A stretch of 64,000 nt of DNA. Origin: Paraconexibacter algicola (lineage in GTDB: Bacteria; Actinomycetota; Thermoleophilia; Solirubrobacterales; Solirubrobacteraceae). The position numbers and the translations under genes were made by a program. Under the pieces are notes generated by a model that saw only the letters and a program-made list of their open reading frames with translations, had not been told where the DNA came from and searched no databases. The DNA is taken from positions 1,612,001 through 1,676,000 of the forward strand of contig NZ_PYYB01000001.1 in NCBI RefSeq assembly GCF_003044185.1. Reading direction: 5' to 3'. Below, in pieces: positions 1 through 64,000 of the stretch. Each line of letters begins with the position of its first letter. Position 1 is the first letter of the stretch.

Positions 1-35
1 AGCACGAGCAGCCCGGCGGCCCCGTCGGCTGACCG

Positions 36-68
36 CCGCGGACCGGTCGCAAGGCGACCGGCCCGCGG
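36..68. terminator. Hairpin, likely bidirectional terminator
   Basis: Two 15-nt arms (36-50 and 54-68) pair apart from one A/C mismatch around a 3-nt AAG loop. There is no T-tract on either side. It sits just downstream of the stop codon of the minus-strand alcohol dehydrogenase, so it probably ends that transcript, and perhaps also a plus-strand gene lying left of the window. Confidence 0.55.
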
Positions 69-79
69 GTGCGTGACCG

Positions 80-1186
80 TCAGTCGAAGACGATGACCGG
101 CTTGACGACCGAGCCGTTGTGCGCGGCCTCGAACGCCTCGTTGATCTCGCTGAACTTGTAGGTCTTGATCAGCTTGTCGAACGGGAACTCGCCGTCGGCG
201 TAGTGCCGGGTCAGGGCGGGGATGAAGTCCTTCGGGTTGGCGTCGCCCTCGATGACGCCGCACAGCTCGCGGCCGAGCAGCAGGTGGCCCTGGTCGATCG
301 TGATGTCGTGCTGCAGGCCCTGGAAGCCGACGGTGGCGATCCGGGCGGGGGAGCGGGTGACCTCGAGCGCCTGGCGGATCACCTCGTTGGTGCCGACCGC
401 GTCGAGCGCGAAGTCGACGCCCGGGGCGGCGACGCCCATGATGTCCCAGACGAGGTCCTTGTGCTCCTTGGCGTTGAACGTGTGCGTCGCGCCGAGCGAG
501 CGGGCGAGCGCGAGGCGCTCGTCGTTGATGTCGACGGCGATGATCTGCTCGCAGCCGGCGAGCTTCGCGCCCATGACGCCCGAGAGGCCGACGCCGCCCA
601 TGCCGAAGATCGCGATGCTGTCGCCCTGCTGCGGGTTCAGCGCGTTCAGCACGGTGCCCGAGCCGGTCTGGATGCCGCAGCCCAGCGGGCCGAGCAGCTC
701 CAGCGGCAGGTCCTTGTCGACCTTGATCGCGTTCGTCGCGAGCGCGATCGCGTAGGTCGAGAACGAGGACTGGCTGAAGAAGCAGCCGTGCACGTCCTCG
801 TCGCCCTGGCTCATCGTGACGGTGCCGTCCATGCGCGTGCCGAAGTAGTTCAGCGGCGCGAACATCTCGCAGTAGGCGGGCCGGTCGCGCGAGCAGTACT
901 TGCAGTCGCCGCAGTGGCCGAAGGTCAGGACGACGTGGTCGCCGGGGGCGAGGTCGGTGACGCCCTCGCCGACGGCCTCGACGATGCCGGAGCCCTCGTG
1001 GCCCAGGACGCTGGGCAGCGGCAGCGGGATCGTCCCGTCGATGCCCGTGGCGTCCGTGTGGCAGATGCCGGCGCCGACCATCTTGACGAGCACCTCGCCC
1101 TCGGCCGGGTCGGAGACCTGGACCTCCTCCAGCGTGAGCGGCTCGTTGACCTCGCGCAGGATGGCGGCGGTGGCGGTGGTGGGCAT
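80..1186 (-). CDS. Zinc-dependent alcohol dehydrogenase (MDR superfamily)
   Basis: A 368-residue medium-chain dehydrogenase/reductase that should oxidise a primary or aryl alcohol to the aldehyde with NAD(P)+ in the cytoplasm. Visible marks are the catalytic zinc ligands Cys in GICHTD and His-Glu in GHEGSG, the four-cysteine structural zinc loop (GHCGDCKYC followed by a fourth Cys), the third catalytic-zinc Cys in GCGIQTG and the Rossmann motif GMGGVG. Length is normal for the class III/aryl-alcohol branch. The ATG start is preceded by GGAGGAG with good spacing. It lies in the same direction as the next gene upstream (1226-2062) but there is no functional link to it. The substrate cannot be read from sequence; an aliphatic or aromatic alcohol from the oxidative pathways in this window is a reasonable guess. 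Confidence 0.9.
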   Translation of the reverse strand: MPTTATAAILREVNEPLTLEEVQVSDPAEGEVLVKMVGAGICHTDATGIDGTIPLPLPSVLGHEGSGIVEAVGEGVTDLAPGDHVVLTFGHCGDCKYCSRDRPAYCEMFAPLNYFGTRMDGTVTMSQGDEDVHGCFFSQSSFSTYAIALATNAIKVDKDLPLELLGPLGCGIQTGSGTVLNALNPQQGDSIAIFGMGGVGLSGVMGAKLAGCEQIIAVDINDERLALARSLGATHTFNAKEHKDLVWDIMGVAAPGVDFALDAVGTNEVIRQALEVTRSPARIATVGFQGLQHDITIDQGHLLLGRELCGVIEGDANPKDFIPALTRHYADGEFPFDKLIKTYKFSEINEAFEAAHNGSVVKPVIVFD

Positions 1187-1225
1187 GCGGCGGTACTCCT
1201 CCAGATTCGGGGTGACGGACCGAAC

Positions 1226-2062
1226 CTAGTTCGGCTCGTCGCCCGAGTCCTGCCCACGCAGGGAGACTGTGCCCTCCCGGGAGAGGGATGGGGACGTGCG
1301 GACCGCCGCGCCGACGACGATCACCGCGAGCGCCAGCAGCGCCACGAACGGCCCGAGCTTGCGGCTGACCTCGATCGTCAGGCCGGACAGCGCGTCGTCG
1401 GGCGGCGAGACGAGCCGGGCGGTCGTCGCCGCCATCGCGACGATCGCCGCGACCGCGACGGCCCGCGCGCCGAGCTCCCCGAGCGCGTCGGTGGCGAGCT
1501 GCGCCACGGCGGTGACGGCCACGACCGCAAGCAGCACGTCGAGCACCGACAGCCACTGCCAGCCGCTGGAGAGGTCCGCCACCTCGATCCCGGCCCGGTC
1601 CGCGCCGAACCACGGCAGGAACAGCGAGGCCATGAGCAGGGTGGCGCCGACGGTCGTCAGCACGCGGGGCAGCTCCGGCGGGATCTCCACCGGCTCGAGC
1701 TCCTCGATCCGCGCGGCGGCGGGAGCGGGGGCGTCGCGCCGCCGGTGGTCCTCCTCGCGCGCACGCGGGCGCGCGCGAGCGCGCGCACCCGCCAAGAACC
1801 CGCCGCGGGCACCGCGGGCCTCGTCCTCGACGGGCTCGCCCTCGGGCAGGGTGAGGCGCATCGTCGTCCCGGGCTCCGCGTGCAGCAGGTCGGGGTGGAC
1901 GACGATCCCCGCGCCCTCCAGGGCACGCAGGACGTCGCGGCGGTCCGCGGCGGTGGGGTCGTCGTGGCCCCAGGTGCGCAGGAGGCGCAGCACCTCGACC
2001 TCGGTCGCGCCGCCGCGACGCTCCAGGTGCTCGCGGATGCGCTGCTCGGGTGCGGTGGTCAC
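1226..2062 (-). CDS. Membrane protein with N-terminal winged-helix-like segment, unknown function
   Basis: I do not recognise this 278-residue protein. Residues 1-75 are charged and helical and look like a small winged-helix fold (IREHLERRGGATEVEVLRLL and following). An Arg-rich low-complexity stretch follows around residues 95-125. The C-terminal half has about four membrane segments, including TTVGATLLMASLFLPWF and FVALLALAVIVVGAAV. The GTG start at 2062 is preceded by GAGAGGAG. It is transcribed divergently from the degenerate ABC ATPase at 2116, with 53 bp between the start codons, so the two could share control. A role in sensing or regulating at the membrane is only a guess. Confidence 0.7.
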   Translation of the reverse strand: MTTAPEQRIREHLERRGGATEVEVLRLLRTWGHDDPTAADRRDVLRALEGAGIVVHPDLLHAEPGTTMRLTLPEGEPVEDEARGARGGFLAGARARARPRAREEDHRRRDAPAPAAARIEELEPVEIPPELPRVLTTVGATLLMASLFLPWFGADRAGIEVADLSSGWQWLSVLDVLLAVVAVTAVAQLATDALGELGARAVAVAAIVAMAATTARLVSPPDDALSGLTIEVSRKLGPFVALLALAVIVVGAAVRTSPSLSREGTVSLRGQDSGDEPN

Positions 2063-2115
2063 GGATCGCTCCTCTCGGGGCAGGGTCCCCGCCGGGGGCG
2101 GCGAACCTCGGGTGG

Positions 2116-2790
2116 ATGGCGTGGGCGTTCGAGTTCGTGGAGGTCCGCCATCGCGTCGACGGCCACCGGGTGCTCGACGGGGTGAGCTTCGGCGCCCGCG
2201 TCGGCGAGAGCGTCGCGCTGGTCGGCCCCGCGGGCGCCGGGAAGACCGTCGCGTTCCGCCTGCTCGTCGGGCTCGAGAAGGCCGACGAGGGCGCCGTCGT
2301 CGTCGCGGGCAAGGACGTCGGCCGGGGCGGCCGCCGGGCGCGGCGCCTGCTGCAGCGCCGTCTCGCCGTCGTCTTCCAGGGCGCTCCCGCCGACGACGGC
2401 GGCTACGGGATCTTCGACGGGGTCGACGTGCTCGAGAACGTCGCGTTCCCGATGCGGGAGGTGGGCCGGGTGCCGGACCGGCGGCGCGAGCAGGTCGCGC
2501 TGCAGGAGCTCGCGCGCTTCGGCCTCGCCGAGGCCGCCCGCGCGCGGCCGGGCGAGCTGGACCGCGACGCCCGCAAGCGCCTCGCGCTCGCCCGGGCGCT
2601 GGCCCTGCGCTCGCCGCTGCTCGTCGTCGACGCGGTCGAGGACGGCCTCGCGGCGGACTCGCTGCCGACCGTCGTCACCGCCCTGCGCGAGGCGCAGGCC
2701 GAGCGCGGGACGAGCGTCCTGCTGACCACGCGCGACGAGGAGCTCGCCCGCGCGGTCAGCGACCGACTCGTGGCGCTGCCCGCGCGCTGA
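2116..2790 (+). CDS. Degenerate ABC-transporter ATPase-like protein (MlaF/Mce type)
   Basis: A 224-residue stand-alone nucleotide-binding domain that most resembles the Mce/Mla ATPases. Walker A is intact (GPAGAGKT), but the signature region reads ELDRDARKR where LSGG(M/Q)RKR is expected. The Walker B strand reads LLVVDAVED, so the catalytic Glu position after the Asp is Ala. It can probably bind ATP but may not hydrolyse it. An ATG at 2050 is in frame but would overlap the divergent GTG at 2062, so the ATG at 2116 is the better start. No permease gene is adjacent; the full Mce system begins 5.2 kb downstream with its own intact ATPase (8028-8954). It may be a regulatory or decayed paralogue. 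Confidence 0.75.
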   Translation: MAWAFEFVEVRHRVDGHRVLDGVSFGARVGESVALVGPAGAGKTVAFRLLVGLEKADEGAVVVAGKDVGRGGRRARRLLQRRLAVVFQGAPADDGGYGIFDGVDVLENVAFPMREVGRVPDRRREQVALQELARFGLAEAARARPGELDRDARKRLALARALALRSPLLVVDAVEDGLAADSLPTVVTALREAQAERGTSVLLTTRDEELARAVSDRLVALPAR

Positions 2791-2813
2791 GCGGCGCTCG
2801 CCCGGCCGGCCCG

Positions 2814-2843
2814 CGCGCGGACCCGGCCCGTCGGTCCCGCGCG
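2814..2843. terminator. Hairpin between convergent genes
   Basis: An inverted repeat (CGCGCGGACC against GGTCCCGCGCG, one bulged base) lies in the 59-bp gap between the convergent stop codons of the ATPase-like gene and the GAF-LuxR gene. No T-run follows. A shared bidirectional terminator is the simplest reading. Confidence 0.4.
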
Positions 2844-2849
2844 GGGTCC

Positions 2850-4082
2850 TCACTGCTGGTCGCCGAGCGCGCTGATCCGCAGGTACCGCGAGACCGCCTC
2901 GGCGCGGTTCGCGGCCCGGAGCTTGCGCAGGATGTGCTTGGCGTGGGACTTCACGGTGCCCTCGGAGATCACGAGCCGGCTGGCGATCCCGGCGTTCGTC
3001 TCGCCGGCGGCCATGAGCTTGATGACCTCGACCTCGCGGCGCGTCAGCAGCTGGTCCAGGCGCGACGGCCCGGAGGCGAGCATCGCGGCCGCCCGTCCGA
3101 CGCCGGCCGAGTCCTCGCCCTCGACGTGCGAGACGGCGATCTCGGTGTCGCACAGCTCGTTCATCAGCTGCTCGGTCGACTGCACCATGCTGCGGACCTG
3201 GTCGCGCTGCGCGCGCATCCGCTCGGTCAGCACCGTGCGCTCGAACGCGTAGCCGAACCCCTCGGCGAACGCCCACAGCATCTCGCGGTCGAACTCGTCG
3301 ACGTCGCGCTGCTGCAGGTAGCGGTCGGCGTGCAGGAAGCCGATCACCCGGCCCTCGGGCATGATCGGCGCCGCGACGTAGGAGTGGGTGTCGGCGGCAT
3401 CGGCGATCGTGCGGTGCACGCGCGGATCGCCCTTGGCGTCGGCGACGAGCATCGGGATCCGGCGGCGGATCATCTCGGTCTCGAGCAGCATGTGCGTCAG
3501 GTCGGCCGGGTTCTCGCGCGCGACCTGTAGCAGGGTCGCGGCGCCGTCCGGGTCGTTCTCCCAGTGGACGGCCTCGGCGATCAGCTGGCTGTTCTGCACG
3601 CGGAAGAGGATCGCGCGGTCGAACCCGCACGAGCGGCAGACCTCCTGCGGGGCGAGGTCGAGGATCGTCGAGACGGAGGCGATCCCGCGCAGCCGTCCGA
3701 GCCCGGCCTGCACGCCGGTCAGCGCGCGCAGCCGCTCGTCGACCTCGTTGTCGCGCAGCTCGCGCCGCAGGTCCTCGAGCGTGACGAGCAGGTCGCACAG
3801 CGCGACGAGGTGCGCGCGCTCGAGGTCGGCGCCCGCCCGGATCCGCTCGGCGACGACCGAGCGGGCGACCTCGACGAGCGCGACGGTGTCCTCGTGCTCG
3901 CCGTCGTCCCCCTCCCAGAGGTCCCACTCGAGCAGGCGGGCGGCCGCGTCGAGCGCGTCGACGACGCGCACGCCGATGCGGGCATCGTGTGCGGACCGCG
4001 GGACGCGCGGCGGCCAGGCGGCCGCCGGCGCGGGGCGTTCGAGGGCGGCGTCGGCCGGGATCCGAGTCGTCGACTCGTCCAC
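2850..4082 (-). CDS. GAF-domain LuxR-type transcriptional regulator
   Basis: A 410-residue regulator. A variable N-terminal part of about 120 residues is followed by a GAF-like sensor around residues 125-265 (ESEMIRRR-type turn, SYVAAPIMPEGRVIGFLHADRY) and a C-terminal LuxR/GerE helix-turn-helix (LLTRREVEVIKLMAAGETN, then SEGTVKSHAKHILRKLRAANRAEAV). The LuxR end should bind DNA and the GAF part probably binds a small ligand. It starts at GTG 4082, 20 bp behind the SCP2 gene, so the two are co-transcribed. Three close paralogues are present (4639, 29100, 59245), each next to an oxygenase, SCP2 or P450 gene. The first cysteine-rich part of the GAF (EVCRSCGFDRAIL) is conserved in all of them as C-G-F-D-R or similar. 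Confidence 0.88.
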   Translation of the reverse strand: MDESTTRIPADAALERPAPAAAWPPRVPRSAHDARIGVRVVDALDAAARLLEWDLWEGDDGEHEDTVALVEVARSVVAERIRAGADLERAHLVALCDLLVTLEDLRRELRDNEVDERLRALTGVQAGLGRLRGIASVSTILDLAPQEVCRSCGFDRAILFRVQNSQLIAEAVHWENDPDGAATLLQVARENPADLTHMLLETEMIRRRIPMLVADAKGDPRVHRTIADAADTHSYVAAPIMPEGRVIGFLHADRYLQQRDVDEFDREMLWAFAEGFGYAFERTVLTERMRAQRDQVRSMVQSTEQLMNELCDTEIAVSHVEGEDSAGVGRAAAMLASGPSRLDQLLTRREVEVIKLMAAGETNAGIASRLVISEGTVKSHAKHILRKLRAANRAEAVSRYLRISALGDQQ

Positions 4083-4102
4083 GCCGCGCCGCCCGCCGCT
4101 CC

Positions 4103-4546
4103 CTAGGCCGTCGGGCCGCTGCCGTTGCCGTTGCCCTGGAACAGCTCGTCCCAGGTGCTGAAGTCGAGCGAGCGCATGATCGGGACGATCCGCAGGAACT
4201 TGCGGACGGGGCCCTCGTAGGCGAGCTCGCCGCGCGTGATCGCCATCGCCATCTGCTTCTTGCGCTGGACCATCTCGATGAACAGCTCGGGCGTGCCGTA
4301 GAGCTGGATCTCCGCCTGGCCGACGATGTCGGGCTCGGCGTGGATCGGCGCCTTCGTCAGGTCGAGCGTGACGCCGGCGGTCTCCGAGTAGTGGATGTGG
4401 ACGGTCGTCTGCGCGAGTGCGAGCCGCTCACCGATGCGCTGATCGGTGGCTCCGCTGTTGAAGAAGTCGGCGGTCAGTTCCGCCATGCGCTGTGGATCGA
4501 TGGGGCTCATCGTGGTGGTCTGCTCTCCGGCTGGCATCTCGGTCAA
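4103..4546 (-). CDS. SCP2 sterol-carrier-like protein
   Basis: A small soluble protein with a single SCP2-like fold (about residues 25-130: VTLDLTKAPIH, IQLYGTPELFIEMVQRK and the conserved ITRGELAYEGPVRKFLRIVP). SCP2 domains bind sterols, acyl chains or acyl-CoA in a hydrophobic tunnel. An upstream GTG at 4564 is in frame, but the strong GGAGGAGGAG Shine-Dalgarno lies inside that extension, 6 nt before TTG 4546, so TTG is the likelier start (147 residues). It heads a two-gene operon with the GAF-LuxR gene. Paralogues are at 6960 and 34190 and share the EGPVRKxLRxVP signature or a close variant. The cargo is unknown. Confidence 0.8.
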   Translation of the reverse strand: MTEMPAGEQTTTMSPIDPQRMAELTADFFNSGATDQRIGERLALAQTTVHIHYSETAGVTLDLTKAPIHAEPDIVGQAEIQLYGTPELFIEMVQRKKQMAMAITRGELAYEGPVRKFLRIVPIMRSLDFSTWDELFQGNGNGSGPTA

Positions 4547-4638
4547 CGTGCTCTCCTCCTCCACGGTCCCCGACGCCTCCCCGCGTCGGTGGCCGGTATG
4601 GTCGCTACAGGTGGTTCAGCTCTACGGGAGGAAGTCTG

Positions 4639-5838
4639 GTGGCGTCGACGGGTGTCGGTGAGTGGAGCGACGGACCGCCCCTCGACGCGCCGGGGCTCGC
4701 CGGGGCCGTGCTCGCGCTGTGGCGCGAGGCAGCCAGCCTCTCCGGCGAGGACCCTACCGCCGCCGAGGCACCGACGGATGTGGGATCCGCACAACAGCTG
4801 CTCGACGAATCGGGTGCTTGGCTGGTTGCCGTGCTCGAGGACGACGAGCGCGGGCCCGACGCCGACGCCGGCCGGGCACTCGCCGGGACGCTCGTCCTGC
4901 GGCTCGCGACGCTCCGCGGCGACGTCCGCGAGGCGGCGCTGAACCGCCGCATCCGCGGCTTCGCGCAGGTCAACGCGGCGCTCAGCCGGCTGCGCAGCAT
5001 GACGACGGTCGACCAGATGATGAGCCGGCTCGCGGGCGAGGTCGCGCGCTGCGGCTTCGACCGCGTGATGATCACGCGCGTGGACGGCTCCACCGGGCAC
5101 GTCGCGGAGTTCCACAGCCCGCACGAGCCCGAGCTCGCGCGCGAGGTGCTGCGCGTCGGGCAGGCAGAGCCGCTGCAGCTCAACCACCTGCTGCTCGAGT
5201 CCGAGATGCTGCGGCGCCGCGGACCGGTCCTCGTCCCCGACGCGCACGCCGACCCGCGTGTGCACCAGGAGATCGCCGCCGCCGCGGGCGTCCGCTCCTA
5301 CGTCGCCGCCCCGGTGATGCCGCAGGGCCGGGTCATCGCGCTGATCCACGCGGACTGCCAGCTGCAGCGCCGCACGGTCGACGAGGTCGACCGCGACCTG
5401 CTGTGGATGTTCGCCGAGGGGTTCGGTCACGCGTACGAGCGCGCGACCCTGCTGACGCGGCTGAACGCCCTGCGCCAGGAGGTCCGCCGGGCGAACTCCT
5501 CGATCCTCGCCGTGATGGACGAGTTCGTCGACGCGGACGTCGAGGTCGCGCGCTTCGACGGCGAGAACCAGGTCGTCGCCCGGTCGGCCGCCGCGATGTT
5601 CGTCGCCGCCGACAACCGGCTCGAGTCGCTGCTGACCCCGCGCGAGCTCGACGTCATCCGCCTGATGGCGCTCGGCGAGACCAACGGCGGGATCGCGAAG
5701 AAGCTCGTCGTGTCCGAGGGCACGGTGAAGTCCCACGTGAAGCACATCCTGCGCAAGCTGCGGGCGAGCAACCGCGCCGAGGCGGTCTCCCGCTACGTGC
5801 GGCTCTCGCAGCAGGGCGCCGGCAACACGCGCGCCTGA
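4639..5838 (+). CDS. GAF-domain LuxR-type transcriptional regulator
   Basis: A 399-residue paralogue of the minus-strand regulator at 2850, arranged back to back with it across the SCP2 gene. A GAF-like region spans about residues 120-265 (RCGFDRVMITRVDG, LLESEMLRRR, SYVAAPVMPQGRVIALIHAD). The LuxR helix-turn-helix is at the C-terminus (LLTPRELDVIRLMALGETNGGIAKKL, TVKSHVKHILRKLRASNRAEAV). A longer frame opens at 4492 but would overlap the divergent SCP2 gene. GTG 4639 has GGGAGGAAG 7 nt upstream and gives a length like the paralogues. A TATGGT -10-like box lies at 4597-4602. Likely targets are the neighbouring SCP2 and oxygenase-related genes. Confidence 0.87.
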   Translation: MASTGVGEWSDGPPLDAPGLAGAVLALWREAASLSGEDPTAAEAPTDVGSAQQLLDESGAWLVAVLEDDERGPDADAGRALAGTLVLRLATLRGDVREAALNRRIRGFAQVNAALSRLRSMTTVDQMMSRLAGEVARCGFDRVMITRVDGSTGHVAEFHSPHEPELAREVLRVGQAEPLQLNHLLLESEMLRRRGPVLVPDAHADPRVHQEIAAAAGVRSYVAAPVMPQGRVIALIHADCQLQRRTVDEVDRDLLWMFAEGFGHAYERATLLTRLNALRQEVRRANSSILAVMDEFVDADVEVARFDGENQVVARSAAAMFVAADNRLESLLTPRELDVIRLMALGETNGGIAKKLVVSEGTVKSHVKHILRKLRASNRAEAVSRYVRLSQQGAGNTRA

Positions 5839-5849
5839 GGGCGGCCCGC

Positions 5850-6734
5850 TCACCCGAGCCCCAGGCTCTCGACGATGTCGCGGTGGTCCGCCAGGACGCG
5901 CTCGAGCGCCTCGTCGGCGGTCCGGTCCCCCGGCAGCGTCGCGGCGGCGGTGGCGGCGGTGCGGGCCGCGTCCTGCGCGGCGGCGCCCCAGCGGGCGATC
6001 CAGCGCCGGAGCTCGGCGCGGTTGTGCTCGCCGTGGGTCGGGTCGGCGAGCGCGCCGCGCACGATCGCGCCGGTCCAGTCGCGCAGCCAGGCCTGCTGGA
6101 TCTGCGTCGCCTCGGCGACGACCGGCGTCACCGGGTCGCCGAGCGCGTGCGCGATCCGCGAGCCCCACTCGAAGCGCATGAGCTGCGCGACGAGCGGCTC
6201 GAAGCAGAGGTTGATCGCGATGACGATCTCCGCCCAGTCGTCGCGGACCGCGAGCGTCTCGAGCATCCGCCGGGCGGGCTGCCACGTCGCGGCGCCGCGC
6301 CACTGCGCGCGGGCGCGCTCGAGCGGCATGTCGCCGACGACGCGCTCGAGGTCGATCGCGTAGAGGACGACGGCCTGCGCCTGCCGGGTCTGCATCGAGG
6401 ACTCGAGCGCGATGTTGCGCGCGACCGGCCCCCAGCTGCAGCGGTCCGCGGCGCGGTCGAGGATCCGCGCGCAGTCCTGGGCGATGAACGCGGCGACCTG
6501 GATGTGCTCGCGCAGGAACGCGAGCCAGCGCTCGTCGAGGTCGGCCATGCCGCCGTCGGCGGTCGCCCGCCTGATCCCGCGCTCGACACGCGCGTCGGAG
6601 ATCCCCTCGCGCTCGATCGTCGTGCCCCAGCGCTCGTCGATGCCGTCGAGCGTGATGGCCGCGGTCCCGCGCAGGGACGTGTGCACCGGCGGACCGGCAG
6701 GGTGCAGCGTCCCTCGGCGCTCCTCCACAGCCAT
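5850..6734 (-). CDS. Orphan soluble diiron monooxygenase small-subunit-like protein
   Basis: A 294-residue protein clearly homologous to the small (beta) hydroxylase subunit encoded at 32774-33841. Shared stretches include WLAFLREHIQV/WVEFLRANLQV, QAVVLYAIDLE/QSIILYALDLE, INLCFEPLV/VNVCFEPIC and GDPVTPV/GDTVTPV. In a complete enzyme this subunit packs against the diiron large subunit and has no catalytic metal itself. No large subunit, reductase or coupling protein lies nearby, so this copy is an orphan. A TAGGGT -10 box (6741-6746) ends 6 nt before the ATG, so the mRNA is probably leaderless. It is convergent with the GAF-LuxR gene and next to an SCP2 gene. It may partner a hydroxylase encoded elsewhere, or may have become a binding or scaffold protein. 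Confidence 0.8.
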   Translation of the reverse strand: MAVEERRGTLHPAGPPVHTSLRGTAAITLDGIDERWGTTIEREGISDARVERGIRRATADGGMADLDERWLAFLREHIQVAAFIAQDCARILDRAADRCSWGPVARNIALESSMQTRQAQAVVLYAIDLERVVGDMPLERARAQWRGAATWQPARRMLETLAVRDDWAEIVIAINLCFEPLVAQLMRFEWGSRIAHALGDPVTPVVAEATQIQQAWLRDWTGAIVRGALADPTHGEHNRAELRRWIARWGAAAQDAARTAATAAATLPGDRTADEALERVLADHRDIVESLGLG

Positions 6735-6740
6735 GGCGAG

Positions 6741-6746
6741 ACCCTA
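6741..6746 (-). promoter_or_regulatory. -10 box of a leaderless promoter
   Basis: On the minus strand TAGGGT is followed by 6 nt and then the ATG of the orphan small-subunit gene. No Shine-Dalgarno sequence fits in that space, so transcription probably starts at or next to the start codon. Confidence 0.5.
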
Positions 6747-6892
6747 CGGGCGTCATGGGGGCCGTGCATAGCCCTCGGGGCAGTTCCGCACCCCCCGGAA
6801 GGAGGATGCCGGTCGCCGTCCGGCGCGGACCCGCGTCCGGAAAGGGGGTCCAGATCATCCGTCGGGGGGATGGCGGCGCGGCGCGGCGCGTC

Positions 6893-6898
6893 TACGGT
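6893..6898 (+). promoter_or_regulatory. -10-like box upstream of SCP2 gene
   Basis: TACGGT lies 61 nt upstream of the GTG at 6960. Unlike most promoters in the window it leaves room for a leader, and the SCP2 gene has a strong GGGAGGAG ribosome site at 6945-6952. No convincing -35 hexamer is visible. Confidence 0.35.
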
Positions 6899-6959
6899 CG
6901 AACGCATCTGCCGTGCCGAGTCGCGGCGGTCGATCCAAACCACCCGGGAGGAGAACCCC

Positions 6960-7361
6960 GTGCCCTACTTTGCCGACGCCGACGAGGTCTACAAGTACAT
7001 CGGTGGCGTGTTCCGCGCCGCGCGCGAGAACGAGGTCGGTCCGAAGCTCGCCACCGCGGACATCGACCTGCAGGTCTACTACTCCGACCCCGAGGCGCCG
7101 ATGCTCATCAAGATGCACGGCGACAACATCGAGGTCATCGACGGCGGCGACAACGAGGAGGCCGACGTCAAGCTCTTCATGCCGTCCGACATCGCCGACA
7201 AGTACTGGCGCGGCGAGTACAACCTCGCCGTCGGCCTCGCGAAGGGCCACGTCAAGGCGAAGGGCCCGGTCAACAAGATCCTGAAGCTCGTGCCGCTGAC
7301 CAAGCCGCTCTTCCCCATGTACAAGGAGATGATCGCGGAGAAGGACGGCGTCACCGCCTAG
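6960..7361 (+). CDS. SCP2 sterol-carrier-like protein
   Basis: A 133-residue single-domain SCP2-like protein. The N-terminal helix (DADEVYKYIGGVFRAARENE) is followed by beta strands (ADIDLQVYYSDPEAPMLIKM) and the helix-loop end of the fold (YWRGEYNLAVGLAKGHVKAKGPVNKILKLVP). It probably binds a hydrophobic ligand in the cytoplasm. The start is GTG 6960 with GGGAGGAG 7 nt upstream. It is followed by an 8-bp hairpin at 7379-7399 and precedes the Mce lipid-import operon by 0.7 kb, so it could accept lipids delivered by Mce; that link is inference. The C-terminus is acidic and short, without a peroxisomal-type or membrane anchor. Confidence 0.85.
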   Translation: MPYFADADEVYKYIGGVFRAARENEVGPKLATADIDLQVYYSDPEAPMLIKMHGDNIEVIDGGDNEEADVKLFMPSDIADKYWRGEYNLAVGLAKGHVKAKGPVNKILKLVPLTKPLFPMYKEMIAEKDGVTA

Positions 7362-7378
7362 CCCGAACCGCCAGACCT

Positions 7379-7399
7379 GCCGTCCGGCGCACGGACGGC
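7379..7399 (+). terminator. Hairpin after SCP2 gene
   Basis: A perfect 8-bp stem (GCCGTCCG/CGGACGGC) with a 5-nt GCGCA loop begins 17 nt after the SCP2 stop codon. No U-tract follows, as is common for terminators in high-GC actinobacteria. Confidence 0.5.
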
Positions 7400-7506
7400 C
7401 CGACGCACACGGCCGTGGATCCGAACAGGACCCGCGGCCGTCGTCGTGCCGGGGTGCCGCGGCGGGTCCGCGCGCGCCGCGATGATCCGATCGCCCGGAG
7501 CGCGAG

Positions 7507-7512
7507 TATGGT
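7507..7512 (+). promoter_or_regulatory. -10 box of a leaderless promoter
   Basis: TATGGT is followed by 6 nt (CGTCAC) and then the ATG of the small membrane protein at 7519. No Shine-Dalgarno is present, which fits a leaderless transcript. Confidence 0.5.
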
Positions 7513-7518
7513 CGTCAC

Positions 7519-7839
7519 ATGGGCATCGGCTGGATGATCCTCATCTTCTTCGGCGGCCTCCTGGTCTTCTTCTTCCTCCTGGGGAAGCTCACCTGGGGCA
7601 CGGGCGCCGACCTCGTCGACTGGGACCCGTCGGGTCGCCAGCAGGCGAAGATGGACCTCGAGGCGCAGGACTCCGCCGACCTCCTGGAGATCACGAACCG
7701 CCGCCGGCGGGCTGCCGGGCTGCAGGAGCTCGGGGAGCACGACGTGATCCACGAGATCGCGCGCAAGCGCCGGGGCGAGAAGCCGGGAGACGTGCCCCCG
7801 GCGACGCCCCAGGACCTGCGCGACGACCCCGACTGGTAG
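7519..7839 (+). CDS. Small single-pass membrane protein, unknown function
   Basis: A 106-residue protein that I cannot assign to a family. Residues 3-23 form one hydrophobic helix (GWMILIFFGGLLVFFFLLGK). The rest is polar and charged, with a basic helical stretch (EITNRRRRAAGLQELGEHDV) and a Pro/Asp-rich tail. The topology is probably N-out/C-in with a cytoplasmic tail. It has its own leaderless-type promoter and lies between an SCP2 gene and the Mce operon, but nothing in sequence ties it to either. Confidence 0.7.
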   Translation: MGIGWMILIFFGGLLVFFFLLGKLTWGTGADLVDWDPSGRQQAKMDLEAQDSADLLEITNRRRRAAGLQELGEHDVIHEIARKRRGEKPGDVPPATPQDLRDDPDW

Positions 7840-8027
7840 CGCCCTCTTTCGGCGCATTCGCGCCACTCCCGGAGGGCAAACCGTCCAAAGGGGGGGTGGA
7901 TATCCCCCCCCGGGATCGCACACCGCGTTTTCGGCGCGGGTTAGGCTGCTCGCCGGAGAGGACGGCAGTGGCCGGGGGCGACCCCGGGATCCGCTGTCGA
8001 CCGTGACAGGGAGAGGGAGACACTCAG
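7840..8027 (+). promoter_or_regulatory. Leader/promoter region of the Mce operon with G7/C8 hairpin
   Basis: This 188-bp gap holds a strong hairpin: seven G (7890-7896), a 7-nt TGGATAT spacer and eight C (7904-7911). A TAGGCT -10-like box follows at 7942-7947. The purine-rich ribosome site GGGAGAGGGAGA lies just before the ATG at 8028. The hairpin may end the upstream gene's transcript or control Mce operon expression. No clear -35 is seen. Confidence 0.4.
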
Positions 8028-8954
8028 ATGGCTCGTTTTGGTGGCGACAAGGGCGCCTCCGCCGCGATGGACGCGCAGTTCAGCGGCGGCAAGCAGCTGG
8101 ATCCGGAGGGCATGTCCCTGCTGGACCAGGCTGCCGAGTTCACGGGTGAGCACGAGCTCCACCAGGGCTCGGTCCTCCTCGAGGAGCGCGTGCCGGGGGA
8201 GTTCTGGTCGCTCGAGACCCGCAACGTCCACAAGGCGTTCGGCCGCTCCAAGATCCTCCAGGGCCTCGACCTCGGCATCCCCGAGGGCATGGTCACCGTC
8301 GTGCTCGGCCCGTCCGGCACCGGCAAGTCCGTCCTCATCAAGCACATCATCGGCCTGCTCTTCCCCGACAAGGGGGAGGTCATGGTGCACGGCGAGTCGC
8401 TGAGCAAGATGACGATGTCGCGACTCCTGGAGGTCCGCAAGAAGTTCGGGATCCTCTTCCAGGACGGCGCGCTCTTCGGCTCGATGAGCGTCTACGACAA
8501 CGTCGCCTTCCCGCTGCGCCAGCACACGGACCTCGGCGAGGGCGAGATCGCGGAGATCGTCAACGCGCGCCTCGCGGACGTCGGCCTGACCCACGCGGGC
8601 GGCCGGCTTCCCAACGAGCTGTCCGGCGGCATGCGCAAGCGCGCGGGCTTCGCGCGCGCCCTGGTCCTCGAGCCCGAGATCGTCATGTTCGACGAGCCGG
8701 ACTCCGGCCTGGACCCCGTCCGCACCGCCCTGCTGTGCGAGCTCGTCACGCAGATGCACGAGCAGCACGGCGGCACCTACATCATCATCACGCACGACAT
8801 CGAGTCCGCCCGTCTGGCGGGCGAGTTCTTCGCCGTGCTGTGGAAGGGCAGGATCGTGCAGGCCGGCGAGCGCGACGAGATGTTCAACTCGGACAACCCG
8901 TTCGTGCAGCAGTTCCTCAACCGGAAGCTCAGCGGCCCGCTCGGCATGGAGTAG
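8028..8954 (+). CDS. Mce-system ABC ATPase (Mkl/MlaF family)
   Basis: A 308-residue nucleotide-binding subunit that powers lipid import by the Mce complex. After a 60-residue N-terminal extension the ABC domain is complete: Walker A GPSGTGKS at residues 94-101, Q-loop ILFQDGALF, signature LSGGMRKR, Walker B IVMFDEPDSGLDP and the H-loop ITHDIESA. The LSGGMRKR signature and the FQDGALFGSM and DNVAFPLR segments are typical of the Mce/Mla/Ttg2 ATPases. It is the first gene of the operon that continues with YrbE1, YrbE2 and six MCE genes. A 202-bp gap rich in hairpins separates it from YrbE1. The intact catalytic motifs contrast with the degenerate paralogue at 2116. Confidence 0.93.
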   Translation: MARFGGDKGASAAMDAQFSGGKQLDPEGMSLLDQAAEFTGEHELHQGSVLLEERVPGEFWSLETRNVHKAFGRSKILQGLDLGIPEGMVTVVLGPSGTGKSVLIKHIIGLLFPDKGEVMVHGESLSKMTMSRLLEVRKKFGILFQDGALFGSMSVYDNVAFPLRQHTDLGEGEIAEIVNARLADVGLTHAGGRLPNELSGGMRKRAGFARALVLEPEIVMFDEPDSGLDPVRTALLCELVTQMHEQHGGTYIIITHDIESARLAGEFFAVLWKGRIVQAGERDEMFNSDNPFVQQFLNRKLSGPLGME

Positions 8955-8967
8955 GGATCGCCCGCGT

Positions 8968-9058
8968 GTTCCCGGCGGACATCGGGAACTTGGCACCGGG
9001 GGAGGAGGTCCTCCCCCATGGGGGGGATCCGTTCTCCCTCCAAGGGCGATTTTCGCCC
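8968..9058 (+). other. Three tandem hairpins between ATPase and permease genes
   Basis: Three perfect stems lie in the 202-bp gap: GTTCCCG/CGGGAAC (8968-8974 and 8983-8989), GGGGGAGGA/TCCTCCCCC (8998-9006 and 9009-9017) and GGGCGA/TCGCCC (9044-9049 and 9053-9058). They could be a partial terminator, an mRNA-stability element or an attenuator that sets the ATPase-to-permease ratio. No T-tract follows. About 70 nt further on lies a GAGAGGTGAG ribosome site for YrbE1. Confidence 0.5.
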
Positions 9059-9156
9059 GACGGATGGTCCGGGAGTCTGGACTCATCCAAACCAGGGCCG
9101 GGTCACAGGACCGGGTCCGGAGCTTCGGGAGGAGCTATGCGAGAGGTGAGCGTCAC

Positions 9157-10023
9157 ATGGCGTCAGTAGCGCAGAGAACAGTTGCCCCGCCGGTTCAGGC
9201 GCCTCAGAAGGCGCCGAAGCGCGCGGGCGGAAGCAAGCTTGCGGAGGCCCCGCTGGGGATCCTCGAGCAGGTCGCGGGCATGATGCTCCTCACCGGCAAG
9301 GCGGTCGTGGCGACGTTCACGCCCCCCTACAGCTGGAAGGACGAGTTCGTCGAGGAGTCCTGGCTGATCCTCCGGCGCTGCCTCATCCCGATGATCATCT
9401 CGACGATCGCGTTCGGGTTCGGTGCCCCTGGTCTCCAGGCGGCCAACCTCACGCAGATCTTCGGAACGGTCGACCGCGAGGGGGCCTTCTTCGTGATGGC
9501 GTCCATCCGCGAGTTCGCCGGATGGATCAACGGCATGGTCATCGCCGGCGTCGCCGGAACCGCCATCTGCGCGGATCTCGGCGCCAGAAAGGTCCGTGAG
9601 GAGCTCGACGCCCTCGCGGTCCTCGGCCTCGACCCCGTCCGCACCATCGTCACCCCGCGCTTCCTCGCGCTGGGGATCATGACCCCGCTGATGAACATCC
9701 TCGCGCTCGCCTTCGGCGTGCTCGGCGGATGGATCGCGACCGTCGTCGTCTGGGGCGAGACCTCGGCCGGCTACATCGCGACGTTCTCGTCGAACTTCAC
9801 CTTCCCGGACCTGTTCGGGTCGGTCCTGAAGACGACAGGGTTCGGATTCATCATCGCGATCGCCTGCTGTTACAAGGGGCTCAACGTGAAGGGCGGCGCC
9901 CAGGGCGTCGGCCGCGCGGTCAACCAGGCCGTCGTCATCGCGTTCGCCGGCATCTGGGTGTTCAACTCGCTGTTCACGAACATCCTGCTGGCCGCGTTCC
10001 CCGAGACCGGCAACCTCCACTAG
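9157..10023 (+). CDS. Mce-associated permease YrbE/MlaE family, first copy
   Basis: A 288-residue integral membrane subunit of the Mce transporter. After a polar N-terminus (Pro/Lys-rich, about 35 residues) there is an interface helix (ESWLILRRCLIPMIISTIAFGFG) and about five membrane helices. The MlaE hallmark is visible: GTAICADLGARKVREELDALAVLGLDPVRTIVTPRFLA, with the conserved E-E-x-D-A-L and P-R positions (given here as separate motif parts: ADLGARKVREELDAL and DPVRTIVTPRF). The ATG at 9157 follows GAGAGGTGAG by 6 nt; in-frame codons upstream to 9064 lack such a site. It pairs with YrbE2, 21 bp downstream, as a heterodimeric permease core. Confidence 0.92.
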   Translation: MASVAQRTVAPPVQAPQKAPKRAGGSKLAEAPLGILEQVAGMMLLTGKAVVATFTPPYSWKDEFVEESWLILRRCLIPMIISTIAFGFGAPGLQAANLTQIFGTVDREGAFFVMASIREFAGWINGMVIAGVAGTAICADLGARKVREELDALAVLGLDPVRTIVTPRFLALGIMTPLMNILALAFGVLGGWIATVVVWGETSAGYIATFSSNFTFPDLFGSVLKTTGFGFIIAIACCYKGLNVKGGAQGVGRAVNQAVVIAFAGIWVFNSLFTNILLAAFPETGNLH

Positions 10024-10044
10024 GCGCGAAAGGAGATCTGAGCA

Positions 10045-10905
10045 ATGGAAGCTTCCACCGTTCGAGCTCCGCGTCTTCGCGGAGAGCTGTCCCCGTCCGT
10101 CGGGTCCCGCGTCGGCGCCGGCTTCGCCGGTCCCGTCAAGGGGATCCTGACCGAGGCGGCCGAGCTCGGCACGTTCTTCGGGCGCACCGCCCGTGAGCTG
10201 GGTGGCGTCTGGCGCTACTCGGCGGAGATCATCCGCCAAGCCGGCATCCTGGTCACCGGATCCGCCGCGATCATCGTCTTCATGCTGTTCATGATGGGCG
10301 TGGTCTGCGGTACCGAGGCCAATTACGTCCTCCGTGGCTACGGCGCCACCGTGTACTCGGGCGTGTTCACGTCCTACTGCGCGATCCGGGAGATGATCCC
10401 GTACATGTGGGGCTACATCCTGTCCGCCAAGGTCGGATGTGGTCTGTGCGCCGAGATCGGATCCATGCGGATCCAGGACGAGATCGACGCGATGGAGTCC
10501 ATGGGCATCAACCCCATGCGCTACGTCGTGGCGACCCGCCTGGTGGCCGCGTGGCTCGTCTTCCCGTTCATCTGGATCATCGGGACCGCCGCCCACTTCC
10601 TGGGCAACTACCTGATCCTGATCCTGCAGATCGGCGAGGTGTCGCAGGGCGGCTGGGAGAACGTGCACTGGACGTTCTCGACGCCGATCGACTTCCTCTA
10701 CTCGTTCCTGAAGATCTTCGTCACCGGCACGGTGATCGTGATGCTCGGGATGTTCTACGGCTACAAGGCCTCGGGCGGGCCCGTCGGCGTGGGCACGGCC
10801 ACGGCGAAGTCGATGATTCTCAACCTCATCCTGCTCCACGTGTTCGGAGCCGGCATGACGATGTTGTTCTGGGGTCTGGAACCGAACGCGCCGGTCGGCG
10901 GCTAG
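10045..10905 (+). CDS. Mce-associated permease YrbE/MlaE family, second copy
   Basis: A 286-residue MlaE-family permease that should dimerise with the product of 9157-10023 in the inner membrane. The N-terminal 60 residues are polar. A helix (SAAIIVFMLFMMGVVCG) and further membrane segments follow. The diagnostic cytoplasmic loop reads GLCAEIGSMRIQDEIDAMESMGI and then NPMRYVVATRLVAAW. The ribosome site AAAGGAG precedes the ATG. The C-terminal helix ends in AGMTMLFWG. It is followed 30 bp later by the first MCE gene, which has its own GGGAGGA site. Confidence 0.92.
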   Translation: MEASTVRAPRLRGELSPSVGSRVGAGFAGPVKGILTEAAELGTFFGRTARELGGVWRYSAEIIRQAGILVTGSAAIIVFMLFMMGVVCGTEANYVLRGYGATVYSGVFTSYCAIREMIPYMWGYILSAKVGCGLCAEIGSMRIQDEIDAMESMGINPMRYVVATRLVAAWLVFPFIWIIGTAAHFLGNYLILILQIGEVSQGGWENVHWTFSTPIDFLYSFLKIFVTGTVIVMLGMFYGYKASGGPVGVGTATAKSMILNLILLHVFGAGMTMLFWGLEPNAPVGG

Positions 10906-10935
10906 GTCCACCAGGGTCCGAGGGAGGAAGCAGAC

Positions 10936-12324
10936 GTGGCAACAGCACAGGCGCCCCGGGTCGACGTCGACCCGGGGCAGGACGGCGGAGCAGGCGGCGG
11001 GAAGGTCCGGAGGTTCTTCGGATACTTCATCGATCATCCGTGGGTGATTGTCGGGCTCCTCGCCTTCATCGTCTTCTCCATCTGGGTCTACTCGACCAGG
11101 ACCCAGAAGTACGAGGTCCGTGCTGTGTTCTCGGAGGCCGTGAGCCTCTACTCCGGCCTGGACGTCCGCGTCGACGGCATCGACGCGGGCAAGGTCAAGA
11201 AGATCGAGAACGTCGATGGTCAGGCGATCGTGACGCTCGGCATCGACGACGACGACGTCTGGCCGCTTCGTCGCGGCGCCACCGCCACGCTGCGCTTCGG
11301 CACCACGATCGGCAACGGCACGCGGATCATCGATCTCGAGAACGGTCCGCCGAGTGCGCCCGAGCTGCCCGAGGGTGGCATCATCCCGAACGCTGACACC
11401 ATCGAGGCCACAGAGTTCGACCAGGTCTTCGACACGCTCGACAAGAAGACACGCGCGTCACTGCAGGGCATGCTCCGCGGAACCGGCGACGCCTTCGGTC
11501 CGCGTAGGAAGGAGATCGCCTCGGCCGTGACCGAGACCGGCCCCGGTCTCGAAGCGATCGGTGGCTTTGCGGATGATCTGAGCAGGGACGAGCCCGCGCT
11601 TCGTGCCTTCGTCGCGAATACGAACCGCGTGACCCGCACGCTAGCCGCCCGCCGGAACGACCTGTCGGGGCTGGTGAACGTCGCCGCGGCCACGTTCGAC
11701 GAGTTCGCGAACAACACGGCGGGCATCCAAGGTTCGCTCGACACCTTCCCGTCTGCGCTCCGTGAGACGCGGAGCACGCTGACCCGGCTCGACGGCACGG
11801 TCGGTCACCTTGACAACCTCGTTCGTGACCTCCGGCCCGGCGCAAGAGAGCTCGGCGGACTCGCCCGCGACCTGCGGCCGGCGCTCGCTTCGCTGCGAGA
11901 GACGGTGCCGCTCGCGGTCTCGACACTCCGCACCGGGCGGCGAGCATCGCCGGCGATCGCACGTCTTCTGACGAAGGCACAGCCCTTCTCGGCGGACGCG
12001 GCGCCCGCGTTGCGTGACCTCGGGCCCATGTTCGGCTGCATCCGCCCGTACGCTCCCGAGATCGCTGGACTCATCAGCACCTGGGGCAGCTTCACCAGCA
12101 ACTACGACGGGCTCAGCCACTACGGGCGGATCCAGCCGAACACGTCCGCGACCGCGTCGAGTTCGACGCCGCCCGTCGACTCCGGCCCCTTCACGGACCT
12201 GACCGGCCAGGGGTACGCGCTGGTGCGACCCCCGGGCTACCAGGCCGGGAAGTCCTGGTTCATCCCCGAGTGCGGCATCACGCCCGACGGCATCGACCCC
12301 TACAAGGACCCGTCCGACCGATGA
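10936..12324 (+). CDS. MCE-family protein, first of six (MceA position)
   Basis: A 462-residue substrate-binding protein of the Mce complex. It has a short cytoplasmic N-terminus, one membrane anchor around residues 34-56 (HPWVIVGLLAFIVFSIWVY), an MCE domain around 60-145 (VRAVFSEAVSLYSGLDVRV, GIDAGKVKKIE) and a long helical tail with heptad-like LARDLRPALASLRE repeats that should form part of a periplasmic tube. It starts at GTG 10936 with GGGAGGA upstream. The C-terminus is Ser/Thr/Pro-rich with a Cys pair. The six MCE proteins probably assemble as a heterohexamer. The stop overlaps the next gene's ATG. Confidence 0.9.
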   Translation: MATAQAPRVDVDPGQDGGAGGGKVRRFFGYFIDHPWVIVGLLAFIVFSIWVYSTRTQKYEVRAVFSEAVSLYSGLDVRVDGIDAGKVKKIENVDGQAIVTLGIDDDDVWPLRRGATATLRFGTTIGNGTRIIDLENGPPSAPELPEGGIIPNADTIEATEFDQVFDTLDKKTRASLQGMLRGTGDAFGPRRKEIASAVTETGPGLEAIGGFADDLSRDEPALRAFVANTNRVTRTLAARRNDLSGLVNVAAATFDEFANNTAGIQGSLDTFPSALRETRSTLTRLDGTVGHLDNLVRDLRPGARELGGLARDLRPALASLRETVPLAVSTLRTGRRASPAIARLLTKAQPFSADAAPALRDLGPMFGCIRPYAPEIAGLISTWGSFTSNYDGLSHYGRIQPNTSATASSSTPPVDSGPFTDLTGQGYALVRPPGYQAGKSWFIPECGITPDGIDPYKDPSDR

Positions 12325-13787
12325 TCTCTCGAATCCTTCCCGCGCTCGTCGGTCTCGTGGCGGTGGTTGCTGTCGCCCTCATGATCACGAACCGCGGCGG
12401 CGACGACGCATACATCGCGTACGCGACCTTCGAGGACGCCGGCGGCATTCTGAAGAACTACAACGTGAAGGTCGGCGGAGTGCCGGCGGGCACCGTGACC
12501 GACATCAGCCTCACGGATGACGACGACGTGGTGGTGAAAATGGAGCTGGACCCGGGCGCCGCGCCGATCGGGTCCGGAGCTTCGGCCAAGGTCCGGCCCG
12601 TCAACCTCCTCGGCGAGAAGTACATCGACCTGGACCCGGGCGACCTCGGGCGGCCGATGCCTGAGGGCTCGACGATCCCGAAGGACAAGACCGCCGTCCC
12701 GGTCGAGCTGGACGACGTCATCAACGTCCTCGATCCCGACACCCGCGGACGGTTGCGGCTGCTCATCAACGAAGCGGGCGTCGCGCTTGCCGGTCGGGGC
12801 GCTGACTTCAACAAGACGCTCGACGAGCTGCCGCGGGCCATCGACAGCGCCGAGCGCGTCGTCACGGACATCGACGACGAGAACGAAGCGCTGGAACGGG
12901 CCATCGTCAGCGGCGACCGCGTGATCTCCGAGGTGAACGCCGGCCGCGACGACCTGGCCGAACTCGTCGACAGCGCAGCGGACGCCCTACAGACCGTGGC
13001 CGCTCGCCGCGCCCGACTCGGGGAGACGGTGCGCGGCGCTCCGCAGGCGCTCGCGTCGCTCCGCACGACGCTCGTCCGTCTGCAGTCCGCCTCGACCGAG
13101 CTGACGCCGGCAGCCCGCGATCTTCGGACCGCTTCGCCGTCGCTGACGACGACACTGCGCCGCGCGCCCCAATTCGCGAAGGACGCGCGGACGACCCTGC
13201 GTACCGCAACACGCGTCGCGCCGCGCCTCTCCAAGCTCGGGCGGCGGAGCACACCCACTCTCCGGGCGCTGCGGCCGACCGCCAGGCGGCTGGCGTCGTT
13301 CACCGGCGAGGTCGATCCACTGCTGAAGACGCTGGATCAACAGCGCGGACTGATCGACTTCCTGTCCTTCATGGATAGCTGGGCGGATGTGACGAACAAC
13401 GCCGACGGCCTCGGGCACCACTTCCGCCTTCGCATCACCGCGGACGCAGAGGCCTTGACATCGGCCGTGTCCAAGTTCATCCCAGACCTGAAGACATCCG
13501 CGACGAAGAAGAAAAAGACGGTCAAACGTCCCGCGCCTGCTAAACCGACCCGGGTGCCTGCCGGCTCGGACGACGACCGGCCCGTGGCGAAACCGCCGAC
13601 GCTCCCGGACGTGACGAAGCCCCTCGTCGATCCGCTCACGCAGGGTCTCCAGGACGTCGGCAAGTCCGTCCAGGAGGCGGTCGGCGGACTCGTCGGAGGC
13701 TTGACGGGGAAGGATCGCACCGCACCTGACGGGTCGGGGTCGTCCAGCGACACGACGAAGCTCTTCAACTACCTCCTTGGCCCATGA
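12321..13787 (+). CDS. MCE-family protein, second of six (MceB position)
   Basis: A 488-residue protein with an N-terminal membrane anchor at residues 4-22 (RILPALVGLVAVVAVALMI), an MCE domain (ATFEDAGGILKNYNVKVGGV and PAGTVTDISL) and a long helical region of repeated LxxxxxxLRxxxP units. The C-terminal 80 residues are an extended basic/Pro linker (KKKKTVKRPAPAKP) and a short amphipathic end. It starts at ATG 12321, overlapping the previous TGA (ATGA), so translation is coupled. It is one subunit of the predicted six-MCE lipid shuttle. Confidence 0.9.
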   Translation: MISRILPALVGLVAVVAVALMITNRGGDDAYIAYATFEDAGGILKNYNVKVGGVPAGTVTDISLTDDDDVVVKMELDPGAAPIGSGASAKVRPVNLLGEKYIDLDPGDLGRPMPEGSTIPKDKTAVPVELDDVINVLDPDTRGRLRLLINEAGVALAGRGADFNKTLDELPRAIDSAERVVTDIDDENEALERAIVSGDRVISEVNAGRDDLAELVDSAADALQTVAARRARLGETVRGAPQALASLRTTLVRLQSASTELTPAARDLRTASPSLTTTLRRAPQFAKDARTTLRTATRVAPRLSKLGRRSTPTLRALRPTARRLASFTGEVDPLLKTLDQQRGLIDFLSFMDSWADVTNNADGLGHHFRLRITADAEALTSAVSKFIPDLKTSATKKKKTVKRPAPAKPTRVPAGSDDDRPVAKPPTLPDVTKPLVDPLTQGLQDVGKSVQEAVGGLVGGLTGKDRTAPDGSGSSSDTTKLFNYLLGP

Positions 13788-15106
13788 GAACACGTTTCGC
13801 TGAACGGCCCGCCTCGCAGCAGCGAGGCCGCGGCTTCATGATCGCCTTGGGACTGCTCGGCATCGGGATGACGATCGTTTTCACGGCGATCGGCTTCAAC
13901 GCTCCGAACAGCATCCCCGGCCGGAGCTACTACAACCTGGAAGCGGAGTTCGCCGACGCCGACAACGTCGCACCACATGCGCAGGTCCGCCTCGGCGGAA
14001 AGATCGTGGGCCAGGTGCTCCGGCCCCGCGTCGAGGACGGCAAGGCCATCGTCGATCTCCAGCTCGACCCGAAGTACAAGCCGCTGAGATCGGACTCCAT
14101 CGTCGAGGTCCGCCCACGGTCTGCCGTTGGCGTCCGCTACGTCGACATCGTCCAAGGCGCCGAAGGGACTCCGCTCGCGGAGGGCGACCGCATTCCCGTC
14201 GAGAACACACGCTCCACGAGAGCGCTCGACGAGGTGCTCGGAACCTTCGACCCGGCGAGTCGCATCAAGACCCAGCAGCTCCTGCAGGAGCTCGGCCGTG
14301 GCTTCCAGGCACGCGGCGAGGACCTCAACGACACGCTCGGCGCCGCCCCGGAGCTGTTGCGCAGTACCCAGGCCGTCGTGGGTACCATCGCCGACCGGAC
14401 CGACGCAGCGGGCAACCTCGTGCGCGGCGCGGCCATCGCCGCGAACTCCGCCGACCCGGTCAAGACGCAGATCCGGGCCGGATTCGCACCGGGGGCCAAG
14501 GCGCTCCGGCCATTCAGCGATGAGGCATCCGACCTGCGCTCCACCCTCGACAAGGCGCCGCCGGCGCTCGACACGCTGAGCGCACGCCTGCCGACGGTCA
14601 ATCGCTTCGTCACCGAGCTTGATGGGCTGTCGGAGCGTGTCCGTCCGGTGCTGCGATCCGCCCCGACGGCATTCAGGCAGACCAGCGCTCTGCTCTCCGA
14701 GGCGCGGCCCGGTCTGCGTGACGCCAACACCACGTTGCGCCGGGCGGACGCCGCGGTCATCCCGACCCTGCAGCTGCTCGATGCGGCGCGACCGGTGCTG
14801 CCGCAGCTGGAGTCCACACTCGACAACACGGCGCCGACGGTCGAGCGCCTCGGGCGCTACGGCTGCGACGTCATCGCCTGGGGTCGCCGCTGGACCGAGG
14901 CCCTCACGTACGGCAACGCCCTCGGCGGATACCTGCGGTTCAACGTCATCACCCCGACGACCGAGTCTGTCACGGGCCTCGAGGGAGCGGCGGCACCACT
15001 GGGCGGTTTCGGCGTGAACCGGAGCCCGTACCCGCGTCCGTGCGAGTCCCAGACCGAGCCAGCGAGCGCAGGCGGCGGAACCATCAACGCAGAGCCGGGG
15101 AACTGA
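13784..15106 (+). CDS. MCE-family protein, third of six (MceC position)
   Basis: A 440-residue MCE protein. The membrane anchor lies around residues 17-38 (FMIALGLLGIGMTIVFTAIGF). The MCE domain covers about 47-130 (YNLEAEFADADNVAPHAQVR, LGGKIVGQVLRPRV). A helical tail of LRxTxxALxxLRP-like repeats follows to about residue 370, with a short Gly/Pro-rich C-terminus. The start codon overlaps the stop of the preceding gene (ATGA). No lipoprotein signal is present. Confidence 0.9.
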   Translation: MRTRFAERPASQQRGRGFMIALGLLGIGMTIVFTAIGFNAPNSIPGRSYYNLEAEFADADNVAPHAQVRLGGKIVGQVLRPRVEDGKAIVDLQLDPKYKPLRSDSIVEVRPRSAVGVRYVDIVQGAEGTPLAEGDRIPVENTRSTRALDEVLGTFDPASRIKTQQLLQELGRGFQARGEDLNDTLGAAPELLRSTQAVVGTIADRTDAAGNLVRGAAIAANSADPVKTQIRAGFAPGAKALRPFSDEASDLRSTLDKAPPALDTLSARLPTVNRFVTELDGLSERVRPVLRSAPTAFRQTSALLSEARPGLRDANTTLRRADAAVIPTLQLLDAARPVLPQLESTLDNTAPTVERLGRYGCDVIAWGRRWTEALTYGNALGGYLRFNVITPTTESVTGLEGAAAPLGGFGVNRSPYPRPCESQTEPASAGGGTINAEPGN

Positions 15107-15108
15107 AG

Positions 15109-16578
15109 ATGCGCAGTCTGAAGAAGCGATTCGAGTTCATCCCCGGCTCGCATCAGCCCAAACTGATGCGCAACGGCGCGCTGTTCCTGTTGGCCACCGG
15201 ATTCGTCTTCATGTTTGCCTATCTCGGCGGGACCGTGCCGTTCTGGCCCAAGGGGGGGTACACGATCAAGGCGGAGTTCGAGACCGCAGCGAACGTGTCG
15301 ACCAAGACCCCAGTGCGGCTTCGCGGCGTCAAGATCGGCAAGGTCGAGAAGGTCGAGCGCCGCGACGGCGCCGACGGTGTCGTTGTGACGATGCGTATCA
15401 ACGACGACAACGGCGAAGCCGATCTCCGCCGGGATGCGCGAGCGCACATCTATTGGCGCACCCTCCTCGGGTTCGCCTTCTACATCGAGCTCGAGCCGGG
15501 CGCGGAGCAGGCGAAACTCGAGGAAGGCGGTCTGATCCCGCTCGACCGCACGACCGCTCAGGTCGAGCTCGACCAGGTCCTGGCGTCGTTGGACAAGCCG
15601 AGCCGCGCCGGTGTCCAAGCGATCTTCCGGGAGTTCGACGAGGGGTTCTCGACGCAGAAGGACTCGCAGGCCGGCGCGACGATCGAGAACCTCGGGCCGG
15701 CCATGAAGCAGGTCGGACCCGGTGTTGATGCGCTTCGCGGGACGCAGTCCGGCGACCTGACACGGGTCGTTCGCAACTCGAGCCGGCTCATGGGCGCGCT
15801 GGCGCGCAACGAGCTGCAGCTCGGCCAGGTTATCTCTAACGGCAACACGACACTCGGCGTGACGGCGGCGCGGCGCGCTGCCCTCGGTCAGATTCTCCAG
15901 AACGGTCCCGCGACTCTGCAGGACACGAGGACGACGATGGTCCGGCTGCGGACGACGTTGAACGAGCTCGACCCCGTCGCGGAAGACCTGCGGCCAGGTG
16001 CCCGCAAGCTCGACGATGCGTCGTTCGCCCTGCGACCGGCCGTCCGAGAGCTCTCCCCGCTGCTCGAGCGGACGAACCCGCTGTTGCGCACCCTTCGACC
16101 CGCGGTTCGCCGTCTCGGGGCCGCGTCCATTTCGGGCGTCCCGCTTCTCGACCGGCTGGATCCGACAGTCGACCGCCTCAACGAGAAGACGATCCCGCTG
16201 CTCAACCGCAAGAGTGACATCACCGACATGCCGCTGTACCAGATGATCGGCCCGACCCTCGCGTCCGTTCAGTCGAGCGCCCAGCAGTTCGACAGCCGTG
16301 GACATATCCAGCGCTTCCACGCTCTGGAGGCCAGCGAGAACGCGCTCGGGTTCCTTCCTTGCAACACCAACCTGCTGCAGGGGTCGACCACGATCGACTG
16401 CTCGGACATCCAGGCGGTCGCGGGGGCCCTCCTGGGCATCCCGCCTGCGGGCGCTGCCCTGGCCTCGACTCCGCGGACCGCCGTCCGAGGCCGCAAGCAG
16501 GGCCCACCGCCGGCACCACAGGCGGACGCCGGTACGTTGGTCAAGAAGCTTGCGAACGCCGTCGGAGGTGTGCTGTGA
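15109..16578 (+). CDS. MCE-family protein, fourth of six (MceD position)
   Basis: A 489-residue MCE protein. It has a basic N-terminus, a membrane anchor around residues 24-45 (NGALFLLATGFVFMFAYLGG), an MCE domain (IKAEFETAANVSTKTPVRLR, GVKIGKVEKVER) and a long alpha-helical tail. A Cys pair near the C-terminus (LPCNTNLL ... TIDCSDI) could form a disulphide outside the membrane. The ATG at 15109 follows the previous stop by two bases, so initiation is probably by coupling. The C-terminus is Pro/Ala-rich. Confidence 0.9.
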   Translation: MRSLKKRFEFIPGSHQPKLMRNGALFLLATGFVFMFAYLGGTVPFWPKGGYTIKAEFETAANVSTKTPVRLRGVKIGKVEKVERRDGADGVVVTMRINDDNGEADLRRDARAHIYWRTLLGFAFYIELEPGAEQAKLEEGGLIPLDRTTAQVELDQVLASLDKPSRAGVQAIFREFDEGFSTQKDSQAGATIENLGPAMKQVGPGVDALRGTQSGDLTRVVRNSSRLMGALARNELQLGQVISNGNTTLGVTAARRAALGQILQNGPATLQDTRTTMVRLRTTLNELDPVAEDLRPGARKLDDASFALRPAVRELSPLLERTNPLLRTLRPAVRRLGAASISGVPLLDRLDPTVDRLNEKTIPLLNRKSDITDMPLYQMIGPTLASVQSSAQQFDSRGHIQRFHALEASENALGFLPCNTNLLQGSTTIDCSDIQAVAGALLGIPPAGAALASTPRTAVRGRKQGPPPAPQADAGTLVKKLANAVGGVL

Positions 16579-17852
16579 ACTCTCGTCTGCTCCTCGAGGT
16601 CCGCCGATCGCTCCGGCCGTTTCTCTATCTCACGGTGCTCGCAATTCTTGGTGTCACCGCGTTCGTGGGCATCTTCCGCAACCTCACGTTCTCCCGCCCG
16701 TGGGAGGACTACCGCGAGGTGCGCGCGGAGTTCGACGACGTGAAGGGCATCTTCCCCGGCGGACATCAGGTCCGCATCAATGGAGTGCGGGTCGGGATCG
16801 TGTCCGAGACCAAACTCGAGGACAACCGCGCCATCCTGACGCTCAAGATCGAGGAGAAGTGGGGGAAGGTCTACAAGAACGCCGAGATGCGCATCCGCCC
16901 GGTCACCCCGCTCCAGGACCTGTACGTCAACATCACCGACCGCGGTGACGCATCGGCGGGTGAGGCGACGAAGGACTTCGTCATCGCCGGCGAGCAGACG
17001 CAGACCCCTGTCGACATCTCGCGCGTCCTCGACACCTTCAACCTCGACACGCGGCAGCAGATGCGCATCCTGCTCTCCGAGCTCAGTACCGGACTGGACG
17101 ACGGCGGGCAGAAGCTGCGCGAGAGCTTCGCCTCGCTCGCTCCGTTCCTGAAGGTCGCCGAGCGTACGACCAGGACTCTCGCCGAGCGGGAACGCAACGT
17201 CCGGCGGCTCGTCCACAACTTCGGCACTCTGAGCGACGCGCTGGCCAGGAAGGATCGCGAACTCAACACGTTCATCACCGATGGCAACGCGACCCTCGGC
17301 GAGCTGGCCAGGAACGACCAGCGACTCGCGCAGACCTTCGACGGAGTGGCCGAGCTCCTGCCGGCCATGCGCTCGTCGTTCGCCAGCGTGCGCGGCTTGT
17401 CCGCCGAGCTGGATCCCGCGCTCAGAAGCCTGAAGCCGGTCGCGGACGAGCTCGAGTCGGGGCTCGCCGGCCTGCAGCAGTTCGGAAAGGACGCCCGCCC
17501 TGCGTTGCGGGCGCTGCGCCCGGCCGTCACGGACCTGGACAAGATGTCGCGACAGCTCTCGCCCACGGCTGCCTCGCTGGTCACCGCGTTCGACAAGCTG
17601 AGCGAGCAGGCGCCCTCGTTCGACCGCATGACGCAGCAGGTCGACGCTTGCGCCGACCAGGTCTTCCGGTTTTTCCCGAACACCATGTCGGTTCTGAAGT
17701 TCGAGGACGCGTACGGGTCGTTCCCGCGGGCGCAGCTGACCTACGACACCGATACGGTCGGGAGCGTTGTCCCCGGGGTAAACCTCCGACGCCTGCCGAT
17801 CTGCACCGACAAACTGGGTGGCGTCGGGGCCCCCGTCGAGAGAGGGAAGTAG
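16575..17852 (+). CDS. MCE-family protein, fifth of six (MceE position, not a lipoprotein)
   Basis: A 425-residue MCE protein that starts at GTG 16575, overlapping the previous TGA. The anchor is at about residues 17-37 (LYLTVLAILGVTAFVGIF). The MCE domain is clear (VRAEFDDVKGIFPGGHQVRI, NGVRVGIVSETK) and the tail is helical (LKPVADELESGLAGLQQFGK). In mycobacterial mce operons the fifth protein is a lipoprotein with a lipobox Cys. Here no lipobox is visible in the first 40 residues, so the complex must be held by membrane helices alone. Two Cys lie near the C-terminus. Confidence 0.9.
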   Translation: MNSRLLLEVRRSLRPFLYLTVLAILGVTAFVGIFRNLTFSRPWEDYREVRAEFDDVKGIFPGGHQVRINGVRVGIVSETKLEDNRAILTLKIEEKWGKVYKNAEMRIRPVTPLQDLYVNITDRGDASAGEATKDFVIAGEQTQTPVDISRVLDTFNLDTRQQMRILLSELSTGLDDGGQKLRESFASLAPFLKVAERTTRTLAERERNVRRLVHNFGTLSDALARKDRELNTFITDGNATLGELARNDQRLAQTFDGVAELLPAMRSSFASVRGLSAELDPALRSLKPVADELESGLAGLQQFGKDARPALRALRPAVTDLDKMSRQLSPTAASLVTAFDKLSEQAPSFDRMTQQVDACADQVFRFFPNTMSVLKFEDAYGSFPRAQLTYDTDTVGSVVPGVNLRRLPICTDKLGGVGAPVERGK

Positions 17853-17856
17853 CGAG

Positions 17857-19185
17857 ATGCGGGTCAACAACCTCCGCGGGAAGACGCTCGGCCTGGTCGG
17901 CTTCACGGTCGTCTGCATCCTGATGTTCCTCTACCTGTACGTCTCGGCGGGCGGTCGACTCCGTCTCGACGACCCATACAACGCCAAGGCTCTGCTCCCG
18001 GACTCCTTCAACGTCGTTCCCAACGCGGACGTTCGTCGTGACGGTGTGAAGATCGGCCGCGTGAACACGGTCGAGCCGAAGGGCAGTCTCTCCGAGATCA
18101 GCTTCGAGATCGAGAAGGAGGGCCAGCAGTTCCTCTACCGCGACGCGACGGTCAAGGTCCGGACGAAGACGCTTGTGGGAGAGTCCTACATCGAGATCGA
18201 GCCGGGCACCCAGTCGGCGGGAGAGCTCCCGTCGGGATCTGTTCTTCCCCTCGAGGCGACGCAGGAGTCCGTCCCGTTGGAGCGGATCCTCTCAACCGTT
18301 GATCCCGCGACGCGGCGGCAGATTCGTCGGAACCTCCGTGGGCTCGGTGGCGGGCTCGAAGACAAGGGTGACGAGCTCAACGCGACCTTCGGGGCGATGA
18401 AGCCCGCAGTCGCTTCTGGCGGACGGCTCATGAACGTCCTCGAGCCTCAGCGCCGCGAACTCGCGGCACTCGTGGACAACACCGGCGAGGTGCTCGAGGC
18501 CTTCGGTGAGCGGGAAGCGGCGTTCCGTGGCCTCGTGACGGATGCGAAGACGACCGCGGAAGCGGTCGCCGCCCGCGACGCCCGACTCCGCGAGTCCATC
18601 TCGGAGCTCCCGGAGACCCTCGATCGCGCGCGGACCAGCGTCGGCCGGCTGTCGGCGTTCGCCGGACGGGCGACGCCGACCGTCCGCGACCTCAAGCTCG
18701 CGTCTGTCGACCTCGCTCCCGCCGTCCGTGATCTCGGACCCACGGCGAAGTCGGCTCGCGTCCTGTTCGACGAGCTCCAGCCGTTCCTCGATCGCTTCAA
18801 CCCGGTGCTCGAGGAGCTCCGCCCGGCAGCCAACAGCCTCTCGACGCTCGTGCGGCCGCTCGACACCGTTCTGCGCCAGGTCAACCCGACCGTCGCGTAT
18901 CTCAGGCCGTACGCGCCCGACATCGCGGCGTTCTTCACCAACGTCCCGGCCATCTTCGACGCCAAGGACGCAGTCGGGATCAAGGGGCGTGTGTTCCCGG
19001 TGGCCGGCCCGCAGGTGTTCGCCGGGTTGACCAAGGAGCAGCGCGACCTCCTCGAGGCTCTGACCAAGGCCACCGGCGTGGACAACGTGTACAACGTCCG
19101 GACGAACTCCTACCCGAAGCCCGGGGCGATCGGCAAGGAAGCGTCGTCGGACGGCTCGTACCAACGCGTCGAAGAAGACAAGTAG
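17857..19185 (+). CDS. MCE-family protein, sixth of six (MceF position)
   Basis: A 442-residue MCE protein. The membrane anchor is at residues 10-31 (TLGLVGFTVVCILMFLYLYV). The MCE domain follows (AKALLPDSFNVVPNADVRRD, GVKIGRVNTVEPK) and then a long helical region with repeated LxxLRP-type units (FNPVLEELRPAANSLSTLVR). AGAGGGAAG lies 7 nt before the ATG. It is the last of the MCE set. The next gene, an RND-type protein, begins three bases after its stop. Confidence 0.9.
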   Translation: MRVNNLRGKTLGLVGFTVVCILMFLYLYVSAGGRLRLDDPYNAKALLPDSFNVVPNADVRRDGVKIGRVNTVEPKGSLSEISFEIEKEGQQFLYRDATVKVRTKTLVGESYIEIEPGTQSAGELPSGSVLPLEATQESVPLERILSTVDPATRRQIRRNLRGLGGGLEDKGDELNATFGAMKPAVASGGRLMNVLEPQRRELAALVDNTGEVLEAFGEREAAFRGLVTDAKTTAEAVAARDARLRESISELPETLDRARTSVGRLSAFAGRATPTVRDLKLASVDLAPAVRDLGPTAKSARVLFDELQPFLDRFNPVLEELRPAANSLSTLVRPLDTVLRQVNPTVAYLRPYAPDIAAFFTNVPAIFDAKDAVGIKGRVFPVAGPQVFAGLTKEQRDLLEALTKATGVDNVYNVRTNSYPKPGAIGKEASSDGSYQRVEEDK

Positions 19186-19188
19186 GCG

Positions 19189-21618
19189 GTGCGGCCCGCC
19201 CGGGCGCTCTGGATCGCGTCGGCGGCGTTCGCCGCCGCGATCGTCTTCGCCTCGCAGCTCGATCAGGTCTCGTCCACGGATCTCCTGGTCTCGCCCACCT
19301 CCGATGCGGCCGCCGCCCAGTCGGAGCTTGACGCGGACTTCGGCGGCGAGCCGATCGTCGTCACGCTCGCAGCAGACCTCTCGCGGACGCTCTCCCCGTC
19401 GAACATCGGCAAGCTCCTCGAGCTGGAGGGCAGAGTTTCCCGGTTGAGCGGGGTCCGCGCCGTCTACGGGCCGGCCACGTTTCTCAACCAGACGATCGCG
19501 CAGAGCGAGACAGTCCTCCGCGACGAGCTGGGCGTCGCCGCGACGAAGGGAGCCGCGGCAGCAGACGCTGCACTTCGGGCCGCCCGGCGTTCCGGCGCGT
19601 CGCCGGCGGAGGCAGAGCGCCGCGCGGAGCAGGCGAGGATCGACTCGCTCGGACCCAAGGCGGCCCAGTTCCGTGAGCTCATGGTCCGGTTGGGCAGCGT
19701 GGGATTCCCTTCCTTGGTCAACCGCGACTACATCAACACGGTTGTCTTCGGAACCGGCGTCCAGCCGAAGCAGCGCTTCCGCTGGCTGTTCCCCGATGCG
19801 AAACTCGCGCTGATCATCGTCCGCCCCAACCCAGGGCTTGGCGAAGCCGCGACCTTGGCGCTCGGCAGGCGGATCGAGTCGCTGACCAACGCGGCGGGCA
19901 TCGGCGATGTCCGCAGCAACGTGGGAGGGTTTCCGCTGCTCGCGTCTGCGCTCGAGCGGGAGACCCGCAGCGAGATCGTGCGTCTGGCGCCGATTGCGAT
20001 CGGGGCCATGCTCCTGCTGCTGCTCCTGACGCTGCGGCGACGTCGCGGACGGTTCGTCCCGCTCGGCCTGGCGGTCGGCGGCACGGTCGTCGCGGCCGGG
20101 TTGAGCTGGCCGCTCGGGCTCGGCCTCTCCGTCTCCACCGTGGCCGCGCTCCCCGTGGTGCTCGGCCTCGCGCTCGACTTCGCCGTCCAGTTGCAGGCCC
20201 GGTACTGGCACGAGCGCCACGCGGGACTGGACCCGCAGGACGCCGCGCACGAGGCACGTGACGCGGTCGGGCCGACGCTGATCCTCGCCGCGGGCGCGAT
20301 GTCGATCGGGTTCCTCGTCCTGCTGCTGACGTCGGTCCCGCTGCTCGACCGGCTCGGCGCGTTCCTCGCGCTCGGCACCGTCTCCTCCGTCGCGGTCGTC
20401 CTGCTCGTCGGCCCCGCGCTCCTCGTCGCGCTCGACCGTGGCCTGGTGGCCCCGCTGGGGCTGCCGAAGCGGATGCCGCTCGCCGGCGCCTCGCTGCGTC
20501 CCGCCGCGGTCGCCCTGCTGGTCGGCGTCTCCGTCGGCGGCCTCGCCCTCAGCGGGCAGACCCGCCTGGAGTCCGACCTGCGGACCCTGTCGCCCGCCGG
20601 GCTGGAGGAGCTACGCGGCGTCGAGGACCTGCAGAAGGCCCTCGGCACGAGCGGTCAGGTGCGCGTCGCCGTCCGCGCGCAGGACGTCACCGACCCCGAG
20701 GTCGTCACCTGGATGGGGGCGATGCGCGCCCGCGCGCTGGAGGCCGACTCCCGCCTCGCGCCCGGCCCGAACCTCGCCGACCTCGTCACCGGCGGCGACA
20801 GCACCGCGAAGATCGACCGGGCGTCGGTCGACGGCGTGCTCAAGCTGCTGCCGAAGTACTTCGTCGACGCGGTGATCAGCAAGGACCGCAAGGTCGCCGA
20901 GATCACGTTCGGGATCCCGCTCGTCAGCGTCGAGGAGCAGGGCCGCATCGTCGACAAGATCCGCGAGGCCGCGCGGTTCGCGCCCGACGGCACGTCGGTC
21001 ACCGCGACCGGGCTCGTGGCCGCCGCCGCGTCCAGCACCGACTCCCTGCACTCCACCCGCCCCGGGCTGCTGCTCCTCGCCGCGTTCCTGATCGGCGCGG
21101 TGCTGTTCGCGGTCTGGCGGGACCTGCTGCGCGTCGCGATCGTCCTCGGCCCGGCGCTGCTCGCCGCCGGCCTCGCCGCGCTGGTCCTCCTGCTGATCGA
21201 CCTGCGGCTCTCGCCGCTCGGCGCCGCGCTCGAGCCGCTCGTGCTCGCGGTCGGTCTCGAGTTCGGGATGCTGCTCGACATGCGCTACCGGCAGGCCCGC
21301 GCCGACGGCCGGACGCCCGAGGAGGCGCGCGACGAGACGACCCGCGAGATCGTCCCCGCCGTGATGCTCTCGGCGTCCACCGTCGCGGTCGGCTTCGCCG
21401 TCCTCTTCGCCAGCCGCCTCCCGCTGCTCAGCCAGCTCGGCTGGCTCGTGGCGCTCGAGCTCGCGCTCTGCGTCATCGTCGCGGTCCTCATGGTCCCCGC
21501 CCTCGCGCAGCGCCTCGACCGGGGCGCCTCCGCGGTCACGCACCTCCCCGTCCCCGCGTTCGTCGACCGTCTCGCCCGCCGGGCGCGCGGCCTCGGCGAC
21601 AGGAAGGTCATCACGTAG
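19189..21618 (+). CDS. RND/MMPL-family transporter in the Mce operon
   Basis: An 809-residue protein with the two-fold RND/MMPL layout. Each half has an N-terminal helix, a periplasmic loop of about 200 residues and a bundle of five or so membrane helices (IVRLAPIAIGAMLLLLLLTL; FLVLLLTSVPLLDRLGAFLA; LLLLAAFLIGAVLFAVW; VGFAVLFASRLPLLSQLGWL). The loops carry the HpnN/MmpL-like sensing-domain character. It starts at GTG 19189 without a clear ribosome site, so it is probably coupled to the MCE gene ending at 19185. It may hand lipids to or from the Mce complex. Third-position base use changes inside the gene near 20,280: noticeably mixed before, almost purely G/C after. Confidence 0.85.
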   Translation: MRPARALWIASAAFAAAIVFASQLDQVSSTDLLVSPTSDAAAAQSELDADFGGEPIVVTLAADLSRTLSPSNIGKLLELEGRVSRLSGVRAVYGPATFLNQTIAQSETVLRDELGVAATKGAAAADAALRAARRSGASPAEAERRAEQARIDSLGPKAAQFRELMVRLGSVGFPSLVNRDYINTVVFGTGVQPKQRFRWLFPDAKLALIIVRPNPGLGEAATLALGRRIESLTNAAGIGDVRSNVGGFPLLASALERETRSEIVRLAPIAIGAMLLLLLLTLRRRRGRFVPLGLAVGGTVVAAGLSWPLGLGLSVSTVAALPVVLGLALDFAVQLQARYWHERHAGLDPQDAAHEARDAVGPTLILAAGAMSIGFLVLLLTSVPLLDRLGAFLALGTVSSVAVVLLVGPALLVALDRGLVAPLGLPKRMPLAGASLRPAAVALLVGVSVGGLALSGQTRLESDLRTLSPAGLEELRGVEDLQKALGTSGQVRVAVRAQDVTDPEVVTWMGAMRARALEADSRLAPGPNLADLVTGGDSTAKIDRASVDGVLKLLPKYFVDAVISKDRKVAEITFGIPLVSVEEQGRIVDKIREAARFAPDGTSVTATGLVAAAASSTDSLHSTRPGLLLLAAFLIGAVLFAVWRDLLRVAIVLGPALLAAGLAALVLLLIDLRLSPLGAALEPLVLAVGLEFGMLLDMRYRQARADGRTPEEARDETTREIVPAVMLSASTVAVGFAVLFASRLPLLSQLGWLVALELALCVIVAVLMVPALAQRLDRGASAVTHLPVPAFVDRLARRARGLGDRKVIT

Positions 21619-21624
21619 ACCGTC

Positions 21625-22494
21625 ATGGCCAAGCTCACGATCCGCGACGAGGACGAGAAGCCGGAGCCGCCCCGGCGCCGGCCGAAGAAGGAGGCGCCGA
21701 AGCCCGCCGACATCCCGCCGGTCGACACCGCACGCGAGGCCCGCTGGGGCCGCGTCGCGGGCGTCGCCGCGATCGGGTCGGTCCTCGCGACGATGGCCGC
21801 GCTGCTCATCCAGGGCAGCAGCATCCCGAACCGCGCCGGGCGCGAGGCGAACGACCGGACCACGCTGTTCGACGTCGGCGAGGGCGGTGACGGGCTCGTC
21901 GTCTCCACGTTCCTGCAGTCGGCGAGCCTGCTGCTGATCATCGTGGTCGCCTGGTTCCTCTACCGCGCCACCAAGGACCGCAACCCGGCGACGAGCGTGT
22001 GGATCCCGCGCGCCGGGACGGTCGGGTTCATCGTCGCCGCCGTCATCGGCGTGCTCGGCTTCTACGAGGTCCGCGACGTCGCGGACCAGTACCTCGGCTC
22101 CGGGGCGCGCACGCTCGACCGGGCCGAGACGCTGCTGGACGACGCGCGCGACGGGGCGCTCGGCACCATCAACCTCCTGACCGTCTTCGGCGCGCTGGTG
22201 AGTGGCATCTGGCTTTCCCTCTGCTCGCTCGAGGCCGGCCGCGTCGGGCTCCTGACCCGATTCCTGGGCATCTTCGGCGTCGGCGCCGGACTCGCCACCG
22301 CGATCCCCGGCCTCGGCATCGGCCCGTATCTGCTCCTGGGCTGGCTCGGAAGCGTGGGCTGCCTCGCCCTCGGGTATTGGCCTGGTGGGCGTCCACCCGC
22401 GTGGGACGCCGGTCGCGCCGTCCCGTGGGAGGAGGCGGACGCGCTCGAGCGTGACGCACGCGTCGCTCGCCGCGAGGAGCGGAGCCGGTCATGA
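21625..22494 (+). CDS. Polytopic membrane protein at the end of the Mce operon, unknown function
   Basis: A 289-residue protein not assigned to a family. The first 45 residues are Lys/Pro/Glu-rich and cytoplasmic. About five membrane helices follow (VAGVAAIGSVLATMAALLIQ; ASLLLIIVVAWFLYRA; GFIVAAVIGVLGFYEV; NLLTVFGALVSGIWLSLCSL; FLGIFGVGAGLATAIPGLG), and then a short charged tail. It begins 6 bp after the RND stop codon and shares its direction, so it is probably an accessory membrane part of the lipid-transport operon. No catalytic motif is visible. Confidence 0.75.
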   Translation: MAKLTIRDEDEKPEPPRRRPKKEAPKPADIPPVDTAREARWGRVAGVAAIGSVLATMAALLIQGSSIPNRAGREANDRTTLFDVGEGGDGLVVSTFLQSASLLLIIVVAWFLYRATKDRNPATSVWIPRAGTVGFIVAAVIGVLGFYEVRDVADQYLGSGARTLDRAETLLDDARDGALGTINLLTVFGALVSGIWLSLCSLEAGRVGLLTRFLGIFGVGAGLATAIPGLGIGPYLLLGWLGSVGCLALGYWPGGRPPAWDAGRAVPWEEADALERDARVARREERSRS

Positions 22495-22540
22495 TCCGGA
22501 AGGACGTCCGCAACGGAACAGCGATGGGAGGAGCTCCACG

Positions 22541-22927
22541 ATGATCCGCACGACCGACCGCGACACCACCGACGCCGGGGGGAAGCCGCCGCTGCCGCCG
22601 ATCCTCGACCCGCCCGGGGTCGACGAGGGGCCGATGCGCCGCGACCTCAAGCGGCAGATCCAGCAGCTCGAGCAGGACATCGCGGCGTTCCACGTCGAGA
22701 ACTGCCCGTACGAGGCGTTCACCGCGTCGCCCGTCCGCGGTCCCGCGGTGCTCACCAACGCCCAGCTCGAGCAGGTTCGCGACGAGCTCACCGAGATCCG
22801 GGCCGAGCTGCACGAGCGCGTCACGCAGCGCGACGTGGACACGATGCTCGCCGGGCTCGAGGCCGCGACCGCCGAGGACCTCGGCATCATCGAGCGGCTC
22901 AAGCGCCGGCTGCTCGGGAAGCGCTGA
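22541..22927 (+). CDS. Small coiled-coil protein, unknown function
   Basis: A 128-residue soluble protein. The N-terminal 30 residues are polar and Pro-rich. Residues 32-55 (MRRDLKRQIQQLEQDIAAF) and 75-105 (QLEQVRDELTEIRAELHERV) are strongly heptad-patterned and should form a coiled coil. The C-terminus is basic (LKRRLLGKR). ATG 22541 is preceded by GGGAGGAG; a longer in-frame opening at 22385 would run inside the previous gene. It lies 46 bp after the membrane-protein gene and 6 bp before the next one, so it belongs to the same transcript. It may be a structural partner of the membrane proteins. Confidence 0.7.
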   Translation: MIRTTDRDTTDAGGKPPLPPILDPPGVDEGPMRRDLKRQIQQLEQDIAAFHVENCPYEAFTASPVRGPAVLTNAQLEQVRDELTEIRAELHERVTQRDVDTMLAGLEAATAEDLGIIERLKRRLLGKR

Positions 22928-22933
22928 ACGACC

Positions 22934-23560
22934 TTGGGCAAGCGCAGCCGCAAGCGGGGAGGACTCGACGTCGCCGAGCGGCCCATGCCGCCACGGGACG
23001 CCGCGGCCTCCGAGCCCGCGCAGGCCCGCCCGGCGCGCGGCACCCGCCCGCCGAAGCAGTCGCAGTACGCGGACGCGCCCGCGACCGGGTTCTTCGGCCG
23101 CGTCGCCGAGTCCTGGCGGATGGCGGGCGAGCGCCCGTCCCAGACCGTCCCGAAGGACCAGCGCCGCGCCGCACGGCCCGAGCGGCCGGAGGGGATCTTC
23201 GGCGGCGTGCCCGTCAGCGAGATCGCCATGCTCGCCGGCATCATCGGCCTGACCATCGGGTTCGCACGCGGCTTCGACGAGGCCGAGCGCACGATCGTGA
23301 TCAGCGCCGCCGTCGTCGGCCTCGGCGCCTTCGAGGTCACCGCGCGCGAGCACTTCACGGGCTACCGCTCGCACTCCTTCTTCCTGGCGATGCTGATCAC
23401 CGTGGCCTTCCACGGCGCGCTCGCGCTGGGCGTCGGCGGATCGGTGGGCAACAGCCCGCTGCTGATCCTCGTCGACATCGGTCTGTTCGCCGTCCTCGCG
23501 TGGACGCTGGGCGGACGCTACAAGCGGGCGCGGCAGGGGCTGCGCGGAGGTGCGCGGTGA
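22934..23560 (+). CDS. Four-helix membrane protein, unknown function
   Basis: A 208-residue protein. The N-terminal 85 residues are basic and Pro/Arg-rich and look disordered. The C-terminal part has about four membrane helices (SEIAMLAGIIGLTIGFARGF; RTIVISAAVVGLGAFEVTA; SFFLAMLITVAFHGALALGV; LLILVDIGLFAVLAWTLGG). The frame opens with TTG 22934, 6 bp after the coiled-coil gene, without a Shine-Dalgarno; the first ATG at 22985 is the alternative. The stop overlaps the GTG of the next gene, which shows operon continuity. Confidence 0.68.
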   Translation: MGKRSRKRGGLDVAERPMPPRDAAASEPAQARPARGTRPPKQSQYADAPATGFFGRVAESWRMAGERPSQTVPKDQRRAARPERPEGIFGGVPVSEIAMLAGIIGLTIGFARGFDEAERTIVISAAVVGLGAFEVTAREHFTGYRSHSFFLAMLITVAFHGALALGVGGSVGNSPLLILVDIGLFAVLAWTLGGRYKRARQGLRGGAR

Positions 23561-24585
23561 ACCGGTTCCCGTTCGTCCAGTTCGAGTACACGCACTCGCT
23601 CGGCCCGCCGGCCGGGCGGTACATCGTGCACCCCGAGGAGGAGACACCCGAGTCCTCCGGGGTCCTCGACGAGCTCGACCAGGCGTTCGACGAGATGTCC
23701 GCGGCGGGCGCTCCGGCGGGCGGGGCGACCGTGGCCGAGGCGGCTGCACCGCCGGCCGCCCCCGCGACCGACTTCGACGACGACTACCTGCTCGGCTCGG
23801 CCGACGTCCTCGTGATCCGCGTGGTTGGCGCGCCCCCGCCGAAGGGCGGCCGGTTCGGCCGCGGCGGGGCCCCGGAGGTCGCCGACGGCGAGAAGCCGCG
23901 CGAGACGTCCCTGACGATCGCGACGATCGTGTTCGGCACCCGGCTGCTCCCCGACGACAAGATCGCCCGGCGGTTCTTCGAGTCCGTCCAGACGAAGGCC
24001 GACGAGCGCGACCAGTGGTCCCGCGCCGCGCTCGAGACGCTGAACCGCGCCGTCGTCGCCTACCGCGCGTGCGCGGCCGACCCGTACGTGGCGGACGTCA
24101 GCCCGCTCGACGCCCGCGCCACCCGTATCGGGTACGGCATCGCGGAGCTCGTCTCCGCCGGCAAGTGGGAGAAGGCGATCGCCGTCCCACCACCGCCGAC
24201 CGTGCGGCTGAGCCGCGACCAGAAGCTGATGCCGACCCAGGCGATGGGCATGGTCCTGACCGGCAACGGCAAGGTGCTCGAGTCCGAGGAGCTGGTCCTG
24301 CGGGCCGTCCTGGACCTCGAGCAGCACCGCCCGCGCGCCGCCGCGTCCGGGCTGCACGCCGGCTTCGAGCTGCTGCTCGGCGAGTTCGGCGGCCAGGTCA
24401 TGGCCGGCGCGCTGCAGAGCCAGCTCGAGCGGCTCGTCGAGCAGCGCGATGAGATCAAGGACCTGGCGGCGGCGTCGCGTCGCGGCTCGCTCTCCACACG
24501 CGAGGTAGAGCGGCTCGTCGACCTCGCGGAGGCCACCGGAGCATTGGTTGATCGCTGGCGTTACGAAGCGCTGGGCTTCGCCTGA
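23557..24585 (+). CDS. Soluble protein of unknown function, last gene of the Mce operon
   Basis: A 342-residue protein without recognisable domains. An N-terminal segment (PFVQFEYTHSLGPPAGRYIV) reads like a small beta domain. An Ala/Pro-rich linker (about residues 45-70) is followed by a mixed region (DYLLGSADVLVIRVVGAPPP) and a helical C-terminal half (SQLERLVEQRDEIKDL, STREVERLVDLAEATGALVD). GTG 23557 overlaps the previous TGA. No membrane helix or signal peptide is seen. It closes the long operon that started at 8028; the IS21 scar begins within the next 300 bp. Confidence 0.72.
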   Translation: MNRFPFVQFEYTHSLGPPAGRYIVHPEEETPESSGVLDELDQAFDEMSAAGAPAGGATVAEAAAPPAAPATDFDDDYLLGSADVLVIRVVGAPPPKGGRFGRGGAPEVADGEKPRETSLTIATIVFGTRLLPDDKIARRFFESVQTKADERDQWSRAALETLNRAVVAYRACAADPYVADVSPLDARATRIGYGIAELVSAGKWEKAIAVPPPPTVRLSRDQKLMPTQAMGMVLTGNGKVLESEELVLRAVLDLEQHRPRAAASGLHAGFELLLGEFGGQVMAGALQSQLERLVEQRDEIKDLAAASRRGSLSTREVERLVDLAEATGALVDRWRYEALGFA

Positions 24586-24855
24586 GGTCGGATCGTAGGG
24601 TGGGGCAGCCGCCGAACGGGGTGGTTCGGGACGGCGACCCGGCACGAGAGGACGAGCCCGCCAGGTACAGCTCGGTCGCTCGGGCCGTCGTGTAGCCGGC
24701 GCTGGATCCGCTGCCTAGGCAGCTTGTGATCCTCGCCCAGCAGCCGGTGGCTCTCCTCCTGAAGGGGTCCGCTTCGACCCCTTCGCCGCCTTCGCATCGC
24801 ACGTACGCGACGAGGCTCGGCATCACCTGGACGACTCCGCCGACCGCGCCGAGGA
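24586..24855. other. Non-coding stretch with one strong hairpin
   Basis: No convincing gene is present. The region has weaker third-position bias than its neighbours. It contains a perfect 9-bp hairpin with a 6-nt loop, GAAGGGGTC (24761-24769) and GACCCCTTC (24776-24784). It is probably intergenic debris to the left of the IS21 remnant; the hairpin could terminate the Mce operon transcript. Confidence 0.4.
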
Positions 24856-24905
24856 GAGTCAGTTTTCACACGGCGGCTTTGCGCGAGGGCCGGCGGCAGC
24901 CGGCC

Positions 24906-24959
24906 GAGACGGCGGTCGAGGTTCGGCCGCTTTCCCGCTACGACGCCCTGATCGCATGA
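24906..24959 (+). pseudogene. istA C-terminal fragment (IS21 transposase)
   Basis: Only the last 17 codons are recognisable: ETAVEVRPLSRYDALIA followed by TGA, a typical IstA C-terminus. The stop overlaps the ATG of istB (ATGA), exactly as in intact IS21-family elements. The rest of the transposase gene is gone. Confidence 0.65.
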
Positions 24960-25146
24960 CTAGGCCGAGCAGCGATCTCGCGCACCTGTTCCGCCAGCTG
25001 AAAGCGCCGGCGGCCGCGGCGGCGTTGCCGGAGTCACCACCGCAGCGATGATCGACCGGCTCGTTCACCCGCCGAGATCCTCGCGCTGAAGGGCGACAGC
25101 TGCCGGCTCAAAGACCGCGACCTAGCGAGAGCGATCCCCACCGATT
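24956..25146 (+). pseudogene. istB remnant with a large internal deletion
   Basis: The first 24 codons read like an IstB N-terminus (MTRPSSDLAHLFRQLKAPAA) and then run into a stop at 25049-25051. From about 25041 another frame resumes with the IstB C-terminus: AAMIDRLVH, then after a one-base frameshift AEILALKGDSCRLKDRDLAR. The whole central ATPase region (Walker A and B) is missing. IstB is the helper ATPase of IS21 transposition, so this copy is dead. Confidence 0.72.
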
Positions 25147-25281
25147 ACGGCTCCCGCGGCGAGCGCCGCTACGGCTCGCCCTACGGGCCTCGCCTCCGCG
25201 CGCGCGCCGCGCTCCCCCTCCAAGGGGGGTTAGTTTTCGCGCGGCGCTGACCTCGAAGGGTGGTCCAGTTCTCGACCGGCG

Positions 25282-25491
25282 CAACTGGCACACATTTCGA
25301 CGGGCCTTGACAATTGGCGCTGTACGCCGGAGATGCGATGGACGGCTTGAGACATGCTTGGGAACTGAGCGCGTAAGCCGGCCGACACCCCGGAGAACCA
25401 CTGCGTCTCGGGAGGTTCGCGAGACCCGGCGGGCGGGATCGACGCAGACGGGAAGACCGCGCCGCGACCGGCCAGGGTGCGTCCGCGGCGA
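25282..25491. other. Intergenic, no gene seen
   Basis: Between the last IS21-type repeat and the stop codon of the TetR gene there is no supported coding frame. Base composition is more even than in the flanking genes. It is probably the right-hand debris of the insertion event. Confidence 0.35.
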
Positions 25492-26121
25492 CTACGGGGT
25501 TCGGTCGTCGCCGACCACGGAGTGCCAGAGGTGCTCGATCGCCGAGATCAGGCTGGCGTCGGAGACCTGCGGGGCGACGAGGTGCTCGGTGAACGACCGC
25601 TCCGTCATCCAGACGAGAGCGTACGCGGCAGCGGTCGCCTCCTCCGGCGTCCTGTTCGGATCGGCGGCGAGCGCACGTCGCGTGCCGCTTTCGACGAACC
25701 ATTGATGGAAGGCACGCCAGAAGGCCGCGACCTCCGGATCGTAGGTTGCGGCTTCGACGATGGCCGCGACGGCAGCGTGGTGGTCGCGGAAACCGCCAAG
25801 GACCGCCTCAAGTGTCTCGCGGAGAACCCCGGTGCCCCCTCGCAGCCACGGGTCGGCGGCACGCCGGAGATCGTCCTGCATCTCAAGACCGAGGGCGAGG
25901 ACCACGTCCCGCTTGTCCCGGAAATAGGCGTAGAACGTCGGTCGAGACACGCCCGCGGTCGTCGCGATGTCCGCGACCGACAGCGAGGCGAACGCGCCGC
26001 GTTCGTCGATCAGCTTCCGGCTGGCGTCGAGCAGGGCCGCCCGCGTGCGAGCCGCGCTCGACTGATCCTGGGGTGGGCGCCGCGAGATGGTTGACACCGG
26101 AGACATCATAGGGAATGACAT
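25492..26121 (-). CDS. TetR-family repressor divergent from P450 gene
   Basis: A 209-residue TetR regulator. The N-terminal helix-turn-helix is clear (ARTRAALLDASRKLIDERGA, SVADIATTAGVSRPTFYAYF, RDKRDVVLALG). The C-terminal ligand domain is all-helical. The ATG at 26121 has a TATGTC box 6 nt upstream and no ribosome site, so it is probably leaderless. Its neighbour in the opposite direction is the P450-GMC-LuxR set, and an inverted repeat TTgACA-AGC-TGTaAA overlaps the -35 of the P450 promoter. It most likely represses that operon and responds to the P450 substrate or product. Confidence 0.88.
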   Translation of the reverse strand: MSFPMMSPVSTISRRPPQDQSSAARTRAALLDASRKLIDERGAFASLSVADIATTAGVSRPTFYAYFRDKRDVVLALGLEMQDDLRRAADPWLRGGTGVLRETLEAVLGGFRDHHAAVAAIVEAATYDPEVAAFWRAFHQWFVESGTRRALAADPNRTPEEATAAAYALVWMTERSFTEHLVAPQVSDASLISAIEHLWHSVVGDDRTP

Positions 26122-26137
26122 GCCGCCGACATAGAAC

Positions 26138-26167
26138 TTGACAAGCTGTAAAGCGCGAGGTTAGTCT
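26138..26167 (+). promoter_or_regulatory. P450 operon promoter with overlapping dyad
   Basis: TTGACA at 26138-26143 is a consensus -35. A 17-18 bp spacer leads to TTAGTC/TAGTCT at 26161-26167. The -35 lies inside a TTnACA-NNN-TGTnAA inverted repeat (26138-26152), the form of many TetR operators. Transcription would give a short leader with the GAGAGGAGA ribosome site at 26186-26194. Confidence 0.6.
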
Positions 26168-26198
26168 GCTCGCGCCGGAGTCATCGAGAGGAGAACCA

Positions 26199-27452
26199 AT
26201 GAGCACCACGAGCAGCACCAACACCGCGAAGACCGACCTCGAGGGCGTTCGTGTCGCCGACCCGGAGCACTGGCGCGAGGGGCCGCCGCACGAGCTCTTC
26301 AAGCAGCTGCGCAACGAGTGCCCCGTGCACTGGTCGGGTGGTATGACGAGCTTTCCCGAGGAGCCCGGGTTCTGGTCGGTGACCAACCAGGAGCTGGTGC
26401 ACGAGGTCAGCCGCAACTACCAGCTGTACTCGTCAGAGCTCGGCGGAATGGTCGGCATGCCGTGGGTGCAGCTCGAGGTGCAGAACGGCATGTTCATCGG
26501 GATGGACCCGCCCAAGCACGGGCGCCTGAAGTCCCTGTTCCAGCGCGGCTTCACCCCGAAGCGGATCGCCGAGCACGAGGCGGCGATCCGGGCGATCACG
26601 GTCGCGCAGCTCGACAAGCTGGAGGGTCGTGAGACCTGCGATCTCGTCAGCGACCTCGCGCAGCCGGTGGTGTCCCGCGTGATCGGCAGCTTCATGGGCA
26701 TTGACGAGGCCGACGACGCGATGTGGGCCGAGCTGATGAACCGGTTGGTCGGCGGCGACGACGCGGAGATGAACCCGGAGGGGCCGCAGGACGTGATCGA
26801 GACGGTCATCCCGATGATCGTGCAGCGCTGCCAGGTGCTGATCGACGCCCGCCGCGAGAACCCGACCGACGACCTGATGTCGATCCTCGTGCACGCGGAG
26901 GTCGACGGGGACACGCTCAGCGACTGGGAGATCGTGATGGGCTTCATCCTGCTCGTCACCGCGGGCAACGACTCCACCAAGGCCACCTTCTGCAGCGGGA
27001 TGAAGGCGCTGTTGGAGAACTCTGGCGAGCGGCAGAAGCTCATCGACGACCCCGAGCTGATCCCGAGCGCGGTCGAGGAGTGCCTGCGGATGTTCCCCGC
27101 ATTCGCGCACTTCCGCCGGACGGCGACCGAGGACACCGAGCTTGGCGGGTGCCCGATCAAGAAGGGCGACAAGGTCATGATGTGGTACCCGGCCACCGGG
27201 TACGACGAGGACGTCTACGAGGACCCGTACCGGTTCGACGTGACGCGTAACCCGGAGCATCAGGCGTTCGGTGCCGGCGGGCGGCACTTCTGCCTCGGGA
27301 CCGCGCTGGCGCGGCTGGAGCTGCGCGTCATGTTCGAGGAGACGCTCAAGCGCTTCCCGCACATGGAGTTCGCGGGTGAGCCGCGCTACGCGACGGCGAT
27401 CTTCGTCAACCAGCTGACGACCTTCCCGGTCCGGCTGTCGCCCGGGGCCTGA
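26199..27452 (+). CDS. Cytochrome P450
   Basis: A 417-residue soluble bacterial P450. The heme loop is FGAGGRHFCLG with the axial Cys at residue 365. The I-helix oxygen motif reads TAGNDSTK (Asn-Asp in place of the more common Gly-(Asp/Glu)-(Thr)). The K-helix E-x-x-R is in VEECLRMFPAF. The order FIGMDPPKHGRLKSLFQRGF is typical of actinobacterial sterol/terpene/linalool-type P450s. It needs an electron partner; none is encoded in this operon. It is followed at 2 bp by a GMC oxidoreductase that could oxidise the alcohol it makes. The substrate is not predictable beyond a hydrophobic molecule. Confidence 0.92.
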   Translation: MSTTSSTNTAKTDLEGVRVADPEHWREGPPHELFKQLRNECPVHWSGGMTSFPEEPGFWSVTNQELVHEVSRNYQLYSSELGGMVGMPWVQLEVQNGMFIGMDPPKHGRLKSLFQRGFTPKRIAEHEAAIRAITVAQLDKLEGRETCDLVSDLAQPVVSRVIGSFMGIDEADDAMWAELMNRLVGGDDAEMNPEGPQDVIETVIPMIVQRCQVLIDARRENPTDDLMSILVHAEVDGDTLSDWEIVMGFILLVTAGNDSTKATFCSGMKALLENSGERQKLIDDPELIPSAVEECLRMFPAFAHFRRTATEDTELGGCPIKKGDKVMMWYPATGYDEDVYEDPYRFDVTRNPEHQAFGAGGRHFCLGTALARLELRVMFEETLKRFPHMEFAGEPRYATAIFVNQLTTFPVRLSPGA

Positions 27453-27454
27453 CC

Positions 27455-29074
27455 ATGTCCGAGCTTCGGTCGCACTATGGCGTCGTCGTGATCGGCGGCG
27501 GTGCCGCGGGCTGCGTCGTCGCTGCCCGCCTGAGCGAGGACGAGCAGCGGTCCGTCCTGCTGCTCGAGGCCGGTGGACACAACCGGCGCCTGTCGGTCCG
27601 GGCGCCGGCGGCGTTCTCGAGTCAGTTCGAGTCCAAGCTCGACTGGAACTACGTCACCGAGCCGGAGGAGAACCTCCACGGGCGTCAGCTCTTCGAGCCG
27701 CGCGGCAAGATGCTCGGTGGCTGCTCCTCGATGAACGCCATGATGTATGTCCGCGGCAACCGGGTCGACTACGAGGAGTGGGTCGAGCAGGGGGCGGAGG
27801 GTTGGGGCGCGGAGGACGTGCTCCCGCACTTCCGGCGGTCCGAGGACAACGCCGACCTGTCCGATCGGCACCACGCCAAGGGCGGGCCGATGCACGTGGA
27901 GACCTTCCGGACGCCGGACCCGGTGACCCGGCGGGTCGTCGACGCGTGCGTGGAGGCCGGGTTCGAGCGCCGCGAGGACATCAACGGGGACCGCCAGGAC
28001 GGCGTGACGTTCACCCAGGTCAACCAGCGCAAGGGCATGCGTCACGACACCGCGTCGGCCTTCCTGGGCCCTGCGCGCTCGCGTCAGAACCTGGACGTCG
28101 TGAGCGGCGCCCTCGTTCACCGACTCGTGCTCGACGGCTCACGCGTCACCGGTGTGGAGTACTCCCGCGGGAGGCGATCCCAGGTCGCCCGCGTCTCGGG
28201 AGCGGAGGTCGTGCTCTGCGCCGGGGCGTTCGGCACCCCCGAGATCCTGCAGCGTTCGGGGATCGGGGATCCGGAGCATCTGCGTTCGGTCGGGGTGGAG
28301 CCGCTCGTCGATCTCCCGGCGGTGGGTCGCCACCTGATGGAGCACCCGTTCCAGTTCGTGAACTTCGAGCTCAGGGGCGGGGCCACCGGGCTCGCCGGAC
28401 TCGAGCACCCACGGCACGTCGCGCAATGGCTCCTGCGCCGTCAGGGCAAGCTCACCAGCAACGTCGGAGAGGCGCTCGCGTTCTTCCGCACCGACCCGTC
28501 GATGCCTGCGCCCGACATGGAGATGGTCATCGCGCCCCTGTACTTCTGGGAGCACGGCAAGGGAACCCATCCCCGACCGGCGTTCTCGATCGGCCTGTCG
28601 TACATCGCGCCGCGCAGTCGCGGAACCGTCCTTATCGGCTCTCCTGACCCGACCCAGAAGGCGCGTGTGCGCCTGAACATGCTCAGCCACCCCGACGAGG
28701 TGACCGCGATCGTCCGCGGCATCCACAAGGTCCGCGAGGTTGCCGCGATGCCGGCGCTCCGGGAGATCTGTGGCGCGGAGATCAACCCCGGTCGCTGGGT
28801 CGCCGACGACGCGGCGCTGGGTGACTACGTGCGGGGCACCGTGGAGCACACCTACCACCCGGCCTGCACCGCGCGGATCGGTGACCCGCAGACCGGAGCC
28901 TGCGACCCGCAACTCCGGGTCCACGGCGTCGACAACCTGCGTATCGCCGACGCCTCGGTCATGCCGACGATCACGCGCGGGAACACCCACGCGCCGACGA
29001 TCATGATCGGCGAGCGGTGCGCGGCGTTCATCGCCGGCGTGCCGTCGAGCGCGCTCGCGGGCGCGGCCGCCTGA
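27455..29074 (+). CDS. GMC-family FAD-dependent alcohol oxidoreductase
   Basis: A 539-residue glucose-methanol-choline family flavoenzyme. The N-terminal FAD motif is VVIGGGAAGCVVAARLSED. GMC signature 1 is GKMLGGCSSMNAMMYVRGN and signature 2 is GAFGTPEILQRSGIG. The C-terminal active-site pair is the His in TYHPACTARIG and the His in RGNTHAPTIMI. It should oxidise a primary or hydrophobic alcohol to the aldehyde, passing electrons to a quinone or O2, like AlkJ-type dehydrogenases in alkane pathways. It starts 2 bp after the P450 gene, so the two act in sequence. A paralogue lies at 34663. Confidence 0.9.
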   Translation: MSELRSHYGVVVIGGGAAGCVVAARLSEDEQRSVLLLEAGGHNRRLSVRAPAAFSSQFESKLDWNYVTEPEENLHGRQLFEPRGKMLGGCSSMNAMMYVRGNRVDYEEWVEQGAEGWGAEDVLPHFRRSEDNADLSDRHHAKGGPMHVETFRTPDPVTRRVVDACVEAGFERREDINGDRQDGVTFTQVNQRKGMRHDTASAFLGPARSRQNLDVVSGALVHRLVLDGSRVTGVEYSRGRRSQVARVSGAEVVLCAGAFGTPEILQRSGIGDPEHLRSVGVEPLVDLPAVGRHLMEHPFQFVNFELRGGATGLAGLEHPRHVAQWLLRRQGKLTSNVGEALAFFRTDPSMPAPDMEMVIAPLYFWEHGKGTHPRPAFSIGLSYIAPRSRGTVLIGSPDPTQKARVRLNMLSHPDEVTAIVRGIHKVREVAAMPALREICGAEINPGRWVADDAALGDYVRGTVEHTYHPACTARIGDPQTGACDPQLRVHGVDNLRIADASVMPTITRGNTHAPTIMIGERCAAFIAGVPSSALAGAAA

Positions 29075-29099
29075 GCGGCGGCCCTCCGACGGGACGCCG

Positions 29100-29978
29100 A
29101 TGGCTCCTCTGGAACCGACGGCGAGGGTCGCGGGAATTCGCCGCGCCCTCGTCGCCGTGCGCGACGTCGACGATCTCTCCCGGCTGCTGACCGACGCCGG
29201 CCAGCTCGCCGTCGACGCCTGCGGATTTGACCGCTGCATCGTGTTCGCCGTGCGCGACGGAGAGCTCGTCACCCACAGCGTCTACTTCGGCCGCCGCTCG
29301 GACTGGGCTGCGCAGATCCTCGAGCTCGGCCGCTCGGCGGAGGGCAGGCAGCAGCTGCGCCCGGATCTGGTCGAGTCGGAGATGCTGCGGCGTCGGATGG
29401 CCTCGGTAGTGAGCGACGCGCAGAACGATCCTCACACGCCTCGAGCACTCGTCCGGGCGACGGACACCCGCAGCTACGTGGCCGCCCCGGTCCTGTGCGA
29501 GGACCGCGTCATCGCGTTCCTGCACGCCGACGTGCACTTCAGCGATCGCGAGCTGGGCGAGCTCGACCGCGAGACGCTCGCCGCATTCGCGACCGGCGTC
29601 GGCCTGGCAGCCGATCGCTGCGTGCTCCACCGTCATCTGCTGCTCCAGCAGGAGCAGGTGTTCCGCCTGCGCGACCGGGCCGGAACGTTGGGCTCAGGGA
29701 TCTTCGACATCGACCTCGCCATTGCGCCCGAGGTCGCGACGGCCGGGACAACGCGTGACATCGCTCCCCGGCCCCGGGCCAGCGCCCTCCTGACCCCGCG
29801 GCAGCGAGAGGTTCTCGAGCTGCTGCTCGCCGGCGCGAGCAACCTGGACATCGCGCGGAGGCTCGTGATCACCGAGTCGACCGCGAAGGCGCACGTCCAT
29901 CGGATCCTGCAGCTGCTCGGTGCCAAGAACCGTGCCGAGGCGGTTGCTCTGTGGCTTCGCGACGGCGGCGAAGTGTGA
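29100..29978 (+). CDS. Short GAF-LuxR transcriptional regulator
   Basis: A 292-residue member of the local GAF-LuxR group, shorter than its paralogues because the variable N-terminal region is missing. The GAF-like part covers about residues 12-165 (ACGFDRCIVFAVRDGELVT, ESEMLRRRMASV, SYVAAPVLCEDRVIAFLHAD). The LuxR helix-turn-helix is at 228-285 (LLTPRQREVLELLLAGASN, STAKAHVHRILQLLGAKNRA). It is encoded after the P450-GMC pair and 70 bp before the diiron monooxygenase operon, in the same direction, which makes it the likely activator of that operon. The ATG has no clear Shine-Dalgarno. Confidence 0.85.
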   Translation: MAPLEPTARVAGIRRALVAVRDVDDLSRLLTDAGQLAVDACGFDRCIVFAVRDGELVTHSVYFGRRSDWAAQILELGRSAEGRQQLRPDLVESEMLRRRMASVVSDAQNDPHTPRALVRATDTRSYVAAPVLCEDRVIAFLHADVHFSDRELGELDRETLAAFATGVGLAADRCVLHRHLLLQQEQVFRLRDRAGTLGSGIFDIDLAIAPEVATAGTTRDIAPRPRASALLTPRQREVLELLLAGASNLDIARRLVITESTAKAHVHRILQLLGAKNRAEAVALWLRDGGEV

Positions 29979-30012
29979 TCGAAGGGGGGGTTGCCATGGA
30001 TCGTTCGATCTA

Positions 30013-30042
30013 TGGACCGATGGTCGACTTCGAAACTAGTGT
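30013..30042 (+). promoter_or_regulatory. Promoter of the diiron monooxygenase operon
   Basis: TGGACC (30013-30018), an 18-bp spacer and TAGTGT (30037-30042) lie in the short gap after the LuxR gene. The ATG of the large subunit follows 6 nt later, so the transcript is probably leaderless. A near-palindrome GATCGTTCGATC just upstream (about 29999-30010) could be an activator site. Confidence 0.45.
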
Positions 30043-30048
30043 CGCTCC

Positions 30049-31704
30049 ATGAGCGCAACGAAGCGGCGGAGCATCACCAAGACCCACGAGCGCATCGCGC
30101 AGCTCGGTTGGGACGCGACGTACCACGACCCCGTCGCGCGATACCCGACGCGGTACCACATCCCCGCGAAGTCGAAGGACCCGATGAAGCAGATCATGCG
30201 GGAGTACCTCCCCATGGAGCTGGAGAAGGACGATCGGGTCTACGGTGGGCACGACGCAGCAGTGCGCGCCGCGATGCCCGAGAAGGTGTCCGAGCGGTGG
30301 CTCGAGGTCCTCAAGCCGTTCCTCTGCGTGACGAACTACGCGGAGATCGGCGCCGGACGCTGCATGTCGATGCTCATCGACGCGATTCCCTCCAACGAGC
30401 TGCGCAACGGCTACCACGTGCAGTACGTCGACGAGGTCCGCCACACCGGCATGCAGATGGCCCTCGCGCGCTGGTACACCAAGCATGCCCCGGATCCCGG
30501 CGGATGGAACGGGCTGATGAGCGCGATGCCGCGGGACATCTTCACGTTGGGCGGGATGAACTTCGTCAACCACTTCATGGTGGGCGACCCGATCCAGTGC
30601 GCGTTCGCGCTCCAGGTCGTCGCCGAGACCGCGTTCACCAACGTCGCGTTCGTCGCGCTGCCGGACGTCGCCGCGCGCAACGGGGACTTCACGCTCCCCA
30701 CCACGTACCTGAGCGTGCAGTCCGACGAGGCTCGGCACATCTCCAACGGCTACGCCACGCTGCTGACCGTCCTGCAGGACGACCGCAACGTCCCGTTCAT
30801 CGAGCGTGACCTGCAGCAGGCGTGGTGGATCAACCACGCCTTCCTCGACGTGTTCAGCGCGATCGTCATGGAGTACTTCTCGCGTGACCGGTCGGACCCC
30901 GAGTCGTTCCTGGACAAGTGGGACCGCTGGATCCGCGACGACTGGTACCGCAGCTACATCTGCAAGCTCGGCGGCATGGGGCTGACACTCGACCCGACGA
31001 TCTTCGAGCGCGCCCGTGAGCGCATCGTCAAGGGCATGCACCACAAGATCGCGATGCTGGCCTTCGCCACCTGGCCGATGCACTTCTGGCGCTTCGACGG
31101 GCTCGACGAGAAGGACTTCGAGTGGTTCGAGCGCAAGTACCCCGGCTGGTACGACGAGTACGGGTTCTTCTGGGAGGCGTTCCGGGAGCTCTCCGACCCG
31201 AAGGACCGCTCGCTGCTCCTGTCGGGCCTCATGAGCGACGCCCCGCCGTTCTGCTGGACCTGCACCATGCCGTCGGTCATCGACGAGGACATCTGCCATC
31301 GGGTGGTCGACGATCGCACGCGCTTCTACTGCTCCCGCGAGTGCCGCTGGATGGACGAGTCCAACCCCGGCAGGTACACCGGTGACCGCAACTACTTCGA
31401 CCGCTACCACGGCATGGACATCGCCGACGTCGTCCAGGAGCTCGGCTTCGTGCGACCGGACGGCCGGACGCTGACCGCGCAGCCGCACCTGAGGCAGGAC
31501 GACAAGTGGACGCTGGACGACCTCCGCGCGGTCGGGCTCACGATCGAGTCGCCCAACATCAACACGGCCAAGTCGATGGGCCTGCCGTCCGGCGACTGGT
31601 CGGCGGCCTTCAAGGCCGGCGTGAACGTCGCGACCGGTCGCAACGGCGGGCCCGGGCCGGTCAAGAACGCGTCGATCGACCTGCCGTACCCGACCGCGGG
31701 CTGA
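30049..31704 (+). CDS. Soluble diiron monooxygenase large (alpha) hydroxylase subunit, PrmA/MimA-like
   Basis: A 551-residue catalytic subunit that hydroxylates a hydrocarbon or aromatic C-H bond with O2 at a carboxylate-bridged diiron centre. The full ligand set is visible: Glu99, Glu129-x-x-His132 (DEVRH), Glu193 (AETAF) and Glu227-x-x-His230 (DEARH). The C-terminal part carries a YHS-like metal motif (FCWTCTMPS ... YCSRECRWM). The DPMKQIMREYLPMELEKDDR and WWINHAF segments and the gene order alpha-reductase-beta-coupling match the propane/phenol monooxygenase group (prmABCD, mimABCD). Substrate range in that group includes propane, acetone, phenol and larger compounds, so propane itself is not established here. 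Confidence 0.9.
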   Translation: MSATKRRSITKTHERIAQLGWDATYHDPVARYPTRYHIPAKSKDPMKQIMREYLPMELEKDDRVYGGHDAAVRAAMPEKVSERWLEVLKPFLCVTNYAEIGAGRCMSMLIDAIPSNELRNGYHVQYVDEVRHTGMQMALARWYTKHAPDPGGWNGLMSAMPRDIFTLGGMNFVNHFMVGDPIQCAFALQVVAETAFTNVAFVALPDVAARNGDFTLPTTYLSVQSDEARHISNGYATLLTVLQDDRNVPFIERDLQQAWWINHAFLDVFSAIVMEYFSRDRSDPESFLDKWDRWIRDDWYRSYICKLGGMGLTLDPTIFERARERIVKGMHHKIAMLAFATWPMHFWRFDGLDEKDFEWFERKYPGWYDEYGFFWEAFRELSDPKDRSLLLSGLMSDAPPFCWTCTMPSVIDEDICHRVVDDRTRFYCSRECRWMDESNPGRYTGDRNYFDRYHGMDIADVVQELGFVRPDGRTLTAQPHLRQDDKWTLDDLRAVGLTIESPNINTAKSMGLPSGDWSAAFKAGVNVATGRNGGPGPVKNASIDLPYPTAG

Positions 31705-31718
31705 TCGAGGTCGCTCCT

Positions 31719-32759
31719 GTGCCCCGCGTGTACTTCGAGCCCATCGGCGAGGAGATCGACTGCGACGAGGACGAGACCGTCCTGGACGCGTCGTTCCGTC
31801 AGGGCTACTCGCTCGTCCACGGCTGCCGCGAGGGCCAGTGCTCGGCCTGCAAGTGCTACCTGCTCGAGGGCGAGGTCGCGCTGAAGCGGTACTCGACGTT
31901 CGCGCTCTCGGACTCTGAGCAGGACTCGGGCTACACGCTCCTGTGCCGGGCCATGCCCGAAGAGGACCTCACCGTCGAGCTCCTGCACTTCGATCCGGAC
32001 AACTACCGGTCGGAGTTCGTGATCTCGACGATCGAGACGACCGTCCACGCGGTCGAGCCGTTGTCGCACGACATCTCACGCGTGGTGGTCCAGCTCCCCG
32101 AGGGTGCGGAGTTCCCGTATCGCCCGGGGAGCTACGCCGACATCCATGTGCCAGGCGACGCAGAGGCCCGCCGGTCCTTCTCCATGGCCAACCTGCCCGG
32201 GGAGGGACGGCTCGAGTTCATCGTGAAGCGCTACCCGGGCGGGGCGATCTCCGGGCTGCTGGAGGACGAGTCGATCGCCGGCGGCGTGTCGCTGACCGTC
32301 ACCGGCCCGTACGGAGCGTTCGCGTTGCGCGACAATGACCGTGCCGTCCTGATGATCGCGGGCGGCTCGGGCATGGCGCCCCAGCTGGCTCTCCTGCGCC
32401 ACATGGTCCAGGAGGGCATCGACCGCCCGACGCGGTTCTTCTACGGCGCACGCGGCACCCGCGACCTCATCGAGATCGCCGAGCTCGAGCGCCTCGGCGC
32501 CGCGCTCCCGAACTTCCGCTTTGTCCCGGTCCTGTCGGACGCAGACGACGACGCGGAGTGGAGCGGCGAGGCCGGGATGGTCCACGAAGCGGTGGCGCGC
32601 TACCTCGCCGACGGCGAGCTGGGCTCCGACTTCGAGGCGTACCTCTGCGGTCCGCCACCGATGGTCGAGGCCGCTCAGGAGATGCTCGAGAGCTTCGGCA
32701 TCGACGTCTCGCAGATTCACTTCGACAAGTTCACGACGTCGGTCGCCGTAGGCGGCTAG
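31719..32759 (+). CDS. Monooxygenase reductase component, PrmB-like
   Basis: A 346-residue NADH reductase that feeds electrons to the diiron hydroxylase. It has an N-terminal plant-type [2Fe-2S] domain with Cys36, Cys41, Cys44 and Cys76, an FAD domain (RRSFSMAN) and an NAD domain (GGSGMAP, ending in LCGPPPMV). The frame stays open upstream, but the prmA stop at 31702-31704 and a GAGG ribosome site 8 nt before GTG 31719 fix the start. The spacing to its neighbours (14 bp on each side) shows tight operon structure. Confidence 0.92.
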   Translation: MPRVYFEPIGEEIDCDEDETVLDASFRQGYSLVHGCREGQCSACKCYLLEGEVALKRYSTFALSDSEQDSGYTLLCRAMPEEDLTVELLHFDPDNYRSEFVISTIETTVHAVEPLSHDISRVVVQLPEGAEFPYRPGSYADIHVPGDAEARRSFSMANLPGEGRLEFIVKRYPGGAISGLLEDESIAGGVSLTVTGPYGAFALRDNDRAVLMIAGGSGMAPQLALLRHMVQEGIDRPTRFFYGARGTRDLIEIAELERLGAALPNFRFVPVLSDADDDAEWSGEAGMVHEAVARYLADGELGSDFEAYLCGPPPMVEAAQEMLESFGIDVSQIHFDKFTTSVAVGG

Positions 32760-32773
32760 GACAGGAGACACCC

Positions 32774-33841
32774 ATGGGTACGCCCCCCGTCAAGAAGGTC
32801 GACGACGGAACCGCCCGTCGCGGTGACGACGCCGAGCGGCAGTTCAACTGGTTCACGCCCGTCAAGCGTCGCGCCTCGGTCTACGAGGACGTCACGGTCG
32901 ACACACAGCCGTCGACGAGCCGACACCTCGATCGTGGGTGGTCGATGTCGTTCGACGGGGTCCACGGCGTGTGGAGCGACGACTCGACCCGTCTGGAGGT
33001 CGGCGACTGGCACGACTTCCGCGACCCGGGCCAGTGGTGGGAGAGGACCTTCTTCCAGGTCGGCAGCCAGTACGAACGGCAGATCGACAGCGCGGTCCGC
33101 CAGGCCACCGTCGACGGACTCTTCGAGGACTTCGACCCGGCATGGGTCGAGTTCCTGCGAGCCAACCTCCAGGTGCCCGCCTTCGTGCAGCACGGGCTCT
33201 GGCTCGCGGTCGCCTCTGCCGGACGCGACACGCTCTCCGACACCATCACCCATGCGGTCGTCATGCAGGCGGCGCTCAAGCAGCGGTTCGCGCAGTCGAT
33301 CATCCTGTACGCGCTCGACCTCGAACCCCACCTCGGGTCCATCCCGATGGACACGGCCCGCGACCGCTGGCTCGAGCATCCCGCCTGGCAGCCCACCCGC
33401 GAGTACATCGAGCGCCTCCGCACGATCGTCGACTGGGGTGAGACGCTCGTCGCCGTCAACGTCTGCTTCGAACCGATCTGCGGCGTCCTCGTGCAGCGCG
33501 AGCTCGGGATGCGGGCGGCCAGCGCCAACGGCGATACCGTCACGCCGGTCCTGGGACGGGTGGCGCAGCTCGAGTGGGAGTGGCTGAACACCTGGACCTG
33601 CTCGCTGATGAAGCTCGTGCTGGACGACGCCGAGCACGGCGAGCGCAACCGCGAGCTCGTCGCCGGCTGGATCGACGACTGGATGCCCCGCTCCTTCGCC
33701 GCAGCCGAAGCGCTGGCAGGCATGGTCGACGAGCTCCCGGTCGCGATCGACTTCGAGGCGTCCCGCGGCCGGACGCTGGCTCAGGCCAGGACCTTCTGGG
33801 ACGCGGCAGGCGTCGGCGACATGGTCTCGGTGCCCGCATGA
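32774..33841 (+). CDS. Soluble diiron monooxygenase small (beta) hydroxylase subunit, PrmC-like
   Basis: A 355-residue structural subunit that should form the (alpha-beta)2 hydroxylase with the product of 30049-31704. Family marks include FNWFTPVKRRASVYEDVTVD near the N-terminus, FVQHGLWLAVASAGRD, QSIILYALDLEPHLG and VNVCFEPICGVLV. ATG 32774 has AGGAGA 6 nt upstream. The 294-residue orphan at 5850 is a shorter homologue that lacks the N-terminal 80 residues. The stop codon overlaps the ATG of the coupling protein. Confidence 0.9.
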   Translation: MGTPPVKKVDDGTARRGDDAERQFNWFTPVKRRASVYEDVTVDTQPSTSRHLDRGWSMSFDGVHGVWSDDSTRLEVGDWHDFRDPGQWWERTFFQVGSQYERQIDSAVRQATVDGLFEDFDPAWVEFLRANLQVPAFVQHGLWLAVASAGRDTLSDTITHAVVMQAALKQRFAQSIILYALDLEPHLGSIPMDTARDRWLEHPAWQPTREYIERLRTIVDWGETLVAVNVCFEPICGVLVQRELGMRAASANGDTVTPVLGRVAQLEWEWLNTWTCSLMKLVLDDAEHGERNRELVAGWIDDWMPRSFAAAEALAGMVDELPVAIDFEASRGRTLAQARTFWDAAGVGDMVSVPA

Positions 33842-34185
33842 GCTTCGGGGCCATGGAGGAGAGCGGCGACGACCGCGTCGGCGGCGAGTACGACTACGTC
33901 GGAATCGTCATGGCGCGCAGCGCCGAGGGCGACGCGGTCGCCGACGTCCTGCGGGAGCAGGATGGTGTCGAGGTCGTGCAACAGCCGTCCTTCTGGGACA
34001 TCCGCCGCAAGCACCGCCTGGAGATCGACTTCGACGAGATCTCCGAGGAGCTCGGATCCCCTGTCGACGCGTACACGATCCAGCACGAGATGTCGACGCA
34101 CTACGGCCGCATGGTCGCCACGGACGACAAGCTCATCCTCTTCGGTGACCCCATCGAAGCCGCGCGCTTCCTGGACAGCGAGTAA
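33838..34185 (+). CDS. Monooxygenase coupling (effector) protein, PrmD/MmoB-like
   Basis: A 115-residue cofactor-free effector that docks on the hydroxylase and tunes O2 activation. Family features are VGIVMARSAEGDAVADVLRE, the central VVQQPSFWDIRRKHRLEIDF and the motif DAYTIQHEMSTHYGRMV. It starts at ATG 33838, overlapping the stop of the small-subunit gene (ATGA). It completes the four-component enzyme. The next gene, an SCP2 protein, begins 4 bp later, which is not part of the standard prm/mim set. Confidence 0.9.
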   Translation: MSFGAMEESGDDRVGGEYDYVGIVMARSAEGDAVADVLREQDGVEVVQQPSFWDIRRKHRLEIDFDEISEELGSPVDAYTIQHEMSTHYGRMVATDDKLILFGDPIEAARFLDSE

Positions 34186-34189
34186 CGAG

Positions 34190-34666
34190 ATGGTCTTGAA
34201 CGAGGGGCCCGGACGGCGGACGCCGCCCACAGCAGACCATGCCCAGGACGTCTACGACGCCTTCGTCTCGATCATGACGCAGGCGATGAACGACTCGGAG
34301 CTGACCAGACGCCTCGCGTCGGCCGAGGTCGTCGCCAACATCCACCTCCGCGACTCGCCCCAGGACCTGGTTCTGGCACTGCACCTGGACCGCACGCCGA
34401 TCGAGTTGACGGCCGGCGCGGTGCCCGGAGCCGAGGTCGATCTCTTCATCGACACCGACGACGTGATGCGGTTCTGGACCGGCGAGATCAACCTCGCCAT
34501 GCGCATCCTCCACGGCGACATCGCCTACGAGGGCCCGGTTCGTAAGCTGCTGCGGGTCGTCCCGATCGCCCGCCGCCTCGTCTCCGACTTCCAGGCTCAG
34601 GCTGCCGCGTCGGGATTGCTCGACGTGTCGGCCACCACCACGACCAGAACTGAGGAACCTCGATGA
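34190..34666 (+). CDS. SCP2-like protein embedded in the monooxygenase operon
   Basis: A 158-residue SCP2-fold protein. The core is IHLRDSPQDLVLALHLDRTP, AEVDLFIDTDDVMRFWTGEI and AMRILHGDIAYEGPVRKLLR. It shares the EGPVRK-LR-VP end with the protein at 4103. It is sandwiched between the coupling-protein gene (4 bp) and a GMC oxidoreductase gene (ATGA overlap), so it is translated with the oxidation machinery. It may deliver a poorly soluble substrate or carry the product onward. The N-terminal 25 residues are polar and the C-terminal tail is Thr-rich. Confidence 0.85.
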   Translation: MVLNEGPGRRTPPTADHAQDVYDAFVSIMTQAMNDSELTRRLASAEVVANIHLRDSPQDLVLALHLDRTPIELTAGAVPGAEVDLFIDTDDVMRFWTGEINLAMRILHGDIAYEGPVRKLLRVVPIARRLVSDFQAQAAASGLLDVSATTTTRTEEPR

Positions 34667-36249
34667 ACTTCGATTACGTGATCGTCGGCGCCGGCTCGGC
34701 AGGCGCCGTCCTCGCTGCACGGCTCTCGGAGGACCCGTCCGTCACCGTCGCGCTGCTGGAGGCCGGCGGGGACGACAACGACATGGAGGTGTCGATCCCG
34801 GCCGCCTTCGGCGCGCTGTTCAAGGGCCGCCGCGACTGGGACCTCAGCACCGAGCCCGAGCCGCAGATGAACGGACGACGGTGCTACCTGCCGCGCGCGA
34901 AGATGCTCGGCGGCTGCAGCTCGATGAACGCCATGGTGTACATCCGCGGCAACCGCGCGGACTACGACGAGTGGGCCGAGATGGGCGCGGAGGGCTGGGG
35001 CTACAAGGACGTCCTGGAGTACTTCAAGCGCTCGGAGGACAACGAGCGCGGCGAGGACATGTTCCACGGGACCGGCGGGCCGCTGCCCGTCCGCGAGAGC
35101 CGCTCGATGCATCCGCTGGCCACCGCGTTCGTCGAGGCCGCCAAGCAGGCCGGCCACGAGGAGAACCCGGACTTCAACGGCGCCCGGCAGGAGGGCGTCG
35201 GCCGCTACCAGACCACGCAGCGCGACGGCATGCGCGCGAGCACCGCGGCGGCATTCCTGCATCCGGTCGAAGGCCGCCCGAATCTCACGGTCATCACCGA
35301 CGCGATGGTCACCGACGTAATGATCGAGGACGACCGCGCGCTGGGGGTGCACGTCGACCACCCCGAGCACTTCCAGATCCTCGCCGACCGCGAGGTCATC
35401 CTGTGCGCCGGCGCGTACCAGACGCCGCAGATCCTGATGCTCTCGGGCATCGGCCCGGCCGAGCATCTCACCGCGCTGGGCCTCGACGTCATCAAGGACC
35501 TCCCGGTCGGGCAGGGCATGCAGGACCACTGCATGACGCTGATCAACTGGACGACCGACGTCGAGTCGCTCCTGACCGCGATGACCGACGAGAACGTCGA
35601 GAGGATGAGCGTCGACGGCGAGGGGCCGCTGACGTCGAACATCGCCGAGGCCGGCGGCTTCGTCCGCACACGGCCCGGTCTGGACGGTCCGGACTGCCAG
35701 TTCCACTGTGCGCCTGTGGCGTTCTTCGAGGAGGGTCTCGGGGTGACCGACAAGCACGCCGTCGCGTTCGGACCCGGGGTCGTGAAGCCCACGAGCCGCG
35801 GGTCAGTGACTCTCCGGAGCGCGAGCCCGTTCTCCAAGCCGCGCATCGTGCACAACTACATCGGCACCGACGAGGACCGGCAGACCATCCTGGCCGGCAT
35901 GCGGATGGCGCTGGAGATCGCCGCGCAGCCCGCGATGCAGGCCATCATCACCGGTGAGCTGCGCGCCCCGTCCAGGGACGCCACCGACGACGAGCTGATG
36001 GCGTTCGTCGCCGAGAACACCCAGACGATCTACCACCCGACCTCGACGGCAGCGATCGGCCAGGTGGTCGATCCCCGACTGCGGGTCTACGGCATCGAGG
36101 GCCTGCGCGTCGTGGACGCCTCGGTGATGCCCACCATCGTCCGTGGCAACACGAACGCTCCGGTCATCATGATCGCCGAGAAGGCCGCCGACCTCGTCCG
36201 CGAGGACGCCGCCGCGGCGGTTGCGACTCCCGCAGCCGTGTCCGGCTGA
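34663..36249 (+). CDS. GMC-family FAD-dependent alcohol oxidoreductase
   Basis: A 528-residue paralogue of the enzyme at 27455. The FAD motif is YVIVGAGSAGAVLAARLSED. GMC signatures appear in KMLGGCSSMNAMVYIRGN and GAYQTPQILMLSGIGPAEH. The active-site pair is the His in IYHPTSTAAIG and the Asn in RGNTNAPVIMI, the usual His-Asn arrangement; the paralogue has His-His. It should oxidise the alcohol made by the diiron monooxygenase. Its ATG overlaps the SCP2 stop. A strong 13-bp hairpin follows 21 bp after its stop. Confidence 0.9.
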   Translation: MNFDYVIVGAGSAGAVLAARLSEDPSVTVALLEAGGDDNDMEVSIPAAFGALFKGRRDWDLSTEPEPQMNGRRCYLPRAKMLGGCSSMNAMVYIRGNRADYDEWAEMGAEGWGYKDVLEYFKRSEDNERGEDMFHGTGGPLPVRESRSMHPLATAFVEAAKQAGHEENPDFNGARQEGVGRYQTTQRDGMRASTAAAFLHPVEGRPNLTVITDAMVTDVMIEDDRALGVHVDHPEHFQILADREVILCAGAYQTPQILMLSGIGPAEHLTALGLDVIKDLPVGQGMQDHCMTLINWTTDVESLLTAMTDENVERMSVDGEGPLTSNIAEAGGFVRTRPGLDGPDCQFHCAPVAFFEEGLGVTDKHAVAFGPGVVKPTSRGSVTLRSASPFSKPRIVHNYIGTDEDRQTILAGMRMALEIAAQPAMQAIITGELRAPSRDATDDELMAFVAENTQTIYHPTSTAAIGQVVDPRLRVYGIEGLRVVDASVMPTIVRGNTNAPVIMIAEKAADLVREDAAAAVATPAAVSG

Positions 36250-36270
36250 ACCACGCGGACACCCAAACGC

Positions 36271-36299
36271 GTGCGATGCGGCGCTTCGCCGCATCGCAC
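36271..36299 (+). terminator. Perfect 13-bp hairpin inside the catabolic operon
   Basis: GTGCGATGCGGCG (36271-36283) and CGCCGCATCGCAC (36287-36299) pair perfectly around a 3-nt CTT loop in the 107-bp gap between the GMC oxidoreductase and the acyl-CoA synthetase. No T-run follows. It is a terminator or partial terminator that would separate expression of the oxygenase part from the CoA part; an mRNA-stabilising 3' end is also possible. Confidence 0.6.
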
Positions 36300-36356
36300 T
36301 GTGGCGCTCGGGCAGCGCAACGCACGACCTATCCGAACCCGGCCCAGGAGCCTCCA

Positions 36357-38011
<1,655 letters not shown>

Positions 38012-38015
<4 letters not shown>

Positions 38016-38920
38016 GCTCACCCAACACAACCGGTGCTGGGCGGTACACCACCGTCTTCCGGGACGGCCTGTTCGACGGGCAGGTGATCGTCGTCACCGG
38101 TGGCGGCAGCGGGATCGGCAGGTGCACCGCCCACGAGCTCTGCCGCCTCGGTGCGTCGGTAGCGCTCATCGGCCGGCGCGTCGAGCGACTCGAGGCGGTG
38201 CGCGGCGAGCTTGCCGTGCACGGCGGCGAAGCGAGCGTCCACGCTTGCGACATCCGCGACGAGGACGCCGTCCGCGCGAGCGTCGCGGCCGTCCGTGCCG
38301 AACACGGCAGAATCGACGGACTCGTCAACAACGCGGGCGGACAGTTCCCTGCGCCGCTCGAGAAGATCTCGGCGAACGGCTGGGACGCCGTCGTCCGGAC
38401 CAACCTCACCGGCGGGTTCCTCATGGCCCGCGAGGTCTACTCGCAGCAGCTGCACGCGACCGGCGGGTCGATCGTCAACATCATCGCCGACATCTGGGGA
38501 GGCATGCCGACCATGGGCCATTCCGGCGCGGCCCGCGCCGGAATGCTGAACCTCACCGAGACCGCCGCCTGCGAATGGGCCGCCGCCGGCGTTCGCGTCA
38601 ATGCGGTCGCCCCTGGCTGGATCGCCTCGAGCGGCTTCGACACCTACGACGAGGCCATGCAGGCCGAGTTGCGGCGGCTCAAGGACAAGGTCCCGTTGGG
38701 CCGGTACGGCACCGAGGCCGAGGTGTCCGCCGCGATCGTCTTTCTGCTGTCACCCGCAGCGGCGTTCATCTCCGGGAGCTGTGTGCGGGTCGACGGCGCC
38801 GTGCCCAACAACCGACACACCTGGAACGGGCCGGTAAGCACGCGGTCCGTGCCCTTCGATGGCTTCCCCCTCGCCACGATGCCGACCGCGCTGCGCGAGT
38901 ACGGCAGCGACGACTCTTGA
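38012..38920 (+). CDS. PECR/DECR-like short-chain dehydrogenase (enoyl-CoA reductase type)
   Basis: A 302-residue SDR. The cofactor motif is VTGGGSGIGRCTAHELC and the structural motif is NNAGG. The usual Tyr-x-x-x-Lys is absent: the region reads GHSGAARAGMLNLTE, matching trans-2-enoyl-CoA reductase (PECR) and 2,4-dienoyl-CoA reductase, which also lack the classical Tyr. It therefore probably reduces the C=C of an enoyl- or dienoyl-CoA with NADPH. It starts at GTG 38012, overlapping the synthetase stop. The acyl-CoA dehydrogenase follows after 13 bp. An unsaturated or terpenoid substrate for the pathway would fit. Confidence 0.85.
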
Positions 38921-38933
38921 CCAAGGAGCAGTG

Positions 38934-40115
38934 ATGACCACAGCAGCGATTCCGAACCTCGGGCTGGTCCCGACCGACGAGGAGACCGCGATCCGTGAAG
39001 CGGTCGCCGCGATCTGCCGCCGGCACGGCGACCGCTACGCGCGGGACTGCTACGAGCGCGACGAACCTCCCCGCGAGGTGTGGCGCGACCTCGCCGAGGG
39101 CGGCTACGTGGGAATCGGCGCCGCGCCCGAGTGGGGAGGCGGCGGCCTCGGCATGGCCGGCCTCTCCGTGGTGGTGGAGGAGAGCGCCGCGAACGGGGTC
39201 GCGGGGCTGATGCTTGTGCTGAGCTGCTCCATGGCCGGCACGATCCTCGAACGTCACGGATCGGATGAGCAGCGTGACCGCTGGCTGCGCGGCATCATCG
39301 ACGGCTCCATCAAGCTCGCGTTCGCCATCACTGAGCCGGACGCGGGGTCGAACTCCCACAACCTCCGCAGCCGCCTGGTCCGGCAGGGCGACGGGTCGTT
39401 CCTGCTGCGCGGCCAGAAGACCTACATCTCGGGCGTGGAGGACGCGGAGGCGGTGTTGATCGTGGCCCGCGTGCAGGACAGCGACGGCACGCTCGGGCCG
39501 CCCTCGCTGTGCATCGTGGACACCGACACCCCGGGGTTCACGCGCGAGGTGATCCCGATGCCGTATCTCGGGCCGGAGAAGCAGTGGACCCTGTACTTCG
39601 ACGATGTCCCCGTAGAGGCGTCCAGGCTCGTCGGTGGTGAGGACTCGGGGCTCAAGGTGGTCTTCGATGCGCTCAACCCCGAACGCATCACGATCGCCGC
39701 GATGCTCTGCGGCACCGCCCGTCTGGCCCTCCGCAAGGCCGTGGCCTACGCGAACGACCGCACCGTGTGGAGCTCGCCGATCGGCGCCCATCAGGCGGTT
39801 GCCCATCCGCTGGCGAAGGCCAAGATCGAACTCGAGCTCGCCCGCCTCATGACGCAGAAGGCAGCGGCGCTCTTCGACGCCGGCGCTCCCGAGGCGGGAG
39901 AGGCCTCGAACATGGCCAAGTACGCGGCGGCGGAAGCCGCGACCCATGCCGTCGATGTGGCCATCCAGACGCACGGCGGCAACGGGCTGTCCATCGAGTA
40001 TGGCGTCAGTGACCTCTGGTGGCTCACGCGACTCATGCGGATCGCGCCGGTGAGCGAGCAGATGATCCTCAACCACGTCGCGCACCACTCGCTGGGTCTC
40101 CCGAAGTCCTACTGA
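38934..40115 (+). CDS. Acyl-CoA dehydrogenase
   Basis: A 393-residue flavoenzyme that introduces a 2,3 double bond into an acyl-CoA. Family marks are FAITEPDAGSNSHNLRSR (FAD/substrate loop), GQKTYISGVEDA and TLYFDDVPVEASRLVG. The C-terminal HGGNGLSIEYGVSDLWW and RIAPVSEQMILNHVA segment carries the probable catalytic Glu. AAGGAG lies before ATG 38934. It ends the operon of acyl-CoA synthetase, SDR and dehydrogenase. Immediately after its stop comes the operator-promoter of the next operon. Confidence 0.92.
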   Translation: MTTAAIPNLGLVPTDEETAIREAVAAICRRHGDRYARDCYERDEPPREVWRDLAEGGYVGIGAAPEWGGGGLGMAGLSVVVEESAANGVAGLMLVLSCSMAGTILERHGSDEQRDRWLRGIIDGSIKLAFAITEPDAGSNSHNLRSRLVRQGDGSFLLRGQKTYISGVEDAEAVLIVARVQDSDGTLGPPSLCIVDTDTPGFTREVIPMPYLGPEKQWTLYFDDVPVEASRLVGGEDSGLKVVFDALNPERITIAAMLCGTARLALRKAVAYANDRTVWSSPIGAHQAVAHPLAKAKIELELARLMTQKAAALFDAGAPEAGEASNMAKYAAAEAATHAVDVAIQTHGGNGLSIEYGVSDLWWLTRLMRIAPVSEQMILNHVAHHSLGLPKSY

Positions 40116-40118
40116 AAT

Positions 40119-40136
40119 CACCGATCGGTGTAGAAT
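40119..40136 (+). promoter_or_regulatory. CACCG-AT-CGGTG operator with abutting -10 box
   Basis: A perfect 12-bp palindrome (40119-40130) is followed at once by TAGAAT (40131-40136). The ATG of the thioesterase gene is 7 nt further, so the transcript is probably leaderless and the repressor would cover the promoter. The same operator appears at 44694-44705 and, with a CT centre, at 52252-52263. The form is typical of TetR-family operators. Confidence 0.7.
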
Positions 40137-40143
40137 TCCGCAG

Positions 40144-40593
40144 ATGAGCGCTGAAGCACACACGCAGTGGGTCGACCGGTTCGACGCGGACATCGCGGAG
40201 GCGATGCGCGCGATGTCGAACGACATCGGTGGCCTGCCGCAGTATCTGGGCATCGAGCTCATGGAGATCGGGCCCGGAACGGTGGACGCACGGGCGACCC
40301 TCGGGGAGGAGCTGCTGACGCCGTCGGGCAACGTCCACGGCGGCTGCCTGGCATCCATCCTCGACCACATCACGGGCGCGGTGATCTATCCGCTGATGCC
40401 GCAGGGGTACTGGGGGGCGACCACCGAGCTGAAGCTCAACTACATCCGCCCGGTCCAGGCGGGCATCGTGGAAGCGACCGCGAGCGTGCTCGCGATGACG
40501 AACCGCAGTGCGGTCGTCCGGGGTGAGATCCTCGCCGGGGGACGGGTCGCCTGCGCGGCGCAGGGCACGATCACGATCGTGGCGCCCCGATGA
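40144..40593 (+). CDS. PaaI-like hotdog-fold thioesterase
   Basis: A 149-residue single-hotdog protein. The active-site loop is GNVHGGCLASILDHITG, with the His-Gly-Gly and following Asp typical of PaaI/YbgC-type acyl-CoA thioesterases. The central helix and sheet follow (LKLNYIRPVQAGIVEATASV). It probably hydrolyses an acyl- or aryl-CoA. It is the first gene of a four-gene operon (40144-42726) that sits behind its own operator-promoter, and it overlaps the BtrH-like gene by ATGA. A second thioesterase of the same superfamily closes the operon. Confidence 0.85.
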   Translation: MSAEAHTQWVDRFDADIAEAMRAMSNDIGGLPQYLGIELMEIGPGTVDARATLGEELLTPSGNVHGGCLASILDHITGAVIYPLMPQGYWGATTELKLNYIRPVQAGIVEATASVLAMTNRSAVVRGEILAGGRVACAAQGTITIVAPR

Positions 40594-41603
40594 CCGTGGG
40601 CGCCCCGGAGTTCACCCACGCGCTCGCCGGCCACTGCGCGTCGGGAAGTCTGCGCGACGTCCTCGCCCACCGGGGCCTGGACTTCGGCGCGGGACCGCTG
40701 TCGGAGGGCATGTGCTTCGGCCTGGGCAGCGGCCTCGGGTTCCTGTACGCCGACGTGCCCGCCGAGACGCCGGCAATCTACGTCGTCGGCCGTACCGAGG
40801 CGCTCGAAGAGGCCTTCGCCGAGAACCTCGGGATCGACCTGGACGTGCGGGAGACCGATGACCGCGCGCGAGCAGCGGCGTGGCTCGACGACGAGCTGCA
40901 GCGCGGAAGACCGCCGATCGTGTGGTCGGACATCGCCGAGCTCGAGTACCTGCGGGTGCGGATGTCCAACACGCGGCACGCGATCGTTATCGCGGGCGTG
41001 GACCGCGAGGCCGGTGTGGCGTGGATCGCGGACAACGACCGTGAGGAGCTGCAGCCGTGCTCGCTGGCGTCGCTCGCGCGCGCCCGGGACTCGCGCGGGT
41101 TCCCGGGACGCAACCGCAACCGGACCTTCGTGTTCGACTGGCCGACGAGCCTGTCCGACCCGGCCGGCGCGGCGCGGGCGGCGATCACCGGAGCGGTCGC
41201 CAACATGCGCAACGGCGGGACGAGGCTCGGCGGCTTGGACGCCCCGGCCGGCCTGCAGGGGGTCGAGGCGTTCACACACGCCTACCGCCGTTGGCCGGAC
41301 GACCACGGCGACGCACTGCCCGGGGTCCTCGCGGCCCTGTCGATCTTCATCGTCAAGGCCGGGACGGGCGGAGCGCTCTTCCGGTCGCTCTGGGCCGAGT
41401 TCCTGCACGACATGGCGAGCCTCCTCGACGACCCGGGACTCCGCGCCGCGGCCGTGCAGGCCGATGGGCTCGCCGCCGGGTGGAGGGAGCTCGCCGCCGT
41501 CGCCCGGGCCGCAGACCATGCTGCGGGGATCCCGATCGCCGACCGGCTCCTCGACGAGGAACGCGCACAGGTCGAGCTGCTCGAGACCTGGCTGGAGCGC
41601 TGA
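40590..41603 (+). CDS. BtrH-like (BtrH_N / DUF4872-type) protein, putative acyltransferase
   Basis: A 337-residue protein related to BtrH, the enzyme of butirosin synthesis that moves an acyl side chain from a carrier protein to an amine. The N-terminal segment has the conserved Cys (AGHCASGSLRDVL) and the Gly-rich CFGLGSGLGFLY. The central part reads SDIAELEYLRVRMSNTRHAI, with a probable catalytic His, and ADNDREE. The C-terminal half is helical with GGALFRSLWAEFLHDMA. A 340-residue paralogue lies at 51207 under the same operator. The acyl donor and acceptor are unknown; the nearby thioesterases and transglutaminase-like gene suggest acyl/amide chemistry. Confidence 0.75.
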   Translation: MTVGAPEFTHALAGHCASGSLRDVLAHRGLDFGAGPLSEGMCFGLGSGLGFLYADVPAETPAIYVVGRTEALEEAFAENLGIDLDVRETDDRARAAAWLDDELQRGRPPIVWSDIAELEYLRVRMSNTRHAIVIAGVDREAGVAWIADNDREELQPCSLASLARARDSRGFPGRNRNRTFVFDWPTSLSDPAGAARAAITGAVANMRNGGTRLGGLDAPAGLQGVEAFTHAYRRWPDDHGDALPGVLAALSIFIVKAGTGGALFRSLWAEFLHDMASLLDDPGLRAAAVQADGLAAGWRELAAVARAADHAAGIPIADRLLDEERAQVELLETWLER

Positions 41604-42247
41604 TGTCGGCCGCTTCCCGCCCCGGCGTCGAGGACGTCGTCGTCACGTCGTTCCTCGATCACGACCATCCTGCTGTCGGCGAGGCGGTCAGCGCCGCCGT
41701 CAGCGGTGCCGACGGTGACGCGGCGACGCTCTCGGCCTGGTTCGCCGCCGTCCGTGACGCCATCCGCTACGACCCGTACCGCCTGCCGACCTCCCCGGAG
41801 GAGTACCGCGCAAGCAGCGTGCTGGCGGAGCGCAGGGCCTACTGCGTGCCCAAGGCGGTGCTGTTCGCCGCCGGCTGCCGTGCGCTCGGCTTCCCGGCGC
41901 GACTCGGGTACGCCGACGTGCGCAACCACCTGCAGACCGAGCGGCTGCGCGAGGCGATGGGGACCGATCTGTTCCGCTACCACGGCTACGCGGCCGTCTG
42001 GAACCAGGGACGCTGGGTGAAGGCGAGCCCAGCGTTCAACCGCGAGCTCTGTGCGCGCGCCGGCGTGGAACCACTGGACTTCGACGGCGAGCACGACGCA
42101 CTGATGCATGCGTTCACCGGGGACGGGCAGCGCTACATGGAGTACGTGGTCGACCATGGCCTGCGTTCGGATCTGCCGCTCGACGAGATCTTGACGGCCT
42201 ATCGCGAGGCGTATCCGGCGCTCGTCGCGTTCGAGGGCGAGCGGTGA
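41603..42247 (+). CDS. Transglutaminase-like cysteine protein
   Basis: A 214-residue protein with the papain/transglutaminase core. The Cys sits in ERRAYCVPKAVLFAAGCRAL, the His in FRYHGYAAVW and the third position probably in WVKASPAFN. Such small bacterial transglutaminase-like proteins cleave or form amide bonds. ATG 41603 overlaps the stop of the BtrH-like gene (TGATG) and the stop overlaps the next GTG, so all four genes are translationally coupled. The role with the BtrH-like acyltransferase is unknown; peptide or amide release is possible. Confidence 0.78.
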   Translation: MSAASRPGVEDVVVTSFLDHDHPAVGEAVSAAVSGADGDAATLSAWFAAVRDAIRYDPYRLPTSPEEYRASSVLAERRAYCVPKAVLFAAGCRALGFPARLGYADVRNHLQTERLREAMGTDLFRYHGYAAVWNQGRWVKASPAFNRELCARAGVEPLDFDGEHDALMHAFTGDGQRYMEYVVDHGLRSDLPLDEILTAYREAYPALVAFEGER

Positions 42248-42726
42248 GGCCGACGTCGCTGGGGCACATCCCGGCGCATCACGACAACTGCTTCGGGTGC
42301 GGACCCGGCAACGCAGCCGGGCTGCGGATGCAGATGCAGGCAGTCGACGGCGAGGTGCATGCGGACCTGACGCTCGACGGGCGGATGGAGGGCGCGCCCG
42401 GGTTGGCGCACGGCGGCGCGATCGCGGCCGCACTGGACGACCTGTTCGGCGGGGTGCTGGTGCTGCTCGAGACTCCCGCCGTCACCGCGCGGCTCAACGT
42501 CGAGTACCGGCTCCCGGTCCCGCTGCACACGCCACTGCACCTGGTCGCGCGATGCACGGCGACCGAAGGCCGCAAGCTGCACATGGCCGGCACGATGTCC
42601 GCCGGAGAAGCGATCGTCGCAGAGGCCTCGGCGATGTTCGTCCGCGTGGAGATCGCCCACTTCGAGGCGTCGGGTGTCCCCGTCCCCGACGCGTGGCGCT
42701 CGTGGGGCGGAGCAGCGCGCGGCTGA
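42244..42726 (+). CDS. Hotdog-fold thioesterase, second in operon
   Basis: A 160-residue PaaI/4HBT-like protein. The N-terminal Cys-rich CFGCGPGNAAGLRM is followed by the active-site loop GLAHGGAIAAALDDLFGG and the strand ARLNVEYRLPVPLHTPLHLV. This FGCG-NP type is common in actinobacterial thioesterases of the THEM4-like group. It starts at GTG 42244, overlapping the previous stop. It closes the operon controlled by the operator at 40119. Decayed metallo-beta-lactamase sequence follows directly. Confidence 0.83.
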   Translation: MRPTSLGHIPAHHDNCFGCGPGNAAGLRMQMQAVDGEVHADLTLDGRMEGAPGLAHGGAIAAALDDLFGGVLVLLETPAVTARLNVEYRLPVPLHTPLHLVARCTATEGRKLHMAGTMSAGEAIVAEASAMFVRVEIAHFEASGVPVPDAWRSWGGAARG

Positions 42727-42748
42727 CCTTTCAGCGAGCGTCGTGCCG

Positions 42749-42866
42749 CTCGGTCGCCTTGCCCCGACGATGTCGGTGATCGAGGTGGGCGCGGGTCTCC
42801 ATCGAGCGCGAGCACGCTGTCCGTCTGGACCGGTAGCGCGCTTCCCGAGGATCGAAGCGCTGCGCC
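42749..42866 (-). pseudogene. Remnant of a metallo-beta-lactamase gene, 3' end
   Basis: This stretch between a thioesterase stop and a P450 stop resembles 48924-49042, the 3' end of the intact metallo-beta-lactamase gene, in the same orientation. The best block is TCGAGGTGGGCG (42780-42791), then GGTCTCCATC and, after one extra base, AGCGCGAGCA. On the minus strand it still reads GKRA ... LAL, then after a frameshift METRAHLDH, against GKRA ... LALMETYAHLEH in the intact protein. It is not translatable as a unit. Confidence 0.65.
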
Positions 42867-44312
42867 TCAGACCGCCGACGTCTCGGCGGTCGTGTGTACC
42901 CCCGGATGGCGGACGCCGGCCTTCGGGGTCAGCTGGACCATCATCTTCTCGTAGCCCTTGACGAAGTTCGACTGCACGTAGGTCGGCTCGCCGACCACGT
43001 CGATGCGGTCGAAGCGCTCCAGCAGCTCCTCCCAGAGGATCCGCAGCTGCATCTCGGCAAGCCGGTTGCCCATGCAGCGGTGCACGCCGAACCCGAAGGA
43101 CATGTGGTTGCGCGCGTTCTTGCGGTCGATGATCAGGGCGTCCGCGTTCTCGAACTTGGACTCGTCGCGGTTGCCGGACGCGTACCACATGACGACCACG
43201 TCGCCCTTGCGGATGAACTGCCCGCCGAAGTGGACGTCCTCCTTGGCGACCCGTCGCATGTAGGCGAGCGGGGTCTGCCAGCGGATGATCTCCGACACCA
43301 TGTTCGGAATCAGCGACGGGTCAGCCTTCAGCTTCTCGAACTGGTCCGGGTACTGGTTCAGCGCGAAGACGCCGCCGGTCATCGAGTTGCGCGTGGTGTC
43401 GTTTCCACCGATGATCAGCAGCGCCAGGTTGCCGATGAACTCCATCGGCTTCTTGATGAGGTCCTTCGTGTCCTCCGACGTCTGCATCAGCGTGATCAGG
43501 TCGAACCCGTCGGGCTCACCCGCCGCTCGCCGCGCCGCCTTGTCATGCCACAGCGCCGTGAAACTCCGGGCCAGCTCCACGCCGGCCGTGAAGAGATCGT
43601 CGAGGTGCGTGGTTCCGCCCGTCGCCTCAGCGGAGCCGCCCATGGCATCGGACCAGCGCGTGAGCTCACGGCGCCGCTCGTAGGGGTAGTCCAGCAGGGT
43701 CGCCAGCATCCGGCCCGTGATCTCGATGGAGACGCGCTCGACCCAGTCGAACGGCTCGTCGGTCGGCAGGCCGTCGAGCACCTCCTGGACCCGCTCGCGG
43801 ATGAGGCCCTCCATCTCCTTGAGGTTGCGCGGCGCGACGACACTCTGAACGGACTTGCGCTGCACGTCGTGCTTGGGCGGGTCCATCGCGATGAACATCT
43901 CCGCCGGCATGGGCGGGGTACCGAGGACGATGTAGGGCTCGGCCGAGAAGACTTCCGGGTTGGAGTCGACGGCCTGGATGTCCTCGTAGCGCGTGATCGA
44001 CCAGAACGGACCGAACGGGCTGTCGGCGAGGTAGTGGACCGGGGCCTCCTCGCGCAGCCGCGCGAAGTACGGGTACCACTTGCCCTGCCGGTTCATGAAC
44101 GGGTTGCTCACGTCGATCTCGGCGAGCGGCACGTCGGCCGGGTTCGGGATCGGCGCCTCGGTAAACGCCAGCGGCGTCTCCAGGCCGGCCCGCCGCTTCG
44201 CCTTCTTCACCGCGTGGGCGGCCTGCACCTGCCGGTCGACGGGAATGGTCGCCTGGACCTTGTCGGTCACGATGGTCTTCGCCCGGTCAAGAACGTTGCT
44301 GGTCGTCGTCAT
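42867..44312 (-). CDS. Cytochrome P450, CYP153-like alkane hydroxylase
   Basis: A 481-residue P450. The I-helix region LLIIGGNDTTRNSMTGG and the heme loop FGFGVHRCMGNRLAEMQLRI (axial Cys413) are the marks of the CYP153 family, soluble terminal alkane/fatty-acid hydroxylases. The N-terminal extension of about 45 residues before NPFMNRQGKWYPYF is also seen in CYP153. The ferredoxin that should reduce it is encoded just upstream (45 bp). No ferredoxin reductase is adjacent. It would hydroxylate a medium-chain alkane or a terpene-like chain at the terminal carbon. It is controlled by the operator at 44694-44705. Confidence 0.88.
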   Translation of the reverse strand: MTTTSNVLDRAKTIVTDKVQATIPVDRQVQAAHAVKKAKRRAGLETPLAFTEAPIPNPADVPLAEIDVSNPFMNRQGKWYPYFARLREEAPVHYLADSPFGPFWSITRYEDIQAVDSNPEVFSAEPYIVLGTPPMPAEMFIAMDPPKHDVQRKSVQSVVAPRNLKEMEGLIRERVQEVLDGLPTDEPFDWVERVSIEITGRMLATLLDYPYERRRELTRWSDAMGGSAEATGGTTHLDDLFTAGVELARSFTALWHDKAARRAAGEPDGFDLITLMQTSEDTKDLIKKPMEFIGNLALLIIGGNDTTRNSMTGGVFALNQYPDQFEKLKADPSLIPNMVSEIIRWQTPLAYMRRVAKEDVHFGGQFIRKGDVVVMWYASGNRDESKFENADALIIDRKNARNHMSFGFGVHRCMGNRLAEMQLRILWEELLERFDRIDVVGEPTYVQSNFVKGYEKMMVQLTPKAGVRHPGVHTTAETSAV

Positions 44313-44357
44313 GGGGTCGTTCGCTCGTTGTCGTCGTCTGGAGGGTTGGTCTGCGAT

Positions 44358-44678
44358 CTACATCTGGAACTCGGGCAGGCGGACCGTGAGCCCGTCGAGG
44401 CCCTCGGTCGCCCGCAGCTGACACGCCAGGCGCGAGTTAGGCACGCACTCCGGTGACATCTCGACCATTGCGCTCTCCTCCTCGGACCGCCTCCCCGTGG
44501 TCTGGATCCACTCCTCATCGACGATGATGTGGCACGTCCCGCACGACGCCTCGCCGCCGCAATCGCCGTCGATCCCCGGAACGCCGCTCCCGGTCGCCAG
44601 GGCCATCAGCGACTCGCCGTCGACCAGTTCGACCTGATGTGCGGTGCCGTCGTGCTCGACGAAGGTGATCTTTCCCAT
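44358..44678 (-). CDS. [2Fe-2S] ferredoxin, adrenodoxin type
   Basis: A 106-residue electron carrier for the adjacent P450. The cluster ligands follow the C-x5-C-x2-C-x(n)-C pattern: CGGEASCGTC and a fourth Cys in RLACQL. The N-terminus (MGKITFVEHDGTAHQVELVD) and the C-terminal LPEF are typical of putidaredoxin/CYP153 ferredoxins. The ATG at 44678 is 7 nt from a TATTCT -10 box, so the mRNA is leaderless. It is first in the ferredoxin-P450 operon. Confidence 0.92.
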   Translation of the reverse strand: MGKITFVEHDGTAHQVELVDGESLMALATGSGVPGIDGDCGGEASCGTCHIIVDEEWIQTTGRRSEEESAMVEMSPECVPNSRLACQLRATEGLDGLTVRLPEFQM

Positions 44679-44685
44679 GGGCGGC

Positions 44686-44714
44686 AGAATACGCACCGAT
44701 CGGTGTAAAATCAA
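44686..44714 (-). promoter_or_regulatory. Ferredoxin-P450 promoter with CACCG-AT-CGGTG operator in the spacer
   Basis: On the minus strand TTGATT (-35, 44714-44709), a 17-bp spacer and TATTCT (-10, 44691-44686) are followed 7 nt later by the ATG. The perfect palindrome CACCGATCGGTG (44694-44705) fills the spacer, so a bound repressor would block RNA polymerase. It is the same operator as at 40119-40130. Confidence 0.75.
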
Positions 44715-44733
44715 GCCCGGCGCTGCATCGAGT

Positions 44734-44781
44734 GGCGACGTCCCGCAGCGAGGCGAGGAAGTCCGCGGGCGCGTCGGACCC
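44734..44781 (-). pseudogene. Remnant of a metallo-beta-lactamase gene, internal segment
   Basis: By eye, 45 of 48 bases match 49184-49231 inside the intact metallo-beta-lactamase gene, in the same orientation. It covers the codons for part of DALADFLASLRRVA. It lies upstream of the ferredoxin gene, while the 3' remnant lies downstream of the P450 gene, so the two pieces of one lost gene copy flank the ferredoxin-P450 operon. Confidence 0.7.
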
Positions 44782-44808
44782 TGGGGATGTCCGCAGGGCC
44801 CCACGAAC

Positions 44809-47800
44809 TCAGCCGGCGGCGCGAGATGGGCGGTTGGTTCCTTCGACGTCGAGGGTCGGGAGTGCTCGGTCGAGCCAACCGGGCATCCAGAAGGTCGTGC
44901 GGCCAGTCAGCCGTAGGGCTGCGGGGAGGAGGACCATGCGGACGATCGTCGCGTCGATCAGGACGGCGGTGGCGAGTCCGATGCCGGTCTGCTTGACGAC
45001 GGTCAGGTCGGTGAGCGCGAAGCTGATGAAGACGCCCGCCATGATCGCGGCGGCCCCGGTGACGACGCGTCCGGTGCGGTCGATCGCGTGGGTGACGGCG
45101 TGGTGGAGGTCGCCGGACTCCTGCCACGCCTCGCGGATCCGGGCCAGGATGAAGACCTGGTAGTCGAGGCTGAGGCCGAAGACGACGACGAACATGGCGA
45201 TCAGGCTCAGGATGTCCGCGTAGCCGGGTCCGCCGAGCGGCGGGTCGGTGCCCTGGAAGAGCAGGGCGACGACGCCGAACGACGCGCCCACCGTGAGCAG
45301 GTTGAGGACGACGCTCAACGCCGGGAGCACGATCGCGCGCAGGATGGGGATGAGGACGAGGAACGTGATGATGCTCAGCGCGACGACGAGCAGTGGCAGG
45401 GTGGACCCCAGCGCGCGCTGGTAGTCGGTGAGCTGCGCGGCGACGCCGCCGACGTCCACCCGGGCTGCCGTGGCGGCCGCCAGCCGATCCGCTTCTCCCT
45501 GCAGCCGGTCGTTCAGGGCGCGGGTGCGGGCTGCGTTGGGTCCGCTGTCGGGCACGATGGTGATGCGGGCGGCCTGCCCGCCACCGTCGAGGCTGACGGC
45601 GAACCCCGCCTGGGTTCGGGCGCCGCGGCTGCTGCCGTCCAGTGCCGCGAGAACGAAGTAGCCGGAGTCCAGCAGCCGGGGGGAGCGGTCGCGCAGCCGT
45701 GCGATCTCCTTGCCCTCGTCACCGCGTGCCGCCGCACGACGTGTCCGATCGCGGGCGGTGCCGAGACCGTTCTGCAGCGTCGCGCTGCGGGCTGCACCCT
45801 GGCCCAGTGCATCGGCGAGCTGGTCGCTGCCGCGTTGCAGGCGCTGGATGCCGCCGGCGAGGCGGTCGGTGGCGCCGGCCAGGGCGTCAAGGCCGGAGGG
45901 GAGCTGCGCGGTAGAGCTCTCGATGCGCCGGAGGCCCTTCTCCAGATCCTCGGCGCCGCCGGCGATCCGACCGACGCCGTCGCCGAGCCGCAGGGCTCCG
46001 CCGCGCAGCTTCGTGAGGCCGTCGAGGAGCTGGCGGGCGCCGCCGGTGAGGGCGTCGGCGCCGTCGATCGCGCGGCCGATCTGGTCGTCTGCCGCCGTCA
46101 GGCTCGACGGAAGACCCGGATACGCCGGGTCGATCTGCCGCCCGTCGCGTGGGTCCTTGCCGGAGAAGAAGGCGGACAGGCGGCCGGCCCGCTCGAGTGC
46201 CTGACGGTAGCGCGGGTCCGTTCGCCCGATGGTCATCGTCGAGAGGCTGCGGAGGAGCGCGTCGACGTCGCCCTGGGCTTCCCGCGACGCAGTCGTCAGC
46301 TGCTGCAGCTGACCGCGGCCCTGCTGTAGACCATCGCGGAGTGCCGCGGCGCCGTCGCGGAGCTTGCGCGCACCGGGGCGCGCCCGGTCGAGGCCGTCGG
46401 CGAGAGCTGCGGTGCCCTTGCGCGCGTCGACGAGGGCTGCAGTGAGGCGTGAGGAGCCCGCGCGCGCCTGCGCGAGGCCGGTGCGCAGCTCGCGGGCTCC
46501 GTCCCGTGCGCGCCGCAGGGCGGCGCCGAGGGTCTCGGCGCCGCCTGAGCCGGTGCCGGCGCCCGCGGCGATCCGGTCGGCCGCGGTGCGGGCGTCGCGC
46601 AGCCCGCCGCGTAGATCACCGACGCCACGCTGGGCCCGCCCGAGGCCGCGGCTGAGCTTGCGGGCGTCGCGGCCGCTCCTGCGGAGGTCCGCGGTGGCGC
46701 GGGCGGCTCGTCGGTCGGCGGTGAGCAGTCGGGGCTCCTGCTCGACGATCGCGCCGGGACCGATGACGGTTCGCACGCCGGGCAGCTTCGCGATCTGTCG
46801 CTGCCAGGTGGCCATGGCGCGCAGTCGCTCGGGGGAGGTGATCGGACCGGTGTCGTCGGAGACGTAGACCTCGAACGGGGCCGTCCAGCCGGCGCCCAGC
46901 ACCTCGGCGGTCCGGACGGTGTCCATGCGTGCGCGACTGTCGGAGGGGAGCGTCCGGACGTCGGGCGGGCCGGTCGTCAGCCCCAGCGCCGGGACGGACA
47001 GCAGCAGCAGGCCGGCGAGCGCGGGGCCCGCAGTCAGCAGCGGCCGCCGCTGGACCGCGTCGGCAAACCGCGCCCACCCGCCGCCGTCCCGCGGTTCGCT
47101 GCCGATCCGCCAGCGGTCGATCCGGTGACCGACGAGCAGCAGGAGCGCGGGTGCGGCGAGGAACGAGCCGGCGACGCTGAGGAACGCCACGAGCGCGACG
47201 CTCGCCGCCGCCGAGAGCAGGAAATCCCCCGGGGAGAGCGCCATCGCGACGACCATTGCCGCGATCAGCGTCACCCCGGCGAAGACCACGGTTCGCCCAG
47301 CGGTGTCTGCGGCCGCTGCGGCGGCCTCGCGCGGGGAGTTTCCGCGGCGCAGCTCCTCGCGGAAGCGGGACACCAGCAGCAGCGAGTAGTCGACCCCCAG
47401 GGCCAGGCCCATCATCTCCGTCAACGAGCTCGCGACGTCGGTGATCGGGGTGAAGGTCGCCACCAGCGCGACGAGCCCGAATCCTGACGTGACTGCCGCC
47501 AGCCCGAACAGCGCCGGGATCGCGGCCGCTATCGGCGACCGGAACACCAGCAGCAGGACCAGCAGCAGGACTGGGACGGCGAGGAGGGCGGCATCGCTGG
47601 CCGCCTTCAGGGACTCGTCCTTCAGGTCCCCGCCCACGAGGGAGAACCCGGTGACGGATGCGCGGACCGGTTTGTCGACCGACGTGTCGACGGTCTCCCT
47701 GATCGCCTGGCCGGTCTCCCCCGCGAAGGTGCTCTGCGCCTTGGCCAGCACCAGGATCAGCGCGGCACCGCGCGTCGGTCGCAGCTCGGGGATTCCCTGG

Positions 47801-48108
47801 GCGTCCTCATCCCAGGGCGAGAGCACGCGCAGCCCGGTGTCCCGGCGAAGGACCTGCGCGAGAGCGGCGCCCTGACGGTCGACCTGCTGCTGCGGACCCT
47901 CCAGCACGATCGGGATCGACGCCTCGATGCCGAAGGTGCGCTCGGCCACCGCCTGCGCCCGTGCACTGGAGCTGCCCGGGACGTCGACGGTGCTCGGGGA
48001 GAGGCGATCCTCGAACGACAGGGCGTTGAGCGACAGCGCGAGCGTGACCAGCACCCAGACACCGAGCGTCGCCTTCGGGCGGCGGAGCGCGAAGCCGGCG
48101 AGGCGCAT
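44809..48108 (-). CDS. Large MMPL/RND-family membrane transporter with helical repeat domains
   Basis: A 1099-residue MMPL-family exporter. It has an N-terminal helix (FALRRPKATLGVWVLVTLAL), a first helix bundle around residues 170-340 (SDAALLAVPVLLLVLLLVF) and a second bundle at the C-terminus (LPLLVVALSIITFLVLIPIL, SLIAMFVVVFGLSLDYQVFI). Between them lie two long Gly/Ala-rich heptad-like segments (GLGRAQRGVGDLRGGLRDAR; GGARQLLDGLTKLRGGALRL) like those of YhgE/Pip-type and MmpL-like proteins. It probably exports a lipid or hydrophobic compound. The frame stays open upstream, but ATG 48108 fits the family N-terminus. It overlaps the stop of a 9-codon leader reading frame. A TetR gene is divergent. 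Confidence 0.85.
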   Translation of the reverse strand: MRLAGFALRRPKATLGVWVLVTLALSLNALSFEDRLSPSTVDVPGSSSARAQAVAERTFGIEASIPIVLEGPQQQVDRQGAALAQVLRRDTGLRVLSPWDEDAQGIPELRPTRGAALILVLAKAQSTFAGETGQAIRETVDTSVDKPVRASVTGFSLVGGDLKDESLKAASDAALLAVPVLLLVLLLVFRSPIAAAIPALFGLAAVTSGFGLVALVATFTPITDVASSLTEMMGLALGVDYSLLLVSRFREELRRGNSPREAAAAAADTAGRTVVFAGVTLIAAMVVAMALSPGDFLLSAAASVALVAFLSVAGSFLAAPALLLLVGHRIDRWRIGSEPRDGGGWARFADAVQRRPLLTAGPALAGLLLLSVPALGLTTGPPDVRTLPSDSRARMDTVRTAEVLGAGWTAPFEVYVSDDTGPITSPERLRAMATWQRQIAKLPGVRTVIGPGAIVEQEPRLLTADRRAARATADLRRSGRDARKLSRGLGRAQRGVGDLRGGLRDARTAADRIAAGAGTGSGGAETLGAALRRARDGARELRTGLAQARAGSSRLTAALVDARKGTAALADGLDRARPGARKLRDGAAALRDGLQQGRGQLQQLTTASREAQGDVDALLRSLSTMTIGRTDPRYRQALERAGRLSAFFSGKDPRDGRQIDPAYPGLPSSLTAADDQIGRAIDGADALTGGARQLLDGLTKLRGGALRLGDGVGRIAGGAEDLEKGLRRIESSTAQLPSGLDALAGATDRLAGGIQRLQRGSDQLADALGQGAARSATLQNGLGTARDRTRRAAARGDEGKEIARLRDRSPRLLDSGYFVLAALDGSSRGARTQAGFAVSLDGGGQAARITIVPDSGPNAARTRALNDRLQGEADRLAAATAARVDVGGVAAQLTDYQRALGSTLPLLVVALSIITFLVLIPILRAIVLPALSVVLNLLTVGASFGVVALLFQGTDPPLGGPGYADILSLIAMFVVVFGLSLDYQVFILARIREAWQESGDLHHAVTHAIDRTGRVVTGAAAIMAGVFISFALTDLTVVKQTGIGLATAVLIDATIVRMVLLPAALRLTGRTTFWMPGWLDRALPTLDVEGTNRPSRAAG

Positions 48109-48137
48109 CAATCGGTCGGGGTAGTGGCGGCGTCCAT
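48108..48137 (-). CDS. Nine-residue leader peptide before the MMPL gene (possible)
   Basis: A TACGTT -10 box (48149-48144) lies 6 nt before an ATG at 48137 that opens a 9-codon frame, MDAATTPTD. Its TGA overlaps the MMPL ATG (TGATG). The MMPL start has no ribosome site of its own, so it could be translated by coupling to this leaderless mini-frame. It is a prediction from layout alone. Confidence 0.3.
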   Translation of the reverse strand: MDAATTPTD

Positions 48138-48208
48138 GACGAGAACGTACCAGTTGGTGGTTTTTCTCCGACATTCGTTTCCGCACTCGGGCGATAGGCT
48201 CGCTCGCA
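48138..48208. promoter_or_regulatory. Divergent TetR/MMPL promoter region
   Basis: The plus-strand promoter has TAGGCT at 48195-48200, 8 nt before the GTG of the TetR gene (leaderless). The minus-strand TACGTT box at 48144-48149 serves the MMPL side. Between them is CAGTTGGTG (48151-48159); the same nine bases recur at 55633-55641 in the other TetR/exporter divergent region, so it may be part of a repressor site. Confidence 0.5.
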
Positions 48209-48829
48209 GTGCGCGCCGCCGGCGATCTCACCCCCAAAGGCGCCCTGCGCGTGTCGGAGATCCTGGACGCGGCGCTGCGCTGTCTGGCGCGCGACGGGTA
48301 CGCCGCGACGTCGATCCAGCGCGTCGCCGACGAGGCTCGTCTGCACAAGCGGGTCGTCCTCTACTACTACGGGTCGCGCGAGAACCTGTTCGACGCGGTG
48401 GTGCGAACGTTGGGCGATCGGTTGTTCGACCGTCTGGAGGAGGCGCTCACCGGACTCGAGGAGCCGGCCGACATCGTGGCCACGGGGTACACCGAGCTCT
48501 GGGCGGCGATCACGACCGATCGCGCGCTCCTGGTCGCCTGGTTCGGCCTGCGCGCCGAGGCGATCACCGATCCGGTCCTCCAGGTCACCGCGAGCTATCT
48601 CGCCGACCGGCTCCGCGCGCTGATCAGCGGACTGATCGACGACGCTGTGGGCCGCGGCCGGGTCCTGGTCATCAGCCGAACCTCGCTGGAGGTCCTGATC
48701 GTCGCCGGGACTCAAGGACTCGTCCTGGACTACCTCGAGCGCGGCGAGACGCCCGAGCTCCAAGCCGGCATCAGAGACTTCCAGGGGTGGCTCACGACGG
48801 TGAGCACTCCACCGCGGAACCGGAGCTGA
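48209..48829 (+). CDS. TetR-family repressor, divergent from the MMPL exporter
   Basis: A 206-residue TetR regulator. The helix-turn-helix is RVSEILDAALRCLARDGYAA, TSIQRVADEARLHKRVVLYY and YGSRENLFDAVV. It is a close paralogue of the protein at 52344 along its whole length (both begin VRAAG-LT-KG and share LHKR-VLYYYG-RE-LFDAVVR-LGDRLFD). GTG 48209 lies 8 nt after a TAGGCT -10 box, so the mRNA is leaderless. It probably represses the MMPL exporter and itself. It is convergent with the metallo-beta-lactamase gene. Confidence 0.88.
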   Translation: MRAAGDLTPKGALRVSEILDAALRCLARDGYAATSIQRVADEARLHKRVVLYYYGSRENLFDAVVRTLGDRLFDRLEEALTGLEEPADIVATGYTELWAAITTDRALLVAWFGLRAEAITDPVLQVTASYLADRLRALISGLIDDAVGRGRVLVISRTSLEVLIVAGTQGLVLDYLERGETPELQAGIRDFQGWLTTVSTPPRNRS

Positions 48830-48865
48830 CCGGCGACCGGCCGCCGCCAGTGGCGACGCTGACCT

Positions 48866-49795
48866 TCACCCGCCCTCGGACGAGGCGGGCGACGCCGGTG
48901 CCGACCAGCGGCCGTCCGGCATCTCGGTCGCCTCGTCGTGGCGACGAAGATGCTCGAGGTGGGCGTAGGTCTCCATCAGCGCGAGCATCCGGTCTGCGCG
49001 ACTGTCGGCACGCTTGCCGAACGTCGCGGCGCTGAGCTCGGCGAGCGGTGTCGGCCCTCCGGCGAGGGCTTCGCGCAGATGCTCGAGTCGCCTGGCGTGG
49101 TGGTCGAGCAGCTCGGAGGCGCGGCTCCGGGCGTCGGCGTACGAGTCGCCGTGCGCGGGCAGCACGAGGGTGACCGGCAGATCGGCGACGCGCCGCAGCG
49201 AGGCGAGGAAGTCCGCGAGCGCGTCGGACCCGTCGAGGGAGGGCTGCACGTTGGGCGTGTAGCCGGGCAGCAGGAGGTCTCCGCAGATCAGCACGCCGTC
49301 GGCGGCGCGGTAGAGGCAGATGTGGGCGGGGTCGTGTCCGGGGGTGTGCAGCACCGCCCAGTCGCCGAACGTCTGACCGTCGCGAACGGGGATGACCTCC
49401 GGCACGTCGCCGACAAGCCCGGTGAAGCCGGCGAACGCCTCGGTGACAGCGGCGGAGTCGAGGAACCCCGGGGCCGCGGGGCCGAACGGAGCGCCGCCGG
49501 CGATGGCGAAGGTCCGCTCGATCTCCGGGTGGGCGTGGACCGCTGGAGCGAGGTCGGTCGCGATTCCCCAGTGGTCGAGATGGCCGTGCGTGACCAGCAC
49601 GGCCGGCTGGTGGACGTCGGCGGCGGCGAGGCCGGCGTGCAGCGCCGCATCCGAGCCCTTGGCGCCGGTGTCGACCACCAGCGCACCGTCGGGGGTGTCC
49701 AGGACGTGGATGTGGAGGTGATCGGGGGATCCCAGGGCGAGCGGGACGGTGAACCGCACGACCCCAGGAGCAGGGCGGTCGAGCCGGTGACTCAC
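48866..49795 (-). CDS. Metallo-beta-lactamase-fold hydrolase
   Basis: A 309-residue hydrolase. The metal-binding motif is THGHLDHWG (HxHxDH), with the further ligands His in HTPGHDPAHICLY, Asp in CGDLLLPG and His in LPAHGDSY. The C-terminal 80 residues are a helical MBL-associated domain (ADSRADRMLALMETYAHLEH). It cleaves an ester, thioester or lactone; the LACTB2-like end fits thioester or nucleic-acid hydrolases. GTG 49795 overlaps the stop of the MFS gene (GTGA). It is the last gene of the BtrH-like/MFS/MBL operon. Two fragments of a second copy lie at 42749 and 44734. Confidence 0.87.
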   Translation of the reverse strand: MSHRLDRPAPGVVRFTVPLALGSPDHLHIHVLDTPDGALVVDTGAKGSDAALHAGLAAADVHQPAVLVTHGHLDHWGIATDLAPAVHAHPEIERTFAIAGGAPFGPAAPGFLDSAAVTEAFAGFTGLVGDVPEVIPVRDGQTFGDWAVLHTPGHDPAHICLYRAADGVLICGDLLLPGYTPNVQPSLDGSDALADFLASLRRVADLPVTLVLPAHGDSYADARSRASELLDHHARRLEHLREALAGGPTPLAELSAATFGKRADSRADRMLALMETYAHLEHLRRHDEATEMPDGRWSAPASPASSEGG

Positions 49796-51210
49796 GGCGC
49801 GGCCCGGACGCGGACGAGGCAGATGCTGAGGACCGCTCCCGCCGCGGCGACGAGCGCGCTGACGACGAAGACGCGGTCCAGGCCCGCGGAGTAGTCCTCG
49901 GCGATGGCCGCTCGCAACGCGGCGCCGGTCAGGTCGCCGTGGTCCTGGTCGAGCGCGTGGTCGAAGATCGCGCCGAGCGCCGCGACCCCGGAGGCGACCC
50001 CGACCTGACGGAACGTCGAATTCATGCCCGTCGCTGTCGCGGCGAGGCGCGGCGGGGCGACGGCGAGCGTCACCGAGGCGACGGTCGGGTTCGCGAGTCC
50101 GAAGCCCAGCCCGCAGAGCACCAGCCCGGGGAACGCGACGGTCCACGACGTGCTCGCGTCGAGCATCGTCATCTGCAGCAGGCCGGCGGAGGTCGCCGCG
50201 AGCGCCGTACCGAGGACGAGCCGGGGCGCGACCCGGCCCGAGAAGCGTCCCGCCGCAGCTGCCGCCACGAACGCGACGATGGTGACCGGTAGCAGCCGAA
50301 GGCCCGCCTCCAGGCCGCTCATGCCCAGGACCCGCTGGAACCACAGCGTCAGGTACACGAACATGCCGAACAGCGACGCCGAGGTGGCGAACGCGGCGAT
50401 CGCGGCCCCGGCGAAGGAGCGGTCACGCACCAGATCGAGGTCGAACATGGGGCGGGACTGCCGCCGCTGCGCCCACACGAAGGCGATGAGCGAGGCCACC
50501 GCGACCGTCAACAGCGACAGCACACCGACCGACGCCCAGCCCCACTCGCCGCCCTCGATCAGTGCGGCGAGCAGCGTCGCGATGCCGACGGTGAACGTCA
50601 GCTGACCGGCCCAGTCGACGGGGCGCGGCTCTGGGTCCCGCGTCTCCTGCACGTACCGCAGTGCCACGACGGCGGCCGCGATCACCACCGGGACGTTCGC
50701 GAGGAAGATCCAGCGCCAGCTGACCAGCTCGATCACCGCTCCCCCGACCAACGGTCCGAGTGCCACGGCCGCTCCGAAGACGGCGCCGAAGACGCCCAGG
50801 GCCACGGCCCGTTGCTGGCCGACGTACTGGGCGCCGAGGATCGCGAGCCCGGTCGCGAAGAGCATCGCGCCACCGACGCCCTGCAGGGCCCGTGCCGCGA
50901 TGAGGGACCCCGGGTCCCACGCCAGGCCGCAGACCGCGGAGGCCAGACCGAAGACCCCGAGCCCCCAGAGGAACACGCGGCGTCGGCCGATGCGATCGGC
51001 GACCGACCCGGCGTTGAGCATGAGCGCGGCGAGCGTCAGCGCGTAGATGTCGATCGTCCACTGCATGCCTCCCAGGGAGGCTCCGAGGTCCGCGCCGATG
51101 ACCGGCAGGGCGACGATCACGATCGTGACGTCGAGCATCAGCAGCAGCTGTGCCAGACACACGGCGGCGAGCGGCCCCCAGAGCATCCGGGGAGCCGCGA
51201 GGGCGGTCAT
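49792..51210 (-). CDS. MFS drug/compound exporter (DHA2-like)
   Basis: A 472-residue major-facilitator protein with 14 predicted helices. Motif A is GSVADRIGRRRVFLWG after helix 2, and the motif C-like antiporter region GLAILGAQYVGQQRAVALGV and FGAAVALGPLVGG are visible. The start MTALAAPRMLWGPLAAVCLA fits the family N-terminus; the frame stays open upstream through the BtrH-like gene, but ATG 51210 overlaps that gene's stop (ATGA). It probably exports the product of the operon or a toxic intermediate. Confidence 0.88.
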   Translation of the reverse strand: MTALAAPRMLWGPLAAVCLAQLLLMLDVTIVIVALPVIGADLGASLGGMQWTIDIYALTLAALMLNAGSVADRIGRRRVFLWGLGVFGLASAVCGLAWDPGSLIAARALQGVGGAMLFATGLAILGAQYVGQQRAVALGVFGAVFGAAVALGPLVGGAVIELVSWRWIFLANVPVVIAAAVVALRYVQETRDPEPRPVDWAGQLTFTVGIATLLAALIEGGEWGWASVGVLSLLTVAVASLIAFVWAQRRQSRPMFDLDLVRDRSFAGAAIAAFATSASLFGMFVYLTLWFQRVLGMSGLEAGLRLLPVTIVAFVAAAAAGRFSGRVAPRLVLGTALAATSAGLLQMTMLDASTSWTVAFPGLVLCGLGFGLANPTVASVTLAVAPPRLAATATGMNSTFRQVGVASGVAALGAIFDHALDQDHGDLTGAALRAAIAEDYSAGLDRVFVVSALVAAAGAVLSICLVRVRAAP

Positions 51211-52229
51211 CCTTCCCAGCGCTCCATCGCCTCGACGCCGTGGCGCTCGAGCTCGGCGATGCGAAGCGTCGTCGCGATGCCGTCGCCGTGACGTCGCTCG
51301 CCGGCGTGGTCGGCGAGTTCGATCCAAGCCTCCGCGAGCTCGTCGTAGATGTCCGCCGCGGACCGAAGTGCGGCGTCGTCGAGCAGGACGCTCATATCCC
51401 GAAGGAATTCGGCGTGGAGGGAGCGGAACAGCGCGCCGCCGGTGCCCGCCTTGACGATCAGGACGCGCAGCGCGCCGAGCGCCGCGTCCGTACGCTCGCC
51501 GAACCGGCCTGGCCACGTGCGGTACTGCTCGGCGAACGTGGCGACTCCGGGCACGCCGCCGGCCGCAGCCATCCCGAGCAGCTCGACACGGTCTTGGCGC
51601 ATGTTCTGCACCGCGCGTCCGAGCGCGAGGCGCGTCGCCTCGCGCGGGTCGCGCAGGCGCTCCGGCCAGTCGTACACGAACACGCGGTGGCGGTTCGGAC
51701 CGGGAAAGCCGTGCGAGCTGCGAGCGCGCGCGAGCGACTTGAGCGAGCAGCGCTGGATCTCGTCGCGGTCGTTGTCGGCCACGAAGGCGATGCCCTGTTC
51801 CTCGTCGTAGCCGATGACGACGATGTCGTGCCGGGTGTTGGACATGCGCACCCGCAGGTACTCGAGCTCGGCGATGTCCGCCCAGAGCATCGACGGGCGG
51901 CCGGCGTCGACCTCGTCGCGCACCGTCTGCCACCCGACCGCCGGGTCCTCCGTCTCCCGGATCTCCAGAGAAGCTCCGAGGTTCGTGGCGACGTCCTCCT
52001 CGAACTCGCCCGTTCGCCCGACGAGGTAGACCGGAGGCGTCATCTCCGGCAGCTCCAGGGAGAAGAACCCCAGGCCGCCCCCCAGCCCGAAACACGCGCC
52101 CTCCGACAGCGGTCCGGTCCCGTAGTCGAGACGGTGGAACTCGAGGAGGTCGCGGATGCTGCCGGAGCCGCAGTGCCCGGCCAGGCGGTGGGGGTAGGCC
52201 AGCTGCCGACTCGCGATGGGGGCGCTCAT
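51207..52229 (-). CDS. BtrH-like (BtrH_N / DUF4872-type) protein, second copy
   Basis: A 340-residue paralogue of the protein at 40590. Conserved blocks are AGHCGSGSIRDLL, ACFGLGGGLGFF, the VGRTGEFEEDVATNLG region, WADIAELEYLRVRMSNTRHD, ADNDRDE and KAGTGGALFRSLHAEFLRDM. The Cys and His positions suggest an acyl-transfer or peptidase-like mechanism as proposed for BtrH, but the substrate is unknown. It is first in the operon with the MFS exporter and metallo-beta-lactamase and is preceded by the third copy of the shared operator (52252-52263). Confidence 0.77.
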   Translation of the reverse strand: MSAPIASRQLAYPHRLAGHCGSGSIRDLLEFHRLDYGTGPLSEGACFGLGGGLGFFSLELPEMTPPVYLVGRTGEFEEDVATNLGASLEIRETEDPAVGWQTVRDEVDAGRPSMLWADIAELEYLRVRMSNTRHDIVVIGYDEEQGIAFVADNDRDEIQRCSLKSLARARSSHGFPGPNRHRVFVYDWPERLRDPREATRLALGRAVQNMRQDRVELLGMAAAGGVPGVATFAEQYRTWPGRFGERTDAALGALRVLIVKAGTGGALFRSLHAEFLRDMSVLLDDAALRSAADIYDELAEAWIELADHAGERRHGDGIATTLRIAELERHGVEAMERWEG

Positions 52230-52251
52230 CGGGGCAGCATAGACCTTTCTA

Positions 52252-52263
52252 CACCGCTCGGTG
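52252..52263 (-). promoter_or_regulatory. CACCG-NN-CGGTG operator before the second BtrH-like operon
   Basis: CACCGCTCGGTG on the plus strand keeps both 5-bp arms of the operators at 40119 and 44694 and differs only in the central two bases. Read toward the BtrH-like gene it is followed by TGTAGAAA, like the TGTAGAAT and TGTAAAAT found beside the other two. The gene's ATG is 22 nt away, with TATGCT also present 6 nt before it. Confidence 0.65.
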
Positions 52264-52343
52264 AATAATTGTGCCGGCGTTCTGAACGGCGGAGTTCGAA
52301 CAGGGCGCGCACGGGCGCGTGGCTACGAGGCGTCGATCGTGGT

Positions 52344-52961
52344 TCAGGTCCCGGCCGGTCGGACCGCCACGGTGGCGAGCCATCCCTGGAAGTCCTTGAT
52401 CGCATGAAGCAGATCGGGGGTCTCGCCGCGTTCGAGGAAGTCGAGGATGAGACCCTGCGTGCAGGCCAACACGAGGACCTCCAGGGAACCACGCTCGAGG
52501 TTCAGCGTTCCGCCGCGCCTCAGCAGGTCATCGATCAGACGGCCGACGAGCGCGCGGAAGCGGTCGACGAGGTAGTTCGCCGTCGTCGCCAGTGTCGGGT
52601 TGGTGACGGCCTCGGCGCGCAACCCGAACCACGCGACCAACAGCGCGCGGTCCGTGGTGACGGTCCCCCACAGGGTGGCGTAGCCCTGCTCGACGATGGC
52701 GATCGGCTCGTCGAGGGTCACCAACTCGGTCTCGAGCTGGTCAAACAGCCGGTCGCCGAGACGGCGCACCACGGCGTCGAACAGCTGCTCGCGCGTGCCG
52801 TAGTAGTAGAGGACGCCGCGCTTGTGGAGGCCCGCCTCGTCTGCGACGCGCTGCAGCGAGGTCTGCGCGTACCCATCACGGGCGAGGCAGACGAGCGTGG
52901 CCTCGATGATCTCCTCGACGCGCCGCTGGCCCTTCTTCGTCAATTCGCCCGCAGCCCGCAC
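52344..52961 (-). CDS. TetR-family repressor upstream of the BtrH-like/MFS/MBL operon
   Basis: A 205-residue TetR protein and paralogue of 48209-48829. The helix-turn-helix is RVEEIIEATLVCLARDGYAQ, TSLQRVADEAGLHKRGVLYY and YGTREQLFDAVV. A longer frame begins at 52994, but GTG 52961 matches the paralogue's start exactly (VRAAGELT) and has TACGCT 7 nt upstream, so the transcript is leaderless. It is the best local candidate for binding the CACCG-NN-CGGTG operators, one of which lies 81 bp after its stop codon. The ligand domain shares AWFGLRAEA with the paralogue. Confidence 0.86.
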   Translation of the reverse strand: MRAAGELTKKGQRRVEEIIEATLVCLARDGYAQTSLQRVADEAGLHKRGVLYYYGTREQLFDAVVRRLGDRLFDQLETELVTLDEPIAIVEQGYATLWGTVTTDRALLVAWFGLRAEAVTNPTLATTANYLVDRFRALVGRLIDDLLRRGGTLNLERGSLEVLVLACTQGLILDFLERGETPDLLHAIKDFQGWLATVAVRPAGT

Positions 52962-52968
52962 CGCTGTC

Positions 52969-52974
52969 AGCGTA
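52969..52974 (-). promoter_or_regulatory. -10 box of a leaderless promoter
   Basis: TACGCT on the minus strand ends 7 nt before the GTG of the TetR gene at 52961. This layout equals that of its paralogue at 48209 and supports the shorter start. Confidence 0.5.
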
Positions 52975-53048
52975 GTGCCTCGCTCGTCGGCCAAGCCCCG
53001 CGGGCGGTTCTGCGGCGTGTCCGGGCGGGCGGTCGACGAACGCAGTGC

Positions 53049-54569
53049 TCACGCGCCTGCCGGTAGCTCGGCGGAGAGGGTCCTCGGGGCCCGACGCGGA
53101 GCCCAGGCTGCGCAGATCGCGGCGCAGACGACCATGATCGCGACCATGACCAGCGAGGTCTGCTGCATGCCCTGCGCGTACGCCTCGCGAGCGCTGGTGG
53201 CGATCGCGGCGCCCTCGGGCCCGGCCGTCGCCGCGATCTGGAGCGCTGCGGCGACCGACTCCCTCGCGGCCTCGCGCACCGGCGCGGGAAGGACCTCGGT
53301 GGCTGCCCGCATCTGGTCGGAGTAGATACCCGACAGCAGCCCTCCGAAAAGGGCCACGCCGAGCGTCGTGCCGACCTCGCGTGTCGTGTGGTTGACCGAC
53401 GCGGCGACCCCCTGCTTGCTCGCAGGGACGTTTGAGATGATCGCCTCGGTACAGGGAACCATGGCGAGCCCGAGGCCCGCGCCGATCGTGATGGTGGTGG
53501 CGTAGAGCGTCAACACGGGCCCGTCGGCCGAGACGGTCGCGAGGATCGCGAACCCCGCGGCGTTCAGCAGGCATCCGACGACGACGATCGCGCGCAGGCC
53601 GAAGCGCTCGGTGGCGCGTCGGGCGACGATCGTGATGGGGATGATCGAGATCGCGGTGGCCCCCATCGGCAGAGACGCGACGAGCGCGGAGTCGCCGAGG
53701 ACGATCTGCTGGAACGGGATGATCAGGTACGCGAGGCCGTAGACCGCGGCGAACGCCATGAACACCGTGAAGGCGGCGACGCCGAACGCGCGATCGGAAA
53801 ACACGCGGACATCGAGCAGCGGCTGGCGGCGGCGGAGCTGCAGCGCCACGAACAGCACGGTCGCCACGACCCCGAGGGCGAGCGCTCCGACAATGACCGG
53901 GTCGGTCCAGCCGTCGATTCCGGCCTGGATGAAGGCGTAGACCAGGGCCGCGACGGCGACGATCGACGCGAGCGCCCCCCAGAGGTCGAGTGCGGGGGTC
54001 TCCTCGTCGCGGGACGTCGCGATCGTCGGTGCGGCGGCCAGGACGATCACCCCGCCCACGAGGATGCTCCAGAACGCCGACCGCCATGAGAAGAACTCCA
54101 GCAGCACGGCCGCGAGCGAGCCGCCGAGCACGCCGGCGATCGTGAACGCGGCGGTCCACGTCGACACACCGCGGTCCCGCATCTCGGGCGGGAACGTGCT
54201 CGTGATGAGCGACAGCGTCGACGGAAGGATCAGCGCGGCGCCGACGCCGAGCACCGCCCTCGCTCCGATCAGCCCGCCCGGCGTGTCCACGAGCTGCAGG
54301 ACCACCGCGCCGAGGACGAACACCGCGAGGCCGACGATCATCACGCCGCGCCGCCCGAACCGATCACCCAGAGCGCCGGCTGGCAGGAGCAGTCCGGCCA
54401 TCACGAGGGTGTAGATGTCGATCATCCACGTGAGCTCGGTCTGGGTCGCCCCGACGTCGCGTGCGATCTCCGGGCCGGCGATGTACAGGGAGGTGATCGA
54501 AGCGATGACCAGGCTGACCGCCGCGCAGAGGACGACAAGCGCCCACGTGGCCCGCCGGGGAGTCAGCAC
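53049..54569 (-). CDS. MFS multidrug-type exporter (DHA2-like)
   Basis: A 506-residue 14-helix major-facilitator exporter. Early helices are TWALVVLCAAVSLVIASITS and MIDIYTLVMAGLLLPAGALG. Motif A is GDRFGRRGVMIVGL and the motif C region is GVLGGSLAAVLLEFFSW. The frame extends upstream to 54830, but GTG 54569 overlaps the end of the oxidoreductase gene (stop 54563-54565), which indicates coupling. The C-terminal helix SLVMVAIMVVCAAICAAW is followed by a short basic tail. With the luciferase-like enzyme it forms a two-gene operon divergent from a TetR. Confidence 0.88.
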   Translation of the reverse strand: MLTPRRATWALVVLCAAVSLVIASITSLYIAGPEIARDVGATQTELTWMIDIYTLVMAGLLLPAGALGDRFGRRGVMIVGLAVFVLGAVVLQLVDTPGGLIGARAVLGVGAALILPSTLSLITSTFPPEMRDRGVSTWTAAFTIAGVLGGSLAAVLLEFFSWRSAFWSILVGGVIVLAAAPTIATSRDEETPALDLWGALASIVAVAALVYAFIQAGIDGWTDPVIVGALALGVVATVLFVALQLRRRQPLLDVRVFSDRAFGVAAFTVFMAFAAVYGLAYLIIPFQQIVLGDSALVASLPMGATAISIIPITIVARRATERFGLRAIVVVGCLLNAAGFAILATVSADGPVLTLYATTITIGAGLGLAMVPCTEAIISNVPASKQGVAASVNHTTREVGTTLGVALFGGLLSGIYSDQMRAATEVLPAPVREAARESVAAALQIAATAGPEGAAIATSAREAYAQGMQQTSLVMVAIMVVCAAICAAWAPRRAPRTLSAELPAGA

Positions 54570-55606
54570 GACGCGTCCGCGGCGAGCACCGGACGGAACG
54601 CATCGACGACGCGGCGAACGGCGTCCATGCCCGCGCCGGCGAACGCGGGAGGCCACAGCAGCGTCGTCTCGTAGACCCCGGCCCACCGCTCCGCGTACCG
54701 CGCGCGGACCTCGTCCGGCGTACCGGCGAGCGCGATCGTGTCGAGCATCTCGTCGGGGACCGCGTGCACCGCGGACTCGAAGTCCCCCGCCATCCACAAG
54801 TCCCGGATCCGCTCGGCGTGCTCCTCCCACCCGTGATGGCGGTGGATCACGCGGTACGTCTTCACCGTGGAGTTGAACGCGACCGTCGCCCTGGCGGCGA
54901 GGCGCGCGGCGTCACGGTCCTCATCCACACTGCACGTCAGGTACCCCGCGATCGGCACGGCCGAGTCACGGCCCGCGAGCTCCGCCCCCTTCCCGAGCGC
55001 GGGGCGCACGACGTCCCGGACGTACTCAGCCGTGAAGAGCGGATGCCCCACCAGGCCGTCACCGACGCGCCCCGCCGCCTCGATCATCCGCGGGTTGACT
55101 CCGGCGAGGTAGATCGGGAGGTCGACCCGCGGCGGTGGAAGCACCGAGGCGGTCGGCTTGCAGTGCAGCCGGTAGAAGCGCCCGTCGTGCGCGATCGGAC
55201 CCTCGTGCAGGCGGAGGACCCGGCGGATCAGCGGCACCAGCTCCTCCATCCGCGGGGCGGGATGCTCACCATCGAGGCCGTGCCAGTCCTGCTGCATCCG
55301 GCGCGTCCCGGTACCCAGGCCCAGGACCAGGCGCTGATCGCACAGCTCGTCGAGATCGCGTGCCTCGGCAGCCCAGACCAGCGGCGTGCGCCCGAAGGCG
55401 TAGGCGATCGCCGACCCGACGGTGATCCGCGTCGTGGCCGCAGCCATCGCAGCGAGCGACAGCGTGGCCGACCGGTCGTAGAACTCCGTCGCCCAAGCAG
55501 AGCTGAACCCTGCCTCCTCCGCGAGCTTCGCGCTCTCGGCGATTTCGCGCAGTCCGCCGCCGCCGGTGATCAGCAGGCCGAGGCCCCGAGTGTCTGCCTG
55601 TGTCAT
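54563..55606 (-). CDS. Luciferase-like monooxygenase/F420-dependent oxidoreductase (LLM class)
   Basis: A 347-residue TIM-barrel flavin/F420 enzyme. Family marks are AKLAEEAGFSSAWATEFYD, TRITVGSAIAYAFGRTPLVW, the ARDLDELCDQRLVLGLGTG turn and YLAGVNPRMIEAAGRVGDGL. In actinobacteria this subfamily mostly uses F420H2 to reduce or oxidise hydrophobic compounds. The ATG has TAGGCT 6 nt upstream and no ribosome site (leaderless). It is divergent from the TetR at 55684 and is followed by the overlapping MFS gene, a detoxification-style layout. Confidence 0.88.
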   Translation of the reverse strand: MTQADTRGLGLLITGGGGLREIAESAKLAEEAGFSSAWATEFYDRSATLSLAAMAAATTRITVGSAIAYAFGRTPLVWAAEARDLDELCDQRLVLGLGTGTRRMQQDWHGLDGEHPAPRMEELVPLIRRVLRLHEGPIAHDGRFYRLHCKPTASVLPPPRVDLPIYLAGVNPRMIEAAGRVGDGLVGHPLFTAEYVRDVVRPALGKGAELAGRDSAVPIAGYLTCSVDEDRDAARLAARATVAFNSTVKTYRVIHRHHGWEEHAERIRDLWMAGDFESAVHAVPDEMLDTIALAGTPDEVRARYAERWAGVYETTLLWPPAFAGAGMDAVRRVVDAFRPVLAADASC

Positions 55607-55683
55607 CGCAACAGCCTAGACCGAAAATTCGGCAGTTGGTGAAATTTATCCGCGGACGCGGTCACGCCGTACGCTCCCTCCGC
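55607..55683. promoter_or_regulatory. Divergent LLM/TetR promoter region with inverted repeat
   Basis: The minus-strand -10 is TAGGCT (55618-55613) and the plus-strand -10 is TACGCT (55670-55675), each 6-8 nt from a start codon. Between them is the inverted repeat CCGAA-AA-TTCGG (55621-55632), directly followed by CAGTTGGTG (55633-55641). This is a probable TetR operator that controls both directions. Confidence 0.55.
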
Positions 55684-56259
55684 ATGTCGGGAAACGCAGC
55701 CAGGACGACGAAAGGCCGGACGACCATGCTGCGCATCCTCGACGCCGCCGAGGCTGTCATCGCGGAAGAGGGGCACTCGCGCGCTACGACCCGACGGATC
55801 GCGGCCGAGGCCGGAGTCGACAAGCGTGTTCTCGCCTACTACTTCGAGTCGCGAGAGGCACTCCTTGCCGAGGTCGTCGGCCGTACTGCCGGTAGGGTCG
55901 CCGCCACCATCGAGCACGAACTGGCAGCGGTCCCCGCCGCCGAGCGGTCCGAGGCCCGCTTGCTGACCGCGGTCTGGGAAGGGATCTGCTCGGAGCCCGC
56001 GCTGGTCAAAGCGTACGTGGTGATCCTCGCGAGCGACGAGACGGGCGTCCGCGAGGTCGTCGACGGCATGACCCGCGACTACACGGATCTGCTTCGTCGC
56101 GAGCTTGTCGCGCTCGGCCAGGCGCCGGAAGCGGCCGAAGATGTTGCCCCGGCCATGACCGCGATGGTGCGTGGACTCCTCCTGTCATGGACGGAAGGCG
56201 AGTCGCAGTCGTCGATCAGAACGACGATCGCAGCCGTCGGCCGCCGCATCCGTCGGTGA
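55684..56259 (+). CDS. TetR-family repressor
   Basis: A 191-residue TetR regulator. The helix-turn-helix is MLRILDAAEAVIAEEGHSRA, TTRRIAAEAGVDKRVLAYYF and ESREALLAEVV. It belongs to a different TetR branch from the pair at 48209 and 52344. The frame is open from 55600, but ATG 55684 follows a TACGCT -10 box by 8 nt and gives a normal length. It probably represses the divergent oxidoreductase-MFS operon. The next gene on this strand (ALDH) is 132 bp away with its own ribosome site. Confidence 0.87.
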   Translation: MSGNAARTTKGRTTMLRILDAAEAVIAEEGHSRATTRRIAAEAGVDKRVLAYYFESREALLAEVVGRTAGRVAATIEHELAAVPAAERSEARLLTAVWEGICSEPALVKAYVVILASDETGVREVVDGMTRDYTDLLRRELVALGQAPEAAEDVAPAMTAMVRGLLLSWTEGESQSSIRTTIAAVGRRIRR

Positions 56260-56391
56260 TGGCGCGGGAGCGACGTCAGCCCGCACGCCCCACCCCGAAG
56301 GTGGCACGCATCTCCCCCGGGGGACGGTGGTGTCCCCGGGTGCACTCGGGGAGGCTGGGGATGTTCATCCAGGAGCAGAGGAGAGACCCCA

Positions 56392-57912
56392 GTGGCGACC
56401 GTTGGCGTGAAGCACCATCAGATGTTCATCGACGGGCAGGACGTCGATTCCGACCAGGTCTTCGAGATCCGGCACCCCGCGACGAACGAGCTCGTCGTGA
56501 CCATGGCCAAGGGCACGGTGGAGCACGCCGACCAGGCCGTCGAGTCCGCCAAGAAGGCCTTCGAGTCCGGCGTCTGGGCGAACAAGCCCAAGGAAGAGCG
56601 CGCGGCGATCATGCGCGAGATCGGCAACCGCATCGCCCTCGAGCTCGAGGAGTTCATCGAGGACGAGATCATCTGCAACGGCGCGACCGTCCGCCAGGCG
56701 ACCGGCTTCCACGTCGGCCTCGCGTCCGGCCACTTCCTCTACTTCGCCGACCAGGCGGAGCAGTACGAGTTCGAGCGCGACGTCCCGACCGTCGCCTACC
56801 CGACGATGTCGATGAACCGCGTGCGCCGCGAGCCGATCGGCGTCTGCGCCGCGATCGTCCCGTGGAACTTCCCGCTGGTGCTCGGCATCTGGAAGATCGG
56901 CCCGGCGCTCGCCGCCGGCAACTCGATCGTCGTCAAGGTCGACGAGAAGACCCCGCTCTCGCTCCTGCGCCTAGCACGCCTCGCGCACGAGTGCGGCGTC
57001 CCGCCCGGCGTCTTCAACCTCGTGTCCGGTGAGGGCAAGGAGGTCGGCGCGCGCCTGGCCTCGCACCCGGACGTCGGCAAGGTCGGCTTCACCGGCTCCA
57101 CCGCGGTCGGCCGCGAGATCATGAAGCTCGCCTCCGGCACCGTGAAGAAGGTGACGCTCGAGCTCGGCGGCAAGGCGCCGACCATCGTGCTGCCAGACGC
57201 CGATCTCGACATCACCGCCGACGGCGCCCTGTTCGGCTGCATGCTCTACAGCGGCCAGATCTGCGAGTCGTCGACGCGCATCCTGGTCCACGAGTCGATC
57301 CACGACGAGCTCGTCGAGCGCATGGTCAAGCGCGCGTCGACGATCAAGCTCGGCGACCCGGCCGACTACGACACGGACATGGGCCCGGTCGTCTCCGAGC
57401 GCCAGCGCGACCGCATCGTCGACTACATGGAGAAGGCGAAGGCCGACGGCGCGACCGTCGCGCTGGGCGGCAACGCCGCGACGGTCGAGGGCTTCGAGGG
57501 CGGCTGGTGGATCGAGCCGACGATCTTCACCGACGTCACGAACGACATGCAGATCGCCCGCGAGGAGATCTTCGGCCCGGTCATGGTCGTCATCAAGTAC
57601 TCGACGGTGAAGGAGGCGATCGCGATCGCCAACGACTCGAGCTACGGCCTGACGGCCGGCGTGTGGTCCACCGACTACGAGGCCGCGGTCGAGGTCGGCA
57701 ACCAGCTGCAGGCCGGCACGATCTGGATCAACAACTGGCACCAGGTCGACCCGGCGCTGCCGTTCGGCGGCTACAAGCAGTCCGGTGCGGGCCGCGAGCT
57801 CGGCGAGGGCGCCCTCGACGAGTACACCGAGGCCAAGCACATGCACGTCGACCTCACGACGTCGCTGGATCGGCACATCTTCGACATCCTGCTGTCGACG
57901 CCCGCCGAGTAG
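56392..57912 (+). CDS. Aldehyde dehydrogenase (NAD(P)+-dependent)
   Basis: A 506-residue ALDH that converts an aldehyde to the acid. The catalytic Cys291 is in YSGQICESSTRI and the general-base Glu257 in VTLELGGKAP. The cofactor loop GFTGSTAVGREI and the C-terminal oxyanion region LPFGGYKQSGAGRELGEGAL are normal. The start is GTG 56392 with GAGGAGAG 8 nt upstream. It would take the aldehydes made by the alcohol dehydrogenase or GMC enzymes of the window. It is followed 21 bp later by a CoA transferase, so the acid may be activated by CoA transfer. Confidence 0.93.
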   Translation: MATVGVKHHQMFIDGQDVDSDQVFEIRHPATNELVVTMAKGTVEHADQAVESAKKAFESGVWANKPKEERAAIMREIGNRIALELEEFIEDEIICNGATVRQATGFHVGLASGHFLYFADQAEQYEFERDVPTVAYPTMSMNRVRREPIGVCAAIVPWNFPLVLGIWKIGPALAAGNSIVVKVDEKTPLSLLRLARLAHECGVPPGVFNLVSGEGKEVGARLASHPDVGKVGFTGSTAVGREIMKLASGTVKKVTLELGGKAPTIVLPDADLDITADGALFGCMLYSGQICESSTRILVHESIHDELVERMVKRASTIKLGDPADYDTDMGPVVSERQRDRIVDYMEKAKADGATVALGGNAATVEGFEGGWWIEPTIFTDVTNDMQIAREEIFGPVMVVIKYSTVKEAIAIANDSSYGLTAGVWSTDYEAAVEVGNQLQAGTIWINNWHQVDPALPFGGYKQSGAGRELGEGALDEYTEAKHMHVDLTTSLDRHIFDILLSTPAE

Positions 57913-57933
57913 GGCCTGCGATCCTCGGCGGCC

Positions 57934-59121
57934 ATGCCCTGGCCGCCGCCCGATCCGTCCGACGCCCGCGGGGGACCCCTCGCGGGCGTCCGCGTGCTGG
58001 ACCTCTCCCGCATCCTCGCGGGCCCGTTCAGCGCGCAGATCCTCGCCGACCTCGGCGCCGACGTCATCAAGGTCGAGCGGCCCGGCGTCGGCGACGAGAC
58101 CCGACGCTGGGGCCCGCCGTTCGCGCCCGGCGGGGACGCCGCGTACTTCCACGTCTGCAACCGCGGCCGGCGCGGCATCACGGCCGACCTCGCCGCGCCG
58201 GACGGCCGCGCGCTCGTCCTGCAGCTCGTCGCCGACGCCGACGTCCTCGTCGAGAACTTCCTCCCCGGCGCGATGGACCGCTTCGGCCTCGGCGACGAGG
58301 CGCTCACCGCGGCCAACCCCCGGCTCGTGCACGCGGTGATCTCCGGGTACGGCAGCGACAGCTCGCGCGCGGCGTGGCCGGCCCTCGACTTCGTCGTGCA
58401 GGCGCACGCCGGGATCCTGTCGGTCACCGGGCCGGACGCCGACACGCCGACGAAGGCGGGCGTGCCGATCGCCGACCTGAGCGCGGGCCTGTACGCGACG
58501 ATCGGCGTGCTCGCGGCACTGCGCCGCGCGGAGGCGACCGGCCGCGGCGGTCGCGTGGAGGTGTCGCTGGCCGAGGCGTGCGGCTCGCTGCTCAGCAACC
58601 AGGCCGCCAACCACCTCGTCGGCGGCGCGACCCCCCGGGCCCTGGGGAACGCGCACCCGAGCATCGCGCCCTACGAGGTGCTGCGCACGCAGGACACGCC
58701 GATCGCCCTGGCAGCGACCTCCGATCGCCAGACGGCGCGGCTGTTCGCCGTGATCGGCGCGCCGGAGCTCGCCGACGACCCGCGGTTCGCCACGAACGCC
58801 GACCGGGTCCGGCACCGTGGCGCGCTCGCGGCCGCGATCGAGGCCCGCCTCACGGGGCGCCCGTGCGCCGAGTGGGTCGTCGCGCTCAACGAGGCCGGGG
58901 TCGCGGCCGCGCCGATCAACACGGTCGCCGGGATGCTCGCCGATCCGGACACGCGCGCCGGGCTCGTCACCGCGGTGCCCGGTGCCGACGGTGGCGAGGT
59001 CGCGCAGCTGCGCACGCCGATCCGGCTGGACGGGGCGCCGCTGCCGCCCGCGGCCCGCCCGCCCGGGCTCGGCGAGCACGACGCCGCGGTGCGCGCCGCG
59101 CTGCGCCGCTCCGGCACCTGA
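57934..59121 (+). CDS. CaiB/BaiF family CoA transferase
   Basis: A 395-residue class III CoA transferase that moves CoA between carboxylates. Family marks are GVRVLDLSRILAGPFSAQIL at the N-terminus, LGADVIKVERPGVGDETR, VLVENFLPGAMDRFGL and the conserved GVPIADLSAGLYA with the probable catalytic Asp. Length is normal. It begins 21 bp after the ALDH gene on the same strand. It could load the acid made by that enzyme with CoA, or form part of an AMACR-like branched-chain route; the group also contains racemases, so the exact reaction is open. Confidence 0.9.
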   Translation: MPWPPPDPSDARGGPLAGVRVLDLSRILAGPFSAQILADLGADVIKVERPGVGDETRRWGPPFAPGGDAAYFHVCNRGRRGITADLAAPDGRALVLQLVADADVLVENFLPGAMDRFGLGDEALTAANPRLVHAVISGYGSDSSRAAWPALDFVVQAHAGILSVTGPDADTPTKAGVPIADLSAGLYATIGVLAALRRAEATGRGGRVEVSLAEACGSLLSNQAANHLVGGATPRALGNAHPSIAPYEVLRTQDTPIALAATSDRQTARLFAVIGAPELADDPRFATNADRVRHRGALAAAIEARLTGRPCAEWVVALNEAGVAAAPINTVAGMLADPDTRAGLVTAVPGADGGEVAQLRTPIRLDGAPLPPAARPPGLGEHDAAVRAALRRSGT

Positions 59122-59212
59122 CGCGCCCGGTCCGTCGCGGCGCGCCGTGGACCGCTGATCCTTCCCCGAAGGACCAGGCGTCCACTCGGCCGTGCCGCGC
59201 GCGATCCGGCGG

Positions 59213-59218
59213 TACAGT
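59213..59218 (+). promoter_or_regulatory. -10 box before GAF-LuxR gene
   Basis: TACAGT lies 26 nt before the GTG at 59245, followed by the strong ribosome site AGGAGGAGAGG. This promoter is of the leadered type, unlike most others here. Confidence 0.4.
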
Positions 59219-59244
59219 CGGAGGCTCAGGAGGAGAGGAGCGCC

Positions 59245-60396
59245 GTGCCCACGCTGGACAACTGGACCCCGAAGGGCCCGCCGATCGCCGACCAGGGGAT
59301 CCGCGAGCGGCTCGCCGCGCTGCTCGACCGCGCCGTCGCGCTGCTGCCCGCGGTCGCCGAGGAGCCCCCGGCGTTCCCGCGGGACATCGACGACGCCCTC
59401 TCGACGCTCGACGCCCTGATCGCGCTCGTGCGCGAGCTGCCGACCGAGGTCGCCGAGCGCGGCGACCTGCTCGGCGACCTGCGGGAGATCCACGGCGACC
59501 TGCGCGAGCACCGGGTCCTGCGCCGCTACGACGCGATGGCCGGCATCCAGCGGGCGCTCTCGCGCCTGCGCGGGATCACCAGCCCGGACGAGATGCTCCA
59601 GCGCGTCCCGGAGGAGCTCTGTCGCGGCCTGGGCTTCGACCGCGCGATCATCTCGCGGGTCGAGGACTCGATGTGGATCCCGGTGAAGGTCCACATCAAC
59701 GGCGACGAGGCCTGGGCGAAGCGGATCCTCGAGGCGGCGTCCGAGCCGCAGCCGCTGGACCACATGCTCATCGAGTCGGAGATGGCCCGCCGTCGCGCCC
59801 CGCTGCTGGTCCGCGACGTGCAGGAGTCCGAGCACGTGCACCAGCCGATCGCGTCGGTGTCGGACAGCCGCTCCTACGTGGCGGCGCCGATCATGCCCGA
59901 GGGGCACGTGATCGGGTTCTTCCACGCCGACTACTACCTCTCCCAGCGCCACGCCGACGAGATCGACAAGGACGTGCTGTTCGCGTTCGCCGAGGCGTTC
60001 GGCTACGTGTTCCTGCGCGCGGTGCTCGCGTCGCGGCTGAAGGCGCAGGGCGACCAGGTCCGGGCGATGGCCGCGTCCCTGGAGGCGGTCATCGACGAGA
60101 TCCGCGAGTCCGAGGTGCGGATGACGGGGGAGAGCCATCCGGCGCCCGAGGGCGGGCCGCGGCTGGCGCCGCCGTCCCCCGGCGACCACCGGCTGCACTC
60201 GCTGCTGACGGCGCGCGAGCTCGAGGTCCTGTCGCTGCTGGCGGCGGGCGAGACGAACGCGGCGATCGGCACCCGGCTGGTGATCAGCGAGGGCACGGTG
60301 AAGTCGCACGTCAAGCACATCCTGCGCAAGCTGCGGGCGGCGAACCGGGCCGAGGCGGTCTCGAAGTACATGCGGCTGTCGGGCCGCGCCGCCTGA
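59245..60396 (+). CDS. GAF-domain LuxR-type transcriptional regulator
   Basis: A 383-residue paralogue of the regulators at 2850 and 4639. The helical N-terminal 110 residues (LRELPTEVAERGDLLGDLRE) precede the GAF-like sensor (LGFDRAIISRVEDSMWIPVK, LIESEMARRRAPLLV, SYVAAPIMPEGHVIGFFHAD). The C-terminal LuxR helix-turn-helix reads LLTARELEVLSLLAAGETNA and TVKSHVKHILRKLRAANRAE. The GTG start has AGGAGGAGAGG upstream. The gene ends 38 bp before a P450 gene in the same direction, which suggests that this regulator controls the P450. Confidence 0.88.
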   Translation: MPTLDNWTPKGPPIADQGIRERLAALLDRAVALLPAVAEEPPAFPRDIDDALSTLDALIALVRELPTEVAERGDLLGDLREIHGDLREHRVLRRYDAMAGIQRALSRLRGITSPDEMLQRVPEELCRGLGFDRAIISRVEDSMWIPVKVHINGDEAWAKRILEAASEPQPLDHMLIESEMARRRAPLLVRDVQESEHVHQPIASVSDSRSYVAAPIMPEGHVIGFFHADYYLSQRHADEIDKDVLFAFAEAFGYVFLRAVLASRLKAQGDQVRAMAASLEAVIDEIRESEVRMTGESHPAPEGGPRLAPPSPGDHRLHSLLTARELEVLSLLAAGETNAAIGTRLVISEGTVKSHVKHILRKLRAANRAEAVSKYMRLSGRAA

Positions 60397-60427
60397 CCGT
60401 GACATTTGATCTGTAACGGTCTACGCT
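60395..60427 (+). promoter_or_regulatory. P450 promoter overlapped by a 27-bp dyad
   Basis: GTGACA (60399-60404, -35-like), a 17-bp spacer and TACGCT (60422-60427) end 7 nt before the ATG at 60435, so the mRNA is leaderless. The dyad GACCGT-n-ACA ... TGT-n-ACGGTC (60395-60421, 7-nt centre) covers the -35 and spacer. Its position suits a repressor or a MerR-type activator; a MerR gene lies beyond the P450 gene. Confidence 0.6.
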
Positions 60428-60434
60428 GTGGGGC

Positions 60435-61877
60435 ATGGCGACGACCCTGCCCCCCCGGACCCCGGACCTCCGCGCGCCCGACGGCGCCCTCCAGCCGTCC
60501 CCGGCCGGCCTGCTGAGCGAGCTCGACCCGGCCGCCGCCGCGCGCCTGCGCCCGGCGCCGACGATGCCCGGTCCGCCGATCCTCCAGGCGATCCGCTTCG
60601 GCCGCCGGCCGATGCCGTTCCTGTTCGGCGGCCGCAACGCGCACGGCCCGACGTTCGCGTTCCGCATCCCGGGCCGCGCACGGCCGTTCACGGTCGTCAC
60701 GCACCCCGACCACGCCAAGGCGCTGTTCACCGCGCCGTTCGAGCGCGTGCCGTCGGTGACCGCCGAGTCGCCGCTGCGCCCGATCTGCGGCGAGTCCGTC
60801 CTCACCAGCAACGGCCAGCGGCACATGCGCCAGCGCCGCCTGCTGCTGCCGCCCTTCCACGGCGAGGCGATCGCCCGCTACGCCGCGGGCATCGAGGAGA
60901 TGATCCACCGCGAGCTCGACGCCTGGCAGGTCGGGACCGTGTTCCCGCTCGCCGCGCGCATGCAGGCCGTCACCCTCGACGTGATCATGGCCGGCGTCTT
61001 CGGCGTCGAGGGCCAGCCCGCCCCGGGCACCACCGAGCGGCGCCTGCGCGACGCCACCCGCCGGGTCCTGCGCTTCAGCGAGACCCCCGCCTTCGCGCTC
61101 CTCGAGCTGCGCAACATGGGCCGGCTCGAGACGCACGGGATCATGAAGCGGATCCTCGACCGCGTCGACGCCCTCTACTTCCAGATCATCCGCGAGCGCC
61201 GCGCCACCCCCGAGCAGCAGCGCGGCACCGACGTGCTCTCGCTGCTGCTGAGCGCCACCGACGAGGACGGCCAGACGCTCACCGACCAGGAGATCCGCGA
61301 CGAGCTCATCACGCTCGTGCTCGCCGGTCACGAGACGACCGCCAACCAGCTCGCGTGGACGTTCGAGCGGCTCACCCGCACCCCCGACGCGCACGCCACG
61401 CTGAAGGACCTCGTCCGCCGCGACGACCCGGCCGCCGACGCGTACGTGGAGGCGACCGTGCACGAGGCGATGCGCGTCCGGCCCGTCATCTCGATGGTCG
61501 GTCGCATCATCCAGGAGCCCTGGTACTTCGGCGACCACGTCGTCGAGGCCCGGACCCCCGTGGCCGTCGGCAGCGTCCTGATCCACCACCGCGAGGACCT
61601 CTACCCGCAGCCGTTCGCGTTCCGGCCCGAGCGGTTCCTGCGCGAGGACGGCACGTTCCAGAAGCCCGGCACCTACACGTGGCTGCCGTTCGGCGGCGGC
61701 ACCCGCCGCTGCCTCGGGGCCGCGCTCGCGATGGCCGAGCTGCGGATCGTCGTCAAGGCGATAGCCCAGCGCGTCGACCTCGAGGCCACCACGCCGGAGG
61801 CCGAGCGCGAGTTCCACCGCAACGTCACGACGATCCCGCGACAGGGCGGGCGCGTGCGCGTCGCCGCGGTGCGCTGA
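60435..61877 (+). CDS. Cytochrome P450
   Basis: A 480-residue P450. The I-helix motif is LVLAGHETTANQLAW (A-G-x-E-T-T), the K-helix is EAMRVRP and the heme loop is FGGGTRRCLGAALAMAEL with axial Cys426. The pattern (RPERFLREDGTFQKPGTYTW, long N-terminal Pro/Ala-rich lead) resembles the CYP110-like and fatty-acid/terpene P450s of actinobacteria and cyanobacteria. No redox partner is encoded beside it. It is convergent with the MerR gene, 15 bp away. The substrate is unknown. Confidence 0.9.
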   Translation: MATTLPPRTPDLRAPDGALQPSPAGLLSELDPAAAARLRPAPTMPGPPILQAIRFGRRPMPFLFGGRNAHGPTFAFRIPGRARPFTVVTHPDHAKALFTAPFERVPSVTAESPLRPICGESVLTSNGQRHMRQRRLLLPPFHGEAIARYAAGIEEMIHRELDAWQVGTVFPLAARMQAVTLDVIMAGVFGVEGQPAPGTTERRLRDATRRVLRFSETPAFALLELRNMGRLETHGIMKRILDRVDALYFQIIRERRATPEQQRGTDVLSLLLSATDEDGQTLTDQEIRDELITLVLAGHETTANQLAWTFERLTRTPDAHATLKDLVRRDDPAADAYVEATVHEAMRVRPVISMVGRIIQEPWYFGDHVVEARTPVAVGSVLIHHREDLYPQPFAFRPERFLREDGTFQKPGTYTWLPFGGGTRRCLGAALAMAELRIVVKAIAQRVDLEATTPEAEREFHRNVTTIPRQGGRVRVAAVR

Positions 61878-61892
61878 CGGGGCGTCGGCGCG

Positions 61893-62639
61893 TCAGGGTC
61901 CCGGCGGCGGCTCGTCGCCGTCGGGCAGGATCTCCGCCAGCGCCTCCTCGGCGCGCCGCTGCATCGCCAGGCGGAACGCGGCGTTCACCGCGCTCGTCGC
62001 CCACGGCCGCATCGTGTCGACCGCGGCGGTCACCTGCGCCAGCGCGGCGGCCCGATCGCCCCCACCGTCGGCCAGCGCCGGCCCGGAGACGTTGCGCGTG
62101 AAGAGGTCGGCGAACACGACCGCCAGCGCGTCGAGGTGGTGGTTCAGCTGCTCGAGGACCGACACCGCCTCCTCGAACGACACGCCGAGCGCGGCGAGCT
62201 GCATCCCGTGGGCGCGCAGCGTCGGGCTCATCACGACGATGCGACCGTCGTCCTCCAGACGCAGGAACCCGGTGGCGATCGAGCGCTGCACGAGCTCCGG
62301 GGTGACCTGGTCGCCCCACACGTCGCTGACGTCCTGCGGGGAGAGCACGAGTGGCGACTCCTCGAGCAGCCCGTGCATCAGCGTGTCGGCGAACGCGCGC
62401 AACTCGCGCGGGTCGATCCCCTCGCCCCAGCGCAGCAGCCGCTCGATCGCCGGCAGGCCGATGCCCTGCTCGCGCAGGTCGCGCACGAGCTCGAGGCGGG
62501 CGACGTGCGCGTCGTCGTACAGGGCGACGCGCCCGGAGCGCTCGGGCGCGTCGATGAGCCCCTGCGCCTGGTAGGCGCGGATGTTCCGCACGGTCACGCC
62601 GACCTGCGCGGAGAGCTCCTCGATCGTGAGCGGGGCCAC
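61893..62639 (-). CDS. MerR-family transcriptional regulator
   Basis: A 248-residue regulator. The N-terminal MerR winged helix reads LTIEELSAQVGVTVRNIRAY, QAQGLIDAPERSGRVALYDD and ARLELVRDLREQGIGLPAIE. The C-terminal 170 residues are a helical domain without recognised ligand motifs. GTG 62639 has TATCGT 6 nt upstream (leaderless). It lies convergent to the P450 gene, whose promoter carries a large dyad that it may recognise. No cysteine cluster for metal sensing is seen, so it probably senses an organic molecule. Confidence 0.87.
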   Translation of the reverse strand: MAPLTIEELSAQVGVTVRNIRAYQAQGLIDAPERSGRVALYDDAHVARLELVRDLREQGIGLPAIERLLRWGEGIDPRELRAFADTLMHGLLEESPLVLSPQDVSDVWGDQVTPELVQRSIATGFLRLEDDGRIVVMSPTLRAHGMQLAALGVSFEEAVSVLEQLNHHLDALAVVFADLFTRNVSGPALADGGGDRAAALAQVTAAVDTMRPWATSAVNAAFRLAMQRRAEEALAEILPDGDEPPPGP

Positions 62640-62645
62640 CCGCCC

Positions 62646-62651
62646 ACGATA
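62646..62651 (-). promoter_or_regulatory. -10 box of a leaderless promoter
   Basis: TATCGT on the minus strand ends 6 nt before the MerR GTG at 62639. It lies just after the stop codon of the GFA-family gene (62656-62658). Confidence 0.45.
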
Positions 62652-62655
62652 GACC

Positions 62656-63084
62656 TCAGGTCGGGAGGCCCGTCGCGAACTCGCCGCGCTCCTCGCCCGT
62701 GGTCACCCACGGGTGGCGCCGCTCGCACCACAGCTCCATCTCCGGCGCCAGCCACGAGCGGTCGTCGAGCGTGCCGGCCTTGAGGGCGATCATCCCGCCC
62801 ATCTCCGCGAGCGTCGTGTAGATCGGGGAGCCGCAGTTTCCGCAGAACACGCGGTCGCGGACCTCGCCGGTCTCCTGGCCGGTGGTGTTGAACGTCCGCA
62901 GAGTCGAGGAGTCCTCGACCCGGAACGCGTCCGCGTCGATGACGACGTTCAGCGAGAACGGCGCGCCGCTCTGGCGCTGGCAGTCGTCGCAGTGGCAGAG
63001 GGCCACGGCGGCGGGTTCGGCGCCGGGGGCGGCGTAGCGGACGGCGCCGCAGAGGCAGCCGCCGACGATGCTGGGATCGGTCAT
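62656..63084 (-). CDS. GFA-family (Mss4-like) zinc protein
   Basis: A 142-residue protein of the GFA/CENP-V fold, named for glutathione-dependent formaldehyde-activating enzyme. Zinc-binding cysteines are in GGCLCGAVRY, CHCDDCQRQSG and FCGNCGSPIY. The family's true activity is mostly unknown; some bind thiol adducts. The ATG at 63084 has GAGG upstream; the frame is open further upstream but without family sequence. It lies before the MerR gene on the same strand. Confidence 0.88.
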   Translation of the reverse strand: MTDPSIVGGCLCGAVRYAAPGAEPAAVALCHCDDCQRQSGAPFSLNVVIDADAFRVEDSSTLRTFNTTGQETGEVRDRVFCGNCGSPIYTTLAEMGGMIALKAGTLDDRSWLAPEMELWCERRHPWVTTGEERGEFATGLPT

Positions 63085-63283
63085 GGGGCGAGCCTCGCCG
63101 CGGGGCGCCGCGGATGCAACCGTCGCGTCCCCCGGCCGGGGGGTGAAGATCGGCCCGTCGGGCGACACGCGGCGCCACCGCCGTCCCCCCGAACCGGGGG
63201 AATCGGCGCGTCGGCGCGCCTGCTCATCCGCGCGGGAGAGGATCAGCGCCCGAGGGGATGATGCCGACCCGCGCCCTGGCCCG

Positions 63284-63289
63284 TACCGT
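63284..63289 (+). promoter_or_regulatory. -10 box of a leaderless promoter
   Basis: TACCGT is followed by 7 nt and then the ATG of the acyl-CoA dehydrogenase gene at 63297; there is no ribosome site. Confidence 0.45.
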
Positions 63290-63296
63290 GCACGAC

Positions 63297-64000
63297 ATGG
63301 CCACCACCCTGCCCGCATCGCCCGACGAGCTCACCGACGAGCAGCGCGAGATCCGCGATCTCGCCAAGCGCTTCAGCGACGAGGTCGTCGCGCCCCAGGC
63401 CAAGCAGTGGGACCGCGACCACACGTTCCCCGTCGACGTCGTCCGGCAGCTCGGCGAGCTCGGTCTCATGGGCGTCTGCATCCCGGAGGAGCACGGTGGT
63501 GCGGGCTCGGACTACCTGAGCTACGCGCTGGTGCTCGAGGAGCTCTCCCGCGGCGACGCCGGGCTCGGCACGACGATGGCCGTGCACTCCGGTGCGGGCA
63601 CGATGCCGATCCTCCTCAACGGCACCGCCGACCAGGTCGCCCGCCTCGTGCGGCCGCTGGCGGAGGGCACCGAGCTCGCCGCGTTCGCGCTCACCGAGGC
63701 GGAGTCCGGCTCCGACGCCAGCGCGATGCGCTCGAAGGTCGTCGAGGGCGGCGCCGACCTGCACGTGCGGATCGACGGCACGAAGCAGTGGATCACCAAC
63801 GGCACCTACGCCCAGACCTTCACGGTCTTCGCCAAGGACCCGGAGGCGCGTGACAAGCCCAGCGCGTTCGTCGTGCGCCACGACGCCGAGGGCTTCTCGA
63901 TCAGCCGCGAGGAGGAGAAGCTCGGCCAGCACTCCTCCAACACCGCGGACCTGCTGCTCGAGCGCGTCCCGGCCGAGCGGCTCGGGCCTCCCGGCGCGGG
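63297..64000 (+). CDS. Acyl-CoA dehydrogenase (cut by the window end)
   Basis: The first 234 residues of an acyl-CoA dehydrogenase. The N-terminal helical domain (LTDEQREIRDLAKRFSDEVV, GLMGVCIPEEHGGAGSDYLS) is followed by the FAD/substrate loop AFALTEAESGSDASAMRSKV and GTKQWITNGTYAQTFTVFAK. The sequence stops at LGPPGAG before the C-terminal domain with the catalytic Glu. It is not the close paralogue of 38934. The ATG at 63297 lies 7 nt behind a TACCGT box, so the transcript is probably leaderless. Confidence 0.9.
   Translation, partial: MATTLPASPDELTDEQREIRDLAKRFSDEVVAPQAKQWDRDHTFPVDVVRQLGELGLMGVCIPEEHGGAGSDYLSYALVLEELSRGDAGLGTTMAVHSGAGTMPILLNGTADQVARLVRPLAEGTELAAFALTEAESGSDASAMRSKVVEGGADLHVRIDGTKQWITNGTYAQTFTVFAKDPEARDKPSAFVVRHDAEGFSISREEEKLGQHSSNTADLLLERVPAERLGPPGA

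What the first reader, a model, noticed from the sequence alone, without database searches (positions are those of the whole stretch)
40144..42726. Candidate undescribed acyl/amide system: thioesterase, BtrH-like, transglutaminase-like, thioesterase
Four translationally coupled genes combine two hotdog thioesterases with a BtrH-like acyltransferase and a small transglutaminase-like Cys protein. BtrH is known from butirosin synthesis, but no carrier protein or antibiotic genes are seen here. The BtrH-like paralogue at 51207 instead travels with an exporter and a metallo-beta-lactamase hydrolase. The set could conjugate and release an acyl group, for example protecting or tagging an oxidised hydrocarbon product with an amine.
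Basis: inference. Interest (0 to 1): 0.65.

Follow-up and report, generated by a model that had tools for sequence, protein, structure and literature searches.

The report
Amide-synthetase-like genes in alkane-oxidation operons
Four overlapping genes at the end of a bacterial hydrocarbon-oxidation operon encode two cysteine acyl-transfer enzymes and two thioesterases, and the same partners recur beside alkane-oxidising P450 and acyl-CoA ligase genes in many actinobacteria, which points to an unrecognised acyl- or amide-handling step in hydrocarbon metabolism.

Summary
The four genes exist as described. They end a 16-gene co-directional run (26199-42726) that also carries a soluble di-iron monooxygenase, two GMC oxidoreductases, an acyl-CoA ligase, an SDR and an acyl-CoA dehydrogenase. 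A CYP153A-type alkane hydroxylase with its ferredoxin lies convergent to them. In 75 BtrH-like loci from 27 genera, immediate neighbours are enriched for a TE2-type hotdog thioesterase (15.4% of genes, against 0.3% at 6-9.5 kb), P450s and acyl-CoA ligases. The transglutaminase-like protein (TGL) is rarer, but in one mycobacterial genus all 16 genomes with BtrH carry it, and 14 of 15 CYP153A genomes carry both. In several mycobacteria the order is AraC | Fdx-CYP153A-FdR-SCP2-like-ligase-ADH-BtrH-TGL. The BtrH-like model matches amide synthetase CcbD, closthioamide CtaG and AziU3 over its full length (Z 21-24), with Cys16-His130-Asp148 conserved; no carrier protein was found nearby. Best reading: a CoA-dependent Cys acyltransferase pair working on hydrocarbon-derived acyl-CoA, probably amide-forming. 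Acceptor, product and direction are unknown. The protein families are known; this combination and its alkane-operon setting appear undescribed in the papers searched.

The parts
40144..40593 (+). TE1, PaaI-like hotdog (4HBT) thioesterase
   Evidence: PF03061 52.7 bits, TIGR00369 69 bits; 60-66% homologues in L073 and L022
40590..41603 (+). BtrH1, BtrH_N + DUF4872 papain-fold acyltransferase-like protein; putative triad C16-H130-D148
   Evidence: PF14399 and PF16169 over cut-off; model pLDDT 92.1; Z 20.6-24.4 to CcbD, CtaG, AziU3; C16 in 104 of 109, H130 in 111 of 112, D148 in 112 of 112
41603..42247 (+). TGL, small transglutaminase-like Cys protein; C81 and H127 invariant, third residue uncertain (S/T142, N146)
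   Evidence: PF01841 53.7 bits; model pLDDT 88, transglutaminase and arylamine N-acetyltransferase folds; conservation 47 of 47
42244..42726 (+). TE2, PaaI-like hotdog with N-terminal CxxCG motif, HGG and D65 conserved
   Evidence: PF03061 28.7 bits; family conservation in 54 sequences; most frequent immediate neighbour of BtrH
38934..40115 (+). acyl-CoA dehydrogenase, 28 bases upstream of TE1
   Evidence: PF00441, PF02771, PF02770 over cut-off
38012..38920 (+). short-chain dehydrogenase
   Evidence: PF13561 and PF00106 over cut-off
36357..38015 (+). acyl-CoA ligase (AMP-binding); homologues 44-67% identical beside BtrH or TGL in other genera
   Evidence: PF00501 269.7 bits; neighbourhoods
34663..36249 (+). 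GMC oxidoreductase, presumed alcohol dehydrogenase
   Evidence: PF00732 and PF05199 over cut-off
34190..34666 (+). SCP2-like lipid-carrier homologue (weak); homologue lies in the mycobacterial CYP153A-BtrH-TGL operon
   Evidence: PF02036 sub-threshold here, 21.5 against 21.3 bits in the mycobacterial homologue; operon position
30049..34185 (+). soluble di-iron monooxygenase, four components (alpha, reductase, beta, coupling protein)
   Evidence: PF02332, Fer2/FAD/NAD domains, PF02332, PF02406
26199..29978 (+). CYP125/CYP124-like P450, second GMC oxidoreductase and GAF-LuxR regulator at the start of the run
42867..44312 (-). CYP153A-type alkane hydroxylase P450, convergent to TE2
   Evidence: PDB sequence match 669 bits to 8b2p alkane hydroxylase, 463 bits to CYP153A7 3rwl
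44358..44678 (-). 2Fe-2S ferredoxin partner of the P450
   Evidence: PF00111 38.2 bits
51207..52229 (-). BtrH2, paralogue 55% identical to BtrH1, overlapping an MFS transporter (49792-51210) and followed by an MBL hydrolase (48866-49759)

Best explanation
The four genes are the last steps of a hydrocarbon-oxidation operon. The monooxygenases hydroxylate a hydrocarbon, GMC and other dehydrogenases oxidise the alcohol, and the acyl-CoA ligase makes an acyl-CoA (inferred from families and order). BtrH1 is then proposed to take the acyl group from CoA onto Cys16, as CcbD does from its carrier protein, and to hand it, with His130 and Asp148, to an amine, giving an N-acyl product. TGL would be a second Cys-His acyl-transfer enzyme on the same acyl pool, either a second acylation or the reverse reaction. 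The two hotdog thioesterases would release misloaded or surplus acyl-CoA. Shown: gene content, gene overlap, conserved association, predicted fold and residue conservation. Inferred: CoA as donor, an amine as acceptor, amide formation, the roles of TGL and the thioesterases.
For: BtrH1 matches AziU3, CtaG and CcbD over 286-309 residues at Z 20.6-24.4, against 13.6 for the next, papain-domain-only hit. The PDB titles list CtaG C11A, H128A, D144N and CcbD C19S variants, spaced like C16, H130, D148 here. CcbD forms an amide by a ping-pong Cys mechanism and accepts fatty acyl groups (PMC12945683). Triad conserved in over 100 relatives. No carrier-protein motif in the window, and one, in a 399-residue protein, among genes of the surveyed loci, which favours acyl-CoA as donor. 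Acyl-CoA ligase is 11.4% of immediate neighbours against 1.2% at 6-9.5 kb, TE2 15.4% against 0.3%, P450 14.6% against 3.2%. BtrH-TGL 4-base overlap in the mycobacterial CYP153A operon. In mycobacterial genus g102, BtrH in 16 genomes, all with TGL; 14 of 15 CYP153A genomes have both. TGL fold resembles arylamine N-acetyltransferases and the amide synthase GdmF (Z about 9.7) as well as transglutaminases.
Against: No assay, product or amine is known, and no amine-supplying enzyme was identified in the run. A shared fold does not fix the reaction: AziU3, the best structural match, is not known to me as a simple amide synthetase. BtrH homologues also occur without TGL (most loci) and without P450. 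TGL's catalytic Asp position, as judged by motif, is Ser/Thr. The catabolic neighbours (acyl-CoA dehydrogenase, 3-hydroxyacyl-CoA dehydrogenase beside an unlinked TGL) fit a hydrolytic or beta-oxidation role as well. The carrier-protein test used one motif (PS00012) and did not cover the rest of the genome.
Confidence: 0.45

Rival explanations
1. Catabolic hydrolysis: BtrH and TGL act with the hotdog enzymes as Cys hydrolases on acyl-CoA thioesters or on amide-containing substrates, freeing CoA or acids during beta-oxidation of a poorly metabolised (branched, cyclic or omega-oxidised) hydrocarbon.
For: Neighbours are catabolic: acyl-CoA ligase, acyl-CoA dehydrogenase, SDR, ALDH, and MaoC and thiolase in Alloalcanivorax. 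A BtrH-annotated protein is abundant in acetone-grown Desulfotomaculum geothermicum within a CoA-pathway cluster (PMC8084838). Papain and transglutaminase folds include hydrolases.
Against: Four thioester hydrolases in one operon would be redundant; the closest full-length structural relative with a reaction described in a paper read here, CcbD, makes an amide.
Confidence: 0.27
2. Ester formation: BtrH transfers the acyl group to an alcohol made by the monooxygenase, giving wax-ester-like or acyloxy lipids that are stored or exported by the nearby MMPL and MFS transporters.
For: BtrH-like proteins are encoded with dialkylresorcinol pigment clusters (PMC3949708; NCBIfam DarH model). A PlsC-type acyltransferase lies near BtrH in Nocardioides and Aeromicrobium. 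MMPL genes are near BtrH in several genera.
Against: BtrH1 scores 88.6 bits against the DarH cut-off of 300. CcbD, the structural relative with a described reaction, uses an amine. No wax-ester synthase family was seen among the genes tested.
Confidence: 0.13
3. Loose passengers: the genes are a mobile accessory cassette for detoxification or resistance, next to hydrocarbon genes by chance or shared mobility, without a step in the pathway.
For: BtrH2 travels with an MFS exporter, MBL hydrolase and TetR regulators; BtrH is patchily distributed, 35 of 396 phylum genomes.
Against: Association with ligase, P450 and TE2 persists over 27 genera with different gene orders, and presence of BtrH and TGL tracks CYP153A within a genus.
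Confidence: 0.1

Closest known systems
CcbD/LmbD lincosamide condensing enzymes
   Same: Two-domain papain fold over full length (Z about 21), Cys nucleophile and His in comparable positions; CcbD accepts fatty acyl groups (PMC12945683)
   Different: Use a carrier-protein-bound aminoacyl donor in antibiotic synthesis; third residue Glu; no carrier protein found here and the context is hydrocarbon oxidation
CtaG of closthioamide biosynthesis
   Same: Full-length fold match Z 22-23 and Cys-His-Asp with similar spacing (variants C11A, H128A, D144N in the PDB titles)
   Different: About 10% identity; antibiotic pathway; reaction not tested here
BtrH of butirosin biosynthesis
   Same: Same Pfam pair BtrH_N and DUF4872
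   Different: BtrH takes a side chain from carrier protein BtrI to an aminoglycoside (own knowledge; carrier-protein acyltransferase role also in PMC10318531); no carrier protein or aminoglycoside genes seen here
DarH, BtrH-related acyltransferase (NF053550)
   Same: Detectable homology over most of the length
   Different: 88.6 bits against a cut-off of 300; no pigment genes seen
Arylamine N-acetyltransferase and geldanamycin amide synthase GdmF
   Same: TGL shares the fold at Z about 9.7-10 with Cys-His
   Different: TGL matches PF01841 alone in the Pfam scan, is shorter, and its substrate is unknown
CYP153A alkane-hydroxylase operons (AraC-Fdx-CYP153-FdR)
   Same: The same AraC, ferredoxin, P450 and reductase genes head the mycobacterial BtrH-TGL operon; such genes respond to alkanes in Amycolicicoccus and Dietzia (PMC3743902, PMC12472514)
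   Different: The passages read from those papers do not mention BtrH or TGL; in the window the P450 is convergent and the co-directional hydroxylases are the di-iron monooxygenase and another P450

Membership tests
BtrH/CcbD/CtaG-type papain-fold amide synthetases | BtrH_N and DUF4872 domains | tested here: met
   132.8 and 108.4 bits, over cut-offs 29.7 and 28
BtrH/CcbD/CtaG-type papain-fold amide synthetases | two-domain papain plus helical fold over the full length | tested here: met
   Z 20.6-24.4 over 286-309 residues to CcbD, CtaG, AziU3, on a model of pLDDT 92.1
BtrH/CcbD/CtaG-type papain-fold amide synthetases | Cys-His-Asp/Glu triad | tested here: met
   C16 in 104 of 109, H130 in 111 of 112, D148 in 112 of 112 relatives; geometry not measured, and one search pattern behind the loci included the Cys motif
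BtrH/CcbD/CtaG-type papain-fold amide synthetases | acyl carrier protein as donor | tested here: inconclusive
   PS00012 motif absent from window genes and found once, in a 399-residue protein, among the surveyed loci; rest of genome not searched
BtrH/CcbD/CtaG-type papain-fold amide synthetases | amide bond formation | not testable with these tools
   needs an enzyme assay
DarH acyltransferase (NF053550) | NCBIfam cut-off 300 bits | tested here: not met
   88.6 and 81.4 bits
Transglutaminase-like superfamily | PF01841 domain and fold | tested here: met
   53.7 bits, cut-off 23; Z 13.5 to 3isr and 9-11 to transglutaminases
Transglutaminase-like superfamily | Cys-His-Asp triad | tested here: inconclusive
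   C81 and H127 in 47 of 47; the motif position expected to hold Asp is Ser/Thr, N146 in 44 of 47 is an alternative
PaaI-like hotdog thioesterases (TE1, TE2) | 4HBT domain | tested here: met
   52.7 and 28.7 bits, cut-off 20.6
CYP153A (neighbouring P450) | closest solved sequences are CYP153 alkane hydroxylases | tested here: met
   669 bits to 8b2p, 463 bits to CYP153A7 3rwl, against 242 bits for CYP125

The most novel reading that the evidence does not exclude
Actinobacterial alkane-oxidation operons carry a dedicated, carrier-protein-free amide synthetase pair (BtrH plus TGL) that converts hydrocarbon-derived acyl-CoA into an N-acyl product, a branch of alkane metabolism not described before and a non-antibiotic role for the BtrH fold.
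Probability: 0.33. Interest if true: 0.8.

Novelty: new variant of a known kind. Interest (0 to 1): 0.58.

Why it matters
BtrH-type enzymes are known mainly from antibiotic and pigment biosynthesis. Finding them repeatedly with CYP153A, acyl-CoA ligase and thioesterase genes in many actinobacteria, and beside acyl-CoA ligases in Alloalcanivorax, suggests that hydrocarbon degraders run an unnoticed acyl-transfer step. The product could be a surfactant, a storage or a protective lipid, and the enzymes could be useful CoA-dependent amide catalysts. The question is directly testable by deletion and metabolomics in cultivable mycobacteria that carry the operon.

Tried and rejected
Sequence searches of solved structures with BtrH1, TGL and their profiles gave no meaningful relatives; fold comparison was needed. 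Literature: DUF4872 in no paper, CYP153 with transglutaminase and alkane in no paper, butirosin with alkane only in papers that look unrelated by title. A second CYP153A copy in the same genome has no BtrH nearby. TGL far from BtrH exists in several genomes; the 18 BtrH-linked TGLs lie inside one 30-row clade with SH-aLRT 95, with 4 unlinked, and none of the 16 rows outside it is linked (some rows chosen through BtrH). Antibiotic biosynthesis was set aside because no carrier-protein motif was found and the neighbours are catabolic.

Full report
What is there. The window holds four genes ending at 42726: TE1 (40144-40593), BtrH1 (40590-41603), TGL (41603-42247) and TE2 (42244-42726), with overlaps of 4, 1 and 4 bases. 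Domains are 4HBT, BtrH_N plus DUF4872, Transglut_core and 4HBT, each over the Pfam cut-off. They end a 16-gene co-directional run from 26199 with gaps of at most 107 bases: a P450, a GMC oxidoreductase, a LuxR-type regulator, a four-component soluble di-iron monooxygenase, an SCP2-like protein (weak), a second GMC oxidoreductase, an acyl-CoA ligase, an SDR and an acyl-CoA dehydrogenase. Convergent to TE2 lies a P450 whose closest solved sequences are CYP153 alkane hydroxylases with a 2Fe-2S ferredoxin. Upstream is a region with MlaD/Mce, ABC and MMPL domains in the genes tested. The genome belongs to the genus of Paraconexibacter antarcticus, judged by the matching 5,138,448-base contig of genome G007, listed as same genus.

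Co-occurrence. BtrH_N is found in 43 of 151 relatives and 35 of 396 phylum genomes (E thresholds differ), and three times in this genome. TGL relatives occur in 11 of 151 relatives and 6 of 396 phylum genomes. A profile scan gave 77 BtrH loci with organism names. In the 75 with a called BtrH gene, over 27 genera, partner families within 6 kb were: the TE2 hotdog family in 17 genera, P450 in 14, acyl-CoA ligase in 12, acyl-CoA dehydrogenase in 11, SDR and LLM in 8 each, TGL in 6. Against a ring at 6-9.5 kb in the same loci, immediate neighbours are enriched: TE2 15.4% against 0.3%, P450 14.6% against 3.2%, ligase 11.4% against 1.2%, TGL 3.3% against 0.3%. Genus names were assigned by hand from record titles (several unnamed MAGs count as separate genera), several loci are near-copies within a genus, and neighbour labels come from similarity to window genes, so the percentages are descriptive.

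Mycobacteria. In M. frederiksbergense LB501T (L159) and close relatives the order is AraC | ferredoxin, CYP153A, ferredoxin reductase, SCP2-like, acyl-CoA ligase, Zn-ADH, BtrH, TGL, then an LLM monooxygenase, with BtrH and TGL overlapping by 4 bases. Other arrangements are P450-TGL-ligase-ACAD-BtrH in mycobacteria, and TGL-ALDH-SDR-BtrH-ligase in Aeromicrobium. Among 148 relatives of G529, within genus g102, BtrH is in 16 genomes, strong TGL in 18 and CYP153A in 15. All 16 BtrH genomes have TGL and 14 of the 15 CYP153A genomes have both. For TGL against CYP153A the hypergeometric chance is 4e-6 even with the smallest possible genus size of 38; shared ancestry and physical linkage make this an overstatement of independent evidence. 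CYP153 genes respond to n-alkanes in Amycolicicoccus, and an AraC regulator activates the CYP153 promoter in Dietzia (PMC3743902, PMC12472514).

TGL phylogeny. In a tree of 46 TGL rows, the 18 BtrH-linked rows fall in one 30-row group with SH-aLRT 95, with 4 unlinked and 8 on short contigs; none of the 16 rows outside it is linked, and 10 of those have full flanks. Some rows entered through a BtrH search, so the linked share is biased upward; the clustering is still clear.

Structure and residues. The BtrH1 model (pLDDT 92.1) matches AziU3, CtaG and CcbD over the full length at Z 20.6-24.4, with the next hit, a C39-like peptidase, at 13.6. C16, H130 and D148 are conserved in 104 of 109, 111 of 112 and 112 of 112 relatives. 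CcbD is a ping-pong Cys amide synthetase that takes acyl groups from a carrier protein and accepts fatty acyl groups (PMC12945683). The TGL model (pLDDT 88; nine-sequence alignment) has a transglutaminase fold, also shared with arylamine N-acetyltransferases and GdmF at Z about 9.7-10. C81 and H127 are invariant in 47; the third residue is uncertain.

Reading. The likeliest mechanism is a CoA-dependent Cys acyl transfer on a hydrocarbon-derived acyl group, amide formation being the best guess from the fold. Donor, acceptor and direction are inference. Hydrolysis and ester formation remain possible. The absence of a carrier-protein motif and the steady company of an acyl-CoA ligase are the main reasons to prefer CoA.

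Novelty. The protein families are known. The combination with CYP153A and acyl-CoA ligase operons was not found in the papers searched, which cover open-access papers only. One earlier hint: a BtrH-annotated protein is abundant in acetone-grown Desulfotomaculum geothermicum (PMC8084838).

Noticed in passing
window 8067-21618: A run of genes with ABC, MlaD/Mce and MMPL domains in the three tested, probably an Mce-type lipid or steroid importer upstream of the hydrocarbon genes
   Followed up: partly
window 26199-27452 and 42867-44312: Two P450 types in one island: a CYP125/CYP124-like one and a CYP153A-type one; a second CYP153A copy 87% identical lies elsewhere in the genome without BtrH nearby
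   Followed up: partly
window 48209-48829 and 52344-52961: Two TetR regulators 68% identical to each other, near BtrH2; relatives of the first often lie beside BtrH-TE2 pairs in other genomes
   Followed up: no
window 54563-55606: Luciferase-like monooxygenase family gene, 64-82% identical across Solirubrobacterales and repeatedly near BtrH, TE2 and P450 genes
   Followed up: no
L250 11989 onward: Weak TGL match (29 bits) directly after BtrH in a mycobacterial CYP153A operon, possibly a decayed or divergent TGL, while a full TGL lies about 13 kb away
   Followed up: no
L025 9402-10112: Second TGL in the same genome, divergent from a 3-hydroxyacyl-CoA dehydrogenase, without BtrH
   Followed up: partly
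L033: Third BtrH copy of the genome, 66% identical to BtrH1, with P450, GMC, MMPL, TE2 and LLM genes, a partial second copy of the island
   Followed up: partly
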